A stretch of DNA of 64,000 bases, taken from NCBI GenBank assembly GCA_018650285.1, contig JABIGF010000020.1:124001-188000 (forward strand). Reading direction: 5' to 3'. The stretch is from Methanobacteriota archaeon (GTDB taxonomy: Archaea > Thermoplasmatota > Poseidoniia > Poseidoniales > Thalassarchaeaceae). The notes under the pieces were generated by a model. The model had not been told where the DNA came from. It saw only the letters and a program-made list of their open reading frames with translations, and did not search any database. Made by a program: the position numbers and the translations under genes. Each line of letters begins with the position of its first letter. Position 1 is the first letter of the stretch. This document shows positions 1 to 64,000 of this stretch, in pieces.

Positions 1-733
1 AATCAGGTGCTGTGTGATTATCTCCTGCCCAGAAAAAAATGTTAGCATTAAATCCGTCTTCATTGATTGAGTATGAATCTAGACTGAGTGCAGGTTGACC
101 CGAATTTTCAACACGGGCGATGGAATTTTCAAAATCACCGCAGTAACCACGATATGGATTACTTAAGTCAAAGCGGTAGTCATTATCTCCGATAACAAAC
201 TTGTAGCAATACATTCCTTCTTGAAGAGAAAGGCTGGTGGACCAAGTTCCTGAACCACTATCAAAGATAAGGTCTGTGTGAGTGTCCCAATCCCATTCAC
301 CGATAATGCTCACATTACTCGGTTGCGCTTCACTTGGCAGGGGTTGCCAAGTATAGGTGGTTTGAGTTTCTCTAACTCTTACTGCAGGATTTTCCACAGT
401 CACTGTTCCAGTCATTGATGAGTGGAATGAGCATTCATAGTTGTAGGTGCCTAGGGCCGTAAATGTGTAGGTATGACTACTTCCTGTGGATAGAGTACTA
501 GAATCAAATGAATCCGGTCCACTAGTGCTAGTAGCAGTATGAGAACTTGAATCTTGATTTGTCCATGTAATTGAATCTCCAACATCTATTGTGATGGTTT
601 GGGGGCTGAATGCAAAATTTTGGATGTTGATATTGTGTGTTACGGACTTGGAATCAATTGCATTAACACTAGCTAATGGGATAATTGCTAGCATCAGCAA
701 GGACGCGAGAAACCAAGACTTACCACTTTTCAC
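1..733 (-). CDS. Secreted protein, partial (C-terminus off the window edge): signal peptide, amicyanin-like cupredoxin domain, then a CBM20/48- or E-set-like starch-binding domain; possibly the N-terminus of an extracellular glycosidase
   Basis: Reverse-strand translation from GTG at 733: VKSGKSWFLASLLMLAIIPLASVNA...ITIDVGDSITWTNQDSSSHTAT...GTYNYECSFHSSMTGTVTV...IIGEWDWDTHTDLIFDSGSGTWSTSLSLQEGMYCYKFVIGD; open to position 1; downstream of maltose-type ABC genes. Confidence 0.7.
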   Translation of the reverse strand, partial: MKSGKSWFLASLLMLAIIPLASVNAIDSKSVTHNINIQNFAFSPQTITIDVGDSITWTNQDSSSHTATSTSGPDSFDSSTLSTGSSHTYTFTALGTYNYECSFHSSMTGTVTVENPAVRVRETQTTYTWQPLPSEAQPSNVSIIGEWDWDTHTDLIFDSGSGTWSTSLSLQEGMYCYKFVIGDNDYRFDLSNPYRGYCGDFENSIARVENSGQPALSLDSYSINEDGFNANIFFWAGDNHTAPD

Positions 734-737
734 ATTA

Positions 738-1511
738 TCACCTTGAATCTAAGATAGAGTTCGCAGTATCAACTATTTCGTCTATATGCTTACACAAGAA
801 TCCCTTGACAAACTCGTTTGCTGGCTCATTGTAAGCAGTTAGCGGTGGGGCATGTTGTTGTAATTCACCGTTATCCATTATTGCAATTCTATCGGCTAAT
901 GTCATCGCTTCAATTTGGTCATGAGTGACATATACTGTTGTCGTCCCTAATTCATCATGCAGGCGTCGTATTTCAGTACGCATTTGATTTCTCAAATCAG
1001 CATCAAGATTTGATAATGGTTCGTCCATTAGCAGAACTTTCGGCCGACGAACCAAGGCCCTACCTAGTGCGACTCGTTGGCGTTGACCTCCAGACAATTC
1101 CTTCGGTTTCTTATCGAGTTGCTCAGTTAATCCAAGTAGATTTGCAGCGTCAATTATTCTCTCTTTGATTTCTTCATTTGGTAGACGTGCCTCTCCTTTA
1201 GCCATCCTTAATCCAAATGAGAGGTTTTCTGAAACAGTCATGTGTGGATAGAGAGCGTATCCTTGGAATACCATGCCGACATCTCTCGCTCCTGGTGCTA
1301 GATTGTTGACCACATTACCATCTATCGTGATTTGTCCATCTGAGATATCTTCTAGGCCTGCAAGCATCCTCAAACTGGTTGATTTCCCACAACCACTAGG
1401 TCCTACAAGCACTAAGAATTCACCATCGTGTACAGTCAAATTCAGATTATTGACTGCAATAGTACCATCATCATATTTCTTCATTACATTTTCGAATTTC
1501 ACTTCGACCAT
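738..1511 (-). CDS. Sugar ABC transporter ATP-binding protein (MalK/MsmK/UgpC-like, short form)
   Basis: Walker [10 protein letters not shown], signature [15 protein letters not shown], Walker [14 protein letters not shown]-loop [20 protein letters not shown]. Confidence 0.92.
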
Positions 1512-1515
1512 TATT

Positions 1516-2757
1516 TCACCCCTTTACTCCTCCAGCAGAAAGACCCTCTATGAGGAATCGTTGGAAAATAATGAACAGTAATACTACAGGGATACTGACT
1601 AAAATCGATGCGGCAGCGAAGTCTCCCCAAGCTTGTCCCGTTGCTGAAATCATTGAAGCAAGCCCTACAGGTAGGGTGTACATATCGTTAGATGTGTTGA
1701 AAGTTAGAGCGAGTAAAAATTCATTCCATGCTGCTAAAAAGGAGAATAGTGCAGTGACAGCAACTGCTGGGAGAGAAAGCGGTAGGATGACTTTTCGGAA
1801 TACTTGAGGTTGAGTACAACCATCTAGTAGAGCCGCCTCTTCTAATTCACGTGGGACTGTATCAAAGAATCCTTTGAGCATCCATACACAAAGTGGCAGT
1901 GCTGTGACGGAATATGCTAAGACAAGGCCGAGCCAAGAGTTGAGAAGGCCAAGAGATTTCATGACAAGGAAATACGGTACTAGAATAATAATCCCAGGGA
2001 ACATTTGTACGAGTAAAAATGAGAACATAGCTGGTTCTCTGCCCTTGAATTTGAAACGGCTAAAGGCGTAACCAGCGGGTACTGCAAGCAAGAGGCCTAG
2101 AAGAGTTGTACCGATGCTGACAATGATTGAATTACGAAGCCAAATCCAAAACGCTTCGCCTCCAAGAACTTTGGTGAAGTGTTCACTTGAAAATTGGTCA
2201 AAGACATCACCACCAAGGATGTTACCTGGCGAGATAGCAACATCTAGAATCCAGATGACAGGAATAAGCACAATTGTAACTGCATGTAGCAATATGATGT
2301 GGACTCCTAGTGCGGAAAGTTTTGGTTTTAGTTTACTGTTGCGGGCCAATCCACGCTCTGAACCCTCAGTAGTCATAGTCCCTGATATCCATGCTGAAAC
2401 ATGTGGTGATGAAATCCACCAAAGTGCTAAGGCGGCTGGGATGAACAACCATGCTCTAGCCCAATAGTCAAAGACAACTAGTTTTGAAGTTGCAAGACGT
2501 AAAATTGCAGAGATCATTGCAATGCCAGCCACAAGGATAGAGAAATCACGTTTCGCTTTCGCTTCTTTTTCGGGCAGCATCATCAACAGGAATACGAGGA
2601 TTGCCACATCAAGAATTGAAAGCATTGCTCCATCTCCTGACCGTAACCATTCAAGAGGAATTATTGCCATATTTACACAAATAGCAGCAATAATCCAGGC
2701 TCTAAGTGTTGAGAGTTCTACTGGTAGGTAGTGCTTTTTGGCCAAATCCTCACTCAT
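1516..2757 (-). CDS. Sugar ABC transporter permease (MalG-like)
   Basis: EAA loop [46 protein letters not shown]; start [10 protein letters not shown] gives a 4-bp overlap with the upstream gene. Confidence 0.9.
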
Positions 2758-5426
2758 GAAACTGCCTCCGTTGCATTGGTTTGCTTCATATACATCCAAG
2801 AGAATGCCAACAGCATCATGAAAATTACAACAGACCAAGCCGCTGCGACTCCATACGCTCCATCTCTGAAAGCGATATCATAGACATAGGTGATGAGGAT
2901 ATCAGTTGAGCCGGGTTCGCCAAAATAGAGGTCAGGTCCGCCATCAGTCATCAGATAAATCACATTGAACATATTGAATGTCCAGATGAAACCAAGGAGC
3001 GAAAGGGGGACCATTGCGGATTTGAGGTTCGGTAAAGTGAGGTGGCGGAATTGTTGCCAACTGTTGACGCCATCCAAATCAGCCGCCTCATACATCTCTT
3101 GAGGTAGCGCTTGCAACGCCCCACTAAGTGACATCATCATGAAGGGTATTCCAAGCCAGATGTTGACAAGAATTACAAGAGCCTTAGCACCAGTTGGGTC
3201 GGCTAATAGATTTAGGTCAGTGCCAAGCAAGTCATTGATGAGCCCTGCAGGTTCAAGCATACCACGCCAAACTAGGACAGAAATGTATGAGGGGATTGCC
3301 CAAGGGAGTAAAAGTGCAGTACGGTAAGCAACTCTTCCTCTGAGGTGTTTGTTGTTCAGTAGAATTGCAAGTAACAAACCAAATCCAAGATGTGCTACTA
3401 CATTTACAATAGTCCAGACAAGTGTGAAGAGGGTGACGCGAAGGAAACCAGCAGCAGTAAATACATCAATGAAATTAGCAAATCCAATCCATACTTGTTC
3501 TCCCAAGTGGGTTTGATCCGCATCTGTGAAAGATAGCCAAATCCCGTAAAATACGGGATAAAATGTCAATACTGCTAGAGCCAATAATGCCGGTGCGATG
3601 TAGATGTGAGCAAGTTTTGAGCGGGCTTTCCCTGCTCTAGCATCTTGCCATCTCAAAAATGACAGCAAGGCAATAAGTGAGACGACAATTGCGCCGACAG
3701 CAAAAAGAATTGGAGATGTATTGGCTGCCGGCGGGACCACATCTGCAACATTTGATGAGAGATTAATCATCAGAAGCGTTGTTGAATCGTTGCTGCCATT
3801 CAATCCCAATCCAACAATCATTACTTGATGATTGAAGTTTGGAATCATGCCCGTCAGATTACAAGTCCATTCACTACCATCTGCAGAGCAATCTGCATTT
3901 TCAGGATAGGATGAGTGAGCAACCATGTCGATAAAAATTTGATATTCATCGTACCCATCTTCATCTATGAATGAAACTGTACTTGTTCGATATCCTTCAA
4001 CAAGTTCTGGCTCGGCAGCCTGTTGTGATTCAGAAAGTAGCGTTGCTAATTGTGTGTTTGCAGCACTCAATGCGGCCTCAGAAGTAGAAGTATCTGTGTA
4101 AACTTGTTCAAAGGCGGTCCCTAATGGCCCATAGACAAGAGCCATCCCTTGTGTGGTTTTTGCAGGTGTGCCCATTTGTGCTTGCTCTAGGAAACCTGAA
4201 ACTACCTTATCATCTGTGATTTGCAAGTTGGTGTATAGTTCTACAGATGTTGGCATTGTATAGGTGTCAAGTGCGAAATCACGTTGTACTGATGAAGAAG
4301 TTAGCCAAAGTGCCAAATCAGTCGCAGCTATTTTCTGGCTGCTTTGTTTTGTCACTGACCACCCTTTGTAGGTGACTAAAGGGGCTGCTCTGAGTCCTGT
4401 TTCATCAACGATTGGCAATAATTCCTGGCCGATATTCAATCTACTTGCTTCGTAAGTTGCCCAATTCCATGGCCCATCAACAATCATTGCTGCTTTGGAA
4501 GTAATGAATTGTGATTTCATTGACTCAATTTGAGTTCCAGTTGCTACAACCCCGTGTTCTTTTTCAAGGGAAAACAACCAATCAAGAGCGGCAGCAGAGC
4601 CATTTGAGTCTAATGTTGGTACACCGTTTTCATCAAACAGGTTGCCACCATAACCTTCCTGGAAAGGAAACCACCAGTATGCTACTTTGACAGGTAATGC
4701 AAGTCCTTGGATATCACCTTGCGTCAAATTTTCAGCGGCGAATAGCAGGTCAGAAGTCGTCCAATTTTCATTTGGATAATCCACGCCTTCGGCATCAAAT
4801 AGCGCTTTATTGTAAATCAAAGAGAGGCAATCTTGACTGGCAGGGAGGCCGAGTAGCGTATCTTTGTAATGCATAGCATTGAACGCCCGTGAGTCGTAAA
4901 CATCCTTTTGATTAGGCGTGAGATGGGGTGAAAGGTCCTCTAGTAGTGGGTATCCATCTACTCTGACTTCGCCAATCTTTCCAAGTTGGTCACTTGATAG
5001 ACGAACTAGATCAGGTGCTTCTCCGCCCTGTGCTGCAGTCATGAAAAGTTGGTCAGCATTGCCATAAGGAACCATTGTTGATACAACAGAGATGTGTGGG
5101 TTTGCAGCCTCAAAGTCAGAGATGGCATTGAGATACGTTTCCTCTTCTTTACTTTCAGATGCAAAAGTGTACCAGATTTCAAGAGTGATTTGTGTATCAC
5201 TTCTAGCAGTTGTTGGCAAAGGTTCAGTAATATTTCCTAGGTCTACAGTTGTTGATGATTCGTAAACTAGGTTGGAGGAAATAGCGGCAAGGCTTGCTAT
5301 AAGCAAGCCAATTGCAAATAATAGTGTCAAGCCGCGTTGCCTTTTCACAAATTGAGCATGTATGGGCATGGCATATTGCCATTGCTGAAAATCAACTGAT
5401 AGGACTTTGTTTGCGGTGGGCGGCAA
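2754..5426 (-). CDS. Fusion of extracellular sugar-binding protein (MalE-like) with ABC permease (MalF-like), 890 aa
   Basis: Single ORF: N-terminal TM, SBP region (ITLEIWYTFASESKEEETYLNAISDFEAANPHISV...AAMIVDGPWNWATYE), then permease with EAADLDGVNSWQQFRHLTLPNLKSAMVPLSLLGFIWTFNMFNVIYLMT. Confidence 0.9.
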   Translation of the reverse strand: MPPTANKVLSVDFQQWQYAMPIHAQFVKRQRGLTLLFAIGLLIASLAAISSNLVYESSTTVDLGNITEPLPTTARSDTQITLEIWYTFASESKEEETYLNAISDFEAANPHISVVSTMVPYGNADQLFMTAAQGGEAPDLVRLSSDQLGKIGEVRVDGYPLLEDLSPHLTPNQKDVYDSRAFNAMHYKDTLLGLPASQDCLSLIYNKALFDAEGVDYPNENWTTSDLLFAAENLTQGDIQGLALPVKVAYWWFPFQEGYGGNLFDENGVPTLDSNGSAAALDWLFSLEKEHGVVATGTQIESMKSQFITSKAAMIVDGPWNWATYEASRLNIGQELLPIVDETGLRAAPLVTYKGWSVTKQSSQKIAATDLALWLTSSSVQRDFALDTYTMPTSVELYTNLQITDDKVVSGFLEQAQMGTPAKTTQGMALVYGPLGTAFEQVYTDTSTSEAALSAANTQLATLLSESQQAAEPELVEGYRTSTVSFIDEDGYDEYQIFIDMVAHSSYPENADCSADGSEWTCNLTGMIPNFNHQVMIVGLGLNGSNDSTTLLMINLSSNVADVVPPAANTSPILFAVGAIVVSLIALLSFLRWQDARAGKARSKLAHIYIAPALLALAVLTFYPVFYGIWLSFTDADQTHLGEQVWIGFANFIDVFTAAGFLRVTLFTLVWTIVNVVAHLGFGLLLAILLNNKHLRGRVAYRTALLLPWAIPSYISVLVWRGMLEPAGLINDLLGTDLNLLADPTGAKALVILVNIWLGIPFMMMSLSGALQALPQEMYEAADLDGVNSWQQFRHLTLPNLKSAMVPLSLLGFIWTFNMFNVIYLMTDGGPDLYFGEPGSTDILITYVYDIAFRDGAYGVAAAWSVVIFMMLLAFSWMYMKQTNATEAVS

Positions 5427-5548
5427 AACATCAATTATTTCCCATTACTTAATCTACAATAATTGCACAATTTTGCCGGTGTTTCAGCAGTTAGTTAATA
5501 ATTTAAAACGACCTAAAACAACCTCTTGGTGTTGCGTTTATGGCTAGG

Positions 5549-5623
5549 TGCTCGCGCCGGGATTCGAACCCGGGTAGACGGGATGAAAACCCGCAATGAT
5601 GGGCCGGACTACACCACGCGAGC
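5549..5623 (-). tRNA. tRNA-Glu (anticodon TTC)
   Basis: Cloverleaf on minus strand: acceptor GCTCGCG/CGCGAGC, anticodon arm GCGGG-TTTTCAT-CCCGT, T-arm CCGGGTTCGAATCCCGG. Confidence 0.95.
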
Positions 5624-5667
5624 CATGCCCCTGCGGCGAGGGTTTAGTGAATAACTAAATCGGTTGC

Positions 5668-6297
5668 TCAATCCTCTATTGGACTCTCTTCCAACCCTTC
5701 CCACCAGCGCCATACCGGATAGAGTAATATGGCGCCTCCAAGGGATGCAAAAATGAATCCCCAACCAGTTAGGAAATCAATGAATTGCTCACCATAAACG
5801 CCGATGACAAGTACTTCTAAGCCAAATCTCATTGAGCGGCCAATAAAACCGGCCAGGACAAATGTGTGACGTTCCATTCGCCCAATTCCAGCACACCATC
5901 CAAGTACCTTGTAAGGAATTGGAGTAAAGGCAGCAATGAAAATTCCAAAACTACCAAACCTCTCAACTAGCATGTTGAACTTTCTTACAGCACTTTCACT
6001 AGCAAACCTGTCTAAGAGTGGTTGCCCCCATTTGTCGCCCATCCACCAGGCGACTAGTGAGCCAAGAACACTTGAAATCGTTACAACGAGGAAAATAGAA
6101 ATGAGGCGTAATGGATCTGATGCGTTTGCTGCCATTGGAATTACTAGCGCATCAGGCGGAATTGGTTGGATGAAGGCTTCAGTGAATGCCATCAAACCTA
6201 GCCCGAAAAGTCCAATTCCGTCGAACCATTGTACCACCTCTTGGGCGACACCAGTCAAAACACTCACATTTTGTTCGCTCACACCTTTTGCCATCAA
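5668..6297 (-). CDS. DedA/VTT (SNARE-associated) family membrane protein, YqaA-like
   Basis: Multi-TM; FTEAFIQPIPPDALVIPMA, GSLVAWWMGDKWGQPLLDRF, FTPIPYKVLGWCAGIGRM, FIGRSMRFGLEVL. Confidence 0.8.
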   Translation of the reverse strand: MMAKGVSEQNVSVLTGVAQEVVQWFDGIGLFGLGLMAFTEAFIQPIPPDALVIPMAANASDPLRLISIFLVVTISSVLGSLVAWWMGDKWGQPLLDRFASESAVRKFNMLVERFGSFGIFIAAFTPIPYKVLGWCAGIGRMERHTFVLAGFIGRSMRFGLEVLVIGVYGEQFIDFLTGWGFIFASLGGAILLYPVWRWWEGLEESPIED

Positions 6298-6353
6298 CCT
6301 TCGCCTTGGGTTGTGACCGGTATGCTCATTGCAGGGCGACTAGACCAATAGCC

Positions 6354-6836
6354 ATGCGTGTCTTAGACACCGCGGCACTTCTGCACTATCCTCTAGCCCA
6401 ATTGACAGGATATGTGGTCCCTAGTCAAAGAGAGGAGTTATCCCGCCTATCTCAAGATAGAGAACTATTGCTTGATGGTGCTAAATTAGTTTGGCGCTCC
6501 CCTCTTTCAGAATCAATTGATGGGGCGGTATTGGTGGCAACAAAAAGCGGAGACCTTGCTGGATTGTCTCCAGTGGATCTTGAATTGTTAGCGCTAGCCA
6601 TTGAATTGCAAGCTACGTTGGTAACCGATGATTACCGCTTGCAAAATTGCTGCGAGGTTGCCAAACTTCAGTTTGAAACAGTTGTCAATGATGGTATTTC
6701 AGAGCGTTGGGTGTGGGAACTTGTTTGCACTGGTTGTGGTTCAATCAATCAAAACCAATCAATTTCGTCAAAAAAGGGTGAACACGGCAATTGTGAAGAT
6801 TGTGGTTCACCCTATCGCGTCAGGAAAAAACGGTAA
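6354..6836 (+). CDS. nob1: PIN-domain endonuclease with Zn ribbon, NOB1-like ribosome-maturation nuclease
   Basis: MRVLDTAALLHYP (PIN N-terminus), DLELLALAIELQATLVTDDYRLQN, Zn ribbon CTGCGSINQ...CEDCGSPYRVRKKR; internal ATG at 6354 preferred. Confidence 0.8.
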   Translation: MRVLDTAALLHYPLAQLTGYVVPSQREELSRLSQDRELLLDGAKLVWRSPLSESIDGAVLVATKSGDLAGLSPVDLELLALAIELQATLVTDDYRLQNCCEVAKLQFETVVNDGISERWVWELVCTGCGSINQNQSISSKKGEHGNCEDCGSPYRVRKKR

Positions 6837-6861
6837 TTGAAAACAAACTCTAGTTTGCGTT

Positions 6862-7134
6862 TCATTCGTCTTCAAGTTCTTCTTTTATCTCGTCAGCACT
6901 CTTGCCTTCGATTTCAACACCAGCATCTTCTGCCTTCTCTACAATTTCAGCTGATTCAGTTTTGCCACCACGGTCAAGGTCATCTTCAGTCATTGTTCGT
7001 GAATCGGAAATACCTTTCTGAAACTCGCCTTTTGCCATGCCCAATGAGCGAGCCAATTTTGGCAATCTTTCAATTCCAAAGAAAAGGACAAACAGTGCGA
7101 GAATAAACAGCATTTCTGAACTTGATGGCATCAT
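6862..7134 (-). CDS. tatA: Sec-independent translocase subunit TatA/E-like
   Basis: Single TM then amphipathic helix: EMLFILALFVLFFGIERLPKLARSLGMAKGEFQKGI; acidic tail. Confidence 0.8.
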   Translation of the reverse strand: MMPSSSEMLFILALFVLFFGIERLPKLARSLGMAKGEFQKGISDSRTMTEDDLDRGGKTESAEIVEKAEDAGVEIEGKSADEIKEELEDE

Positions 7135-7281
7135 GGGTAACGACCTCTGACCTGTGGGGTTGTGTTTCATCCATTGAATGATTCGGCGGTAAATACCCTA
7201 TACCGCCGTAAATTGAAAGTTAATGCAGATGCCGATGATAACGGATTTTGTGAAGAAGAAGCCAAGTAATTCTAATTGCAG

Positions 7282-7542
7282 TTATCCGCCAGATACTGGC
7301 GGCAAAAACGCAACTTCAGCAGCATCTGGAATTGGCACATCGGGCGAACAAAATTCTCCATTCAAAGCAACTTTTGTTCCTTGCTCAAGCATATCAGAAA
7401 TCCCCATTCGTTCTGCCAACTCTTGAATGGTGGCTCCTCTAAAAAGTGGGAACTCTAGTGTTCTAGTGCCAAATTTTTCAGACAGTGGCCCAAATAAACG
7501 CACGGTGAATTTGACGGCCTTCTGTCCCTCACCTCCGCTCAT
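7282..7542 (-). CDS. MoaD/ThiS-family ubiquitin-like sulfur carrier / SAMP-like protein
   Basis: ~86 aa, VKFTVRLFGPLSEKFGTRTLEFPLFRGATIQELAERMG...VALNGEF...AEVAFLPPVSGG with C-terminal GG. Confidence 0.85.
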   Translation of the reverse strand: MSGGEGQKAVKFTVRLFGPLSEKFGTRTLEFPLFRGATIQELAERMGISDMLEQGTKVALNGEFCSPDVPIPDAAEVAFLPPVSGG

Positions 7543-7596
7543 GAGGCCCCACGCGTGAGACTGAGTATTATAGGTGTGCAACCTTCCCCCTCGTCT

Positions 7597-8307
7597 ATGG
7601 CAGTCGTACTTCAAGCAGAGCAATTGTGGAAAGTGTATGATACTGGTTCGGTAAAAGTCAAGGCTCTAAAAGGGGTCGACTTGACAATCGAAAAAGGAGA
7701 AATGGTTGCCATAATGGGGCCTTCAGGTTGTGGTAAAACCACCTTCTTGAATTGCGTATCTAGTTTAGATGAATTTTCTGCGGGAGAAGTCTTAGTTGAT
7801 GGTACTCCAATATCTCAAATGTCTGATAAAATACGAACTGAAATGCGGGCTAATCGGCTTGGTTTCGTGTTTCAATCTTTCAATTTGATACCGGTTCTCT
7901 CGGCGGTTGAAAATGTTGAATTACCACTTATTATGCAAGGTTTTTCGGGGAAATCAGTCCGCCAAAAAGCGCTTGATGCCCTTGATTCGGTTGGATTGAA
8001 AGAGTGGGCAGGCCATCTTCCCGCAGAGTTGTCAGGCGGACAGCAGCAGCGAGTGACCATCGCTCGTGCTTTTGTTCATGAGCCTGCATTAATTCTTGCC
8101 GATGAACCCACTGGTAATCTTGATACTACCACATCTGAATCCGTCATGGAACTCCTTGTCAACCTAAACCGTGAGAAGGGAATAACATTCATTCTTGTTA
8201 CTCATGAAGATAGTATTGCTCGGCAATGTACCCGATTGGTGACTATGCAAGATGGGTTGATAACAGAAGATGAGACATTATCTGCTAAATCAAATGAAGA
8301 AGAGTGA
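7597..8307 (+). CDS. ABC transporter ATP-binding protein (LolD/MacB/FtsE-like)
   Basis: GPSGCGKTT, LSGGQQQRVTIARAFVHEPALILADEPTGNLD, ILVTHEDSIARQCTRLVTMQDG; overlaps the downstream permease by 4 bp. Confidence 0.92.
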   Translation: MAVVLQAEQLWKVYDTGSVKVKALKGVDLTIEKGEMVAIMGPSGCGKTTFLNCVSSLDEFSAGEVLVDGTPISQMSDKIRTEMRANRLGFVFQSFNLIPVLSAVENVELPLIMQGFSGKSVRQKALDALDSVGLKEWAGHLPAELSGGQQQRVTIARAFVHEPALILADEPTGNLDTTTSESVMELLVNLNREKGITFILVTHEDSIARQCTRLVTMQDGLITEDETLSAKSNEEE

Positions 8308-11300
8308 CAGAGGTGATTCACTTGTCATCAACTGAAATAGAAGTTCCTTCATCTAGCAAAAGTACGCCTTTTAGAGTTGGAATGAGTATTCTAAAAGTTG
8401 TTAGTTTTATTCTTTTGACTTATGTCACTTATTCCATTTCAATCGCAATAGCAAAAAGTTCCAGTTACGATGGTATTGGATTTGGTTGGTATGCAACAGC
8501 ACTCAGCCTAGGCCTTGTGGTCGCTATTTCTGGTATTCAGTTAGTTGACTTATTCTTTAGTGCGCGTAAGAAAATGTTGGGGCAGATGGCAATTCGTAAT
8601 TTGCGCCGAAGAAAGCGAAATACAGCTTTAGTGGTTGTTGGTCTGCTTGTTGGCTCAGCAATTATCACGAGCAGTTTAGTCGTTGGAGATAGTTTGGATG
8701 CTACTCTGCGAGCCGAATTTGCTGAATCGTTAGATGAAGTTGATATTGTCATAGGTGGTTCAGATCCTTTTGGTCAGCCGACCTGGATGAACCAAACTAG
8801 AATGGAAAATTATGTAGATACACTATACAACCATTCAGACATTGATGCCGTATCTATTGGAATTAGTATGTCAGTTGGTTTGAAATCTGAATTGCATGAA
8901 ACCGTTGAAGCCAATAATGCTCACTGGTTAGCGATGGATGTAGATTATCAAATTCAAGGTGCTTGGAATCCATTCGGCGATGAGGCCGGTTCACTTTATT
9001 CAGAAATTGAAGAAGGCAATGCTTTCATCAGTGAAAAAGCATCAGTCAAATTGGAATTAGTTGTAGGGGATAGTGTTGAGGCTAGTTGGTCAGAAACATC
9101 TCCCGATGGACGTACTAGTCGAAAAACTACCAATTTAACAGTACAGAGAATTGTTCCTACTTCGGTTTCAGGATACGAGTATGGGAACGCTGCAACAATA
9201 TACACGACTTTAGAACAAGCCCAAGAATTACTTGGGCGAAATGGTGAAATTAACCGAATTGCCATATCTGCACAGGGGGGCGTATTAGACGCTCAAGATG
9301 CCGAAGAACGTGCGTTGCCATTCATCAATTCAACCCTTGACGATTTCATTGTTAGCCAAGATGTTGGATTAGAAATCGCCTCTGTGCCAGAGGATTTATC
9401 CCTTGCAGTACAGCGAACATCTGGTGACGGCTTGCTTTCTGGAGAAGAAGTAACAAGCCTTCGCGAGAACATCACCACGCTTTCTCCAGAGGTTGCAGTA
9501 GGTGAACTACTGATGGCACCAATTCTTCGAATTTCATACGAGGGAGAAAACCTCACTGGGTTAGTATCTGCTGAAATCACCTCTATTGATTCTGATAATG
9601 ATGCTGATTGGTATGCGACGCCTTCTGGATTATCTGTGCAGATGAAGAACAGCAGCCAATGGTTTCAGTGGATACCAAAGGGAGATGATACTGCTATCAG
9701 CGAAGTGATTTCAATTGCCGATGGTACCGCTCTTTCACTACACGCATCAGGAATTAGATTGTCTGCTCTAAGTGAAGATGTACCTTCACACGATATTGAG
9801 ATGCCAACTGGAGCAGGTTCACTTGTTGATTTAGTTGTCACAGAAGACGGCCAAGGTATCGCTCTTCGTATTGGCGAAAACGGGGTAGAATTAATCTTCG
9901 GGCCAGCAAATGCTAACTCTAGTGTAGCGTGGGAAAATGCCCACCTAAATCTATCTCATTTCAGCAGTGGTATTGAGGATGGTTCACTCGCATTAGAAGG
10001 CGATAATTTATTCGTTCAATTAGAGGGTGCCTTTACCAGTTTTACGTGCGAAATCGCCTTAGAAGAAATCAATATAGAATTTAATTCTTGCAATTGGAAT
10101 GTTGACCCTGTTGCAAGCCGTTCATTGGCTAACATTGGTGGCGTTGCTTGGGACCTATATGGTCACGATTTACAACTACTTTCATCACGTCTTTCTGGTA
10201 GTAATACATCTGCTCACGATCTCGGGCTAGCAACAGGTGAAATTCTCTCTGTTTCAGATACAGCAATCATTGTTGATGGCGGCGGACTATTTCTTTGGGA
10301 TGGAAGTAATTTTACTCTAGCAAATACACAACCTGCGAATGGTTCTGATGGACGTGCAGCGTGGAGCAGTGGAGAGCGAACAATCACAACTTCTCCATAC
10401 GGGGTATTGGTAGTTGATGGATTGAATGTAAGTGGTAGATTGCCATACCAGATTTCTGTTGACGGCTTCTCAAATTTGCCTTTAGTTGCAATTGCGTTAA
10501 CAGGCGGCATCGGTATTCCTGAGCCGGAAATAGACTCAGTATACCTGACTTCATGGTCTGCTAGTGGGCTTGCATTAACCCCTCCTCAAACTCTACAAGT
10601 AGTCGGTTTGATGGCTGCAGCGCGTGGCATATATGAGCCATTACCGCTTAATTTTACAGTAATTGTGCCAGAATTGCCCGCCCCGCCAGGGCAACCAGGC
10701 CTTGATGATATTTCAGTAGCAGTTGTCAACATCACAGATGCTCAAACACTACTCAATCGAGATGACGAAGTTCGAAGCATGATAATGATGTCAGGGCTCA
10801 TTCTTTTAGAAAATGACAATTTAACAAGATTAGAATCCAATCTATCCAACTGGGCAGATGAGGTTGCAAATGCGGAGGCCTTTGGAATACAAACAACTCC
10901 AATCAAGAGTGATATCCGCAAGGAGACAGGAGACGCTGGCGCTAATTTCTCCACACTTTTCCTAATTTTTGGCACATTTGTGATTTTTGCAGGCATCCTA
11001 CTAGTGATGAATCTCTTCGTGATGCTTGCTGATGAAAGGAAATCAGAGATGGGGATGTTACGTGCATTGGGGATGCAGAGGGGCGAATTGCGCTCAATGT
11101 TTGTCATGGAGGGTATTCTTGTAGGACTGATTTCAAGCGCCGTCGGCTCAATATTGGGGATTGGAGTTGCCAAGTTATTGATGGTCGCTCTTGATGCCGT
11201 AGTTTCATCAACATTCCAAGGCTCAATCCTCTTCGCATGGGAATGGCATAGCGTTTTGTCAGGTTTTGCGATTGGATTTTTAGTGACTTATTCTACTCTA

Positions 11301-13061
11301 ATGGCCACATCGTTATACATCTCACGGCTCAATGTGGTGGCAGCAATGCGTGATATTCCAACTCGCCTCAAAGGCACTTTACCGTGGTGGACAATTCTTG
11401 TCACACTCTTCTTGATTGGCGCTAGTTTGGTTAGTGCAATTCTAGCATTTGCTATTGGAGATGCGGAAAGTGGTAGCCGCTACGCATGGTGGCTCACAGC
11501 AGGTTTCCTCCTTATTTTTAGTCTCGTACCACCTATTTTCTTTATCTTTTCAAAGATTCTTCCTGAATCAATATCCTTTGGCGATTCACGAATATCTCGT
11601 ACTGCCCTTACTCCAAGATTGACGATGATTATTTTGGGGGTTTTGATGTTTGTTTGGGGTGCTTGGACAGACCCTCTGCGTGCAGATTGGGAGCCAGGAG
11701 ACGCTTCATTCATCATTTTGGGCGTATTCTTAGTTGGTGCAGGAGTTGTATTGCTGACTAGTTTGGCGCCAATGATTGCACGTTCATTGGCACGTGGCGG
11801 CTCATTTTTCTCCGCAAAACTCTCTTCTGTATTGCCTACTGCTCTAGCTTATCCTCTTGCCACTCCTTTCAGAACTGCAATGACAATGGGAATGTTCAGC
11901 CTTGTCGTCTTCGCAGTTGTTGTGTTATCAGGATATTCTGCACTAGTCGGTAATTGGCTAGGGGATCTTGGTGATGATGCAAGTGGCGATTGGGAAATCG
12001 TCGCTTTTGGAGATTTAGATTTAGGTGATAACTCAAGTGAATGGGACCTTGGTGGCATGGAATACTCTGATTTTGATGCAATTGCTACAATGAATACTGC
12101 GACAGTACAAGTATATGCGAAAGGCGAAAGTGATCTGGAAAACAAATCAACATACACTAATATTCGCGGTTTTGATTCTAATTTCACCGATTTAGGCGGG
12201 CTTCCTTTACATTCGTGGGAAGAGAGTTTAGGCGATAATGCCCAAGAGGTATGGGCAAATATTCTCGCTGATGACACTCTAGTTGTAATAGATTTCAGCA
12301 TGGCTATGGAATCCTATCAAGGTGAAAGAGGGGAAGTTATTGAAGGAATGGGCCTTAATCTTGGAGATGCGATAGTAGTCGCCGATCCTTTGCATCCTGG
12401 TGTTAATGAAACATTTTTCATTGGAGCAGTAATGAGTGAAGAAAGTGGTTGGTTCGCTAGAGGGGTTAGCGTTGCAAAACCGATGGCAACGGAGCGTTTT
12501 GATGCATTACCGACATCAATTTGGTTTTCTTTACCTTCTGGGTCCACTTTGGAGGAGCAAGAAGATGTTGCAAATACATTGCAATATGAATTAGTTGAAG
12601 AAGGCGCGATTGTTTTTGCAATCGAAGTGCGATTCAAAGAGTTACAATCATTTATTTTCTCAATGTTTAATCTGCTCAAAGCCTTCTTGGCACTTGGCTT
12701 GGTTGTTGGCATTGCTGGGCTTGGTGTTATTACTATTAGAAACGTCTCAGAAAGAGCACATCAAACAGGTATTCTCCGAGCACTCGGATTCCAACGCAGT
12801 ATGGTGGTTGCAGGTTATCTCACAGAGTTGACTTGGGTCAGTTTATTGGGGATACTGAATGGAGCTATCGTGGGTGTTGGATTCCACTATCAATTGTATG
12901 TTAAATTCCTAAAGGATGAAGGCGCTGAATTTGTGCTCCCATGGGGTCAAATTTCATTGATTGTTTTCGGTGCGTATTTGTTGACAATTTTGGCTACTGT
13001 TTGGCCGGTTCGTAAAGCCGCATCCATCCACCCCGCGGAGGCTTTGCGCGACATTGAATGA
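8304..13061 (+). CDS. FtsX/MacB-like ABC permease, 1585 aa, two FtsX domains and a very large extracytoplasmic region
   Basis: FtsX-like motifs NLRRRKRNTALVVVGLLVGSAIITSSLVVGDSL, LADERKSEMGMLRALGMQRGELRSMFVMEGILVGLISS, RAHQTGILRALGFQRSMVV, terminal WPVRKAASIHPAEALRDIE. Confidence 0.9.
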   Translation: MTEVIHLSSTEIEVPSSSKSTPFRVGMSILKVVSFILLTYVTYSISIAIAKSSSYDGIGFGWYATALSLGLVVAISGIQLVDLFFSARKKMLGQMAIRNLRRRKRNTALVVVGLLVGSAIITSSLVVGDSLDATLRAEFAESLDEVDIVIGGSDPFGQPTWMNQTRMENYVDTLYNHSDIDAVSIGISMSVGLKSELHETVEANNAHWLAMDVDYQIQGAWNPFGDEAGSLYSEIEEGNAFISEKASVKLELVVGDSVEASWSETSPDGRTSRKTTNLTVQRIVPTSVSGYEYGNAATIYTTLEQAQELLGRNGEINRIAISAQGGVLDAQDAEERALPFINSTLDDFIVSQDVGLEIASVPEDLSLAVQRTSGDGLLSGEEVTSLRENITTLSPEVAVGELLMAPILRISYEGENLTGLVSAEITSIDSDNDADWYATPSGLSVQMKNSSQWFQWIPKGDDTAISEVISIADGTALSLHASGIRLSALSEDVPSHDIEMPTGAGSLVDLVVTEDGQGIALRIGENGVELIFGPANANSSVAWENAHLNLSHFSSGIEDGSLALEGDNLFVQLEGAFTSFTCEIALEEINIEFNSCNWNVDPVASRSLANIGGVAWDLYGHDLQLLSSRLSGSNTSAHDLGLATGEILSVSDTAIIVDGGGLFLWDGSNFTLANTQPANGSDGRAAWSSGERTITTSPYGVLVVDGLNVSGRLPYQISVDGFSNLPLVAIALTGGIGIPEPEIDSVYLTSWSASGLALTPPQTLQVVGLMAAARGIYEPLPLNFTVIVPELPAPPGQPGLDDISVAVVNITDAQTLLNRDDEVRSMIMMSGLILLENDNLTRLESNLSNWADEVANAEAFGIQTTPIKSDIRKETGDAGANFSTLFLIFGTFVIFAGILLVMNLFVMLADERKSEMGMLRALGMQRGELRSMFVMEGILVGLISSAVGSILGIGVAKLLMVALDAVVSSTFQGSILFAWEWHSVLSGFAIGFLVTYSTLMATSLYISRLNVVAAMRDIPTRLKGTLPWWTILVTLFLIGASLVSAILAFAIGDAESGSRYAWWLTAGFLLIFSLVPPIFFIFSKILPESISFGDSRISRTALTPRLTMIILGVLMFVWGAWTDPLRADWEPGDASFIILGVFLVGAGVVLLTSLAPMIARSLARGGSFFSAKLSSVLPTALAYPLATPFRTAMTMGMFSLVVFAVVVLSGYSALVGNWLGDLGDDASGDWEIVAFGDLDLGDNSSEWDLGGMEYSDFDAIATMNTATVQVYAKGESDLENKSTYTNIRGFDSNFTDLGGLPLHSWEESLGDNAQEVWANILADDTLVVIDFSMAMESYQGERGEVIEGMGLNLGDAIVVADPLHPGVNETFFIGAVMSEESGWFARGVSVAKPMATERFDALPTSIWFSLPSGSTLEEQEDVANTLQYELVEEGAIVFAIEVRFKELQSFIFSMFNLLKAFLALGLVVGIAGLGVITIRNVSERAHQTGILRALGFQRSMVVAGYLTELTWVSLLGILNGAIVGVGFHYQLYVKFLKDEGAEFVLPWGQISLIVFGAYLLTILATVWPVRKAASIHPAEALRDIE

Positions 13062-13133
13062 TACAAAATGATTGTACTATTATCCATACAATTGTGCATT
13101 TAGAGCGATAGAACCTAACAGAACCCCGCGCAT

Positions 13134-13145
13134 AGTATAAATACG
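13134..13145 (+). promoter_or_regulatory. Putative archaeal TATA box (agtataaatacg) for the downstream surface-protein gene
   Basis: AT-rich TATA-like element ~45-53 bp upstream of ATG 13188, followed by GGGAGGA just upstream of the start; motif inspection only. Confidence 0.45.
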
Positions 13146-13187
13146 GATTGAAGGGGTGGGGCAATCCCCTAGCGGGAGGACTGTGAC

Positions 13188-16100
13188 ATGAAGAGAGCAA
13201 CAAGTTTGGTTTTGGCGTTACTGATGTTAATGAGCATCGTAGCCAGTATGAACCCAATTGAAATGAATGAGAGTGAGCCGGTGGAAGACGCTAACGGCCG
13301 AGCGGATTACGAAGTTTGGCTGATGGGTGCGAATTCACCGCGTGAATCGACGACTGATATGACAGGAACGGTAAGAAATGCCGTAGATGTTGGTGATGAG
13401 ATCCTATTTGATCTTGTTATCAAGAATCTTGGCGACAACGATGTGTCTGAAATGACCATTACCGTAACTGTTGATGATGGTGTGGCTGCTACGCCACTAT
13501 TCATCGACGCTGAGGACAGCGCTGTGTGCGATGACACACTAGCCTGTGGAATCCAGACATTTACTTCTGGTGATTACTTGGCAAACGGCCACTATGTGGT
13601 CCGTGACTCAACTGGTGGAAATCTAGTTTGGACTCCTGCAGCACCTGGTGTTTACACTGTAAGCATCCTAATTGATGCATTGGACCAAGATACTGATTTG
13701 ACAAACAATGAGTTGACTTACAATGTTAATGTTGTTGATTGGTATGATATATCCACTGCACTACATTGGGAAACCGATGATGGAATGGGTAACACCGTTT
13801 ACTCCGATGAACCGCAGACAGGAGATGATTTGAAACAGTTCCGTATGACTGCATTTGTCAACGGTAGTGCAGAATGGCAGCCACGTAATGCTGAGATGCT
13901 TGTTACCTTTGCTGGTGCTTTCCAAGGATATGGAGACGATGGTATGGGCGGCACAGCAGCGGTATCTATGTTTGATTCAGATGGTGATGGAAGCCTAGAA
14001 GATTGTCCTGATGGACCAGGAGCAGCAACTTGCTCATGGACTGTAACCTTTGGAGAGTTGTTGGGTCTTGGCCAAACTGAAGACATTGAAGTCTACAGTA
14101 ACTTGTCTTTGGACCCTCCATCCATTGAGAATGCTAGCGATAGAAGCGAGACCCGTCTTGTTCCTGCATTCCAGACAGCATACTACTTCGAGGGTGCTAT
14201 CAAGGCAGATACAAACAATGCAAATGGAGTTGGCGTCTACACAGTCGAGTCATCTCTATCCAACTATCTCACCTATGAATTAGTTCAGACCGATTACGGC
14301 TCTGGTCTTGGTGGAAACCACACAGCGGATGTTGTGATGGAAATGATGGAAACCAATCAGTCTTTGGATGACAAGAATGGAAACAACGATGCATTGTTGG
14401 AAGCAAGTTTCGCTTCCTACCATGACGTCCGTGTAGTTAGTGTTGAAGCTGGTCCAACTTACCAAGATAGTGGCCGTTTGGATGCTGGCATGACAAACTT
14501 GTATGCGATAGTAGAGCATAGTGGTAGTGACCGTCTAATCAATTACGATTGGGCTGTAACATTCAATATCAAGGACTCAGATGGTCTTGACATAATGGGT
14601 TCACCAATGATTGGGACAGAATGCCCAGAACACCCTGACCCGCTACAGACATATGGACACGAATTGCTTGGTGAAATGATTCCAGCAAAAATGGAAGGTA
14701 CGGCTTGTATTAATATGATGCTTAACCCAGGAATTTACTCTGTAACTGCATCGATTGAATTGCTTGATGCAACTTTGACCGATTCAGACTCAGGCAACGA
14801 CTGCACAGCAGGCGTTGACTGCAAGGTTGACATGAGTTCAGCAAACAACATTCGCACCTCGCACTATGAAGTCCTAAACATGGGTCCATCGGCTTACTTG
14901 ACTATGGATGAGATTGATGGTGCAATCCTTGATGGTACATTCATCACCTTTGGGGCACGTGCAGAACACTTGAATCAGCCAGACATTGATTTTGATGGTA
15001 GCCCAGAGCCATTTGGCTACACATGGTCAATGGTTGGCGCAGTAGAATCTGACCCAAGTCTTGAGTTGTGTAGTGGTATGGAAGATCCAGTTACTGGCGC
15101 AGTCATGGGCGGAAGTATGGATTGTGATGTTACAATCAACCCAATGTGGTTCGGACAGCCTACAATTATGGTTACCGTGCACGACTACTGGGGCGACACA
15201 GATAGTGCTGAGTTGTCATTTACAGTTTGGAACAACTATTCTAATGCCGCTAGTGGCGACTGCTGGGATGCTAGTTACGATATCGCGTATGCAGGTATGA
15301 TGGTCCACTGGGCTAACTTCTCTGATGCAGATGATGCAACAGGTCAGACCCTTGATGGAAGCGATGGTTGGGATTCAGTTTGCACATTCAACATTGATGT
15401 AGCAAATGTCAAAGATCCAACTGACGTTAACAGCGAATCACTTACTGTAACAGTTGATGCAGACCCAAGCCAAGGTCACTCACTTTGGTATGAAGGTGCA
15501 TTAGGATGGGTAGAGATGGCAGGAACAACACAGAACCAAGTTGATACAGACACAATCAATTTGACTTGGACAAACGATGGCACCATGTCATCACGTTCCT
15601 CGTCACGCTACGCTGTGTTTGCTTCAGCAACACTTGGTCAACCACCTCAGATTGGCATTGATTCACTCACTGCTACTCTAGGTGCAGCTGGTGTTATTGA
15701 TTTGTCATGGGCAATCAACAACTCACAGTTAACCGGTGAAAACGACTTCGGTGTTATCTACATCAACAATGATGGAGCAGCACTAGACGGAGACCGCCAC
15801 ACATTTGGATTGAGTCAGACCACATGGACAATCTCAGGTACACACGGTTCAACCTACGAGTTCCTCGTGCGCGTGGAGAACGGAGAGACAGGCACCGATG
15901 GTAGTTCACTATACGGTACACCTGTAGACTCAGGAAGCGCAACTGCAGACGGTCAAGTTGACCCAACAGCAGGTGCTTCAGACCTAGACGCTGTTAGCGT
16001 AGGCAATGATATCCAGTTCACATGGACTGCATCTGATGCGTCAGATGTTGACCACTGGATGATTTGCTGGTCGCCGGCTCAGCACGATGCTCTAGAAGTC

Positions 16101-16442
16101 AGCAGTTTGGTTGGTGCGGGCAGTTGTCACATGACAGCTGATTCGAGCACATCTGCGACCATGAACAGGCACTCAGGTGCAGGTATCTTCTACTACTCAG
16201 TCAATGCAATGGACTCAGTTGGTAACATGGAAACCGCAGCATCTAGTGACGGATTGAATTTCGTCAATTCAGATGACCCTGGTGTTGACCCAGACGCAAT
16301 CGGTGATACAGGCGCAGAAGGAGAAATCCCTACTCAAGCCTGGGTCGCAATTGGCGTCCTTGTGTTGGTAGCAGTAATCGCTGGAGCATTCATCTTAACC
16401 CGCGGTGGCGGCGAAGATGGCGACGACGAATTCGACTACTGA
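13188..16442 (+). CDS. Large secreted/surface protein (CARDB/Ig-like domains) with C-terminal membrane anchor
   Basis: Signal peptide MKRATSLVLALLMLMSIVAS; CARDB-like stretch VGDEILFDLVIKNLGDNDVSEMTITVTVDDG; C-terminal TM IPTQAWVAIGVLVLVAVIAGAFILTRGGG and acidic tail. Confidence 0.8.
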   Translation: MKRATSLVLALLMLMSIVASMNPIEMNESEPVEDANGRADYEVWLMGANSPRESTTDMTGTVRNAVDVGDEILFDLVIKNLGDNDVSEMTITVTVDDGVAATPLFIDAEDSAVCDDTLACGIQTFTSGDYLANGHYVVRDSTGGNLVWTPAAPGVYTVSILIDALDQDTDLTNNELTYNVNVVDWYDISTALHWETDDGMGNTVYSDEPQTGDDLKQFRMTAFVNGSAEWQPRNAEMLVTFAGAFQGYGDDGMGGTAAVSMFDSDGDGSLEDCPDGPGAATCSWTVTFGELLGLGQTEDIEVYSNLSLDPPSIENASDRSETRLVPAFQTAYYFEGAIKADTNNANGVGVYTVESSLSNYLTYELVQTDYGSGLGGNHTADVVMEMMETNQSLDDKNGNNDALLEASFASYHDVRVVSVEAGPTYQDSGRLDAGMTNLYAIVEHSGSDRLINYDWAVTFNIKDSDGLDIMGSPMIGTECPEHPDPLQTYGHELLGEMIPAKMEGTACINMMLNPGIYSVTASIELLDATLTDSDSGNDCTAGVDCKVDMSSANNIRTSHYEVLNMGPSAYLTMDEIDGAILDGTFITFGARAEHLNQPDIDFDGSPEPFGYTWSMVGAVESDPSLELCSGMEDPVTGAVMGGSMDCDVTINPMWFGQPTIMVTVHDYWGDTDSAELSFTVWNNYSNAASGDCWDASYDIAYAGMMVHWANFSDADDATGQTLDGSDGWDSVCTFNIDVANVKDPTDVNSESLTVTVDADPSQGHSLWYEGALGWVEMAGTTQNQVDTDTINLTWTNDGTMSSRSSSRYAVFASATLGQPPQIGIDSLTATLGAAGVIDLSWAINNSQLTGENDFGVIYINNDGAALDGDRHTFGLSQTTWTISGTHGSTYEFLVRVENGETGTDGSSLYGTPVDSGSATADGQVDPTAGASDLDAVSVGNDIQFTWTASDASDVDHWMICWSPAQHDALEVSSLVGAGSCHMTADSSTSATMNRHSGAGIFYYSVNAMDSVGNMETAASSDGLNFVNSDDPGVDPDAIGDTGAEGEIPTQAWVAIGVLVLVAVIAGAFILTRGGGEDGDDEFDY

Positions 16443-16478
16443 TAGAAGAAGACGTTTGTAACTAGACAAAACACAAAA

Positions 16479-16540
16479 CCCGCTTAGCGGGATTCCCTCG
16501 GCGGGGGGCCCTTAGGGCCACCCGCCTTTTTTTTTATTTT
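16479..16540 (+). terminator. Double-hairpin terminator with long T tract
   Basis: CCCGC-TTA-GCGGG (16479-16491) followed by GGCGGG...CCCGCC (16500-16526) with inner GGCC pairing and T9 tract, 37 nt after the stop codon. Confidence 0.8.
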
Positions 16541-16904
16541 CTTTTTTTTCAAGCCTTAGGTTTTATCTCAAGGCATATCAGAACTCACAGGAATTGCAAA
16601 AAGAATTGCGTGTAATCTCACGTCATAGCCGAAAACCAAGGGAAATACAAGTATTCTGATCTATTGAGAAGGTGGAAAAATCAAGAAATATTGATACTTT
16701 AAAGAGGCGAAAATATACATTTCTTGGCCATTGATTTTGATGTTACAAAAAGTTTGTACTACATTTTTTCGGGGCAAAAATTTACATTCAATATGGTGAT
16801 TGTCCAGTATCTCAAATGAGGGCATCAAAGGATACGCACCCATATCGTTATATGCTCAACAAAGCGTGCGAAAAAGTGCCATACGACAGTTTGGGGTATG
16901 AACA

Positions 16905-19900
16905 ATGGTGACAAACAAGAATAAAGTGACCCTCGGGGGCAGCTGGCTTTTGCTGACGCTCCTGATGATTGGAATGAGTTGGAGCGCTGCGGTTTCGCCG
17001 GTAACGGAGAATTTGCAGACTTCTGAGAACGATGGGGCAGAGTCTAATGATGACCTGCTGGCTCTACCGGATGAGACAATTAATCCGGCAGATAATGATG
17101 AATTTGGATATGATGAGGGCGCCGAGTTAATCGGTGCTCGTACCGAAACCGCCAAGACTTTCTTGAAGGAAGAGGGCGGATTTGAGGCAGTCATCTCTCC
17201 AGTGCCAGTCCACTACATGAAGGACGGAGCATGGGAAGAGATCGATTTGACGATTCAGTCAAACGAGGAAGGTTGGGGAGTTACAGCAAACACCTATGAG
17301 ACCTATTTCTCAAATGACGCTCGTCAAGGTGTCCAAATGGTAGTCGATGGACAGACTATCCGCTACGGTATTATGCCACAAGTAGTAGTTCTAGATGCAA
17401 ACACGCTATCTCCAGAACCTTACATGGCTAAGCCTAGCAGTGAGCCCATCGATGTCGGTGCCAATGTAATTCGGTATCCGATGATGACAGGTCTCTCGCT
17501 AGACTACAAGGTCACTCCGACCCAGTTGAAGCAGAACCTTGTTGTCCGTGAGGCACCTAACCTGCTGGACCACCAGAAGGAATCAGGATACTTCGGCATA
17601 TCAGAGACAATGTTTCTGCCAGTCGGATATGCTCTATTCCTAGGTGAGACACCAATTGCAGATGGTGAATTGGTTAAGACCAACCAATCACTGAGTATTC
17701 GCAATTTGGAGACAGGTGATGAATTGGTAGCTATTCCGCAACCACTCGTTAATAGCGTTGAGCCTACAGCAGAAGGCACACACATTGGTGAATATGTTAT
17801 ACGAGTTCAGGGTGAGCAAGTTACTTTGATCACAGTTGTTGAGAATACATGGTTGATGGATAGTGATAACCGAACTTTCCCTCTCGTGATTGACCCAACT
17901 TTGGACAAAGGCGCTCAGCGTGCAGGATATGCGTACTATTACCGCATCACTCGATGGGGTTGGTACACATCTACCTACGAGTATGCATATGCAACTACTT
18001 CGATAGTATACACCTGTAAGGGCTCTGGTTCATCTTACAACACCTGCACATCAGGTTCCTATAGCTGGTATTACCGATATGCATGGTACCGTTTTGACTT
18101 TAACAGTGCAATCCCTTCAGGAGCAACTGTTCAGAGTACGGATTTCAAATCTAGTGTTGGCAGATATTATGCTGGCGGAGCTAGAACATATGAAGTGGCA
18201 GTTTTGAAGTCAGGTAGCAGTCAGTCAAGTAATACGATTGATCCGAGCAGTTATCTGTATTCTAGTGGCCGAAATTTGAATCGCTACATTAGAAACAGTG
18301 CGGATTCGTCTAACACTGTTACATTGAGTGACCCTGGTTACTATTGGAATAACAATCCAGTCCATTCTATTGGAATGAACACCAATGGAGTTAGTGACGT
18401 GCAGGACGCTATTGATGGAAACGGAGCAGGAAGTTCTGGTTACATCCTTGGTCTAGGTCTGAGAAATGTTGGAAACTCGCCATACTGGTATTGGTGTGGT
18501 ACAAACTACTACAGTTACTATGGATGTACAAGTTCCGCAAAGTATCCACACTTGCATGTGGATTACACCGGTGGTTCAGATACAGATGCTCCAGAAGATA
18601 CTTTTGTACCATATACTGGATTGACCACTCACCGTTCTGAGCAGAGAACTTTCTGGCTCTCTTTGAAGGACGTAACTGGTGTAGATACTACATCAAGCGG
18701 TGGCCCATCAATGAATTATCGTGTTGACAACGGTTCTTGGACTAATGTTCATGCAACTACCTTGGGCACATGTATCGCAGGATACTGGTGCAACTTCCGT
18801 GCTGTAATACCCGCAGTACAAGAAGGAGAATATGTTCAGTATTTCTGGGCATTCCAAGATTTAGTTGGCACAGTAGCTGGTACAACCGGTAATCCGAATT
18901 TCAAAACGTTGCCTGTAGGCGGAACTGGAACCCCAAGCAGTATTACATCTGCTCCGAGTTCGCCATACAATTACTTCGTACAACCTGCAGAGGAGGCTGA
19001 CGCATTCAATAGCGACGGCACGAAGAATAACAAGTGGCAACTAAAGATTGACCAATTGACCAATTTCCGATACTATTCGGTTTATCGATACTTCGATGAG
19101 CAAATAACATACTATGAAGATAGCCAAGAATGGATTTGGGAGTATGATACTTCTACATGTGGAACAGGAAATAACCAGTGTTTCAACACTGGTGCTTCTT
19201 ATGAAATGAGATACAGTCCAACTGTATCTGGATACTCATACACCAACTGTGCTCAAGTTGCAACATGTGTTGTAACAGAGCCTACTGGAATGAGCATGTC
19301 TGGCCAGCACGGCCCTGGCATGTCCACAATTTGGTGGTACAATGCTGCAGAAGGAGCTTTCACAGTAGTTGGTTTAGATGATGAAACTGGAATCGATCAG
19401 CGTGTTTCAGGACAATCAGTAGGTACACAAGGCGGTGGTCGTAATTGCGATGACTGTTACTCTGCAGTACCAATTCCTGGTGACATCACCATGAAGTTCG
19501 GTACATTGAGTGTTAACGCAACTTACACATCAAGTCGCAACACAAGAAACTATTTCTGTGTTAACAGTAACAACCACCCACTGTACTTCGCAACCACCTC
19601 TAGCAGTAACCCATACTGTCTCTACTCATACACAACATACCGCTATGACCGTCAATTTAACGGCTGGATGGCACCTGGTTTTGATGGACGTTGGTCCGCA
19701 AATACTGACATTACTCAGAAGGTGAGCATGGTTAGGCCGACGCCTGATATTTACCCTGTGGAAATTGACATGACAGGATTGATGGATACTCACAGTGAGG
19801 ATGACCGTACTGTTTCTGTTAAATTGATGGATGCAGGAGACCCTCCAACAGGTGTTAACTCATCAAGTGGTACTGATGCAAATGGTGTCCTTGAAGGACC

Positions 19901-22900
19901 ACAGATACTTTACCGTGTGTATAACGCAACGACTTCTTCGTGGAGTTCATGGACTACAAACGCAATGACCCAACAATCTGGCAAGACTCGAACACAGTGT
20001 GAGTTAATCAATTGTGAATGGTCTGCAACCATCCCTGGTCAAGACCGTGACAACTCTGTTGAATACAGCATTCACGTACAGGATAACAACAATAATTGGA
20101 ACAACACTACTGCTAGCAGTTATCAAATTGCAACACCAACAAAGGTATTCACCATTGAATGGCATGATATGAATTGTGGTTTTGGTCAACAATACAAGTG
20201 TTCGTATCAAGTAAAGATGTACGATGTAACAAACGAAATTGAGTATCATTACGATACTGGTTCATCAGCATACTATGATTACGAGAACATTGGTTACCAG
20301 AAGGGTGGCTCAACAGCAATTGGTGCAACTCTGAGAGAGAGAGGTCCAGGATATATTGCTGGAGCAAACCCATATGATTACAACTATCGTTTCTCAACAG
20401 ATGGTAACAGTCACGCAAACGAAAGAATGGATGCTGGTATGACTGAATTGTACAATTATGATGAGGTCTTCACTGGAAACAGCAATGGTAACCCATACAC
20501 ATACTACTGTACTCGTTACTGGTATGCGTATAAACACCAGTGTGCTGAAGTCATTGACTTGCCTGTTGGATTCGACTTTGAGTACTTTGGTACCACATAC
20601 AGTGGTAACAATAGTCACAAGATACACGCAATCCGTCACGGAGGCGCGTCGTTTAGTCAATCTACATCTAACACACCAATGCAGATGTCATACTACGGAT
20701 GGGGTGGATACTGGGAGACTCTCCCAAGTACTGCTTCATACGTACGCAACGCACAACTTGCACCATGGTTTGGTTACTACAGTTCATACTACTGCTACAA
20801 CAGTGGTAACAATGAGTGTAGTATCCGCACAAAGACAGTCCCATTCGATGGAGCTGGTATGGATGTCTATGCAGATATCACTACGCCAACCATATGGGAT
20901 AACGAAATGAGTCCAATACGCATTGTGCCTAGTGGAGATTATATCCGCGTTACAGCTGACTTGACTATCGAGCCAGGTGTAGAGGTACAATTTGCAGCTG
21001 GTAAGGGTATTGACATGGCAGGTACTTGTGCTAAGTTGGTCGCTTCAAGCAATTCAACAGCCCCAACAGGATTTACCAACCTTGGTAATGGAAATGGTAA
21101 GGGAATTGCATTCACAAATGGTGGATGCACAACTGCAAATACTGATGACAGACACACCTTTGATGGCGTGTATTTCTCTAACCTTGATGTCGCAATAAGT
21201 GCTGGTAGTCGCCACGGCAACTCACCTCACTTCAATGGTAATGTTGGTAACTTCACATTCAATGATGTTACCTTCACAGATGTTGGTACTGCAATCAAGC
21301 ACGGTTCAGGAACAGGTACTGGTTTTGATCTCTCAGGAGTTTCAATTACTAATGCAACCAACTCTTGTATTGATTTGCCTGATAACGCAGTGTTGAACTG
21401 GCTAGAAGGTTCGGCAACGAACTGTAACATGGGTAGTTCATCTACTGAAGGTGCAATCAAGACTGGCAGCGGAAGCGCAGTCACTCTTGAGAACTTGACC
21501 ATTGCTGATTCAGCATACAATGGTATCATGGGTTCAGCAGCAACAATTTGGGCAAGCAACGTCTCAATGAGCACAAGCGGTCTAATGAGTTCAGAACTTA
21601 GTGGAACAGCAATTGAACAACTTTCAACAGCAACAAGTGGAACAGAATTGTACGCTAACAATATTGACTCAGGATATGCTAACGCAGTTGTGTCATATGC
21701 AACGGATGCTATGACGCTGACAGACATTACAGGTGGTACAATTTCATTGACTCCTGCAGGTCCTTCAGGAACTGTTCTTGGAGCCTCTGGATGGAGTGCT
21801 ACAGATATTACAAGTACAGGTAATATGTTGTTAACAAGAACATCACCGAGTTCAATGGATAATGTAGACTTAGATGGTTACCTCCGCATGGACGGAACAG
21901 CATCTACAAGTGACACGGTTACAATTAACAATTTGGCAGCAGATGGAATTTCAGTCGCAGGTTGCGGTTGGAATGTACGTGCTAACAATGTCGACCTTGG
22001 TGATTCAACCAACGGTGTTTGGGCCACAGCTTCTTGCGGTTCAGGTAGTGCTTCGAGCACACTGACTGTAGTTGATGGTACAATGGACGGTAGTAGTTCA
22101 AATGGAAACATTGCCTACGCACGTAACGCTAAGGTTACTATTGTAGGAATTGACCTTACTGGGCAAACAGCAATGGGAAGTTACGTTGCAGTAGCAAGTA
22201 CCAATGGTGAAGTACGACTGATTGATGTATCATGGAGAACTAACGATTGTTCTGATGCAAACGGATGGACAGGAATGTCCAACTGCTGGGTTGATGTTTC
22301 TTCATCATCCGGTTCAATATATATCGGCGGAACTGCTCAAGTTGCAGCATATCGTATGATGAGTGGAGTGCCAGTCTTTGTGGCAGACCACTCAGTCACA
22401 ACCACAGCCGTTACAACATCGGGTACATGCCCAGGTACGGCTTGTGTGGTTACTGATGTGACCACAGTTGGTACATCTTACACTGATGGTTCTGGAAACG
22501 CAACCGCATGGTTGCTTCAGGACAAGTTAGAGAGAGTTAGTGGATCAACCTCTGTTACCGAGTCTTACACAGAACACCGCATTGCCGTCGCTGGTGGTGC
22601 AGGTCAAAACGAGACAGGCCCAGCAGATCTATGGTATACTGACCCTTGTACGATAAACAGTTTTGATTGTTCTATGCCAATAGGTGTGGGCGACCAAGCT
22701 TACTTGAAGTTGGAAGCATTCCCTCAAGATTGGAAAGGTGCTACAAAGGATTGTGCATGGTTGGCTACAAACACATCCACATCAAATGGATACTACTTGT
22801 ACACAATGCAGATTATCACATTGTCAACGGACTTAGTTCTAGATGGATGTAAAGTCCACTTTAACGGAACTAAGATTTCAGTGAACACTACTGCAACACA

Positions 22901-25900
22901 TGCACCAAAAATCATCCTCAAGAACGGAGGCGAATTGTTGATCTCCGAAGGTGGCGGTGAATCTGGTAACATGAAGGCAGTAACCAGCACTTATGGCTGG
23001 GAGATGGATATTCAGGATGGCGGAACATTTGTCCTAGATAACGCGTACATACGCGACATCAAGCAGAACTCCAATACCGGAGGAGCGCTGATGGTTGGAG
23101 ATGGAGCGACGTTGGAATTGAAGAATGGCGCCATAGTATATGGAAGTCAAACTGTTTCCTCGAGAATGTCTACTATCAAGGTTGATGGTGGAACATTGTC
23201 AGTTAACGACGCAAATGTCTACAACGCTCAGCAGACTGGTGTTGGTGTTTGGATTCAAGATTCCGGAACCACTGCCATTCAGAACATCGGTGTCACAGGA
23301 GCAGATACTGGTATTGTAATCAAGGATGCAGCCCCAGCAATTGACGGCTTCACTCTGAATGATAACACAGTTGGTGTAGAAATTGATGGCGGAATGACGC
23401 TACCAAGTATCTACCGTTCAACTCTACTTTCAGGACAGAGTCGTGGTTGGGAAACCTATGAGATGGATTTGACCGGATTGGCAAGTAATTACAATTACAT
23501 CCAGTTTGGTTTCAACAGTGTCTACGAGGGTGGAAACGTTCACCCACAATACAACTACTACACAAGTCGTTACTTCTCTGTGCACGACCGAATGCGTATT
23601 GCACTTAATGATGGAATTGACGATGACAATAACGGTAATGGAGATGAGTTGGAGAACTTCACAACGAATGCTGCTGGTAAGCAGATGACTGGGTACTATG
23701 ACTCAGGTGAAACATCTAACTTGGGTGACAGACTCAACCCTAACCACCCATCAAGAAACGATGGATATGCTCGTTGGGATTGTAACTTATACGGTTACCA
23801 ATACAGCCCAGGTGGATCTTACCAATACGGTTACTACTACTACCTCCTAAACTATGGACAAGGTGCTTACACTAATTCTGGTAATTACTACGGAGCAAAC
23901 GCATACCCAACAGAAATGGGTTTCACAACTGATATTGTTGACGGTTTGACGGGTGCACAGAACTACTACCCGTACGAGTACTGGGGCTATTACTGGCCAA
24001 CATGGTACTTCGGCCCACAATACCAAGGTGGAATCTTTACACCTCCAGAGGGCTTCAACGGTCTTTGGGGTAACTACAACGTATGTCTTTCATACGCATA
24101 CCGATATCAGACACCAACACCAAACGGCTGGAGATTATCATGGCCGATTGTTGATGTCAGCAGCAGCAGTGTAACAGAAGTATCAGCATTTATTGATATT
24201 CTACACAACTACGCTGATTATTATGGAGACCGCTACGACTTTGTCTTCCGCGGTGGAAGTGATATTAACAGTTTGATGGATGCAGATTGGGGCCGTGAAT
24301 TTGGAAAGGCTTCACTCGATAACGGTGTGATAGATGGTTCAGACACAGGTCTTCTCCTATCTGGTAACTTTGCAGCTGGCGACATTAGTGGCGTCACAAT
24401 AAACTCACCAGTCAACGAAGGTGTTCTAGTGTCAGGCAGTTCAGCGGCATCAATGGACGGTATTACTGTTAACGATGGTCGTTACGGTATTCGTACAACT
24501 ACAAATGCTGGCGGTTCTTTGAAAGCAATTAACACAGTTCTAGACAATCAGTCACAAGATGGTGTTGTTCTAGGATCTAGTTTCAAGTTGGATCTTGGTG
24601 GCTCAATCAGTAATGCAAGCAATGCTGCAGTGAATGTTCTAAGAACCAGTAGCAAGGATTGGAGCTTCGATAGCCTATCAATGGTTAACAATAACATCGG
24701 TCTATCCCATGCTGGAACAGGTGTAACCACCTGTACCGACTGTACAACTGGTGGCAACACAATGGATGTGATGACATCAGGTACTGTCAAGTGGGTTGAA
24801 GGAGATATTGATTTAGCCACGGTGGTAGCCACGGGTAATGGTGTATTAGAAAGAGCAAGATTACTAGATGTTACGATAAACGCTGATGGCAGCGGGGTCG
24901 CTGGTACTGGTGTATCAATGCTTGATGCTAATGACAAACGAGTAGGTGGAGGTGCGACGGATTCAAACGGCCAATTGCTCGACATGATATTCTATACCAA
25001 TTATGTTCGTGCAAGCGGATTAGAAGTGGTGAATTTAGCCGGATATCATATCATGACTGTTGCTAAAGTCCGATACGATACATCTGGCTCAATGAGTTCT
25101 CGTGTCGCAGATTTCAGATATGCAGATAAATCAGTATCTTTGGTCGATGGACCAGGTAACGCCGATACAGTCGCACTGACGGATCGGTTTGATGCACGTG
25201 TTTGTTATAGTTGGGAATCAACTTCGTATAACGTGTTACAATCGTGTTCTGGTGCCAACAATATTGGTACTGGAAGTTCAAGAACCAAATTGAATGGTGA
25301 TGGAGCCGGAGGTACGATTAAGGAATATGGTTACTTTGCAGCGATACCGACAGATATGAAAAATAAGGCGATTCTAATTGACTCGCCTTGGCTCTACACT
25401 AGAACTACTGGAGCGTCATTCAACGGTTCAACTGTTATTGTGAGTGGATTCTACAACAATGAGTGGTCTGATTTGTATGTGCAAAATTATGCCGGCGATG
25501 TCTACTTAGATGATACGCTGTGGGCAGGAATTAGTCCAAAGGATACAGCGTTCTTCAACCTAGGATATTACGGTGGATACAGTTATGGTAATTTCTTCGT
25601 GAATGATTCCACGCTGATTAATGTCGGTGCAGTTGGAAGTGGTGCAGGTTATTACAACCGTAATCCTGAGATGCATGTCACTAACAGTACTTTAGTGTCG
25701 TACTCTCAGTTGGAAGATGTGCAATCGGTATATCCTGAAGAGATTTGTATCCAGTCCGCTGGAACAGATGCTGGTGACTGGATTGTTGATAACAACACAT
25801 TGTACGACTGTACTGTTGGTGTGATGATTTACATTAACTACTATGCAACCAGCCCTGCCTATGGTGGATCTGGTACAGATGGTGCTCGATGGAGTAACAA

Positions 25901-28900
25901 CACATTGTATGATAGCACATATCTACCATTCTGGATTTACCTCCAGTCGGATGCTGATGATCTGCTTGTTGACAATAACACTGTAACAGGTTCAAAGAGA
26001 GTCCAATACGGTGTTTATGCACAAGACAATCGTCTGAACAGTGTAGAGATTCGTAGTAATACTCTAATTACAACTGACGAACCTATCTACTTGCGTAATG
26101 CTAAGCAGTGGGATATTAACAACAACACCATCTTTGGTGATGCTAATTCAGCACACTCTGGAATTTATGTCCGTAATGGTCATGGTTCTATTACAGATAA
26201 CACTTTGATTGATTCCGATGGAGGAATAAACGTCTATGGTGTCCGTTCTGGATATGATGTTGATATCAGTGGAAACACAATTGGTGCATCTGGAGGAAGA
26301 GTTTCACCAACTGCAACAGGTATCTACCTAGAGAACTGTGGACTTGCAGAAGTTACAATGTCTGGAAACCATATCAGCACAACATCTAACGCTCTATTGT
26401 CAGATGGTTGTGATGTATCTGACGTTGGCAGTGTATTTGCTAGCGCAGGTGGTTCAGCTTCACAGATTCACTCAGTGAACATTGAAGCATCTCAATTCAA
26501 CCCAGCGATCAAGAATATCAGTACAGGTGACACAGTCCGATGGATTTTGACACAGTACAACAGTGATCCAAACAACTACCAGCATACAACAACCAGTAAC
26601 ACAACTGGTCTGTGGGACAGCACTGCAATGAATTTGGGCAGCACTTTTGCCTACACATTCAACACAGCGGGTACATACGAGTACCACTGCAGTATCCACA
26701 GTTGGATGTCTGGAGTAGTCAATGTAGCAAACAGCACTGGTAACAGCAACCTGCAAACCTACGGAATTGACATCCTTGACGGAAGCGAAGAAGTCTCCTT
26801 AGATGGTACATCCATCGGCGGATTCAGTCTAGCATACCGCCAAGATGGTGGAGATTTGTCAGTAAGTGGCGGTACAGTAGTTACTGGTGACAACGGATTT
26901 GACTTGACCAATGTTGATGTAACAATCGACGGTCTAAGTGTTTCATCATCTGTTGGTGGCGGAATTGGTATTGATGCATCTTCCGACAACGGTCGACATA
27001 CACTTGACATCGCAAATTTCGATGCAACAGGTTCAATCGGTCTATTGACAGATGGTCACAATGATTTCCGCTGGAACGGTGGAGACTCAACAGCTGAAAC
27101 CACTTTGAAGACTCTTGGTGGTGCATCAGGAACAATTGAGAACATGACCGTAACAACAGATGGTCCATGGAGAACTGGCGGTAGTTCAACACAAATTAAC
27201 GCAGGTGCTTACTCAACCGTTACTAGTGTTGGAAACACACTCAACCAGAGTATGTTGACCATTGGAACAAGTGCAGTCATCCACGAGGGTAACCTCCTTG
27301 ACCTCACTGTTCTACACATGGGAAGCGCATCAACTGATGTTGGTTTGATGATTAAGTCAACTGACCTAGGTCGTTCTGAATATGTCAGCCCATCATGGCG
27401 CTCTAACATAATCTCAGTAGGTGAAGGTCCAAGTGGAGCAGCAGCAATTGGAGATTGGTTTGTAAGTCATCCACTTGGTGTATCCAACATTGCTGACGAC
27501 GCAATGCCTGGTGCAGTAGCGGTCAACCCTGACCCAACTAGCCAAGCAATGGGTTACATGACATGGGATAATTCAAACCTCAACATCATGCTAACTGGTG
27601 TGACATTCACACTAACTGATGGTATGTGGTACTTGGATACCCAGCAAGGCGGTTCAACAGTTGGTGACAACTGGTACGTCAGTCACAACCTGCCATTCGA
27701 GGCAGATTACATGCTATGGGCGGAAGACCTGAACAACTGGGGAATCCGCAAGGTTATGCCTGGTGGAAACTGGGTTGACGTCACAGCATCATGTAATGGT
27801 ATGCAGGCGGCTCCAGGATTCGGAATCCCAGGAGTAACAGCAACATTCAGTGGAATCAGCGAATTCTCAATCCCATGGGGTTGTATCGGAAATCCAACAG
27901 GTCGTGTGAAGACTCTAGCAATCATCCAGAATGAAAACACTGGACACGTGCTTGGTGTCTACCCACCACAATACTTCAACCAAACATGTGGTTGTGCACA
28001 GTCTTTCCAAGACTTCGGCACACTACAGTTGGAAGGTGGCGACTTAGCTGATGGAACATTAGATGATTATCTATTGATCCACCGAACTTTCACAGCAACT
28101 GGTGCAACAACACCACGCGCATATGATGTGACAGTAAAGGTGCGAGATGCAGACAACATTTACTGGGACTGGGGTACACACAGCAATTTGTCAATGGATG
28201 AAAACAGAGATATCACAATTGATATCATGCGTGCAAAGCCAGTTATTGCTGACCTTGTTGACGTCTCCTATGATGAAGACACAGGTGCACACACAATATC
28301 ACTGACAGACAAGGCTCAGGATTACCAACAGGCATCCAGTGCACTATCATGGACTGTGACAAATGATGCAACTAACCCAAGCAACGCATCGTCACCAATG
28401 GCCTATGATTTGACTGGCCAGACAATGACCATTACACCTGACGCAGATGAGTTCGGTAACCACCGTCTCTACTTGACCGTCATGGATGGGCATGGTTTGT
28501 ACAGCAGTCAGTCAATCCTAGTTGGTGTTGAGAACGTCAATGACGCTCCGTCAATCTTCAATGACCGCCATTCAACTGGTATGCCAGTCTTCTCGGAGAC
28601 AATGGATTCCTTAGGAAACGCAGTCTACAATGTAGTCGACGAACCACAACGCCGCCACCCAATTACTGGTGAGGAAATGACCTGGGACTTGATTACCAAG
28701 AACCTAGGTAGTTCCAATGGTGAAGCGTTTGTTGTTGATTTGGCAAACGAGCAAGACGGAACTGCAGATAACAACAGCGAGCAGGCACCTCAGACCTACA
28801 CATGGTCTGCAGTGACTGACCCAGCAGTTTGTGTGCCATTCAGTGTCAGCGTACAGAGTAACACATTGGTAATTGACCTCAACGAGGACAATGAAGCAGG

Positions 28901-30779
28901 TGGAACTTGTGATATCGTGTTAGACCTAACTGACGGTGCATCAGTCAACGATGCAGCAACCACTGTGAGTGTTCCATTCACAGTCAATCCAGTTAACGAC
29001 CAGCCACGTATCCTACCATGGAATGTGAGTCAAGGTGCATACATTACCACAGATTATCTTGACGCAAACGGCGACAAGGTATCAGGTAAGATCACTGACA
29101 CAACCGCAACCCATGATGCATGGTACTGGCAGGTTGATGAGGATACAGAGGACGCAGACCTCTTGACTGTTGATTTGACCGCAATGATGAGTGATAACGA
29201 CCATACAATCGAGCAACTAACTTGGGAAGTAGATGATACCCAGGCTTCGCTTGACCAGTGTCCGTATCAGAATTACTTCGCAGTAACGATTGATAACAAC
29301 GCACACACATTGGAGATTGACCTCATCCCTGACGCAACCACCGACGCAGATAGCAGCGAGTGGGATATGCTACAGGATGCAGATGGCGATGGTACACCAG
29401 ACGATGGTATCCACCAGATGAGTCCACGAAGTGGTACATACTGTGCTCTAAACCTATGGATGAATGATACAGCAACGCCTCCTGGACAATACAATTACGG
29501 GCAGTCAACAACTGGCACATACAACCAAGGTAGCAGCCAAGAAACACTATACATCCGTGTTCACAATGCAGTAGAGGCACGACCTGACTTCAACTTCGAC
29601 GAAGTCCGTGTTTCACCACCTCCAATGGACTTCAAGGGAATTGACGGTGTTCTACGTGAGACCATGGTCCCTGTATCAGTAAGTCTAGAGATGGAAGGCG
29701 ATGAGCCAATCAACTCTGATGGTACGTACAAGTATCTGTACGATTTGAGAGTCTCATACTATGTGTCAGACTGTTCAGGTTGCGCAGGACTCTACCAAGG
29801 TAGTGTACGTCTAGGAAGCAATGGACCTGGAAACGGTGACATGGCTCTACCAGACTGGAATGGAGAAACTGAAGTTGGAAGCTTTGTTCGATTGAACAAG
29901 ACTTCTGAGGACGTACGAGTGTTCGTAGATGTTCTAACAGTGAACCCATTCACTGGACAATACACTGACAACAGCAAGTACGAGAAGCCAGCATTGGAAG
30001 AGAAGAACTGGGCAGACAACAACATGACTGCTTCAGGAACCAACAGTGAGTTACCAATGATTGTCGAGACAAGGGCTGCATCAAGCGTTGCTTCGTTTGC
30101 ACCAAGTCTGATGGCAGTTGGTCTAGTCGGCATCTTTGTCGGCGCTCTCCTAAGCCGCTCCCGTTCGGAAGAGGATGAGGAAGAGTTCGAAGAGGAATCA
30201 ATGGTTGATGATGACCGTGCAGTAAGCCCAGTTATCGCGACCATCCTCTTGGTAGCAATCACAGTCGTCTTGGCTGGTGTAATCTACGTGTGGGCAGGCT
30301 CACTCGCAGACACCAGCACAAAGGGTGTTCCAAGACTGACCTTCACTGCAGAGTCAAGAACTGTGCAGGAAGTCACTGGACTACCTCAAGACCAGTGGCA
30401 CTGGAGGATCACCACATCATACGCAGCAACTGACTTAGCTACTCAAGCGGTCACTGTTTCGGTATTGTGGAATAATGCTAGTGGACAACAAGTGTACAAA
30501 ACTGCACTCGCACCATCGGGTGGAGATGTAGAACATGTGTATGGTTTCGCACCTCGTAACAGCGAAGCGATGGTCACCTTCTGGGATGACATATCGCATT
30601 GTGAGCGCGGCGGATCTGCTTGTATCACCGAATTCGGAGCTGGAGACAGAATCTATGTGCGAATGACCGACAATGACGGACTCATCGACAACGCAGAGAT
30701 TAGCATCCAGTACGAGTTGCCAGGTGGAGCAGCATACATCCTAAAGCAGTACACTGCTACACCAACCAGCATCCGTTGA
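16905..30779 (+). CDS. Giant (4624 aa) secreted surface protein: DNRLRE-like N-terminal region, Tyr-rich segments, right-handed beta-helix repeats, cupredoxin domain, cadherin/Ig-like region, TM, and C-terminal type IV pilin-like domain
   Basis: Uninterrupted 13.9-kb ORF; signal peptide (WLLLTLLMIGMSWSAAVSPV), TFPLVIDPTLD + YRFDFNSAIPSGATVQSTDF, PbH1-like NNTLYD/NNTVTG/NNTIFGD, VENVNDAPSIFND, TM SLMAVGLVGIFVGALLSR, DDDRAVSPVIATILLVAITVVLAGVIYVWAGSLAD. Confidence 0.9.
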   Translation: MVTNKNKVTLGGSWLLLTLLMIGMSWSAAVSPVTENLQTSENDGAESNDDLLALPDETINPADNDEFGYDEGAELIGARTETAKTFLKEEGGFEAVISPVPVHYMKDGAWEEIDLTIQSNEEGWGVTANTYETYFSNDARQGVQMVVDGQTIRYGIMPQVVVLDANTLSPEPYMAKPSSEPIDVGANVIRYPMMTGLSLDYKVTPTQLKQNLVVREAPNLLDHQKESGYFGISETMFLPVGYALFLGETPIADGELVKTNQSLSIRNLETGDELVAIPQPLVNSVEPTAEGTHIGEYVIRVQGEQVTLITVVENTWLMDSDNRTFPLVIDPTLDKGAQRAGYAYYYRITRWGWYTSTYEYAYATTSIVYTCKGSGSSYNTCTSGSYSWYYRYAWYRFDFNSAIPSGATVQSTDFKSSVGRYYAGGARTYEVAVLKSGSSQSSNTIDPSSYLYSSGRNLNRYIRNSADSSNTVTLSDPGYYWNNNPVHSIGMNTNGVSDVQDAIDGNGAGSSGYILGLGLRNVGNSPYWYWCGTNYYSYYGCTSSAKYPHLHVDYTGGSDTDAPEDTFVPYTGLTTHRSEQRTFWLSLKDVTGVDTTSSGGPSMNYRVDNGSWTNVHATTLGTCIAGYWCNFRAVIPAVQEGEYVQYFWAFQDLVGTVAGTTGNPNFKTLPVGGTGTPSSITSAPSSPYNYFVQPAEEADAFNSDGTKNNKWQLKIDQLTNFRYYSVYRYFDEQITYYEDSQEWIWEYDTSTCGTGNNQCFNTGASYEMRYSPTVSGYSYTNCAQVATCVVTEPTGMSMSGQHGPGMSTIWWYNAAEGAFTVVGLDDETGIDQRVSGQSVGTQGGGRNCDDCYSAVPIPGDITMKFGTLSVNATYTSSRNTRNYFCVNSNNHPLYFATTSSSNPYCLYSYTTYRYDRQFNGWMAPGFDGRWSANTDITQKVSMVRPTPDIYPVEIDMTGLMDTHSEDDRTVSVKLMDAGDPPTGVNSSSGTDANGVLEGPQILYRVYNATTSSWSSWTTNAMTQQSGKTRTQCELINCEWSATIPGQDRDNSVEYSIHVQDNNNNWNNTTASSYQIATPTKVFTIEWHDMNCGFGQQYKCSYQVKMYDVTNEIEYHYDTGSSAYYDYENIGYQKGGSTAIGATLRERGPGYIAGANPYDYNYRFSTDGNSHANERMDAGMTELYNYDEVFTGNSNGNPYTYYCTRYWYAYKHQCAEVIDLPVGFDFEYFGTTYSGNNSHKIHAIRHGGASFSQSTSNTPMQMSYYGWGGYWETLPSTASYVRNAQLAPWFGYYSSYYCYNSGNNECSIRTKTVPFDGAGMDVYADITTPTIWDNEMSPIRIVPSGDYIRVTADLTIEPGVEVQFAAGKGIDMAGTCAKLVASSNSTAPTGFTNLGNGNGKGIAFTNGGCTTANTDDRHTFDGVYFSNLDVAISAGSRHGNSPHFNGNVGNFTFNDVTFTDVGTAIKHGSGTGTGFDLSGVSITNATNSCIDLPDNAVLNWLEGSATNCNMGSSSTEGAIKTGSGSAVTLENLTIADSAYNGIMGSAATIWASNVSMSTSGLMSSELSGTAIEQLSTATSGTELYANNIDSGYANAVVSYATDAMTLTDITGGTISLTPAGPSGTVLGASGWSATDITSTGNMLLTRTSPSSMDNVDLDGYLRMDGTASTSDTVTINNLAADGISVAGCGWNVRANNVDLGDSTNGVWATASCGSGSASSTLTVVDGTMDGSSSNGNIAYARNAKVTIVGIDLTGQTAMGSYVAVASTNGEVRLIDVSWRTNDCSDANGWTGMSNCWVDVSSSSGSIYIGGTAQVAAYRMMSGVPVFVADHSVTTTAVTTSGTCPGTACVVTDVTTVGTSYTDGSGNATAWLLQDKLERVSGSTSVTESYTEHRIAVAGGAGQNETGPADLWYTDPCTINSFDCSMPIGVGDQAYLKLEAFPQDWKGATKDCAWLATNTSTSNGYYLYTMQIITLSTDLVLDGCKVHFNGTKISVNTTATHAPKIILKNGGELLISEGGGESGNMKAVTSTYGWEMDIQDGGTFVLDNAYIRDIKQNSNTGGALMVGDGATLELKNGAIVYGSQTVSSRMSTIKVDGGTLSVNDANVYNAQQTGVGVWIQDSGTTAIQNIGVTGADTGIVIKDAAPAIDGFTLNDNTVGVEIDGGMTLPSIYRSTLLSGQSRGWETYEMDLTGLASNYNYIQFGFNSVYEGGNVHPQYNYYTSRYFSVHDRMRIALNDGIDDDNNGNGDELENFTTNAAGKQMTGYYDSGETSNLGDRLNPNHPSRNDGYARWDCNLYGYQYSPGGSYQYGYYYYLLNYGQGAYTNSGNYYGANAYPTEMGFTTDIVDGLTGAQNYYPYEYWGYYWPTWYFGPQYQGGIFTPPEGFNGLWGNYNVCLSYAYRYQTPTPNGWRLSWPIVDVSSSSVTEVSAFIDILHNYADYYGDRYDFVFRGGSDINSLMDADWGREFGKASLDNGVIDGSDTGLLLSGNFAAGDISGVTINSPVNEGVLVSGSSAASMDGITVNDGRYGIRTTTNAGGSLKAINTVLDNQSQDGVVLGSSFKLDLGGSISNASNAAVNVLRTSSKDWSFDSLSMVNNNIGLSHAGTGVTTCTDCTTGGNTMDVMTSGTVKWVEGDIDLATVVATGNGVLERARLLDVTINADGSGVAGTGVSMLDANDKRVGGGATDSNGQLLDMIFYTNYVRASGLEVVNLAGYHIMTVAKVRYDTSGSMSSRVADFRYADKSVSLVDGPGNADTVALTDRFDARVCYSWESTSYNVLQSCSGANNIGTGSSRTKLNGDGAGGTIKEYGYFAAIPTDMKNKAILIDSPWLYTRTTGASFNGSTVIVSGFYNNEWSDLYVQNYAGDVYLDDTLWAGISPKDTAFFNLGYYGGYSYGNFFVNDSTLINVGAVGSGAGYYNRNPEMHVTNSTLVSYSQLEDVQSVYPEEICIQSAGTDAGDWIVDNNTLYDCTVGVMIYINYYATSPAYGGSGTDGARWSNNTLYDSTYLPFWIYLQSDADDLLVDNNTVTGSKRVQYGVYAQDNRLNSVEIRSNTLITTDEPIYLRNAKQWDINNNTIFGDANSAHSGIYVRNGHGSITDNTLIDSDGGINVYGVRSGYDVDISGNTIGASGGRVSPTATGIYLENCGLAEVTMSGNHISTTSNALLSDGCDVSDVGSVFASAGGSASQIHSVNIEASQFNPAIKNISTGDTVRWILTQYNSDPNNYQHTTTSNTTGLWDSTAMNLGSTFAYTFNTAGTYEYHCSIHSWMSGVVNVANSTGNSNLQTYGIDILDGSEEVSLDGTSIGGFSLAYRQDGGDLSVSGGTVVTGDNGFDLTNVDVTIDGLSVSSSVGGGIGIDASSDNGRHTLDIANFDATGSIGLLTDGHNDFRWNGGDSTAETTLKTLGGASGTIENMTVTTDGPWRTGGSSTQINAGAYSTVTSVGNTLNQSMLTIGTSAVIHEGNLLDLTVLHMGSASTDVGLMIKSTDLGRSEYVSPSWRSNIISVGEGPSGAAAIGDWFVSHPLGVSNIADDAMPGAVAVNPDPTSQAMGYMTWDNSNLNIMLTGVTFTLTDGMWYLDTQQGGSTVGDNWYVSHNLPFEADYMLWAEDLNNWGIRKVMPGGNWVDVTASCNGMQAAPGFGIPGVTATFSGISEFSIPWGCIGNPTGRVKTLAIIQNENTGHVLGVYPPQYFNQTCGCAQSFQDFGTLQLEGGDLADGTLDDYLLIHRTFTATGATTPRAYDVTVKVRDADNIYWDWGTHSNLSMDENRDITIDIMRAKPVIADLVDVSYDEDTGAHTISLTDKAQDYQQASSALSWTVTNDATNPSNASSPMAYDLTGQTMTITPDADEFGNHRLYLTVMDGHGLYSSQSILVGVENVNDAPSIFNDRHSTGMPVFSETMDSLGNAVYNVVDEPQRRHPITGEEMTWDLITKNLGSSNGEAFVVDLANEQDGTADNNSEQAPQTYTWSAVTDPAVCVPFSVSVQSNTLVIDLNEDNEAGGTCDIVLDLTDGASVNDAATTVSVPFTVNPVNDQPRILPWNVSQGAYITTDYLDANGDKVSGKITDTTATHDAWYWQVDEDTEDADLLTVDLTAMMSDNDHTIEQLTWEVDDTQASLDQCPYQNYFAVTIDNNAHTLEIDLIPDATTDADSSEWDMLQDADGDGTPDDGIHQMSPRSGTYCALNLWMNDTATPPGQYNYGQSTTGTYNQGSSQETLYIRVHNAVEARPDFNFDEVRVSPPPMDFKGIDGVLRETMVPVSVSLEMEGDEPINSDGTYKYLYDLRVSYYVSDCSGCAGLYQGSVRLGSNGPGNGDMALPDWNGETEVGSFVRLNKTSEDVRVFVDVLTVNPFTGQYTDNSKYEKPALEEKNWADNNMTASGTNSELPMIVETRAASSVASFAPSLMAVGLVGIFVGALLSRSRSEEDEEEFEEESMVDDDRAVSPVIATILLVAITVVLAGVIYVWAGSLADTSTKGVPRLTFTAESRTVQEVTGLPQDQWHWRITTSYAATDLATQAVTVSVLWNNASGQQVYKTALAPSGGDVEHVYGFAPRNSEAMVTFWDDISHCERGGSACITEFGAGDRIYVRMTDNDGLIDNAEISIQYELPGGAAYILKQYTATPTSIR
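26461..26733 (+). other. Amicyanin-type cupredoxin (type 1 copper) domain inside the giant surface protein
   Basis: QIHSVNIEASQFNPAIKNISTGDTVRWILTQYNSDPNNYQHTTTS...AYTFNTAGTYEYHCSIHSWMSGVVNV with candidate ligands H..C-x2-H-x2-M. Confidence 0.8.
30201..30779 (+). other. Archaeal type IV pilin-like domain in frame at the C-terminus of the giant ORF (possible separate internal start at ATG 30201)
   Basis: MVDDDRAVSPVIATILLVAITVVLAGVIYVWAGSLADTSTKGVPRLTF, matching the archaeal pilin N-terminal pattern RAVSPVI... Confidence 0.8.
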
Positions 30780-30792
30780 ATAGGAAATAGAA

Positions 30793-30928
30793 GCGCCTTC
30801 GGGCGTGGAAAGCAGGGATGCTTGGGGGCTTAGGCCCCCGAGCACCCGAACCTCTGAGGGGCGCAAGCCCTGATTGAGGCTGATTTGGCCCCACCGTAGT
30901 CCGGTTTATTCCGGAAGACGGTGGGGCC
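30793..30928 (+). ncRNA. Candidate structured ncRNA or structured 3'UTR (four successive hairpins)
   Basis: H1 GCGCC-TTCG-GGCGT (30793-30806); H2 TGCTTGGGGGC/GCCCCCGAGCA (30819-30844, 11 bp); H3 CCTC...GGGGC-GCAA-GCCCT...GAGG (30851-30879); H4 GGCCCCACCGT/ACGGTGGGGCC (30887-30928). Confidence 0.45.
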
Positions 30929-30934
30929 TTTTCT
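30887..30934 (+). terminator. Strong intrinsic-type terminator hairpin
   Basis: Perfect 11-bp stem GGCCCCACCGT/ACGGTGGGGCC with inner CCGG/CCGG, followed by TTTTC. Confidence 0.75.
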
Positions 30935-31042
30935 TATTTTGAACTCTAAATGCCGTTTGTGCATATTATTGCCATTTTCATTGTTTTTATTATCCATCAA
31001 GCCATTGATAAAAGGGTAGGTGAACCGGTAGGTTGGAGCCAC

Positions 31043-31720
31043 ATGTCTAAGTTACGCTCAGTTGTCTTTGATTGCGATGGTGTCTTGATAGATACTATTT
31101 CTTCATGGCGTATAATTCATGATTACTTTGGTACAAGCAGTGGAGAGATGTTAGACAAATTTCTTGCCGGAGGAATTTCTGATGAGGAATTCATGGCTGA
31201 TGATATTAGCCATTGGAAGCAGGTTAAACCAGAAATACATCGTGATGAATTGATGCGTTGTTATCAAGGTGTTAAATTAAATCCAGGAGCAAGAGAACTT
31301 GTTGAAGCCTTACAAGAACGAGGTATACATGTGGCTATTGTTAGCGCAGGTGTTGATTTGTTAATCGGCTCCATTGCGAAGATGCTGAATGTGGATGATT
31401 GGGTTTCAAACGGCTTCCAGTACAGCGATGACGGATTTCTTGAAGATGAAGGGGTAGTTCGTGTTCCAGCGCATGACAAAGCGATAATGGTCAATAAATT
31501 GTGCCGCATCAACGGTTTTGACTCAAGTGAAATATGTTCTGTTGGTGACAACCATACTGATCTTTCAATGATGATTCCAGGGAGCATGTTCATCGGATTT
31601 AACCCGAGTAAAGAGATGGCTTACCAAGGATTTCGAGATGCCGGTGTACCGATAGTTGAAGGACACGATTGTAGAGACCTTTGGCCGCATCTGTTTTCTG
31701 GTGATGATTTCCCAAATTGA
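31043..31720 (+). CDS. HAD-superfamily phosphatase (SerB/phosphoserine phosphatase-like)
   Basis: VVFDCDGVLIDT (motif I), VAIVSAGVDLLI (motif II), ICSVGDNHTDLSMM (motif IV); start MSKLRSV preferred. Confidence 0.8.
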   Translation: MSKLRSVVFDCDGVLIDTISSWRIIHDYFGTSSGEMLDKFLAGGISDEEFMADDISHWKQVKPEIHRDELMRCYQGVKLNPGARELVEALQERGIHVAIVSAGVDLLIGSIAKMLNVDDWVSNGFQYSDDGFLEDEGVVRVPAHDKAIMVNKLCRINGFDSSEICSVGDNHTDLSMMIPGSMFIGFNPSKEMAYQGFRDAGVPIVEGHDCRDLWPHLFSGDDFPN

Positions 31721-31788
31721 TTCACTTCGGCCACAAGGGAGCAGATTCACGCGATACATTCATGTTGAAGTGGGCTGGTAAGAGTTGC

Positions 31789-32451
31789 ATGGAACTCTTT
31801 CTTGATAGTGCGGTGATTGCTGAAGTTGAGGAGATATCCTCTGGGGGTGTATTGGGCGGAGTTACAACAAATCCCACACTAATTCGTCGTTCTGGCGGCG
31901 ATTTCAAGAAAACGATACAGCGGATTGCAGAACTTTGTCCTGGCCCCATCAGTGCTGAGGTAAACAGCATGGATTGCGATGGGATGGTTAGCGAAGCACG
32001 AGAATTAAAGGAATTGTTACCTGATAATGTAATTATCAAAATTCCTTGCACTGCTGAAGGCCTAGCGGCAACAACTATCCTGTCTAAAGAAGGAATAGAT
32101 GTTAACATGACATTGGTTTTCAGCGTCTCTCAGGCGCTCCTTTCAGCAAAGGCAGGCGCTTGCTATGTTTCTCCTTTTATTGGTAGAATTGATGATAAAG
32201 GAGAAGATGGAATGAAACTAATAGCCGAAATCATGCAAGCTTGGAATAATGATTCAAGTATTACATGTAAGGTTCTTGCCGCTTCTATCAGATCATTAGC
32301 CCATGTTGAGTTATCTGCTAGATTAGGTGCTCATGCAGCAACAATACCAACTACTATTTTCCATCAAATGATTAAACATGAGTTGACTGATGTAGGGATT
32401 GAAAAGTTCCTTGCAGATTGGGATGCGGTAGAATCCGAAGGACGCGCATAG
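31789..32451 (+). CDS. Transaldolase / fructose-6-phosphate aldolase-like (TalC/MipB family)
   Basis: MELFLDSAVIAEVEEISSGGVLGGVTTNPTLI; VIIKIPCTAEGLAATTILSKEGIDVNMTLVFSVSQALLSAKAGACYVSPFIGRIDD. Confidence 0.92.
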   Translation: MELFLDSAVIAEVEEISSGGVLGGVTTNPTLIRRSGGDFKKTIQRIAELCPGPISAEVNSMDCDGMVSEARELKELLPDNVIIKIPCTAEGLAATTILSKEGIDVNMTLVFSVSQALLSAKAGACYVSPFIGRIDDKGEDGMKLIAEIMQAWNNDSSITCKVLAASIRSLAHVELSARLGAHAATIPTTIFHQMIKHELTDVGIEKFLADWDAVESEGRA

Positions 32452-32468
32452 AGTAGATGTTGTCATCC

Positions 32469-34175
32469 TCAAGCAAAAGGAATTGTTGCAGTCTTGTGTG
32501 AATGCAAATTTACTACAGTCAAAATACACGGTTTAGGTTGGAATCCAAGCATACGCATGTAGCCGGTTTGGTCTTGCCATGTGCTGCTTTGAATCAAAGT
32601 AGTACCCTTGTAATCTCCACAATGGTGGCTATGAACGTGGCCAGTGACAAAGATGTCTGGAATCTCCTCAATGACCATGTGGTCTTCTGGTTCGGGTGAT
32701 AGAGGGGTTTTCCCACCCCATGAAGGTGCTAAGTGCCGCCTTTCTAGCATTTGTTCCATTGCTTTTTCTGGTTCCGAAAATGTGACGTGCCGAATGGATG
32801 AGACGAAATCCATGATACTAACGCCGTGGTAAGCAAGAGTTCTCACCCCATGAAGGCTGAAATCGCATGGATTACCCACAAACGTTGCGCTGTTGAAGTA
32901 TTGCTGAATCAACTTGTCTAGAGATGGTTGAGGTTCTGCAGGGCGAACGGCGTCGTGGTTGCCTGGGAGAATAATAGTCTCAACCCATTCGGGTAGTATT
33001 TCTGTTAGACGTGCCATTTCTTCGTACTGTTTGTAGAGGTCAACAATTTCCAATTCCTTGTCTTGGTCTTTGTAAATACCAACTCCATCAACTATGTCTC
33101 CAGAGAGAATAAGATACTTGATAGTCTTAGCAAGTGGGTCTTCGTGAAACCATTTGACCATCTTTTCCCATTGGGCGTGCAAAAATGTGTTGGAGCCAAC
33201 GTGGATGTCAGAAAGAAAGGCAACTGAAACCGCTTGATTGTCAGGTGCAACACGCTTTTCGTGGCGTGTCATTGGCGGCAGATGGATATCTTCGACGATG
33301 AATCTATCACCACCACCTGGCAGAACAAAACCAGTTATTCCAACAACATCATCCTCCATCAGTCCTGCAACAGCGATAGTATTTCTTCTCTTGGCTGATG
33401 GCAAATTATCCATGGCGCGTGGTGGGCTGAGAATACAATGAATATCACCTGTTTTGTCTTCTAATTTGAATCTGAGTTTCTCTCCACTTAGTCTGACATC
33501 GTTGACTAATCCAACTATGGTTGCAGTGTTGCTGTTACTGGAATATCGAGATTTATCTCGGTGTAATTGGATCACATCAATTGGTCGATTAGGAAGGCGT
33601 CCTGAAGCCACTAACATCTTTTTGAGTTTGTCAAGACGATTGTTAAAACAAGAGAGAATATCTGCAAATTTGCCTTCAGTAGTGCTTTTTCCTGTGATAT
33701 CAAAATGAATATCTAATTCAACATCAGTGTCTGATGCCGCCATTGAAAATCCATCAATTGAGAAATGTGGTAGGTCGTGTGGCCGAGATGCTGGCTTGAT
33801 TTCTGGTGGGTCTATTGGTGCAATCACTCTTCCAATATTGTCATCATTTTCTGTTGTTTGAATTGTTCCATCTAATATTGGGACGATGTTTGCTTTTACT
33901 TCTTCGGATTTTTCTTCAACAGATAATTCAGTCACTTCAATAGATGTAGATTCGATATCATCACTTTGAGGTGTTTCTTCTACAGGGCGAGATAACACAT
34001 CAAGTTGTTCAAGAATATCTTCACTAAGTAATCCTTTGATTCCGTGAGATATTGCGGTATCTATCAAGAGGTCTGGGTTGCTATGTGAAAGCAATTTTTC
34101 TTGCACGCCAGCGATTGGAATCAAGCACGCTTTACTCAGTTTTACTGAGATGGTACGCCAACGCCCGTCCTCCAT
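32469..34175 (-). CDS. polB: DNA polymerase D (PolII) small subunit DP1
   Basis: OB region plus calcineurin-like motifs AFLSDIHVGS, LILSGDIVDGVG, ILPGNHDAVRPAEPQP, FVTGHVHSH. Confidence 0.9.
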   Translation of the reverse strand: MEDGRWRTISVKLSKACLIPIAGVQEKLLSHSNPDLLIDTAISHGIKGLLSEDILEQLDVLSRPVEETPQSDDIESTSIEVTELSVEEKSEEVKANIVPILDGTIQTTENDDNIGRVIAPIDPPEIKPASRPHDLPHFSIDGFSMAASDTDVELDIHFDITGKSTTEGKFADILSCFNNRLDKLKKMLVASGRLPNRPIDVIQLHRDKSRYSSNSNTATIVGLVNDVRLSGEKLRFKLEDKTGDIHCILSPPRAMDNLPSAKRRNTIAVAGLMEDDVVGITGFVLPGGGDRFIVEDIHLPPMTRHEKRVAPDNQAVSVAFLSDIHVGSNTFLHAQWEKMVKWFHEDPLAKTIKYLILSGDIVDGVGIYKDQDKELEIVDLYKQYEEMARLTEILPEWVETIILPGNHDAVRPAEPQPSLDKLIQQYFNSATFVGNPCDFSLHGVRTLAYHGVSIMDFVSSIRHVTFSEPEKAMEQMLERRHLAPSWGGKTPLSPEPEDHMVIEEIPDIFVTGHVHSHHCGDYKGTTLIQSSTWQDQTGYMRMLGFQPKPCILTVVNLHSHKTATIPFA

Positions 34176-34261
34176 ACCCTCACACGCAGACGTGGACGTT
34201 CTAAGCAATTGCGATAGGCACCACGGAAATTGGGGGGTCTATTCTGAGAAATAGAAGAAAT

Positions 34262-34981
34262 CTATTCATCTCCCCAAGATATTGCAGAGTCAAGAATATT
34301 TTCAGACTCGTTTTTTGGTTCTTCAGGTTCTTCTTCACCATTTGACCAAGCAACATCACCTTGCCAATCTTCTGATTTAGGGCCATCATTTAGGATTTCA
34401 AGTGCTTGTGGGATATCAGGTGAACTTGAGACAATCTCCTCTTCAACCTCTTCTTCCGAGTTCTCTTCTTCCGTTTCAAAGTGGTCACCCCACACTTCTA
34501 GGGCGACTCGTAGAGCAAATGTGGCAAAGGCTTCTTTGTTGCTATGGCGGTCTCCATGACCAAATTCTGCACTTTTAGTGGTTACTTCTCCATTGATTGA
34601 AATGCCAACCCATACTAAGCCAACTTCTTTGGTTTCAGTTGCTCCAGTTGGTCCAGCAATTCCAGTAACTGAAATACTCATTTCAGCACCAGATATCTTT
34701 GCTGCCCCAACTGCCATTGCAGCAGCCATTTCGGAGCTGACAGCCCCTGCAGCCCCCTCTTCTAAGGCGAAAAGTGATTCATCAACACCGAGTTGTGTCA
34801 TCTTTGCTTCGTTTGAGTATGTGACCCAGCCTTGGTTGAACCAGCGGCTTGCTCCTTGAATGTCTGTTAGGGCGGATGATACCATCCCTCCTGTGCAGGA
34901 TTCAGCAGTAGAAATATGAATTTTTGACTGCTTTAGTCGGCGGGCGAGGAGCCCTGCCAAAACAGAGGCGTCTTGTGCCAT
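34262..34981 (-). CDS. CinA C-terminal domain / NMN amidohydrolase (PncC-like)
   Basis: ARRLKQSKIHISTAESCTGGMVSSALTDIQGASRWFNQGWVTYSNEAK...ISVTGIAGPTGATETKEVGLVWVGI. Confidence 0.9.
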   Translation of the reverse strand: MAQDASVLAGLLARRLKQSKIHISTAESCTGGMVSSALTDIQGASRWFNQGWVTYSNEAKMTQLGVDESLFALEEGAAGAVSSEMAAAMAVGAAKISGAEMSISVTGIAGPTGATETKEVGLVWVGISINGEVTTKSAEFGHGDRHSNKEAFATFALRVALEVWGDHFETEEENSEEEVEEEIVSSSPDIPQALEILNDGPKSEDWQGDVAWSNGEEEPEEPKNESENILDSAISWGDE

Positions 34982-35184
34982 AATTTGCCCGCGTAGCGGC
35001 CCCTTTTGACTATATGGGAGGGTGCTGGGTATCATTTTATTGCGATTTCAGCCCTGTGGCGCAGATTATGCCAAATTATTCTTAGATTTCTATTATTTTT
35101 CTAAGCACACCATTATTGAGCCAATTTTCGATTTATTCTCTTGAAATCGCTTGAAACTACGTGACAATATTTAGGATTTTAATA

Positions 35185-35257
35185 TGGGCCCGGGCGGATT
35201 TGAACCGCCGATATTCGCCTTGTAAAGGCGACGTCATAACCGCTAGACCACGAGCCC
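35185..35257 (-). tRNA. tRNA-Val (anticodon TAC)
   Basis: Cloverleaf: acceptor GGGCTCG/CGGGCCC, anticodon arm TCGCC-TTTACAA-GGCGA, T-arm GGCGGTTCAAATCCGCC. Confidence 0.95.
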
Positions 35258-35339
35258 GACAAAGAGGCCGAGGAACCTCTCCATTATGAACGGCGCGACC
35301 CCGTAGCCTTTTGGAGGGTGAGTGATGTGGTAGTGGCAC

Positions 35340-36404
35340 GTGAGCGAGATATCGGACTTGTTGGCGCGGTTAGAAGCCGCAGATGTGCCTATTAATTCGG
35401 CTATCAGAGATGCGATGCTATCAGTTGATGTTGCTGATTTCACTGATTACGACCCCACTCCGTTCTTCCATGACCGCCCATTAGTTTTCACTGAGACTGA
35501 TGGAGGCGGGGTCAAGACAATATCTGCACCACACATGATTTGCACTCTTTTACATCACCTCGAGTTAGAAGAGGGAGATGAAGTTCTGTTACTCGGCGCC
35601 AAGGGTGGTTATTTGGCTGCATTAATTGGCCATATTGTTGGGCCTGAGGGCGGAGTTACGATAGTAGACCCAAACAGGCAAGTCATTGAACATGTGAGAG
35701 AACATTTGCGTAATTACCCTAGTGAGGCTACATTTCATACACGTAAGATGAGGCAAATCAACCACACACCACCAAATCTACCTCAGCCCCTGAATAGGGT
35801 TCTAGTTACTGGTTCACTCTCTGAATTACCAAGTTGGCTAGAAAATCGTGTTGCTGATGGAGGGTTTGTGATAGTGCCGATTGGTGGAAGGATTGCCCAA
35901 CGCCTTGTCAAATTGGAGAAGCAGGGCGAATGGTTTGAAACAGATCTTGGTGGAGTTTTGTTTGGCCCAGTTGATATTTGTGAAACAGAAGCAGAGCCAA
36001 CAGATTCTAGAGAATTAGCAGGCCTCTTTGAAGACGCACTTGAAATTGGTATGGAATTAGGTGTCTTTAATGAGAATGAGGGAGAACAATTGAGATTGTT
36101 CGCTCAACAATTGCGTGGGTTGCCTGATAATTTGCCACCAGTTCTTTTCACACCAGATGATGATGTTGATGATGTATGGGTCGATGATAATGAGCCCGAT
36201 GACATCATAATAAAATTTGATAATATGGGTGAAGAATTAGTTGACCATCCGTTATTTGACCTGCTTGAAACAGCATCAGATTGGTTGATGCCATTATGGC
36301 CGACAGTATTGGCATTACTTGAGACTAAGATGCAACATCCTGGCGCTCCTGATGCGTCGTTTGAAGACTTGGGTTTTGGTAATCATGAGGACTTAGTGCC
36401 CTGA
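35340..36404 (+). CDS. Protein-L-isoaspartate O-methyltransferase-like (PCMT) with C-terminal extension
   Basis: GTG start; DRPLVFTETDGGGVKTISAPHMICTLLHHLELEEGDEVLLLGAKGGYLAALIGHIVGPEG, NRVLVTGSLSELPSWLENRVADGGFVIVPIG. Confidence 0.85.
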   Translation: MSEISDLLARLEAADVPINSAIRDAMLSVDVADFTDYDPTPFFHDRPLVFTETDGGGVKTISAPHMICTLLHHLELEEGDEVLLLGAKGGYLAALIGHIVGPEGGVTIVDPNRQVIEHVREHLRNYPSEATFHTRKMRQINHTPPNLPQPLNRVLVTGSLSELPSWLENRVADGGFVIVPIGGRIAQRLVKLEKQGEWFETDLGGVLFGPVDICETEAEPTDSRELAGLFEDALEIGMELGVFNENEGEQLRLFAQQLRGLPDNLPPVLFTPDDDVDDVWVDDNEPDDIIIKFDNMGEELVDHPLFDLLETASDWLMPLWPTVLALLETKMQHPGAPDASFEDLGFGNHEDLVP

Positions 36405-36426
36405 TGATTGTCATTTCATCAGTTGA

Positions 36427-36840
36427 TTACAAGCTATCTTCTGACTCAGCAAGTGTTTCGAGTGAAATATGGATTGGAGGTGTATTCCATTCTGTCGTAT
36501 GGCGGCTTGTTTTTGGCGGGTAGAGTTGGTCAGAAGCAGCCATATCAATGATCTCTTGTTTGCTTAGAAATTCTAATCCACAATTCGGCCAAGCCTCAAC
36601 TACTATGGAATCATCATTTAGGTAATCAAAAAGTACAACAGGAAGTCGTTTTAGATTTAATTGAAAACCAACTTGATGGCGATGGTGTCCATCAAGGATT
36701 GTGCCAGTTTCACTATCAACGAGAAGTGGTTTTGTATAACAGCCCCATTTTTTTGTGATACTTGCTAATTCATCCACTTTTTTGGGCTTAATTTCCTCGT
36801 GTGGTTTAAGCCACTCAATAGGTACAAGTTCTATCTCCAC
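36427..36840 (-). CDS. ParB/sulfiredoxin-superfamily protein (possible free serine kinase SerK-like)
   Basis: VEIELVPIEWLKPHEEIKPKKVDELASITKKWGCYTKPLLVDSETGTILDGHHRHQVGFQL; catalytic-type DGHHR motif. Confidence 0.7.
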   Translation of the reverse strand: MEIELVPIEWLKPHEEIKPKKVDELASITKKWGCYTKPLLVDSETGTILDGHHRHQVGFQLNLKRLPVVLFDYLNDDSIVVEAWPNCGLEFLSKQEIIDMAASDQLYPPKTSRHTTEWNTPPIHISLETLAESEDSL

Positions 36841-36884
36841 GGCTGCGGCTCGCCGTTGCCCTTGAAAGCAGTTGCCGTTGTGGG

Positions 36885-38216
36885 TTGTCTGTGGGACCAT
36901 TCACTAGACTAGCCGCGCTGCCTGAAGGTAGGCTTGCTGATGTACCTAGTAGAGCCTTGCCTATAGAGATGGAATCATGGGTTGAATCGTTGCCTGAAGA
37001 CCTTCTTGAAATCGTTTCAAGAGTGGCTCAAGCAGGTGGTGGAATTTGGCTTGTCGGCGGTAGTGTTCGTGAAGGATTAGCTGGCTTGATTCCGAAGGAT
37101 TACGATTTGGCAACCGATTTGGAGCCAGATAATGTGATGGAGATATTTCCCAATTCAATAGATACAGGTTCCCAATATGGGACTGTTAGCGTTAGAATAG
37201 AGGGTAAAATGGAACTTTTTGAAGTAACTACATTGAGGTGCGATCAAGAATACCGTGATGGTAGAAGGCCGGATTCAGTTGATTTTGGCACTTCACTATT
37301 AGTTGACCTTGAGAGAAGAGATTTGACGATTAATGCGATGGCGGTTGACCTTGCAAGAGGCCAATTGTATGACCAATTTGGCGGATTTGATGACCTTCAA
37401 AAAAAGATTCTTCGAGCGGTCGGAGATGCTTCACTTAGGTTGGCGGAAGATGGTTTGCGCTTGATGCGTGTATACCGGTTCATGGATCAAAGTGGCGCCG
37501 GATTATGGTTGCCTGATGCTGAGTTAGAAGCGGCTCTTCGCGAATGTCAACAGATGTTGGCAAATGTTAGTGCAGAGAGAATTTGGCAGGAATTGAAACG
37601 AATTTTGGCAGGCCAACATGCTGCTGAGGTGTTGCAAAAAATGAGCAATGATGGCATTTTGTCCCTTATTTTTTCAAATTATGTGTACGATTTGACAGGT
37701 CAAAGCGAGTTGAATATTTCTGATTCTGAAGCAATTATTTCAGCACGTTTAGCAATGTTATTTGGTGGTGAGTCTCCAACCCAATTAATGCGTGAATTGA
37801 AGATGGAAAAATCGGTGATGAAAGAGGTAATGGCTTTGAGGGAGAGAATGAATCATCTTCCTGATGCCGATGACATCCCTCAATTGAGACTTTACAGAGC
37901 AGTGGTTGATGAAAGGTTGACGACTCAACTTTCTTGCGATATTGCTCGCGGCAGTAAGGGTGCAAAACAGGTAGCGTCAGCATTGGAGAATTTGGCTCCA
38001 AACATTGCTGGTAATGCTCCTCTTGCAGATGGTAATTGGATTGTTGAACAAACTGGATTGACGCCAGGCATCAAACTAGGAAGATTGAAGTCTTGGCTTC
38101 ATCGAATTCAGGTTGTCAACGACATTAGTTCTCTAGACGAGTTGAGTAACGAGTTGGGACAATTTAATTGGCAAGATAGTGAGCATAATGAATGGCCCAG
38201 TTTTTGCTGGCCGTGA
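36885..38216 (+). CDS. Class II (bacterial-type) CCA-adding enzyme / poly(A) polymerase family nucleotidyltransferase
   Basis: IWLVGGSVREGLAGLIPKDYDLATDLEPDNVMEIF, FEVTTLRCDQEYRDGRRPDSVDFGTSLLVDLERRDLTINAMAVD, GDASLRLAEDGLRLMRVYRF; precise start uncertain (TTG 36885 or ATG 36969). Confidence 0.88.
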   Translation: MSVGPFTRLAALPEGRLADVPSRALPIEMESWVESLPEDLLEIVSRVAQAGGGIWLVGGSVREGLAGLIPKDYDLATDLEPDNVMEIFPNSIDTGSQYGTVSVRIEGKMELFEVTTLRCDQEYRDGRRPDSVDFGTSLLVDLERRDLTINAMAVDLARGQLYDQFGGFDDLQKKILRAVGDASLRLAEDGLRLMRVYRFMDQSGAGLWLPDAELEAALRECQQMLANVSAERIWQELKRILAGQHAAEVLQKMSNDGILSLIFSNYVYDLTGQSELNISDSEAIISARLAMLFGGESPTQLMRELKMEKSVMKEVMALRERMNHLPDADDIPQLRLYRAVVDERLTTQLSCDIARGSKGAKQVASALENLAPNIAGNAPLADGNWIVEQTGLTPGIKLGRLKSWLHRIQVVNDISSLDELSNELGQFNWQDSEHNEWPSFCWP

Positions 38217-38217
38217 C

Positions 38218-39393
38218 TCAAAGTTTGAGATTACGCGCAATCACTAATCGTTGTACTTCTTGTGTCCCTTCGTAGATTTGGGTTATTTTTGCATCTCTGA
38301 AGAACCTCTCAACAGGGAATTCAGTGACATATCCATATCCACCATGAATCTGAACTGCTCGTTCAGCAACCCACATGGCAGTGTCTCCTGCATACAATTT
38401 TGCCATACTTGCTTCAGTTGTGTGTCTAGGTGCCCCTTCTTCGTAGTGCAACTGTTTTGCCTTGGCGGCACGGTAGACCAAAAGACGGGCAGCATCTACT
38501 CTAGTTGCCATGTCTGAAAGGTACGATGTTATCATTTGGTGGGCGGCAAGAGGTTTGCCGAAAGTCTCTCTCTCTTGTGAGTATTTGAGTGCGGCTTCAA
38601 ATGCTCCTTGAGCGATGCCTAGTGCTTGGGCTGCGATACCAATTCGTGAATTGTCAAGTGCATTCATAGCGATTGAGAATCCTTTTCCAACTTCTCCTAG
38701 GACATTTTCAACAGGCACAATACAATCTTCAAGAACGAGTGTGCATGTGTCACTACTGCGGATTCCGAGTTTGTCTTCTTTCTTGCCTACTGTAAATCCA
38801 TCAAATGTTTTTTCAACGATGAAAGCAGTTGTGCCTCCATGTTTTTTCACACCATATTCTGGATGGTCAACAACTTTGGCAAAGAGGACATAAATATCTG
38901 CTGATGCCCCATTTGTAACCCACATTTTCATGCCGTTTAGGATGTAATGCGAACCGTCTTCAGAAAGTTTTGCTTTGCAAGATAAAGCCGCTGCGTCAGT
39001 ACCCGCACCGGCTTCTGAAAGTGAGTATGCGCCAATTTTGTCATTTGCTAATTGAGGTAGATATTGCTGTTTCTGCTCATCAGTCCCATGAAGAGTAATG
39101 GTCTTGCAACAAAGCCCAACATGAACTCCATAAAACACAGAGAATGAAGCGTCCACTCTAGCTAATTCTTCGATGATAATTGCTTCGCTGATGTCATCAA
39201 CTGGCATACCATTGTATTCTTCGGCGATGGTAATCCCCTGAAGTCCGGTTTCTGCACAAAATTGCTTCCATTCTTCAGTAGGTGCGATTTGTCCTTTATC
39301 TCTCACTTCAATAGTGGGGGGTAATACTGACTCTGCAAAATCTCTAACCATTTCTCTAATCATGGTCTGTTCGTCGGTCTCTTGGAAGTCCAT
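38218..39393 (-). CDS. Acyl-CoA dehydrogenase
   Basis: YSLSEAGAGTDAAALSCKAK, MWVTNGASADIYVLFAK, QALGIAQGAFEAALKYSQERETFGKPLAAHQ, IHGGYGYVTEFPVERFFRDAKITQIYEGTQEVQRLVIAR. Confidence 0.95.
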   Translation of the reverse strand: MDFQETDEQTMIREMVRDFAESVLPPTIEVRDKGQIAPTEEWKQFCAETGLQGITIAEEYNGMPVDDISEAIIIEELARVDASFSVFYGVHVGLCCKTITLHGTDEQKQQYLPQLANDKIGAYSLSEAGAGTDAAALSCKAKLSEDGSHYILNGMKMWVTNGASADIYVLFAKVVDHPEYGVKKHGGTTAFIVEKTFDGFTVGKKEDKLGIRSSDTCTLVLEDCIVPVENVLGEVGKGFSIAMNALDNSRIGIAAQALGIAQGAFEAALKYSQERETFGKPLAAHQMITSYLSDMATRVDAARLLVYRAAKAKQLHYEEGAPRHTTEASMAKLYAGDTAMWVAERAVQIHGGYGYVTEFPVERFFRDAKITQIYEGTQEVQRLVIARNLKL

Positions 39394-39531
39394 ACATCTC
39401 ACCGCAAGTAGGGCGATTAGTCACTTGTTCATAACGGGTTCCTTGATGGGCTTGATTATTCAATTTCAGGGATGTCAACTTAAATTTTTAAATATAAAGC
39501 GAAAGTCGCCGCGCTAAAAGGGGTATTTTTA

Positions 39532-40041
39532 GTGTCGGATGAGGAAGATTATATTGAATTCAAAATTATTGATGATCGCAAGTATTCAAAGGCTCACCTC
39601 TGGTTCTCAAAATTAGAATCAGATGAAGAAACAGGTGACTTGTTCAAAATAGGTATTACAGATTTTTTACAGGCTGAATTAGGAGATATGATATCTGTAG
39701 TACTTTCTCAATCACAAGATGATGATGAATATGATGAATTTTCCGAAGAGAAAGATTCTGACCAAGTTGGAACTGGCGCTCGCGAAGCAGGTGCTAGTGG
39801 TCATGAAGTTCTCGCAGATGAAACTCTTGCAACCCTACGAAGTACTTCTGGCACGCACGTTGTCGACGCACCGGTTGCTTGTCATGTGATTGAACTTAAT
39901 GGGGAAGTTGAAGATAGCCCTGAATTAGTTAATGATGACCCATACGGGCATGGATGGTTGATGAACATTAGGCCAGATGATCTAGATGAGGAAGAACTAC
40001 TAACTCCTGAAGAGTATCTTGATTACTTATACGATGTTTGA
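39532..40041 (+). CDS. Glycine cleavage system H protein-like, lacking the lipoyl lysine
   Basis: YSKAHLWFSKLES...FKIGITDFLQAELGDMISVVL...LATLRSTSGTHVVDAPVACHVIELNGEVEDSPELVNDDPYGHGWLMNI. Confidence 0.82.
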   Translation: MSDEEDYIEFKIIDDRKYSKAHLWFSKLESDEETGDLFKIGITDFLQAELGDMISVVLSQSQDDDEYDEFSEEKDSDQVGTGAREAGASGHEVLADETLATLRSTSGTHVVDAPVACHVIELNGEVEDSPELVNDDPYGHGWLMNIRPDDLDEEELLTPEEYLDYLYDV

Positions 40042-40058
40042 GTTACAAATTAGTTGCA

Positions 40059-41615
40059 TTAAGCAACCCAGCGGTAAGTTCTAGCGCCTTCATAGACACC
40101 TTCTGATTCAATTTCAACAAGTGCAAATTCGCCTTTTGGCTCAACAACGCTTTCTTCTCGGAGGCCTTTGTGAAGCGCTTCGTATGTTGTCTGGTCAATA
40201 GCAACTCTTCCTGCCATTCTCTCAAACAGATTCCAGCGTGAGACCACTTCTCTCCAGCGTGGTGAAACTAGTCCTTCGAACACTTTGGCTTTTGCACCAG
40301 AGCCATAACCACACATTCCAAAGTAATTTTCTTCAATGTTCTCGTTATCTTCGTAATCAGATTCAAAGGTTGACATGATTGCAAGGAAGATGGAGCCAGT
40401 ATATTGGTTGCCAATTAAACTGGACGCACGCTGTCCCTTCTCAATTCGTTGTTCATGGAATTCTTGATATTGCTCAGTTTTTGAAATTGCTCTTCGATAA
40501 ACATCTTGAGATTTTTCCCATTCAATTTCACCCTCAGGTGTATCTTCAAAGTTTTCTCGTTCTGGCTCTGAGCCAATATTTGCAACAATTTCAGCCCATA
40601 CCGGTTCATCTCGGCGGTCGTGGCGGAAAACATCGGGAAACATTCTTTTTGCTTGGAAAGCATACGGGAGATGCATGATGATACGAATCCATTGTGAAGT
40701 CAGAATTTCATCTTCCTTGGAATTGTAACGCTTGTCTTTGATAGCTTTGCGCTGGAAATCAAGAAAAGCAGTCTTTACTGCCTCTTGGTAACAGCGGTTT
40801 GAAAATTGTCCATCAAAAATAGGTTCGTCGCGGTGGACCTGGACCATCTCTTCACCATGAGCGAAGATTCCTAGGCGGCGAACGGTGGATTCTGGAAGGT
40901 GTTTTACCATTCTTTCAGCCAAACCGTCTTTGAGAGTAGCGCCGGCTTCTTTTGCTAGTTGTAGAACATGAGTGATGACTGATGTGAGTGAGACCTCTCT
41001 GCGTGGCTTGAAGAAATCGTGAACAGGAGTAGTGGAAATTCCCCAACGGTCTGGAATAGAAATCAAACGAGGATTGTGGCGAACAAGTATTGCTCCTCCG
41101 CCGGCACCTTGAGTATATTCACCACTTGACTCTAGGTCATACTTGGCGTTGTCCGAGAATACTACGATTCCAACACGCTTGTCCTCTTCGCCACCTCTTG
41201 CAACCCAATCAAGTGTGTTGTGAAGAGCGTCTACAGCGCCGATGCAGGCAAAGGTCATATCAACAACATCGCAGTTTCTGAAACAATCTTCGCCATACTG
41301 GTGAGAGTATCTTTGCGTGAGCATATCAAGGATGTATGTTGCAGTTGGCTTTGCACCATCAAGTGCTGATTCAGTTCCGAGATACATTCGACCTATTGTG
41401 CGTGGGTCTAGACCATTTCTGTCAATTAAGCGAGTAACAGCGTTTGCACCCATTGTCGCGGTATCTTCATGAATGTCTGGCACAGACATTGCAGCGAGTC
41501 CAAGTCCACGGTTTAATTTACCATAATCCGCACCTCTCATTTCGGCGAAATCCTTCATATCGAAGTAAATCTTGGGGAAATGGATGGCGATGTCATCAAT
41601 ACCAACTTCACCCAT
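40059..41615 (-). CDS. Hydroxymethylglutaryl-CoA synthase
   Basis: GIDDIAIHFPKIYFDMKDFAEMRG, MYLGTESALDGAKPTATYI, catalytic-Cys region VVDMTFACIGAVDALHNTLDW, HLPYAFQAKRMFP. Confidence 0.88.
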   Translation of the reverse strand: MGEVGIDDIAIHFPKIYFDMKDFAEMRGADYGKLNRGLGLAAMSVPDIHEDTATMGANAVTRLIDRNGLDPRTIGRMYLGTESALDGAKPTATYILDMLTQRYSHQYGEDCFRNCDVVDMTFACIGAVDALHNTLDWVARGGEEDKRVGIVVFSDNAKYDLESSGEYTQGAGGGAILVRHNPRLISIPDRWGISTTPVHDFFKPRREVSLTSVITHVLQLAKEAGATLKDGLAERMVKHLPESTVRRLGIFAHGEEMVQVHRDEPIFDGQFSNRCYQEAVKTAFLDFQRKAIKDKRYNSKEDEILTSQWIRIIMHLPYAFQAKRMFPDVFRHDRRDEPVWAEIVANIGSEPERENFEDTPEGEIEWEKSQDVYRRAISKTEQYQEFHEQRIEKGQRASSLIGNQYTGSIFLAIMSTFESDYEDNENIEENYFGMCGYGSGAKAKVFEGLVSPRWREVVSRWNLFERMAGRVAIDQTTYEALHKGLREESVVEPKGEFALVEIESEGVYEGARTYRWVA

Positions 41616-41780
41616 GCTAATTCCTATTTTTTGTCTGCGCGCGAGTTGCTTTAGAACCCTCTCCCAACATCAAAGCACAATATCACTATTAATGTAAGAA
41701 AATAGAATATTCAGGATATTATTATTATTTGCGAATGGTAGTTGTTTCATTCAAGTGAAAAAGTGGCAACAAGTTTGATT

Positions 41781-42890
41781 TTAGGTAGTAATCTCGTTGA
41801 CTTTTTCAAGCAGACTTGGATTTTTCTCAAAATGGGTTGCGAGAGGCGCAAGAATCTCAACCAAAGCATCAGCGACACCAAATTTTAGGTCAATGGGATG
41901 CATCTCTCCACTAGATATTGCGGTTTTGATAGCGTCTAGGTTATCCCACGTGCTAGGCTCTCCGTACTCCGGTTTCGGAGTTATTGTTAAGGTACCTAAT
42001 TCTGGCAAAATAATGTATTCAACTAATTCATACACAGGAGAATTATCTTCTTGTGGGTCAAGGAATGCTTTGCGCATTTTTTTGCGTAGTTTATTTCCCT
42101 CGTCATGGAGTAAAATTGCACCCGACGGGTCGGATTTACTCATCTTGTGGTCAAATGATTCCATGCGGCCGCCAACAGCGCGCAATCCCGATAGAATAGG
42201 GGTGTGAACGCAAGTTGCTTTTGTCCACTTGTAGTGGTCAGCAACTTGTCGCATGTACATGTGGGCTTTGCGCTGATCCATCCCTCCAAGAGCGATGTCA
42301 ATATTTAGTTCAAAGATATCAGCGGCTTGCATTGCAGGATAGAAGAATTTTGACAAATCTCCATCTGCAGAATCTTCGGCACGACCCATGATGCTGAAAG
42401 TGCGCCTAACTCGTTTTAGGCTCATATTTTTTGAGCAGCGTAGGACTGTTGCCCAGTAATCCCCAGAATCCATTAATTCACTGGCGTATAGGAATCGTAA
42501 TTGTCCAGCACCATCTCCTTCTTCGGGATGATTTAGTAGGGCACGAAATACCTCTTCCATGTAGGCTCCTGTGAGTTTTATTTTCTCCATATCGCCGCCG
42601 AACTTGTCATTGACCCAAGCGTGCCAGTCGGCTAAGAAAATTAGAACATTGACATTTGCATCAAGTAGGCGTCGCAATGTTTGAGCGATTATCTTCCAGC
42701 CGATGTGTGCCTTTCCTGACGGCTCAAATCCTACATAGGCTCGTAAAATGCCATCGCTAGCATGCGAGGTAGAATTTGTTAAGCAGTTGACAAGATGGTC
42801 AACTCCTACTACTTCATCAACACCAGAGAACATAGCCTCAACCAATTGTCGCTGCTCTTCGGAGAGCGATGCAAGGTCTTCTGCTTCCAT
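41781..42890 (-). CDS. tyrS: Tyrosyl-tRNA synthetase (archaeal/eukaryal type)
   Basis: AYVGFEPSGKAHIGW, NVLIFLADWHAWVNDKFGGD, FYPAMQAADIFELNIDIALGGMDQRKAHM, KMSKSDPSGAILLHD. Confidence 0.92.
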   Translation of the reverse strand: MEAEDLASLSEEQRQLVEAMFSGVDEVVGVDHLVNCLTNSTSHASDGILRAYVGFEPSGKAHIGWKIIAQTLRRLLDANVNVLIFLADWHAWVNDKFGGDMEKIKLTGAYMEEVFRALLNHPEEGDGAGQLRFLYASELMDSGDYWATVLRCSKNMSLKRVRRTFSIMGRAEDSADGDLSKFFYPAMQAADIFELNIDIALGGMDQRKAHMYMRQVADHYKWTKATCVHTPILSGLRAVGGRMESFDHKMSKSDPSGAILLHDEGNKLRKKMRKAFLDPQEDNSPVYELVEYIILPELGTLTITPKPEYGEPSTWDNLDAIKTAISSGEMHPIDLKFGVADALVEILAPLATHFEKNPSLLEKVNEITT

Positions 42891-42900
42891 GTTTCCACCT

Positions 42901-43446
42901 TCAGAATATTTTTCCTAATTTCTCGCCGCGGCTTGCAGCGCGAGTGACATCTCCTCTGTTGAGGCATTCTTCAATTTCAGTAATTAGTTCTTCAGCCTGC
43001 GAAGCAATTTCCGAATCAACATCACTCATTTTCATGAAGTGTCGCGCTTGTGATATCGCAGATTTTGCTTTGGAAGCCTTCTTGGTCGCTTCTTTGGCTT
43101 TGTCACCACGTTGTTTCGCACTGTATCCAGTTGCGGCATCAAGGAATCCAGACCAGCGGCGGCGAGATTCCATCGCTTGTTCTCTGCCGCCATCTGATGA
43201 AAGAAATTCTTCCAAATCTGAACCTTTCATTTGTTCAACATCAGTGGATAGTTTTCCCTTTTCGTCATAATGAGCGTGAACTTTGACTAAAATACCAAAA
43301 TGACCAGAAAATGAATCATCTCCTGATGCCTCTACACTCTCAAAATATTGCTTTCCTAGGGCAGTAAGCCCTCCTTCAGCACCCACACTTTTCACAACTC
43401 CTCGCTTAACCTCAAAGGTCTCCATGTATGGGGCGGAGATGCTCAT
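42901..43446 (-). CDS. Hypothetical protein (~181 aa)
   Basis: ORF filling the gap upstream of tyrS in the same orientation; no recognised family. Confidence 0.65.
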   Translation of the reverse strand: MSISAPYMETFEVKRGVVKSVGAEGGLTALGKQYFESVEASGDDSFSGHFGILVKVHAHYDEKGKLSTDVEQMKGSDLEEFLSSDGGREQAMESRRRWSGFLDAATGYSAKQRGDKAKEATKKASKAKSAISQARHFMKMSDVDSEIASQAEELITEIEECLNRGDVTRAASRGEKLGKIF

Positions 43447-43524
43447 GTGGTTCAAACTTATTCTTCTAGAAGGGGTTGTTTGCTATCCGTGAAGGATAAA
43501 TCATTGAGGCCGGTGGCGTGTTTC

Positions 43525-44772
43525 ATGCGAAGGGCCATTATCCCGCTCATGTTGCTCCTGATGCTCATTCCTACTACCTTAGCACAAGAGATGGATTCTG
43601 TAGTTGATGTAACGACTGTCTTAGTTATTGGTGATGCGGATATTGGAATAGAAGAGATAGCAATTTCTCCTGATGGAGAAGATGTATTGTTGGTTGGTAT
43701 TTTTGGTTATGCACACCTTATTTCTTCAAGCGAACCAATTGTACAAGTAGAACTCAATACTAATGATGACGATGACCTAAAAGATGTTGATTGGCACCCT
43801 CAAGGTTTGACGGCTCTGATAGCGGGAAATGATGGCACATTGTTGCGCTATACTCGTAACGACCACTCAGTAGGCCATGTTGCTGGTTCAACAGCCAGCC
43901 TCATGGGTAGTCAATTGACTGCAGTAACTTGGGACTCCTCAGGAAACTGGGCTTACATTGGTGATGACAATGGTCTCTTGACGAGATTCAGAGAAGATGC
44001 TAATGGATATTCTGAATATTTCCCAATTAACGGAACAAAGAATTCCGAAATACTTGATATTAGTTGCCTTCACAAAATGCATTCAGTTTGTGTGGTTGCA
44101 ACACAAGATGATGGCCTTGCTCTCATTGATCAAGAACATGAATTACATTGGCTAACCGGTAGCGAGGGGAATCGTTGGTTTTCAGTTGAATGCCCTCATC
44201 CTGAAAGAGAACGCTGTTATGCTGTTGGGAAAAGTCAATCAGTAGGTGTAGTCGAACTCAACTCAAACAGTCCATCTTCTTCTTATGTATTGGTCAAAAA
44301 AGTTGAAATTTCTGGCGAATTTGTCGGAATACATGCTAGAGATAACGAACACCTGTTGCTACAAACAGCACCATTTGGTTGGGTTGATTGGGAGATAATG
44401 GCTGGCGAGGATAAGATGGGCGTTGCCTTCCCTTGGTTGGGCAATTCAGATGTTCAAAATACCGACCCTGCAATGGCAGGCGAATCACTTGTTGGCAGTT
44501 GGTCAGAAAGTTCAGAGGTTGGTTTTGGGATTACCTCGTATGGTAGAGTTGTGAAGTATTACCCTCCTTCAAATACGATTAGTGAGAATCTAGTTTCTGC
44601 ACTAGCTCCGATGTTTGTGATTATCACAGTACCCGGTGTAGTGTTAGGGTTGATTTACATTAGTTCCCCTAAGTTGCAGAAGAAGTACCTTGCATGGTCA
44701 AATGCGCGTCGAGTAGCCAAGAGAGAAGCGAGAAAGCAAGCATCACCTTCTACTCGTCGAAGAAAGAAATAA
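43525..44772 (+). CDS. Secreted/membrane-anchored beta-propeller (WD40/YVTN-like) protein
   Basis: Signal peptide MRRAIIPLMLLLMLIPTTLAQ; repeats IEEIAISPDGEDVLLVG, DVDWHPQGLTALIAGNDGTLLRYT, AVTWDSSGNWAYIGDDNGLLTRF; C-terminal TM and basic tail. Confidence 0.75.
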   Translation: MRRAIIPLMLLLMLIPTTLAQEMDSVVDVTTVLVIGDADIGIEEIAISPDGEDVLLVGIFGYAHLISSSEPIVQVELNTNDDDDLKDVDWHPQGLTALIAGNDGTLLRYTRNDHSVGHVAGSTASLMGSQLTAVTWDSSGNWAYIGDDNGLLTRFREDANGYSEYFPINGTKNSEILDISCLHKMHSVCVVATQDDGLALIDQEHELHWLTGSEGNRWFSVECPHPERERCYAVGKSQSVGVVELNSNSPSSSYVLVKKVEISGEFVGIHARDNEHLLLQTAPFGWVDWEIMAGEDKMGVAFPWLGNSDVQNTDPAMAGESLVGSWSESSEVGFGITSYGRVVKYYPPSNTISENLVSALAPMFVIITVPGVVLGLIYISSPKLQKKYLAWSNARRVAKREARKQASPSTRRRKK

Positions 44773-44837
44773 TCGAATTCCCTCCTACGGAGGGTTGATG
44801 AGCCATTCACTACCGGACAATCACCAAGGGTGTTGAC

Positions 44838-46010
44838 TTGGTATACGAGGCTCTTGATTTCTATGATGTTGATTCTCGACTGACTGAAGAGGAAATAATG
44901 GTGCGCGATATGGTGCGCGATTGGGTCGAAGAAGAAGTTCTTCCAAAGATAGAAGATGCGTGCCATAAAGGCGTTTTTCTTGACGAATGGCGTATTGCTC
45001 TTGGGGAAATGGGTGTATTAGGCGCTCCGTTAGAAGGATACGGTTGCCCTGGTTTGTCATATACTGCATACGGTGTGATTTGCCGTGAATTAGAACGAGG
45101 CGACTCAGGTCTGCGTTCTTTTGCTAGCGTTCAAGGTTCTCTAGCAATGTATCCAATTTGGGACTTTGGAAGTGAAGAACAGAAGAACAAATATTTGCCA
45201 AAAATGGCTACAGGTGAACTCATCGGTTGTTTTGGATTAACGGAACCTGATTATGGTTCAAATCCAGGCGACATGATAACCAAGGCTGAAGATAAGGGAG
45301 ACCACTTCTTGCTGAATGGCGCAAAAATGTGGATTACTAATGGTACAATTTCCGACTTAGCAGTTGTTTGGGCGAAATTGGATGGCGTCATTCGTGGTTT
45401 CATTGTTGAAACCGGTGATGAAGGATATTCAGCACCTGAAATGAAAGGGAAGCACTCATTGAAAGCGAGTGTTACTAGTGAATTAGTATTCCAAGATTGC
45501 AAGATTCCAAAGGATAGAATTTTGCCGGGCGTAAAGGGTCTGCGCGGACCCTTCTCTTGTTTGAACAATGCACGCTATGGGATTTCTTGGGGGGCTCTTG
45601 GGGCTGCTCAAGCTTGCTTTGATTCTGCCAAAGAGTATGCTCTTTCACGTATTCAATTTGACCATCCTATTGCTGCATACCAACTTGTTCAAAACAAGTT
45701 GGCATGGATGCTTCGTGAAATTACTAAGGGCCAGTTGCTCGCTTCGGAATTAGGTCGAAAGAAGGATACAGGGGATTGGATCCCTGAGCACATCTCTCTT
45801 GCTAAAATGAACAATGTAGATATTGCGCTGGAAATTGCTCGAATGGCTAGAGATATGCACGGCGCAAATGGAATATTGGATGAGTATTGTATCATGCGCC
45901 ACATGGCCAATCTGGAGTCGGTTAAGACCTACGAAGGCACTCATGATATTCACAATTTGATTCTTGGACGCCATATTACGGGCATTCAAAGTTTCACTCG
46001 TTCACTTTGA
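44838..46010 (+). CDS. Acyl-CoA dehydrogenase, glutaryl-CoA dehydrogenase-like
   Basis: CFGLTEPDYGSNPGDMITKAE, AKMWITNGTISDLAVVWAKL, RGPFSCLNNARYGISWGALGAAQACFDSAKEYALSRIQFDHPIAAYQLVQ, TYEGTHDIHNLILGRHITG. Confidence 0.93.
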   Translation: MVYEALDFYDVDSRLTEEEIMVRDMVRDWVEEEVLPKIEDACHKGVFLDEWRIALGEMGVLGAPLEGYGCPGLSYTAYGVICRELERGDSGLRSFASVQGSLAMYPIWDFGSEEQKNKYLPKMATGELIGCFGLTEPDYGSNPGDMITKAEDKGDHFLLNGAKMWITNGTISDLAVVWAKLDGVIRGFIVETGDEGYSAPEMKGKHSLKASVTSELVFQDCKIPKDRILPGVKGLRGPFSCLNNARYGISWGALGAAQACFDSAKEYALSRIQFDHPIAAYQLVQNKLAWMLREITKGQLLASELGRKKDTGDWIPEHISLAKMNNVDIALEIARMARDMHGANGILDEYCIMRHMANLESVKTYEGTHDIHNLILGRHITGIQSFTRSL

Positions 46011-46125
46011 TTATTAATGAAAAGAGTATTAGTTTCACTCTTAATTTTCCTTCGTTAATAGGGCTGATGTTGCATTTTCTATTCAATAATTGCTAGTATA
46101 TGTACTTATGAATTGGTAATTGTAA

Positions 46126-49100
46126 GTGGCATTCATTAATAGATACACAACACCACCCAAAAACATGAGTCGTGCATTAGTTGTCGTAGTTGTAGCATTG
46201 TTTATGTTGCCCACATTAATATTGACAGCCTCAACAACGGTTGTAGCAAGTGAGAATAATGTTATTGTTGAACCCATTTGCAATGCCAATCGAAATACTA
46301 CATGGACAGTCGGGCTCATTTATTGTGACAATGGTGCAAACGAAGATTATACGCTTTTTTCACCAATGTCATCTTCAAGCACATATTTGATTGACACACA
46401 TGGACGTGAAATACATTCTTGGAATTCACCTAGTGGTTTGCGTCCAGGACTTTCAGCCTACATACTAGATGATGGTGATTTACTCAGGACAGAAAATCTT
46501 GGCGCTAGTGGTAGTTCAACCTTTAATGGCGGTGGAGTCGCAGGAAAAGTTGAGAGATTGTCTTGGGATAGTCAAATTGAATGGGAGTGGAATTACGATG
46601 GAGAAACAATGCGCAGCCATCACGATATTGAGCCAATGCCCAATGGCAACGTCCTGATGATTGCTTGGGAATTGAAAAGTGAAACGGAATCAGAAGATGC
46701 GGGTCGTGATCCAAGCAAGATGACTCAAAATTCTCTTTGGCCCGACCACATAATAGAGATTCAACCACTTGGTTCTAATCAGGCAAATATTGTTTGGGAA
46801 TGGCACATTTGGGACCATTTAATTCAGGATTATGATGTTACAAAGGACAATTATGGAGTTGTTGCAAACCATCCAGAATTACTTGACATTAATTTTGCTG
46901 ATGGGAGTAATCAGAACACCAAATATGGTTCTGATTGGATGCATTGTAATGGGATTGATTACAATCCTGCGTTAGACCAGATAGTACTTTCTTGCAAGAA
47001 TACGAACGAATTCTATGTCATTGACCATAGCACGACGACTTTGGAAGCAGCATCACATTCAGGTGGAGACTCAGGTAAAGGTGGAGATATTCTGTATCGT
47101 TGGGGTAATCCAGAAGCCTATGGCGCCGGCACTTCACAAGACCAACAGTTGTTTGGACAACATGATATTCAATGGATACAGGATGGTAGAACTGGTGCTG
47201 GTGATTTTATTGTTTTCAACAATGGCGCAGGGCGCATTAGTAGTTATTCGTCGGTAGATACCATCTCTCCACCATTGGTGAATGGAGAATACGCCCTTCA
47301 ATCAGGTAGTTCTTGGGGGCCTGCAGCACCATATTGGACATGGGACCAAGGTGCCAATATGTTCGGTAATTCTTTGGGAGGGGTTGAAAGACTAGAAAAT
47401 GGAAATACGTTGGTGACTTCAGGTGTTGAAGGGATATTCTATGAGATAGACTCGTCAGGTGATATTGTTTGGAAATATATCAATCCTGTAGTCAATAGTG
47501 GGCCGTTGACTCAAGGTGACTCTATACCTCAAGGGCAAAACCCTAATTCTTTGCAGAATGTCGTATTCAAGGCTAATCGTTACAATAGTTCATTTCCGGG
47601 TTTCGCAGGCAAAAGTATGACACCTGGAGATTATATTGAATCATGGACAGATAACTGTGGCAATGAAGAATCAATTCCTTGGGATTCAGATGGGGATGGT
47701 TGTATTGATGATTCTGATGGCGATGGCGTCAAGGATAATGCAGATATTTGCAATGGATTTGATGATAATATCGATGTAGATGCTGATGGAATTCCTGATG
47801 GTTGTGATCCGTTGATTGATTCAGATGGTGACGGAATCGCGGATGATTGGGATATTGATGAATCACAATTAGACTACACAATAGTTGATACAGGACAGTA
47901 TGAATGTTATGGTGAATTAACCATAATCACTTGTCCTACTGTTGGTGATTTTGTTGGTCAAGATGCTCAGCATGATGGAGTTCAGCCATCGTACCTTGAC
48001 AATGAAGATGGGACCATCACTGACCTTGTTACTGGATTAATGTGGCAAGAGAATCCGAATGGTTTTGTAAAAGCGAAATGGGATGATGCCATTGCAGATG
48101 CAAGTACAATTAATACAGGGGGGTTCAGTGATTGGCGAGTGCCTACAATCAAAGAACTCTATTCATTAATAGATTTCAGAGGCGAGGACCCAAGTAGTTA
48201 CCAAGGTTCTGATACTAGTACATTGACACCTTTTATTGATACAAATTATTTCGGATTTGAGTATGGAGATGAATCTCAGAATGAAAGAATCATCGACTCC
48301 CAATATTGGTCGAGCACCGAGTATGTTTCTACGACAATGAATAGTGATGACACGGTCTTTGGTGTGAACTTTGCAGACGGGCGTATCAAAGGGTATCCAA
48401 AGGTCAAAGGAAATGGTGAAATTAAACTAATGTTCATTCAATATGTTCGTGATGTGGAGACTTATGGTGTCAATGATTTTGTTGATAATGGGGATGGAAC
48501 AATCACTGACCGTAATACAGGACTAATGTGGCAGAGAGATGATAGTGGTTCGGGAATGAATTGGAATGATGCTCTTATTCATGCTGAGCAACTTAATTTT
48601 GCTGGCCATGATGATTGGCGACTTCCAAATGTAAAGGAACTTCAAAGTATTCTTGATTATTCTCGTTCGCCACAAACAACAAATTCTCCAGCTATTGACC
48701 CCGTATTCAATTCAACACAGATTATTGATGAAGGGAACAATGTAAACTGGGCTTTCTATTGGTCTAGCACTACCCATGCAACTCACCAAGACGGAAATGA
48801 CGGTAGAACTGCATCTTATGTCGCATTTGGTGAGGCGTTAGGTTGGATGCAACAGCCTCCAAATAGTGGGACTTATGTATTGCTGGACGTCCATGGCGCA
48901 GGTGCTCAAAGGAGCGACCCAAAAGATGGTGATCCCGCAGATTACCCCAATGGTCACGGGCCACAAGGTGATGTAATTCGAATCAATAATTTTGTTAGGG
49001 CTGTGAGGAATGTTCCACTCCCAGTTCAAGGATGTATGAATTCCACAGCCACCAATTTTGATGCAAATGCTACTGTTGATGATGGCTCTTGTGAATATCC

Positions 49101-49710
49101 TCCACCCCCTGTAGAAGGTTGTATGAATTCCACAGCCACCAATTTTGATGCAAATGCCACGGTTGATGATGGCTCTTGTGAGTATCCTCCACCCCCTGTG
49201 GATGGCTGTATGAATTCCACAGCCACGAATTTTGATGCTAATGCCACTGTTGATAATGGCTCTTGCGAATATCCGCCACCTCCTGTGGAAGGCTGTATGA
49301 ATTCTACAGCTACCAATTTTGATGTGAATGCTACTGTTGATAATGGCTCTTGCGAATATCCTCCGCCACCACCACCGCCAGTTCTAGTGTTGGGTTGTAT
49401 GAATTCCACCGCCACCAATTTTGATGCTAATGCAACGGATGACGACGGCTCTTGCTCATATTCTGAACCGCCTTTGGAGAGTGTGATTGGTTGTACTTAC
49501 CCAAGTGCAATGAATTACAATCCCGATGCAACAGTTGATTCGGGTGATTGTACCTTTTCAGATGATGGTGGCGATAGTTCTTCAGTGGATGATAAAGGAT
49601 TAGGGACAGTTGTTTCTGGGTCGATTATTATGATTTCAGCATTCATAATTATAGGTTTATTTTGTGTTGTAATAATCGGTTTGCTCTTAAAGTCAAATAA
49701 AAATGACTAA
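46126..49710 (+). CDS. Large modular surface protein: arylsulfotransferase-like N-terminal region, thrombospondin type 3-like repeats, two DUF1566 (Lcl) domains, tandem GC(M/T)...DDGSC repeats, C-terminal TM
   Basis: STYLIDTHGREIHSWNSP...SHHDIEPMPNGNVLMIAWE; DSDGDGCIDDSDGDGVKDNADIC; two copies of DG[T]ITD..TGLMWQ...DWR[VL]P..KEL; terminal TM SGSIIMISAFIIIGLFCVVIIGLLL. Confidence 0.85.
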   Translation: MAFINRYTTPPKNMSRALVVVVVALFMLPTLILTASTTVVASENNVIVEPICNANRNTTWTVGLIYCDNGANEDYTLFSPMSSSSTYLIDTHGREIHSWNSPSGLRPGLSAYILDDGDLLRTENLGASGSSTFNGGGVAGKVERLSWDSQIEWEWNYDGETMRSHHDIEPMPNGNVLMIAWELKSETESEDAGRDPSKMTQNSLWPDHIIEIQPLGSNQANIVWEWHIWDHLIQDYDVTKDNYGVVANHPELLDINFADGSNQNTKYGSDWMHCNGIDYNPALDQIVLSCKNTNEFYVIDHSTTTLEAASHSGGDSGKGGDILYRWGNPEAYGAGTSQDQQLFGQHDIQWIQDGRTGAGDFIVFNNGAGRISSYSSVDTISPPLVNGEYALQSGSSWGPAAPYWTWDQGANMFGNSLGGVERLENGNTLVTSGVEGIFYEIDSSGDIVWKYINPVVNSGPLTQGDSIPQGQNPNSLQNVVFKANRYNSSFPGFAGKSMTPGDYIESWTDNCGNEESIPWDSDGDGCIDDSDGDGVKDNADICNGFDDNIDVDADGIPDGCDPLIDSDGDGIADDWDIDESQLDYTIVDTGQYECYGELTIITCPTVGDFVGQDAQHDGVQPSYLDNEDGTITDLVTGLMWQENPNGFVKAKWDDAIADASTINTGGFSDWRVPTIKELYSLIDFRGEDPSSYQGSDTSTLTPFIDTNYFGFEYGDESQNERIIDSQYWSSTEYVSTTMNSDDTVFGVNFADGRIKGYPKVKGNGEIKLMFIQYVRDVETYGVNDFVDNGDGTITDRNTGLMWQRDDSGSGMNWNDALIHAEQLNFAGHDDWRLPNVKELQSILDYSRSPQTTNSPAIDPVFNSTQIIDEGNNVNWAFYWSSTTHATHQDGNDGRTASYVAFGEALGWMQQPPNSGTYVLLDVHGAGAQRSDPKDGDPADYPNGHGPQGDVIRINNFVRAVRNVPLPVQGCMNSTATNFDANATVDDGSCEYPPPPVEGCMNSTATNFDANATVDDGSCEYPPPPVDGCMNSTATNFDANATVDNGSCEYPPPPVEGCMNSTATNFDVNATVDNGSCEYPPPPPPPVLVLGCMNSTATNFDANATDDDGSCSYSEPPLESVIGCTYPSAMNYNPDATVDSGDCTFSDDGGDSSSVDDKGLGTVVSGSIIMISAFIIIGLFCVVIIGLLLKSNKND
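49030..49560 (+). repeat. Coding tandem repeat, 87-nt unit (29 aa GCMNSTATNFDANATVDDGSCEYPPPPVE), 5 close copies plus one divergent
   Basis: Unit starts at 49030, 49117, 49204, 49291 (exact 87-nt spacing), 49393 and divergent 49489 (GCTYPSAMNYNPDATVDSGDC). Confidence 0.95.
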
Positions 49711-49844
49711 TTCATCAATGATTCTCAATTAATGTTGAGGGTGCGATACTTGCGAATTAAGTAATTCCCTCAAAAGATATTGTTTGGAATTTTGTAGTTG
49801 TTACATCTATACTGAAGAGATTTTCATTTATTATTATTGAATAT

Positions 49845-49859
49845 TCACCCTACGGGTGA
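49845..49859 (+). promoter_or_regulatory. Short perfect inverted repeat TCACCC-TAC-GGGTGA upstream of etfB
   Basis: 6-bp perfect palindromic arms, ~50 bp before the etfB start; role unknown. Confidence 0.35.
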
Positions 49860-49909
49860 CAGTTGACGGGTGGCTAATGTTCATAGAGGGGTCTTAAGTC
49901 GCCCAATTC

Positions 49910-50653
49910 ATGGTAGAAATTGCCGTGTTGTTGAAGCAGGTCCCCGACACAAATGCGAAAATCGTAGTTGTAGGTGGTAGAGTTGATGAATCCGCAGTTA
50001 CAAGTTGGGTCACAAGTCCATACGATGAGTACGCTTTGGAGGCTGCATTGCAGCATACTGAGGCAGCAGGTGGTTCAATCACTGCAATCACATTGGGTCC
50101 TGCAAGAGCAGACAAGGTTCTGAAGGATGCTGCGGCTCTTGGTGTTACCAAGTTGGTCCGTATTTGGGATGACAGTTGGCAGGATTTAGATTCAAAGCAA
50201 GTTCAATCTGCATTGGCCAATGCAGTTCAGGCAGCAGGTGCAGAACTGGTCTATTGCGGAAAGCAGTCAGCAGACCGAAATCAAGGCTCAACAGGTCCAG
50301 GCGTTGCTGAACTTCTTGGTGCTGGTTGTGTTGTTGAAGTCAGCGAGTTTGATGCTGCTGGCACAACCTATCTGCGTCCAGCTGCTAGCGGCAGTGAAAA
50401 GGTCACAGTCGCAGCACCAGCCGTAGTCACTTTTACCAAAACAGCATCTGACTTACGCCGTCCAAATGTCCGTGGAATCATGATGGCAAAGAGGGCACAA
50501 ATCGATGTCGTAGCCGGAGATGTAGGTTCATCAACTGTCAATTTCAATGGTCACTCTTCGCCGGCGGAAAAGCCACCAGGGAAGACCTACGAAGGTTCAG
50601 GTAGTGTTCCAGAAGTAGTTGGACTGTTGCGTGACGAAGCGAAGGTATTGTAG
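49910..50653 (+). CDS. etfB: Electron transfer flavoprotein beta subunit
   Basis: VLLKQVPDTNAKIVV, SPYDEYALEAALQH, LVYCGKQSADRNQGSTGPGVAELLG, RRPNVRGIMMAKRAQIDVV. Confidence 0.93.
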   Translation: MVEIAVLLKQVPDTNAKIVVVGGRVDESAVTSWVTSPYDEYALEAALQHTEAAGGSITAITLGPARADKVLKDAAALGVTKLVRIWDDSWQDLDSKQVQSALANAVQAAGAELVYCGKQSADRNQGSTGPGVAELLGAGCVVEVSEFDAAGTTYLRPAASGSEKVTVAAPAVVTFTKTASDLRRPNVRGIMMAKRAQIDVVAGDVGSSTVNFNGHSSPAEKPPGKTYEGSGSVPEVVGLLRDEAKVL

Positions 50654-50664
50654 GAGGGGTAAAT

Positions 50665-51588
50665 ATGGATATTACAATCATTGCAGAAACTCAAGGAAAT
50701 GGACTTCACGCTGTAACAAACCAATTGGTCGGTGCGGCATCTTCACTCGGTGCTTCTCCAACCGTTCTTTGCGGCGGAGGGGTTGGTGCTGATGAGGCAG
50801 CAGGAATCGCAGGTGTCGGCAAGGTACTTTCAGTCACTGGAGATTGCTTCTCAACTTTTGATGGCGGCGCTTGGGCTGCAGCATTTGATGCTGCGGCTGG
50901 TAGCGGAGTTATCGTTGGAGCAGCAACTGCTCAAGGAAGAGATGTTGTGGCAAGAATTGCTGCACGTCGTGGAATTCCTGTTGTGCAAGATGTTGTCTCA
51001 ATGAGTCCCGGTCTCAACATGACTCATCCAATTTATTCTGGCAAAGCGATGCAAGAAGTTACTGTTTCAGGTGACTGCGGTGTGACATTGCGAGCCAACA
51101 CATTTGCTCCTGCTGGAGGCGGTGGAAGTGCAGAAACAGCCACTGTTCAACAGAGTGGTGATGTCAAGATTGCAGTACAGGAAGCGATTGCAAAAGCCAG
51201 TGAAAGGCTAGATGTTGCTGATGCAGATATCATTATTTCTGGAGGTCGCGGTATGGGTGGTCCTGAGAATTTTGACAAACTCTACGCTTTGGCTGACGAG
51301 ATGGGTGGTGCAGTAGGTGCAAGCCGAGCAGCAGTCGATGCATGGGACGGGATACCACATACTATGCAAGTCGGTCAAACCGGCAAGACGGTAAATCCAA
51401 GTCTCTACATTGCTGTAGGAATTAGCGGTGCAATCCAGCATCTTGCCGGAATGCGCACTAGCAAATACATCGTTGCAATCAACAAAGATCCTGAAGCACC
51501 AATCTTCAAGGTTGCTGATTATGGAATAGTTGCAACATGGGAAGAGGCGATGCCTGTTCTTGCTGCTGAAATTGCCAAAATTCTCTGA
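50665..51588 (+). CDS. etfA: Electron transfer flavoprotein alpha subunit
   Basis: [103 protein letters not shown]. Confidence 0.96.
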
Positions 51589-52839
51589 ATGAGTGATTCA
51601 TCACCATTTGCTAATTGCGGCGGAACCCAAAAAGGGTGGCTCCGTTTCAAAGATACGATGGCGAGGGATATTCCGTGGATGCGAGAGCGTTTTGACGACC
51701 TAAAATCTCAGAATTTGCAGTGGGAACCGCCCACTCTTGAATCTGCTAGCACACCTAGTTGTACAGTTGATGGACAAGATATGATAATGCTCTCAGCAAA
51801 CAATTATCTCAACTTGACAACTCATCCCAAAGTGGTGGCTGCAGCAGTTGCTGCAACCCAAAAATATGGTGCGGGCAGCGGTTCAGTGCGAGCAATTAGC
51901 GGCACCATGGATATCCATTTGGAGGCTGAGAGAAAAGTTGCAGAATTCAAAGGCGTAGAAGCATCTCTCATCTATTCAGCGGGATATACAGCCAATGTTG
52001 GTCTCATTCCAACACTTGTTACTGGCAAGCAGGATGTCATCATCTCTGACGAGTTGAATCACGGTTCTATCATTGATGGTGTGAGATTGACTAAGGCAAG
52101 CAGGGCAGTCTATCCGCACAATGATGTTGCGGCACTTGAGCAAGTTCTCAAGCAACATTCTGATAGCGAGAGAAAACTAATCATTACAGATGGCGTCTTT
52201 TCAATGGACGGTGATGTTGCTCCATTAGACGAGATAACTGAATTGGCCGAGGAGCATGGCGCGATGGTCTTTGTTGACGATTGTCACGGAGAGGGCGTTT
52301 TGGGTGACAGAGGCGCAGGGATTGTTGACCACTTCAAGTTACAAGGAAGAGTTGATTTTGAGATAGGTTCATTCTCCAAGGCTCTAGGTGTTCAAGGGGG
52401 AATAGTTGCTGGTAGTGAACAGGTTCGTACACACGCTCTCAACCACTCAAGGTCTTGGTTGCTTTCGGGTAGCCAGCCGCCAGGTGTCGCAGCAGCACAG
52501 AAAGCTGCTGTTGAAGTTTTGATGGAAGAGCCTGAACATCATGCGCGACTTTGGGCGAATACCGACCACTTCCGTAAGGAGATGGAATCTCTTGGTTTTG
52601 ATTTGGGAATGTCAACCACACCAATTATTCCGGTGATGTGTGGTGAATCTGCTGTTGCAAAGCAGTTGTCAGCAGAAATGCGTCAACTCGGAGTAGTTGT
52701 AGGCGCTATCGTATTCCCGATGGTAGCGCGAGATAAAGCCCGTGTTAGGAACCAATTGTCAGCAGGATTGAGTGATGGGCAACTGAATGAAATTCTAGTT
52801 GCATATGAGAAAGCAGGCAAAATTGTGGGCCTAATCTGA
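51589..52839 (+). CDS. Alpha-oxoamine synthase, probably 2-amino-3-ketobutyrate CoA ligase / glycine C-acetyltransferase
   Basis: ANNYLNLTTHPKVVAAAVAATQKYGAGSGSVRAISGTMDIHLEAERKVAEFKGVEASLIYSAGYTANVG, VFVDDCHGEGVLGDRGAG, IGSFSKALGVQGGIVAGS. Confidence 0.9.
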   Translation: MSDSSPFANCGGTQKGWLRFKDTMARDIPWMRERFDDLKSQNLQWEPPTLESASTPSCTVDGQDMIMLSANNYLNLTTHPKVVAAAVAATQKYGAGSGSVRAISGTMDIHLEAERKVAEFKGVEASLIYSAGYTANVGLIPTLVTGKQDVIISDELNHGSIIDGVRLTKASRAVYPHNDVAALEQVLKQHSDSERKLIITDGVFSMDGDVAPLDEITELAEEHGAMVFVDDCHGEGVLGDRGAGIVDHFKLQGRVDFEIGSFSKALGVQGGIVAGSEQVRTHALNHSRSWLLSGSQPPGVAAAQKAAVEVLMEEPEHHARLWANTDHFRKEMESLGFDLGMSTTPIIPVMCGESAVAKQLSAEMRQLGVVVGAIVFPMVARDKARVRNQLSAGLSDGQLNEILVAYEKAGKIVGLI

Positions 52840-52841
52840 AG

Positions 52842-53444
52842 TTATTCGTCAAGAGCATTGACAGCATCTTCTAGTTCTTGTTCCATCTCTATTTGTTCGA
52901 TTTGAAAGTTTGCTGGGCCAAACGGGTCCCTTCCATCTTCAAGCATTGTTAGCATTCGGTGGCGTGGGGCCCATGAAAGATGAACATATATTGGGCCAGA
53001 TGCAAGCATCAATATCCATGCCAACATTTCTGGAATGGCAACAGCAATCCCCATCCAATTCCCAAGTAGTATGGCAAATCCAACGAATGGCATGGTATAG
53101 ATCAGCACTCTTGGTGGTGCTATTGGTGGGCGAGGCAAAATCTTGGCTACAATTGCAGAAAATTGGCCTGCGATAGCAAGGCCAAGCGCCACACTCAAAC
53201 CTCTGAAAGATGCTTCATTGAACCACGCTTCAAGATTCCATTCATTGTGATATCCAATTGGTAAAATTAGGGCGATGGTGACTAGGCACCCATAGAATGC
53301 ACCAACTATTGCTGGTTGGCTAATAATTAACGGCCACGCTGCAAATCTTTGAGAGAGTGAAGAGCCAAGAAGCATCTCTTGTTGCGAGTCATCAAGCGAC
53401 GTCAAACGCTCTCGCCACGCTTCCATAACGTTCTCTCCGTTCAA
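52842..53444 (-). CDS. Hypothetical multi-TM membrane protein
   Basis: ORF with several hydrophobic segments and acidic C-terminus; start uncertain (ATG 53426 also possible). Confidence 0.65.
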   Translation of the reverse strand: MNGENVMEAWRERLTSLDDSQQEMLLGSSLSQRFAAWPLIISQPAIVGAFYGCLVTIALILPIGYHNEWNLEAWFNEASFRGLSVALGLAIAGQFSAIVAKILPRPPIAPPRVLIYTMPFVGFAILLGNWMGIAVAIPEMLAWILMLASGPIYVHLSWAPRHRMLTMLEDGRDPFGPANFQIEQIEMEQELEDAVNALDE

Positions 53445-53485
53445 TAAGACGCATTAACATTGACCAATGAATCGAGGTCAATGTC

Positions 53486-54211
53486 CTAATATTCCTCTTC
53501 TTTCAAGTTGCCTGCAGTAATATCTCGCGTCGAATCTATTTCCGCTCTACGCATCTTTCTGAGCAGCGCACCTGGTTGTGGGCTCATTGCCCCTGAGACA
53601 GAAGTATCTTGCCAAACTCTCTTGGTAGGATAGAACTCTTCATCTTCACGGATGCGTGCATCTTCAATTGGGTCTTCAAATCCATCATCACGTTCTTGTG
53701 CGTCACGAAATGTTAGTGCTTGATTAATGTGTGAAATCACTTTTCTAATATTTTGGTTAAGTGGGTAATTCCAGTACAATATTATCTTCCCATTCATGTT
53801 ATCTTTTTTGATAAGAGTGCGTGCAAGAATAGGGTCGCCGACTGCAAATAAGCGGGCTTTTTGTGGTATTTCGTGCCATTTCGTGCCATCGCTGACCCAC
53901 ACTGAAGTGTCATCAATACTTTCCCCAGGGTGCCAAGGGTGCCCTGTTCCAATTGCTACAAGAGCCAATATTTCGTTTCTTTTTACATTCTTCAAAAGCC
54001 GTTCCCATAGTATTGCTGAGGCAATTGCAACTACAATAATTTGTAATAATATATTGGAAAAGTTGACGAGTGTTAGTATCTTAAAGCAGAAGAAAATAGC
54101 AAAAATTCCGATGATTATTGTGAATACTGCATTGATGATATTTTGTCGTTGAATGCCGGCAATATCACTGTTGACCGACCAGAGGCTGGCGTTGTCAGGT
54201 AGGTCGGCCAT
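53486..54211 (-). CDS. Hypothetical membrane protein (two N-terminal TM segments plus soluble domain)
   Basis: AVFTIIIGIFAIFFCFKILTLVNFSNILLQIIVVAIASAILW followed by soluble region. Confidence 0.65.
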   Translation of the reverse strand: MADLPDNASLWSVNSDIAGIQRQNIINAVFTIIIGIFAIFFCFKILTLVNFSNILLQIIVVAIASAILWERLLKNVKRNEILALVAIGTGHPWHPGESIDDTSVWVSDGTKWHEIPQKARLFAVGDPILARTLIKKDNMNGKIILYWNYPLNQNIRKVISHINQALTFRDAQERDDGFEDPIEDARIREDEEFYPTKRVWQDTSVSGAMSPQPGALLRKMRRAEIDSTRDITAGNLKEEEY

Positions 54212-54253
54212 GCTACCCGTTAGAGGTAGACATACATTCAATTTGCGACCGAG

Positions 54254-55051
54254 TTGTTCAAGTCAGATGGCAATTCTCGACAAAGTGATGTTGCCGCACA
54301 TCTTTCTCTTCAAGAGGGTGAATTGATGAGTCGTGAGGTTAAACCAATTTTGCCTATTCTCCTTCCATGGCGTGATTATCAGGGTAATGTTTTGAATATT
54401 GAAAACTTTCTTAGAACAAGGAAATTCACTCTAATATATGCAATTACCATTGTTGGTGTGTGGAATTATATTGGTTCCACGCCACATTGGAGCGATTGTT
54501 ACAGCGTTGATTTTCAGATTACTTGTGCGACTACAATTTGGGCCGGTGAAATGTTTACTTCTCCCATTAATTTTCTAATTTCATTTTTCACTGCACCTTG
54601 GTTTCACAACAGCTACCAACATATTTTCTTCGTGACTTTTTGCACACTAATTTTCACTCAATCATTTGAAGGAATAAACGGGACAAAAGCAACAATTTTT
54701 CTCTTCTTTGGAATTATTGCGATTGTTTCAATTATCTGCGGACTTAGTATGCATATTGGCCATTACTTATTTCCAGAATATGCACTTTTTTCTGATGGGT
54801 TACAAAGAATCTGGAGCGGCGGTTCAGTAGGTTTCATGGGGCTAATAGGCGCACTAGCAAATCACTCAAGATACAAATGGTTAATGCCAGCAATGCTGTT
54901 TACTTTTGAATTTTGGAATAGGTATTTCAACGGTATTTCAACGTACATTACGCTAGCCCATTTGATGGCGGCAACCATTGGATTTTTCTTTTGGGGATGG
55001 TATATTCGTGAGCAACAGATATTGGCTGAGAATTCAGGAGTAATTCTTTGA
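54254..55051 (+). CDS. Rhomboid-like membrane protein (divergent)
   Basis: APWFHNSYQHIFFVTFCTLIFTQSFEGINGTKATIFLFF; GGSVGFMGLIGALANHSR (G-x-S....GLxGA) and TM6-like AHLMAATIGFFFWGW. Confidence 0.65.
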   Translation: MFKSDGNSRQSDVAAHLSLQEGELMSREVKPILPILLPWRDYQGNVLNIENFLRTRKFTLIYAITIVGVWNYIGSTPHWSDCYSVDFQITCATTIWAGEMFTSPINFLISFFTAPWFHNSYQHIFFVTFCTLIFTQSFEGINGTKATIFLFFGIIAIVSIICGLSMHIGHYLFPEYALFSDGLQRIWSGGSVGFMGLIGALANHSRYKWLMPAMLFTFEFWNRYFNGISTYITLAHLMAATIGFFFWGWYIREQQILAENSGVIL

Positions 55052-55181
55052 AATTGATAGTTTCATCGCCTCAATTCGCTTCTTTCTGGTGTTTTTGATT
55101 GGGTCGTGTAATCGCGCGCAGGCGGTGTGCGCGAGGGCCACGTTCAAGAGGGGGTCAAGTAAGACGGGGGTGAGGATAGGT

Positions 55182-57590
55182 ATGGCCGAACTACCCAAGG
55201 GCGTTACCAAAGAGGTTCGCAGAGGCGGGTCTGGGGTGCTTGAGTTACTCCTCATTGACTTTGATAGAGAAGGTGGAGACGGCTACATTCGTATCGAGCA
55301 AGCAACTGAACCCGCAACCGTCGCTCAATTGGTCATCATAGGTGGCTCACCAGCAATGGCACTCTTTGAATTCCAAACTTTGTTGATGGGTCAAGCAGCG
55401 CTAGATGAATTGCGAACAAGCGCTAGGGCAGAAGATTCTAGAATTTCAGTTCACACAGAAGTTGATTTTAGTTTGATTGCAGATTTACATCCTGAGGCTA
55501 AATTGCATTTCACCGATGAAGATGTGATAACAGGGCAGAAAATTGAGGGTTGGATAATCAACACAAAAAATGATTCTGATTGGTGGCGCTCTAAACAAAA
55601 GCGTGAGTGGACGATGAGCGAATTATCTTCTGATGAGGAGATTGAAGAAACAGTTGCCCCTTCTGTGATAATTGACTACCATTCTGGTGAAGAATTAGAG
55701 GCGGGTTGTAGTTACCTAATTGATGACCAGACGCCAGATTCAGTGATGAAGATTGCAACTCATCTTGCGACAATCGGCCACCCACTATTGGTGATATCAA
55801 GGAATTCTCCACAGCGCCTGTCTGATGATTTTGGTTTACCCGCGTCGCTTTGTTACTGGCTAACTGAAAGAGAAGTAGAGGGTGTTCAAACAATTACTCC
55901 TGGTTTGGAAGCAGTACGACGTGTTTGCGATGAGTTTCTTTGGGCTTCAACTCGTTCTGTAATAATTATTGATGGCGTGGAATACCTTAGTGGAATCCAT
56001 GGTTTTGGTCCATTATTGGGGATGTTGAGGGATCTGTTTGATGGCATTCAGACATCTGATGACATCGTTTTGATACCTGCTGATTTGGATGTATGGGATG
56101 AAAGGGAACGCACAATGCTAGGGCGCGAATGTGACCTCATCTCAGCAGGTCTTGCTGCAGAATGGGCTGAGCGCCCAGCAGTTGTTGAGGGGCATTCATT
56201 TTGTCAAGAGGTTGCAGGGGCAACCATTCCTGAGCCAATACAAATTGATGTTTTGACAGTGGCTGAGGACGATTTCAAAGCAGCGGCTCACCGATTATTG
56301 TCTCCAACTGAACAAATATCTGTAAAAGAGGAAAGTCAACCAGTTAGTGCAAATGGTACAACTGCTGCTCATTTTTCTCAGCCAGTAACTGATTTTTCAG
56401 CTAGAAGTTTGATTGATGAGATGAAGAATGAAGATGATGGTGTAATTATTGCTGAAAAGGAAACGCCGCCGATAGAAAGCGAAGGCGTAATTTCCAATGA
56501 AAGTGATGATGGTAGCGATGAATTCAAACTTCCAGAATGGGCAACTGCTCCATCTGCAAATATGGGAGATGAGCCAATACCAACTCAGCCTGTAGTTGTT
56601 GAATCTGTTGAGCAAAGTCCTACACCTAATCAAACTCCTGAATGGTTTGAATCGGCAAGAAAGGAGGCTCTTGGAGAATCTACAAGTTTCTTGGAAGATA
56701 ACGATTCTCAGATTGAGCCAATAGAGGAGACACTTTCAGTAGAAATTGATGAGCCTAGTGGACCAAAACAACCAACGGTCAACTATCGCTCAAAGAGAGA
56801 ACGAAAGATTTCAGTTCCACACAAACCGGATATATTGCAACTTGAAAAAAGTTCAATGCATTATGCCGCATCAAATAGTAAAGCGGTTGAAACTGAGTTA
56901 GATGAGCCGGGTTTTGAGGCGATTGACCGCACAGTCACAGCACTTAATTCCAAGAGAGACCAGTTCCGCGAAATTGGTGAATGGCAAACAAATGAAGAGC
57001 GCGATTGGCAAGTTCTTGCTACTGATGAGATGGGGGCGGCAGTGGATAATTCACGTCCAGTTAGGCATCATGTGAAGAAAGAGGAGTCATCTTCGGTTTC
57101 ACGATTGCATGTTCGCCAATGGGGTGCTGCATCCAATAGTGCTTCTACAAATACGGCCTATGGTTCCACTCCAGAAGATATTGAAAATCCAAAAATGAGA
57201 GAATTTGCAACAAGAGCCCAGAAGTCAAAGACATTGATTCAGAAACTTGTTGGTTCAGAGTTAGAAGCACTTTATGCTGACCGTAAACAGATGGTTAGTG
57301 CATCATCAATAGATTTGGAAATATTAGAGCGAATTGATGCCTTGGGTAAGAAAGGCCATCCAATTCGTGAATTGGTTGAGAGGATTGAAGCAAATTCCAA
57401 AGAGGGTACAAAATTTTTGTCGGTACTGGAGAAAAGGTCAGTCCAAGTTGATGATTTAATCAAACGATTGAATGTTCAAGAAGAGCGTTCTGTAATTGAT
57501 TCAAAGGTGGCGGCAAAATATAGGAAGAATCTCATTAATTTTGAACAAATAAAGGAAGTAGAATCATTACTTTCAGATTTTGAAGGTTGA
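55182..57590 (+). CDS. DUF835-like domain protein with acidic/disordered middle and helical C-terminus
   Basis: CSYLIDDQTPDSVMKIATHLATIGHPLLVISRNSPQRLSDDFGLP...RSVIIIDGVEYLSGIHGFGPLLGMLRDLFDGIQTSDDIVLIPADLDVWDERERTML; start MAELPKG preferred. Confidence 0.75.
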   Translation: MAELPKGVTKEVRRGGSGVLELLLIDFDREGGDGYIRIEQATEPATVAQLVIIGGSPAMALFEFQTLLMGQAALDELRTSARAEDSRISVHTEVDFSLIADLHPEAKLHFTDEDVITGQKIEGWIINTKNDSDWWRSKQKREWTMSELSSDEEIEETVAPSVIIDYHSGEELEAGCSYLIDDQTPDSVMKIATHLATIGHPLLVISRNSPQRLSDDFGLPASLCYWLTEREVEGVQTITPGLEAVRRVCDEFLWASTRSVIIIDGVEYLSGIHGFGPLLGMLRDLFDGIQTSDDIVLIPADLDVWDERERTMLGRECDLISAGLAAEWAERPAVVEGHSFCQEVAGATIPEPIQIDVLTVAEDDFKAAAHRLLSPTEQISVKEESQPVSANGTTAAHFSQPVTDFSARSLIDEMKNEDDGVIIAEKETPPIESEGVISNESDDGSDEFKLPEWATAPSANMGDEPIPTQPVVVESVEQSPTPNQTPEWFESARKEALGESTSFLEDNDSQIEPIEETLSVEIDEPSGPKQPTVNYRSKRERKISVPHKPDILQLEKSSMHYAASNSKAVETELDEPGFEAIDRTVTALNSKRDQFREIGEWQTNEERDWQVLATDEMGAAVDNSRPVRHHVKKEESSSVSRLHVRQWGAASNSASTNTAYGSTPEDIENPKMREFATRAQKSKTLIQKLVGSELEALYADRKQMVSASSIDLEILERIDALGKKGHPIRELVERIEANSKEGTKFLSVLEKRSVQVDDLIKRLNVQEERSVIDSKVAAKYRKNLINFEQIKEVESLLSDFEG

Positions 57591-57636
57591 ATAAGTTAGG
57601 TATTGTTGATAATCCGAATTAGATAGGGAGAAACTG

Positions 57637-59580
57637 GTGAAAGAGATGAGTCAGCGAACCCAACTCCAACAACAATTGGAGAAGAGCCGCCGTCTTCTTG
57701 CTGAGAGAAAGTCAGAAAGAGATTCAAAAGAAGGTGCAGAACAAGTTGTACATTCTTCACTTGGCCGTTTGATACGGGAAAGAAATATGCCAGCAGATAC
57801 GAATCCATTTGATGGCCCATTCCTTGCATCTACATCGGATGCGGTGCAGAAGAAAACAGGGACATTCGGGTCTATTGCTGCTGAAAGGATTCAGCGAATG
57901 AGGCAAGGTGCAGAAGCAACGGCTCCTATGATTGACCGTGATCAGGCAGGTGTCCCAATTTCTTTGGATACGCCCGCTTGGATATATTCAGAGGTTGTTG
58001 ACCCAGAGTCTAGCGATAGTGCGACCCCAGTTTGGAGAGATGTGCTTTCAAAACAGAGAGGTCATTCTCGGCCGAGCACTAGTGCTAGGGATGCGCATGC
58101 AGAACTAACCGATTCAACCCAGTCAAACGATTCATCCCAAATGGTGGCACTGGCTGAAGAAATTGCATTAGGGCGGCCAAAGTGGCCTAGTATTTTCATG
58201 CCAAACCCTCTTTATTCTTGGGGTAATTGGCAAGTTGGCCCAAATAACAGGATGGCTAGTACTGCGGCTAGAGAGATAATCACTTATCCAGCGGAGAGAG
58301 CAAATCCGCTCCTTATTTTGGGCAGTGATGGAGTTGGTAAGAGCCACTTGCTTCAAGCGTTAGGTTCCTCACTTTACACAAGATTGCCTGATAGAGAGAT
58401 TCGCATTATTGCGGGTGGTGATATCCCTGCTCAACTGCCAGATGATTGGGTGGATGCAATACAGGGATGCAGTGCGTTACTTGTGGAGGACATCCACCAG
58501 ATGGAGGGGGCGACTCAAGATGACCTTGGCAAGGTTGTAGATTATTGTTTAAATCTCGGCGTTCAAGTGGTACTAACATCTGATGGTGACTCAAATTTCT
58601 CCACTATTCTAAACAGTGCAATTAGTGGTGCTGTAGAGGTTAATATTTCCAATCCTGATGCGATGACAATTGTGTTATTTTTGCGCAATCGTGCATTAAT
58701 TCGTGGCATTTCACTCTCTGATGGACAATTGGGCGCCATTGCTGCCGCGGCTAGTGATTGGCGCAAGGCAGCATCTGGTTTTGAGCAGGTAGCTATAGCC
58801 ATTGAGGCTGGTGCTGAACCATTAGGTGTTTCAGATATTGAAACAATTCTTGGTGGTGAAGAATTACCGATGAGAGGCGATGATACTTTGGTTGCTTGGG
58901 ATAGCGAACAGACCGGTCAAAAAATTGTTCGAGAGGTGCTTGATGATGTATTACCCCGTGGCGCAATGCCAAATATTGACTTGGTTACTGAATTGGAATC
59001 AAAGGTAGATGACTATGTGGCACCTAATTTGATGCCTGAGTCTAGTCGAGATGCAGTGGATGCATTAATTGATAGACACCTTGGTAGAGAAAAGAGTGCC
59101 TTAGAAGAGGCAAGGTCTCGATTAGAAGATGAAGCAGCACCAACGAATTTAGAGGTGCCTAGAGCCGATTTACCTCATATTGACTTGATGAGTGACGGCT
59201 TCCTTGATAGGTTAGAATCAAGATTACAACGTCATCAAGATGAATTATTTTCATTACATAATGAAATGGAAACCATTGCAGGACAATTAGATGATGCCGA
59301 GCCTAAAGAATTGGTCGCAATGGCCGACAGAATGCTTGAAATTGAGCGCGAATTATCCCGCATTTCAAGATTAGATGCCGGTGAAGCACTCAAATCAAGA
59401 AAGAAGCCATCTCGTCCATACGAACCAGAAATTATTGAGGAATATGTCCCAGAAGGCGAGTGGGATATTGACGAGGAATCAATATCTGCTGATGACCTCC
59501 TTGAACCAAAAGCAGTTCTCCGTCCAATAAAGGTCTTGAAACCAATATTTTTGGATGACCGAGAAGGCGAAGAAGAATGA
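57637..59580 (+). CDS. DnaA-like AAA+ ATPase with coiled-coil C-terminus, no visible DnaA DNA-binding domain IV
   Basis: NPLYSWGNWQVGPNNRMASTAAREIITYPAERANPLLILGSDGVGKSHLLQALGSSL (Walker A), CSALLVEDIHQMEG (Walker B), VQVVLTSDGD (sensor I). Confidence 0.8.
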   Translation: MKEMSQRTQLQQQLEKSRRLLAERKSERDSKEGAEQVVHSSLGRLIRERNMPADTNPFDGPFLASTSDAVQKKTGTFGSIAAERIQRMRQGAEATAPMIDRDQAGVPISLDTPAWIYSEVVDPESSDSATPVWRDVLSKQRGHSRPSTSARDAHAELTDSTQSNDSSQMVALAEEIALGRPKWPSIFMPNPLYSWGNWQVGPNNRMASTAAREIITYPAERANPLLILGSDGVGKSHLLQALGSSLYTRLPDREIRIIAGGDIPAQLPDDWVDAIQGCSALLVEDIHQMEGATQDDLGKVVDYCLNLGVQVVLTSDGDSNFSTILNSAISGAVEVNISNPDAMTIVLFLRNRALIRGISLSDGQLGAIAAAASDWRKAASGFEQVAIAIEAGAEPLGVSDIETILGGEELPMRGDDTLVAWDSEQTGQKIVREVLDDVLPRGAMPNIDLVTELESKVDDYVAPNLMPESSRDAVDALIDRHLGREKSALEEARSRLEDEAAPTNLEVPRADLPHIDLMSDGFLDRLESRLQRHQDELFSLHNEMETIAGQLDDAEPKELVAMADRMLEIERELSRISRLDAGEALKSRKKPSRPYEPEIIEEYVPEGEWDIDEESISADDLLEPKAVLRPIKVLKPIFLDDREGEEE

Positions 59581-60056
59581 CGAAATGGAATAATCGATTT
59601 CGTCCACCTAAGGATGAGTGGTGGAGTAAGGGTATTGATTTCACCTGTCTTCCTGAATGTGGACGCTGTTGTGACGAACCTGGAGGGATTGTCTATCTTT
59701 CACGACAAGATGCCGAGAGAATTGCAGAACATCAAGAGATGAGTTTAGTCTCATGGCTCGAAAAATTTTGTCGGACTACTTACGACGGGAGATTTGTCTT
59801 AGAATCAAAACCTAGTGATGGGAGATGCATCTATCTAACTAGTGAGAAAGTTTGTACGATTTACGAAGTTAAGCCCGCTCAGTGTTCGGCCTTTCCTTTT
59901 TGGGGGGAGAATTTAGTCACAGACCGCGCATGGCAGAAAACCAAAACGATATGTCCCGGAATTGATCACCCTGATGCAATTATGATTGATGGTGATATGA
60001 TAAAACTGAAACTTGAGGCAGACAAAGCGGCTGAGAAAGGTTTCCGAATGGTGTGA
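59577..60056 (+). CDS. YkgJ-family Cys-rich (Zn/Fe-chelating, UPF0153-like) protein
   Basis: CLPECGRCCDEPGGIVYLSRQDAERIAEH...GRCIYLTSEKVCTIYEVKPAQCSAFPFW...CPGI; 4-bp overlap with the DnaA-like gene. Confidence 0.88.
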   Translation: MTKWNNRFRPPKDEWWSKGIDFTCLPECGRCCDEPGGIVYLSRQDAERIAEHQEMSLVSWLEKFCRTTYDGRFVLESKPSDGRCIYLTSEKVCTIYEVKPAQCSAFPFWGENLVTDRAWQKTKTICPGIDHPDAIMIDGDMIKLKLEADKAAEKGFRMV

Positions 60057-60177
60057 AAGCACTGTCTTCTTTGCTTTCCATGCTTTCACAAACCAGTTTG
60101 ATTTTGCAGATGTTTTGTGCGTCGCACTTATACCACAGACTTGGCTGAGGTGAATCCCGGAAGGAGGTAAGGCAGAA

Positions 60178-61356
60178 ATGAGTGATTCCGAAGAAGAGCC
60201 AACAATCTTTGAAGTGAAGGCGGGTCATCTTGATACAGGACTTCGTGGAATACCTGTTGGAACTTGTCGAACATCATTCGTTGACCCGATGAAAGGAGTC
60301 CACTATGTTGGTTATCCTGTTGGCGATTTAGCAGATATGGACCCAGAAGACGTCATCTTTTTGTTGTTTGAGAAAAGATTGCCAAATCGTCATGAATCTC
60401 AAAATTTCCGCAAAGATTTGGCTGAGCGTGCTGAAGAAATGCCGGCAGGTGCACTACGTGTGCTTGAGGCATTGACTCCTGGTAGCGGCCATCCAATGGA
60501 TTGGTTGGCACTTGGTATCCAAGCGCTTGGAATAGCAGAAACTACTGGTGATTTCAAAGAAGACGGTCTTAATTTAATTGCTAGAATGCCAGAACTAATG
60601 GCAACAATATTCCTACTTCGTGGTGGCCATGGAATCCCTGAATCAGGTAGTAACCCCCGTTTAGGTTTAGTTGAGAATTTTGTTCATTTAATGGATCTAG
60701 AAGAAGACAAGGCAGCCAAGATGACCAAGGTGTTGCGAACTTTCCTTGTTCTTCACATGGACCACGGTGGGGGCAATTTGTCTACCTTTTCAGGTAAATG
60801 TGTAGCTAGTGGAAAAGCCAATCTATACGCCTCAATTGCTAGTGCGATGAACGCTCTATCAGGTCCTCTTCATGGTAGAGCAAATCAGGCTTGTCTTGAA
60901 TTTGTTCAACGAATCGGCTCAAGTGACCCAGATAAAGTGGAAAAATTTGTCCGCGGAGAATTGGCAGCAAAAAGGCCGGTTTATGGATTTGGCCATGCTG
61001 TCTTGAGGGCTGAAGATCCTCGTGCAGCAGCGCAGATAATTTTGGGCGAGGAGGTATGCCCCGATGATTCAAATTTCAAGATAGTTAAGACGTTGAGAAA
61101 AGTTGCCCCAAAGGTGTTGGGTGAGAATCCAAAGATCAGCAATCCTTTCGCAAATGTTGACGTGGCATCAGGGTCATTATTGCATGCAGTTGGGTTTAGA
61201 AAACCAGAGTATTACACTACCTTCTTTGGTTGGGCAAGAGTTGCGGGAATCAGTGCCCAAATAATTGATGAGAGAAAGGCTCGTGGTGGACGTGGTGTCC
61301 CAATTTACCGCCCAAAATACATTGGTAAAGACCAACCATTACAACGATTGAATTAA
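60178..61356 (+). CDS. gltA: Citrate synthase
   Basis: GLRGIPVGTCRTSFVDPMKGVHYVGYPVGDLA, LHMDHGGGNLSTFSGKCVASGKANLYASIASAMNALSGPLHGRANQACLEFV, VYGFGHAVLRAEDPRA; good SD AAGGAGGT upstream at ~60161. Confidence 0.92.
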   Translation: MSDSEEEPTIFEVKAGHLDTGLRGIPVGTCRTSFVDPMKGVHYVGYPVGDLADMDPEDVIFLLFEKRLPNRHESQNFRKDLAERAEEMPAGALRVLEALTPGSGHPMDWLALGIQALGIAETTGDFKEDGLNLIARMPELMATIFLLRGGHGIPESGSNPRLGLVENFVHLMDLEEDKAAKMTKVLRTFLVLHMDHGGGNLSTFSGKCVASGKANLYASIASAMNALSGPLHGRANQACLEFVQRIGSSDPDKVEKFVRGELAAKRPVYGFGHAVLRAEDPRAAAQIILGEEVCPDDSNFKIVKTLRKVAPKVLGENPKISNPFANVDVASGSLLHAVGFRKPEYYTTFFGWARVAGISAQIIDERKARGGRGVPIYRPKYIGKDQPLQRLN

Positions 61357-61380
61357 TTGTTGAACCTTGATATTGTTTGC

Positions 61381-62439
61381 TCAATCAAAATCTAACTGGC
61401 TAGTTTTTCCAGTCCCTCGATGACCAATAATTCTTGGTACTTCCCAAGGGATTTGATTGTCATTGCTTGATGCCATCAATTCATCAATAGAGCGACGCCA
61501 CTTCCATTGTTTCCGTTGCATTGATAAGAAGTCTTTTCGATTTTCAATAGTCATTTCTCTCCAAGGAATCTGTTGACCTGCAACTATTGGTTCGCTAGCT
61601 GGCCGAGTATTACGTGGTGAACCATCTGGGAGGTGAGTAATTTCGGTTGAGGCATCATCTGTAAGTGCTGTCAAACCAGCATCAAGAACCAATCTCTCTT
61701 GAGATAGTTTGACCGGCCATACAAAGGCAGGAAAGCCCCTTCTGGTGTTTGTCAATTTTGTAAGCGCCTTTCCTTTTAATCCAACAGTTCTGCCTAGTGT
61801 CAGGTGTCTAGTATACCCTGTCAGATATTCTAGGGCACAAGGAATCATTGGCGCACCCCTATTTTGGTGAAATCTCATTGATCGTGGTAACGAATTAGCG
61901 ATAAAAGAAGGTGTAGCGACCACTTTCTTGAATTTTCCTTTACCCCATTCACGCAGATTGGGCATGAGACGAGCGCATGGGTGTTTACACCCATCTTGTT
62001 TAACAGCGGAAAGAAATTTTTTGTCAAATGCATATAGAACAGTAGTGCCATCAGGCAACTCAAATTCGGAAATAGATTCATCAACTTGACGTATCATTTT
62101 AGCCAAATATTTGACTCTTTCTTTTCCATCAGTCCAACCACCTCCTACACCACTACTCGGATGTGGAGACTTCAATTCAATACAGACTGTTTTTCCTGAT
62201 TCTTGCCAAGGGTTAACAAAATCAGGTTTTGAAAGTAGGTCATCAAATCTATCTGCACAAGTTGCTAATTCATCACTTGACAAATTTTCAACAAATTTAC
62301 CCTCTGGTGTAGTGTTGTCATGACGCAACATCAAGACATCATCGCTTGAAAGACGCAAATCAAATTCAACACCATCAAAATAGTTGATGCCTAAAGTTAG
62401 GGCTTCAAGTGAATTTTGTCTCGGTTGTATCCAACTCAA
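61381..62439 (-). CDS. Glycerophosphodiester phosphodiesterase-like protein, apparently circularly permuted
   Basis: N-terminus SWIQPRQNSLEALTLGINYFDGVEFDLRLSSDDVLMLRHDNT, internal TVCIELKSPH, C-terminus VPRIIGHRGTGKTSQLDFD-stop; TTG start with AGGAGGGG upstream. Confidence 0.78.
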   Translation of the reverse strand: MSWIQPRQNSLEALTLGINYFDGVEFDLRLSSDDVLMLRHDNTTPEGKFVENLSSDELATCADRFDDLLSKPDFVNPWQESGKTVCIELKSPHPSSGVGGGWTDGKERVKYLAKMIRQVDESISEFELPDGTTVLYAFDKKFLSAVKQDGCKHPCARLMPNLREWGKGKFKKVVATPSFIANSLPRSMRFHQNRGAPMIPCALEYLTGYTRHLTLGRTVGLKGKALTKLTNTRRGFPAFVWPVKLSQERLVLDAGLTALTDDASTEITHLPDGSPRNTRPASEPIVAGQQIPWREMTIENRKDFLSMQRKQWKWRRSIDELMASSNDNQIPWEVPRIIGHRGTGKTSQLDFD

Positions 62440-62544
62440 GCCTTCCCCTCCTGTTCATCCGTTGTAGGCACTACACTTGAACCCAAAGGCAGGATATCTG
62501 ATGCAGGTGGAACACTCATAGCCCGTCTGTGGTTTCGGTAACAC

Positions 62545-64000
62545 ATGAGCGAGGGTGACACAGGTTCTGAAACTGGCCAAGAAGTAATAGAAAATATCGC
62601 GTCCGTTGAATTAAAAGGCAGCAAATCAAATGCTGAACAGGTACGCGGATACTGCATGTATGATTGGGCTAAATCAGCATTTGAGACAAGCGTTACAACC
62701 GCCATCCTTCCAGCATGGTTTGCTTATCTTTTCTTGGAAGCAAATGGAATTTCAATCAATACTATGTTTGGCGAAATGTCTTCTGATACATTCTGGGCAT
62801 GGGCTGTTACTGGCTCAGCGATGATGATTGCATTAGTTAGCCCTGGTTTTGGTGTCATTGCCGATAGAACTAGAATCAAGATGAAGATGTTAAAATATCT
62901 CACTTGGTTAGGCGCTGGTTCGACATTTTTGTTGGCATTAGCGCCACTATTTCCAATATCTATTCAATGGATTTGGTTGTTTATTCTATTCCTTACCGCA
63001 AATCTTGGATTGAACGGTGCTGGTGTATTCTACAATGCATTACTTCCTCATCAAGGACCTGATGACGAAATGGACAGCATTTCAAACAAAGCTTTCGCAT
63101 ACGGTTATCTCGGCGGCGGGCTCCTTCTCGTATTCCATTTGGCTCTTGTGATGGGTGTTTCAGGCACTTGGGTAATTCCCTTTGCAATGGCTTCATCTGG
63201 TGCTTGGTGGTATGGTTTTGCTCTTTGGACACTTGCTAAAGTGCCCGAACCTGATATTGAAAACGAAGTCAATGACCTTGACATTAAGAGTGCAATTAAA
63301 CTTGCAAAATCCGAATTAATCAAGACATTCAAAGAATGGCGCTCCTTCAGAACTCTTTTCTTCTATATGCTAGCATACTTCTTCTTTATTGATGGGATTA
63401 ATTCAGTTACAGCATTGGCTGGTGTATACGGAATTGCAGTTCTTGGTTTGTCAATTACAGATTTGATTATGACGATTGTTGTCATTCAGTTCGTTGCATT
63501 CCCTGCCGCATTCTTCTTCACTTGGTTGGCTAAAATGACTTCAACAAAGAAGGCGTTAACTGTTGCTTTGTCAGCATGGTGCCTAGTGATTGTTGGTGCG
63601 CTTTCATTTGCTCCACTTGAACTTGCAAACCACGAAGAATATGACTTCCAGTTTGATTGGGATGAAGACCACTATGAAGTAAGAATGCTTGATCACGAAG
63701 CGCTTGGAGATGGTGATGCTGACCGCGCTCTAGATGATTCATTCTCGCATATATTACCTACCGAAGAGGATGGTGTCGGTAATGCAACTTCTCAAGAGGT
63801 TTCACAATTCCTAGCTTTACTTGACGATTCGCGTTTTGCTGCATCTGTCAATGGAAGTAGCCTCAATGGTACAATAGCTCTTGGTATAGACCATCCAACA
63901 AATCTTGGAGATGGGAAATTAGATTCAATATCAATTGCTGCACGAGATAATGTATGGGCTCCTCTTGGACTTAGTGTGACTATGCAATTCCTTCTATTAG
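62545..64000 (+). CDS. MFS transporter, UMF1/Atg22-like, partial (runs off the window)
   Basis: VRGYCMYDWAKSAFETSVTTAILPAWFAYLF, ALVSPGFGVIADRTRIKMKMLKYLTWLG, FYNALLPHQGPDDEMDSISNKAFAYGYLGGGLLLVFHL; open to 64000. Confidence 0.85.
   Translation, partial: MSEGDTGSETGQEVIENIASVELKGSKSNAEQVRGYCMYDWAKSAFETSVTTAILPAWFAYLFLEANGISINTMFGEMSSDTFWAWAVTGSAMMIALVSPGFGVIADRTRIKMKMLKYLTWLGAGSTFLLALAPLFPISIQWIWLFILFLTANLGLNGAGVFYNALLPHQGPDDEMDSISNKAFAYGYLGGGLLLVFHLALVMGVSGTWVIPFAMASSGAWWYGFALWTLAKVPEPDIENEVNDLDIKSAIKLAKSELIKTFKEWRSFRTLFFYMLAYFFFIDGINSVTALAGVYGIAVLGLSITDLIMTIVVIQFVAFPAAFFFTWLAKMTSTKKALTVALSAWCLVIVGALSFAPLELANHEEYDFQFDWDEDHYEVRMLDHEALGDGDADRALDDSFSHILPTEEDGVGNATSQEVSQFLALLDDSRFAASVNGSSLNGTIALGIDHPTNLGDGKLDSISIAARDNVWAPLGLSVTMQFLLL

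Follow-up and report, generated by a model that had tools for sequence, protein, structure and literature searches.

A giant surface protein of Poseidoniales archaea that runs in frame into a type IV pilin, with a predicted internal prepilin peptidase site

Within the 64,000-nucleotide window, which is the whole stretch of archaeal DNA analyzed here, one forward-strand open reading frame (ORF) that begins with ATG and has zero internal stops carries both a large ectodomain and a type IV pilin. We consider it probable that a prepilin peptidase cuts this fused product to yield an anchored surface protein of ∼4,400 residues and a 185-residue pilin, the latter probably joining a type IV pilus. We infer both cleavage and pilus incorporation; the parts of the protein are arranged as follows.

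16905–30779, + strand: giant ORF of 4,624 amino acids (secreted ectodomain, C-terminal transmembrane (TM) anchor, cytoplasmic linker and type IV pilin)
16905–16991, + strand: signal peptide-like segment, aa 1–29 (hydrophobic peak at aa 15–33; retained in relatives)
26478–26726, + strand: plastocyanin/azurin-like domain in the ectodomain, aa 3192–3274 (PF00127, 22.6 bits; cut-off 21.2)
28272–28565, + strand: weak Tandem-95/cadherin-like repeat region, aa 3790–3887 (NF012211, 32.6 bits, under the cut-off)
30096–30158, + strand: TM1, anchoring the surface protein at its C-terminus, out-to-in, aa 4398–4418 (hydropathy 2.19; helix in the AF2 model)
30159–30221, + strand: acidic cytoplasmic linker, aa 4419–4439, ending in the prepilin-type leader MVDDDRA (acidic in all relatives)
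30219–30224, + strand: predicted prepilin-peptidase scissile bond A4439↓V4440, an RA↓VS site within EEESMVDDDRAVSPV
30222–30308, + strand: pilin N-terminal helix, in-to-out, aa 4440–4468 (PF07790/TIGR02537)
30309–30776, + strand: pilin beta head, aa 4469–4624 (beta-rich in the AF2 model; closest in the PDB to subunits of archaeal filaments)

A first-pass annotation of this DNA had described a 4,624-residue surface protein continuing in frame into a pilin domain, and the ORF and profile matches agree with that description. Hydropathy analysis finds only three TM-like segments in the protein: besides the signal at the N-terminus and TM1, there is just the helix of the pilin. The junction reads as the TM segment ...FAPSLMAVGLVGIFVGALLSR (aa 4398–4418), the linker SRSEEDEEEFEEESMVDDDRA, and then VSPVIATILLVAITVVLAGVIYVWAGSLAD. 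The argument that topology would place the linker and pilin site in the cytoplasm holds, with TM1 crossing from outside to inside. An anchor of the form VPSFxPSLxAVxLxG, as found in TM1, also terminates pilin-less surface proteins at loci L225 and L226. The ectodomain may serve an adhesive or substrate-binding role, and the term “adhesin” is only a guess. Further cupredoxin models match aa 3192–3274 weakly.

The pilin assignment is supported by matches above cut-off to both Pilin_N (PF07790, aa 4438–4483, 37.8 bits against 25.2) and TIGR02537 (aa 4436–4466, 45.8 bits against 20), which bears out the recognition of a canonical archaeal type IV pilin start inside the giant. The helix is identical at 25 of 29 positions to that of a stand-alone pilin from the same genome, and contains no K or R. 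Across 210 codon comparisons among relatives it shows 75 synonymous changes and not one that is non-synonymous, so it is under very strong purifying selection. Only a head of ∼155 residues follows the helix, and the large module lies N-terminal to the pilin. Foldseek matches the head model to the archaeal filaments 8rey, 9eq7 and 5z1l with moderate confidence; the AF2 model is itself moderate (pLDDT 64.7, pTM 0.50).

The reading frame from TM1 through the linker to the pilin is unbroken in 30 relatives collected by similarity. In total it is kept in 120 of 120 Marine Group II (Poseidoniales, both families) loci checked, plus 20 loci from divergent genera, none of which encodes a separate-gene version of the fused pilin. 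One of the loci with an unbroken frame belongs to G036, a genome whose assembly is a single 2.06-Mb contig. ORFs at fusion loci are ∼4,500–5,500 residues long where contigs permit full length, and full-length homologues of the giant (∼4,513–4,690 residues) share 34–45% identity. The first-pass annotation had suggested looking for stand-alone pilins at orthologous loci and for a stop or frameshift between the two parts; relatives encode no such gene there, the frame is open in all loci examined, and the order-wide conservation rules out chance, a missed stop or a frameshift. Outside Poseidoniales only ordinary stand-alone pilins were found, and therefore the fusion, which is kept across the order, is an order-level invention. 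In genera that lack pili, queries with the N-terminal 1,100 residues recovered no orthologue of the giant without its pilin; they gave no match in MGIII either, where distance makes an empty result weak.

RA↓VS at the predicted cleavage site corresponds to the cleavage sites of Haloferax volcanii PilA4-6 (PMC4371748). In the giant, this class III motif stands immediately before the hydrophobic helix (RA↓VSPVIATIL), at aa 4439–4440 of 4,624 rather than at the extreme N-terminus, and this position is kept in relatives. The linker end resembles the leaders of stand-alone prepilins, with a hydrophobic residue at −7 followed by D/N-D-E-x-A (for example, RRIVNDEQA↓VSPV). Ala(−1) and VSPVIATIL do not vary among 30 sequences chosen by similarity and 20 chosen by HMM, none selected by motif. 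Loci L051–L130 were left out of this count, since AVSPVIATI had itself been the criterion for collecting them. The same loci bias the motif columns of the per-position entropy table and leave the preceding linker positions unaffected; there, the residue just before the invariant Ala(−1) ranks among the most variable.

Cleavage would require a PibD-like peptidase, as the first-pass annotation had pointed out, and a divergent PibD/FlaK-like homologue with both catalytic aspartates is encoded in the same genome, at G000:C8:77576–78559, and found in 44 of 59 relatives. D26 and HGGAD are invariant in this family, which weakly matches FlaK, PF06847 and PF01478 and gives no phmmer match in the PDB. 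A single sub-threshold match in a PF01478 search had pointed to the lack of any prepilin peptidase, a conclusion rejected when that match proved to belong to the divergent FlaK-like family. Counting against cleavage, the peptidase was undetected in one fusion-bearing assembly, G002, although this is just 77% complete. The genome also encodes PilC/TadC-like proteins; the peptidase and PilC loci lie on contigs C8, C5 and C3, and the giant gene lies elsewhere, on C7, a separation that also speaks against the cleavage reading. T2SSF occurs in every fusion genus, the giant is missing from sampled genera without pilus machinery, and in 5 of 7 fusion-negative genera the fusion, T2SSF and the peptidase are all absent, although this co-occurrence is confounded by relatedness and reflects few independent losses. 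Among the three readings first put forward for this junction (cleavage, separate translation from ATG 30201, and an uncut two-pass protein), cleavage is favored by the invariant Ala(−1), the leader motif and the co-occurrence of a peptidase with pilus machinery, and the variable codon at 30201 disfavors separate translation.

If the fusion remains uncut, it would be a two-pass protein that, through the helix and head of its pilin, docks on or inserts at the pilus base or the PilC/TadC platform, as a tether or hairpin anchor. We regard this arrangement as unlikely, but it has points in its favor: the gene is never split in the examined loci, which suggests that physical linkage matters, and contact with the assembly platform would also explain the conservation of the helix. 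However, Ala(−1), which is not part of the mature pilin, never changes even though its neighbor varies freely, and a hairpin anchor alone needs no prepilin-leader motif of the kind retained here.

An internal start at ATG 30201, which encodes the methionine at aa 4433, would make the giant and the pilin partly independent products of shared DNA. Many sequences do have ATG here with purine-rich DNA upstream, but many relatives have TTG, CTG or a codon that cannot act as a start in its place, while the residue remains M, L or I. The linkers of L010, L018 and L025 contain no ATG, GTG or TTG, L012 has CTG only, and stand-alone leaders carry I or V at the same residue position. Codon-level selection also extends through the linker and TM1, where length differences among relatives amount to whole codons in the linker. 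With a start codon so poorly kept among relatives, internal initiation is improbable.

We give similarly little credence to a third possibility, that the pilin part is cut off and serves not as a pilus subunit but as a tail for folding, export or quality control that signals full export. The C-terminal placement on a secreted protein of 4,400 residues would suit a completion signal, and the data never show the giant and the pilin apart; nonetheless, the H-domain typical of filament-forming pilins is kept, as the near identity to the stand-alone pilin attests, and the beta head is conserved in relatives. That an assembly or gene-call artefact joined two adjacent genes has a negligible chance of being correct: nothing was found in its favor, the frame is identical in far more than 100 assemblies made independently, indels are exclusively in-frame, and junction substitutions are rich in synonymous changes.

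Under the favored cleavage reading, a single gene would give a fused preprotein whose N-terminal signal exports the ectodomain. TM1 would halt transfer and leave the short acidic segment in the cytoplasm, and the pilin helix would return into the membrane such that the beta head also lies outside. The cytoplasmic segment would present a prepilin leader end with the canonical archaeal site, most likely cleaved at A4439↓V4440 by the divergent PibD/FlaK-like peptidase to release the TM1-anchored giant and the mature pilin. Since its helix differs so little from the one in the stand-alone pilin, this pilin probably enters a type IV pilus. Fusing the two would set the ratio of giant to pilin and locate the giant at the site of pilus assembly. 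On balance we lean toward the more specific proposal that the peptidase acts as a polyprotein processor, cutting a cytoplasmic loop between two membrane passes to produce giant and pilus subunit 1:1, as an order-wide innovation in a dominant marine archaeal group. If cleavage did no more than separate the two proteins, gene splits might have arisen in some lineages, and their absence from the loci examined counts against cleavage.

The pilin portion shares RA↓VSPV, the hydrophobic helix, the beta head and the leader-like linker end with archaeal type IV pilins (PF07790/TIGR02537), including H. volcanii PilA and the stand-alone pilins of Poseidoniales and MGIII. Known prepilins have a short leader at the start, whereas here the “leader” is a secreted, membrane-anchored protein of 4,439 residues. 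Modular pilins, such as Streptococcus sanguinis PilB and others (PMC8179133), likewise join a pilin gene in frame to a large functional module; there the module is C-terminal and stays attached, whereas in the giant it precedes the site and processing would free it from the pilin. PilY1 and DUF2341 proteins, including archaeal DUF2341 proteins in type IV pilus loci (PMC4858521), are also large and pilus-linked, but they are separate genes without a pilin domain, and a Pfam search of the giant detects neither a PilY1 nor a DUF2341 domain. Archaellum-based adhesion has been proposed for Poseidoniales (PMC6461757, PMC6336850), the same organisms and a similar theme of surface filaments and attachment, but those studies treat the archaellum operon and the giant carries a type IV pilin. 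In the Marine Group II papers examined, attachment to particles or polymers is discussed via archaella, flotillins and thrombospondins, and the word “pilin” is absent from those searched; a literature search on pilins that are fused or have internal sites turned up no pertinent study.

Prepilin peptidases are known for trimming short leaders off the N-terminal ends of pilins. If a conserved site 4,400 residues into a protein is indeed cut, this would widen class III processing, and the cleavage reading predicts a neo-N-terminal VSPVIATIL peptide. Poseidoniales (Marine Group II) are uncultured and among the most abundant archaea of the surface ocean; if the proposal is true, they would possess a new means of linking a type IV pilus with a giant protein of the cell surface.

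The open reading frame at 16905–30779 encodes a 4,624-residue protein in which hydropathy analysis finds only three hydrophobic segments. Profile searches find few recognisable domains in its ectodomain. Its features are as follows (aa, residues of the giant protein).

16905–30779, + strand: giant protein, 4,624 aa
First hydrophobic segment: N-terminal signal (hydropathy)
aa 3192–3274 (window 26478–26726): plastocyanin-like stretch in the ectodomain (profile match)
Within the ectodomain: tandem-95 repeat (weak profile match)
~aa 4398–4418: TM1 (hydropathy)
aa 4440–4468: pilin helix (hydropathy)

The final 187 residues match archaeal type IV pilin models PF07790 (37.8 bits) and TIGR02537 (45.8 bits), which bears out the first-pass annotation of a pilin-like domain at the C-terminus. 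An AlphaFold2 model built from a 30-sequence alignment of this region (pLDDT 64.7, pTM 0.50) has helices at aa 4399–4426 and 4442–4468, followed by a beta head; in the PDB it best matches a Cuniculiplasma filament and archaella. The model supports a pilin fold and leaves assembly undecided. The role of the ectodomain is inferred; for so large a surface protein, “adhesin” would be a fair guess.

When the protein's last 339 residues were searched against 59 relatives, this C-terminus turned up in long reading frames of both families, Thalassarchaeaceae and Poseidoniaceae. Most relatives with a sufficiently long contig have a fusion of 4,513–4,750 aa, and that of G053 reaches 5,478 aa. Ectodomain homology spans nearly the full length, with identities of 45% (G014), 35–38% (G047) and 34–36% (G036). 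All 30 aligned sequences carry the TM1 pattern SFAPSxxAVxLxGxFVxAL, an acidic stretch and AVSPVIATIL in that order, most with a basic pair between TM1 and the acidic stretch. TM1 and linker share one frame with the pilin at 120 of 120 loci read, and likewise at 20 more from divergent genera chosen by HMM score; this comparison of orthologous loci, suggested earlier as a check, upholds the fusion in both families. A class-wide search places it in well over 100 genomes. The fusion is real and old. One contig carrying it (NZEQ01000026.1) is titled Verrucomicrobiales bacterium and is probably mis-binned.

It had also been proposed that the pilin is translated independently from ATG 30201. Relatives often have TTG or CTG at this position, and the linker lacks any ATG, GTG or TTG in 3 of 30. 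Since the start codon is not kept while the hydrophobic residue is, internal translation is unlikely as a general mechanism.

In a phylum-wide search the long fusion form is confined to Poseidoniales (Marine Group II). Matches beyond the order are short reading frames, mostly of 150–260 aa; those of MGIII, its sister group in the class, do not exceed ~385 aa, and the pilin motif lies close to the start of every one read. In the same genus, pilin-less surface proteins of ~630 aa (L225, L226) likewise terminate in TM1 with its motif VPSFxPSLxAVxLxG, and the giant's 1,084-aa neighbour ends in a TM and acidic tail as well; TM1 and its acidic tail thus resemble an ordinary C-terminal anchor. The linker end, (M/L/I)-x-D-D-E-x-A↓VSPV (arrow, predicted scissile bond), resembles stand-alone prepilin leaders of the class, such as RRIVNDEQA↓VSPV. 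Most simply, a complete anchored surface protein and a complete prepilin would have become joined in frame at the root of the order.

A second, divergent giant–pilin fusion with the TM–linker–AVSPV layout and a longer, Glu-rich linker occurs in a Thalassarchaeaceae MAG (L200, G009:C255, 1–2586), on a contig truncated at both ends. Separately, L197 (G002:C89) encodes two nearby enlarged stand-alone pilins with the N-terminal motif (4248–5447 and 7754–9274; 399 and 506 aa), and three loci (L201, L202, L203) encode secreted-looking proteins of ~440–690 aa that match the head of the fused pilin without a recognised pilin helix.

Modular pilins (PMC8179133) have the opposite order of pilin and module. 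We know of no described prepilin-peptidase site within a giant–pilin fusion, the 2012 MG-II genome paper lying outside this comparison. No pilin is named in a set of Marine Group II papers that treat archaella and adhesion. In a census of archaeal type IV pili (PMC4858521), the passages on large proteins of pilus loci describe these as separately encoded, and none as a giant fused to a pilin.

The predicted site, RA↓VS, is identical to that of H. volcanii PilA4-6 (PMC4371748). Although Ala(-1), A4439, would fall outside the mature pilin, it does not vary among sequences picked without the motif; the adjoining position is among the most variable. Within the genus, codon differences number 75 synonymous and 0 non-synonymous in the pilin helix, and 37 and 31 in the linker, where the frame is kept throughout. 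The giant would be cleaved between A4439 and V4440, and the fused pilin may be built into a pilus.

A PF01478 search gave one weak match and otherwise missed the peptidase. Following up this match revealed a FlaK/PibD-like family in 44 of 59 relatives; the seven sequences aligned all keep Asp26 and HGGAD. The window's genome is included: it has a candidate for the PilD/PibD homologue that the first-pass annotation suggested seeking, in the following cluster.

L193 (G000:C8:73000-88000), 4568–9482: cluster with the PibD/FlaK-like peptidase

The cluster also encodes a protein of 357 aa that begins like a pilin, a 167-aa stand-alone pilin and KaiC/FlaH-like ATPases, the last named by eye.

Tallied by genus, all 11 with the fusion have both PilC/TadC-like platform (T2SSF) proteins and the peptidase. 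Five of the seven fusion-negative genera have neither; in g5 and g6 the peptidase persists in a divergent form, alongside no more than one T2SSF protein. An ectodomain search did not find the giant's ectodomain in these seven. Searches of relatives found no pilus platform, peptidase, close pilin match or giant in g4 and g8–g11 (Thalassarchaeaceae), an apparent wholesale loss. The pattern fits dependence on the pilus system, although the losses are few and related. Because the PF01478 model misses the peptidase of this order, annotation pipelines may call the Poseidoniales prepilin peptidase absent.

Follow-up and report, generated by a model that had tools for sequence, protein, structure and literature searches.

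A probable circularly permuted glycerophosphodiester phosphodiesterase in the archaeal order Poseidoniales

Glycerophosphodiester phosphodiesterases (GDPDs) of Pfam family PF03009, among them UgpQ, ttGDPD (2pz0), and a Thermococcus protein (4oec), have the same barrel fold and the same ENT, ExD, HD, ExK, Trp, and HRG residues as the archaeal protein described here. In the lysophospholipase D-type enzyme LyPls-PLD, residues H46, E73, D75, H88, E175, F211, and W282 are highly conserved with ttGDPD, in which E44, D46, and E119 are calcium ligands, according to the available excerpts of PMC5095149. For LpgD, the excerpts of PMC10404611 describe a hydrolysis that passes through a cyclic phosphate, for which Glu78 and His93 are required and which His51 accelerates without being essential.

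The window analyzed here is a stretch of 64,000 nucleotides from a genome of the Thalassarchaeaceae, which the NCBI taxonomy places within the order Poseidoniales, class Poseidoniia, phylum Thermoplasmatota. A sequence-only reading of the window had proposed that one of its genes encodes a GDPD-type protein with a circular permutation, and motif order, conservation, and profile fit all support that proposal. We consider it very likely that the protein is a naturally circularly permuted GDPD that has become fixed in the Poseidoniales. The open reading frame carries its motifs in the order PRQNS (residue 6), GVEFD (23), LRHD (38), IELK (87), and IIGHRG (337), and the positions of the relevant elements in the window are as follows.

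61381..62439, minus strand: putative circularly permuted GDPD gene, a 352-aa open reading frame with a TTG start
62445..62451, minus strand: ribosome-binding-site-like GGAGGGG, 5 bp before the TTG; the sequence is as read, the function putative
62413..62415, minus strand: Asn9 of the ENT/QNS motif, the first invariant residue of the protein (122/122)
62359..62367, minus strand: Glu25-x-Asp27 (barrel strand 2), putative metal ligands (invariant in 122/122)
62317..62322, minus strand: His40-Asp41, second catalytic histidine by motif (His in 122/122)
62170..62178, minus strand: Glu88-x-Lys90 (barrel strand 3), putative third metal ligand (invariant in 122/122)
62026..62028, minus strand: Phe138, directly after barrel strand 4, aligned with the SF motif of canonical GDPDs (122/122)
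61717..61719, minus strand: Trp241 on barrel strand 7 (invariant in 122/122)
61432..61656, minus strand: linker, residues 262 to 336, between barrel strand 8 and the relocated strand 1
61420..61431, minus strand: relocated barrel strand 1, residues 337 to 340 (IIGH), a strand in both models
61414..61422, minus strand: His340-Arg341-Gly342, the HRG motif near the C terminus, invariant in sequences that reach it

The sequence-only reading had placed the start of the protein exactly at PRQNS and the HRG strand as the last element before the stop. The protein does start within the ENT segment and the HRG strand does lie close to the stop codon, but the N terminus reads MSWIQPRQNS and ten more residues (GTGKTSQLDFD) follow the C-terminal strand. 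In the arrangement that we propose, the chain would begin in the loop that follows canonical strand 1 (W-x-Q-P-x-E-N-S/T), run through strands 2 to 8, cross a linker of about 75 residues that is specific to the clade, and end with a terminal strand 1 that carries His-Arg-Gly. Set between strands 8 and 2, this last strand would complete the barrel and thereby bring His340 and Arg341 to the metal site of Glu25, Asp27, and Glu88, opposite His40. The linker, which exceeds the C-terminal ends of the aligned canonical proteins, contains ten invariant or near-invariant residues (G273, R276, P280, P284, W293, E295, W314, P331, W332, and R336).

The Pfam GDPD profile (PF03009) matches the window protein in its native order, residues 9 to 70 being aligned with profile positions 11 to 70 (26 bits against a cut-off of 23.6), and this match omits the HRG positions. 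In NCBIfam, only PRK09454.1 was matched, at 22 bits and thus far below its cut-off of 264. Since the Pfam match is confined to roughly the N-terminal 60 residues and leaves out the HRG histidine, annotation may present proteins of this kind as truncated or inactive. When the tail was put in front of the rest of the protein, the Pfam match reached profile position 1 in all five of the proteins examined in this way and the score rose by 2.6 to 5.8 bits, whereas a shuffled tail added 0.3 bits to the score of the window protein and did not reach position 1. Rotation also improved the best-domain score of all 121 homologues, out of 121, against a profile based on ten canonical GDPDs from the phylum (mean, +2.93 bits; mean with a shuffled tail, +0.19 bits), which bears out the earlier suggestion that joining the C terminus to the N terminus recreates the canonical order. 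The shortness of the tail keeps these gains small, and a scan of rotation points gave a plateau, as is expected of a local-alignment score, that does not pinpoint the cut. The joined sequence WEVPRIIGHRGTGKT/WIQPRQNS aligns with WPYPRIVAHRGGGK/LAPENT of Escherichia coli UgpQ, and in a phmmer search the tail was matched to the N terminus of 2otd_A as a second, weak domain whose 3.9 bits are not significant alone.

AlphaFold2 models were obtained for the window protein (mean pLDDT, 93.5; pTM, 0.92) and for L032, a homologue from the other family of the order (mean pLDDT, 93.9; pTM, 0.93). In each model, seven strands correspond to strands 2 to 8 of the canonical barrel, and the final strand lies at IGH (residues 337 to 340; residues 367 to 369 in L032). 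The best Foldseek matches of the fold were GDPDs (1vd6; E value, 2.5e-8), and VIA-align superposed the window model on 3l12_A with a Z score of 16.3 (228 residues, 3.2 Å) and the L032 model with a Z score of 18.4 (237 residues, 3.5 Å). The sequential alignments with GDPDs extend from model residue 2 to 4 to mostly about residue 270 to 305, and the residues after about 293 to 304 are barely covered by the fold searches. The alignment with 2otd_A begins at residue 17 of that chain, beyond its HRG (sequence positions 12 to 14), as would be expected if strand 1 has moved. In the models, residues 4 to 284 have the GDPD fold and IGH is predicted as a C-terminal strand; the position of that strand in the barrel and the side-chain geometry of His340 are inferred. 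Mean-field covariation (122 sequences; Neff, 79) placed strand 1-strand 8 at the top of the 28 strand pairs (2.77), with strand 1-strand 2 not raised (1.46); because the top single pairs look phylogenetic, this offers at best weak support for the position of the strand. The linker of about 75 residues is long enough that it could reach another chain, and the C-terminal strand might then complete the barrel of a neighboring subunit, in an enzyme that works only as an oligomer. This form of domain swapping seems improbable to us, as the strand block was predicted with high confidence in monomer models that had no partner (mean pLDDT of 97 for residues 331 to 340 of the window protein, with only 76 for residues 341 to 350, and of 98 for residues 361 to 370 of L032).

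The residues expected at a GDPD active site are conserved across the permuted proteins. N9, E25, D27, H40, E88, K90, F138, W241, and D261 are invariant in all 122 aligned sequences, and among the sequences that reach the C-terminal positions, H340 is invariant in 121 of 121 and R341 and G342 are invariant in 120 of 120. Taken in order and matched by motif, the seven LyPls-PLD residues probably correspond to H340, E25, D27, H40, E88, F138, and W241, so that all seven published GDPD active-site residues are invariant, the C-terminal histidine included. By the same criterion E25 and D27 are E73 and D75 of LyPls-PLD and E44 and D46 of ttGDPD (excerpts of PMC5095149). The spacing of 15 residues between E25 and H40 equals that between E73 and H88 of LyPls-PLD (excerpts of PMC5095149) and that between Glu78 and His93 of LpgD (excerpts of PMC10404611). 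Judging from these motifs, the permuted GDPD is most likely an active, metal-dependent phosphodiesterase. Its substrate could be a glycerophosphodiester or the head-group ester of a lysophospholipid, which would be hydrolyzed by a two-histidine, metal-dependent route, and by analogy with what the excerpts of PMC10404611 describe for LpgD, that route might pass through a cyclic phosphate.

It is also conceivable that the protein is a GDPD-related barrel whose C-terminal HRG segment is no longer catalytic and has a structural role or serves a different reaction. Two observations would be in keeping with this: His51 of LpgD, which by motif we take as the HRG histidine, is rate accelerating rather than essential (excerpts of PMC10404611), and one genome has a homologue, L047, from which the tail has been lost. 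Nevertheless, the histidine, arginine, and glycine do not vary wherever the segment is present, and neither do the metal-ligand positions or the second histidine; we regard a noncatalytic segment as slightly less probable again than domain swapping.

The permuted order is shared throughout the Poseidoniales. A protein search found relatives of the window protein in 54 of 59 genomes of the same genus, family, and order, representing 18 of 18 genera, and when 389 genomes of the phylum were searched with a profile, the matches were strong (E value of 3.9e-69 or better) in 121 of 126 Poseidoniales and only weak (E value of 1.9e-10 or worse) in 55 genomes beyond the order. The family sample comprised 171 loci with 126 distinct sequences, L189 and L190, fragments from one genome, being counted separately. 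The pattern [GAC][HN]RGxG stands 8 to 19 residues before the stop in 123 of these 126, including L004, from the genus of the window, which has CHRG in place of GHRG. It is because HRG is C-terminal in so many homologues that we regard the protein as a permuted variant rather than as an ordinary PF03009 member, and for the same reason the order is not an accident of the copy in the window. Two of the remaining three sequences (L026 and L189) are cut by contig ends, and the third, L047, is a complete open reading frame without the tail. This last gene (genome G013, 1176-2177) ends beside citrate synthase and lacks the final 40 or so residues, HRG among them; it may have lost the catalytic strand naturally, or the gene may be in decay. 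Seven genomes lacked a strong match. Four of them also lack citrate synthase, and in the other three citrate synthase is cut at a contig end on the side facing the permuted gene; absence is thus explained by assembly, and whole-gene loss is not shown. A pattern scan of viral contigs gave 66 matches, none of them a relative of the permuted GDPD.

The draft state of the window genome (28 contigs) and the TTG start codon could be taken to mean that a normal N-terminal HRG has been hidden by a frameshift, a misassembly, or a wrong start and that the C-terminal HRG is unrelated. The TTG is believable as a start because GGAGGGG lies 5 bp before it, and the in-frame TGA that the sequence-only reading had placed 18 bp upstream is present at 62455-62457. 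That reading had also excluded a hidden N-terminal HRG strand in this frame and had named homologues with an additional N-terminal HRG and a sequencing error in this copy as one case that would overturn the permutation; it had asked as well for homologues of the same order. No HRG is encoded in the three frames just upstream of the open reading frame, homologues with the same order are present in both families of Poseidoniales, and none of the 126 distinct homologues has a genuine N-terminal HRG. The only upstream HRG-like string is a chance NRG in a nonhomologous extension of L041. The order is moreover common to distinct sequences from many genomes, public assemblies (L055 to L059) included. 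A hidden N-terminal HRG, frameshift, or wrong start is ruled out by the upstream frames together with the homologues, and we assign an artifact of any of these kinds a negligible probability.

The Walker A pattern is GxxxxGK[ST], and the string GHRGxGKT matches it, but a nucleotide-binding P-loop is hardly credible here and the reading of GHRGTGKT as such was rejected on the Pfam match, GDPD being the sole family matched, and on the variability of position 345, which is lysine in only 96 of 122 sequences (elsewhere R, E, S, D, V, or others), while strand 1 of UgpQ itself contains HRGGGK and the predicted fold is the GDPD barrel. The coincidental Walker A fit of GHRGxGKT, at 61402-61425 of the window and in homologues, could mislead motif-based annotation.

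The comparison outside the Poseidoniales covered the rest of the phylum, and the scan of genome contigs used patterns of close relatives. One protein each was read from 8 of the 55 genomes with weak matches, two of them (L120 and L121, from two of five such genomes) from the other family of the class and six (L122 to L126 and L139) from elsewhere in the phylum. All eight have the canonical order, with HRG or HKG preceding the ENT-type motif. On the basis of these sequences, the circular permutation probably had a single origin in the stem of the Poseidoniales. Of the 53 genomes with any PF03009 match, 40 have the permuted gene as their only one and 12 have a second match; in G014, which also lacks citrate synthase, the only PF03009 match is canonical. 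Many genomes of the family of the window also encode a second GDPD-like protein, about 195 aa long (L132 to L138 and L076), which has GHRLGxSGxxxEN instead of HRG and seems to end before a full barrel.

The gene neighborhood was compared across 64 loci, a set that includes five public duplicates of others. The neighbors in the window are as follows.

60178..61356, plus strand: citrate synthase (PF00285), convergent neighbor; this arrangement is found in 59/64 loci
62545..63999, plus strand: ATG22-like MFS transporter (PF11700), divergent neighbor that runs off the window; this arrangement is found in 39/64 loci

In 17 loci, within part of the second family, the divergent neighbor is instead a relative of PAP2-superfamily membrane proteins (PF01569; 34.8 bits in L032, where it lies at 2613-4001; the other 16 loci carry its counterparts). 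The PAP2 neighbor is consistent with a role in lipid head-group turnover, adjacency being no proof of such a role. One may speculate that the permutation served the ancestor of the Poseidoniales as a functional innovation: substrate access would have been reshaped by the added linker and by the opening of the chain at its catalytic mouth, and what is the only GDPD of most members would have become an enzyme for the cell's own lysophospholipids, coupled to the divergent PAP2-type membrane protein or ATG22-like transporter; we think this unlikely as it stands. Past citrate synthase, a gene for a CxxCxxCC-domain protein (59577-60056 in the window) lies on the strand opposite the GDPD gene, and in 12 other loci it lies on the same strand, perhaps through a local inversion. 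Positions 57637-59580 of the window encode a 647-aa archaeal protein that matches the ATPase domain of bacterial DnaA (PF00308; E value, 5e-16).

A circular permutation of a TIM barrel is already known, and we found no permuted GDPD or permuted PLC-like phosphodiesterase in print in the open-license literature. The excerpts of PMC3482391 describe no permuted GDPD, and a literature search for structures of archaeal glycerophosphodiesterases gave no relevant paper among the matches listed. The permuted order appears to be fixed across an order of marine archaea, and the neighboring family of the same class has canonical proteins. Because of these, the origin of the permutation can be located on the tree, and it is open to laboratory testing.

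To our knowledge, it is uncommon for a natural circular permutation to relocate a catalytic element of a TIM barrel. Compared with canonical members of PF03009, the Poseidoniales protein has strand 1 and its HRG at the C terminus, a linker of about 75 residues, and termini in the loop between strand 1 and helix 1. The lysophospholipase D-type enzymes LpgD (8ghh) and LyPls-PLD (7ym0) have, by motif, the same two-histidine metal site and match its fold with Z scores of 13.0 to 15.8, but unlike the archaeal protein they have the canonical order. The short GDPD-like paralogues (L132 to L138 and L076) have ENT, ExD, HD, and ExK in common with the permuted GDPD and differ from it in their canonical order, their length of about 195 aa, and GHRLG in place of HRG. 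More distant parallels are found in other superfamilies. The GH70 glucansucrases, which are glycoside hydrolases, are reportedly related to GH13 by a circular permutation of the catalytic barrel within a known enzyme clan. According to the excerpts of PMC2213659, transaldolase and the class I aldolases are likewise related by a natural circular permutation of a TIM barrel. Two beta/alpha units have been shifted in that case, whereas a single strand would have moved in the GDPD of the Poseidoniales.
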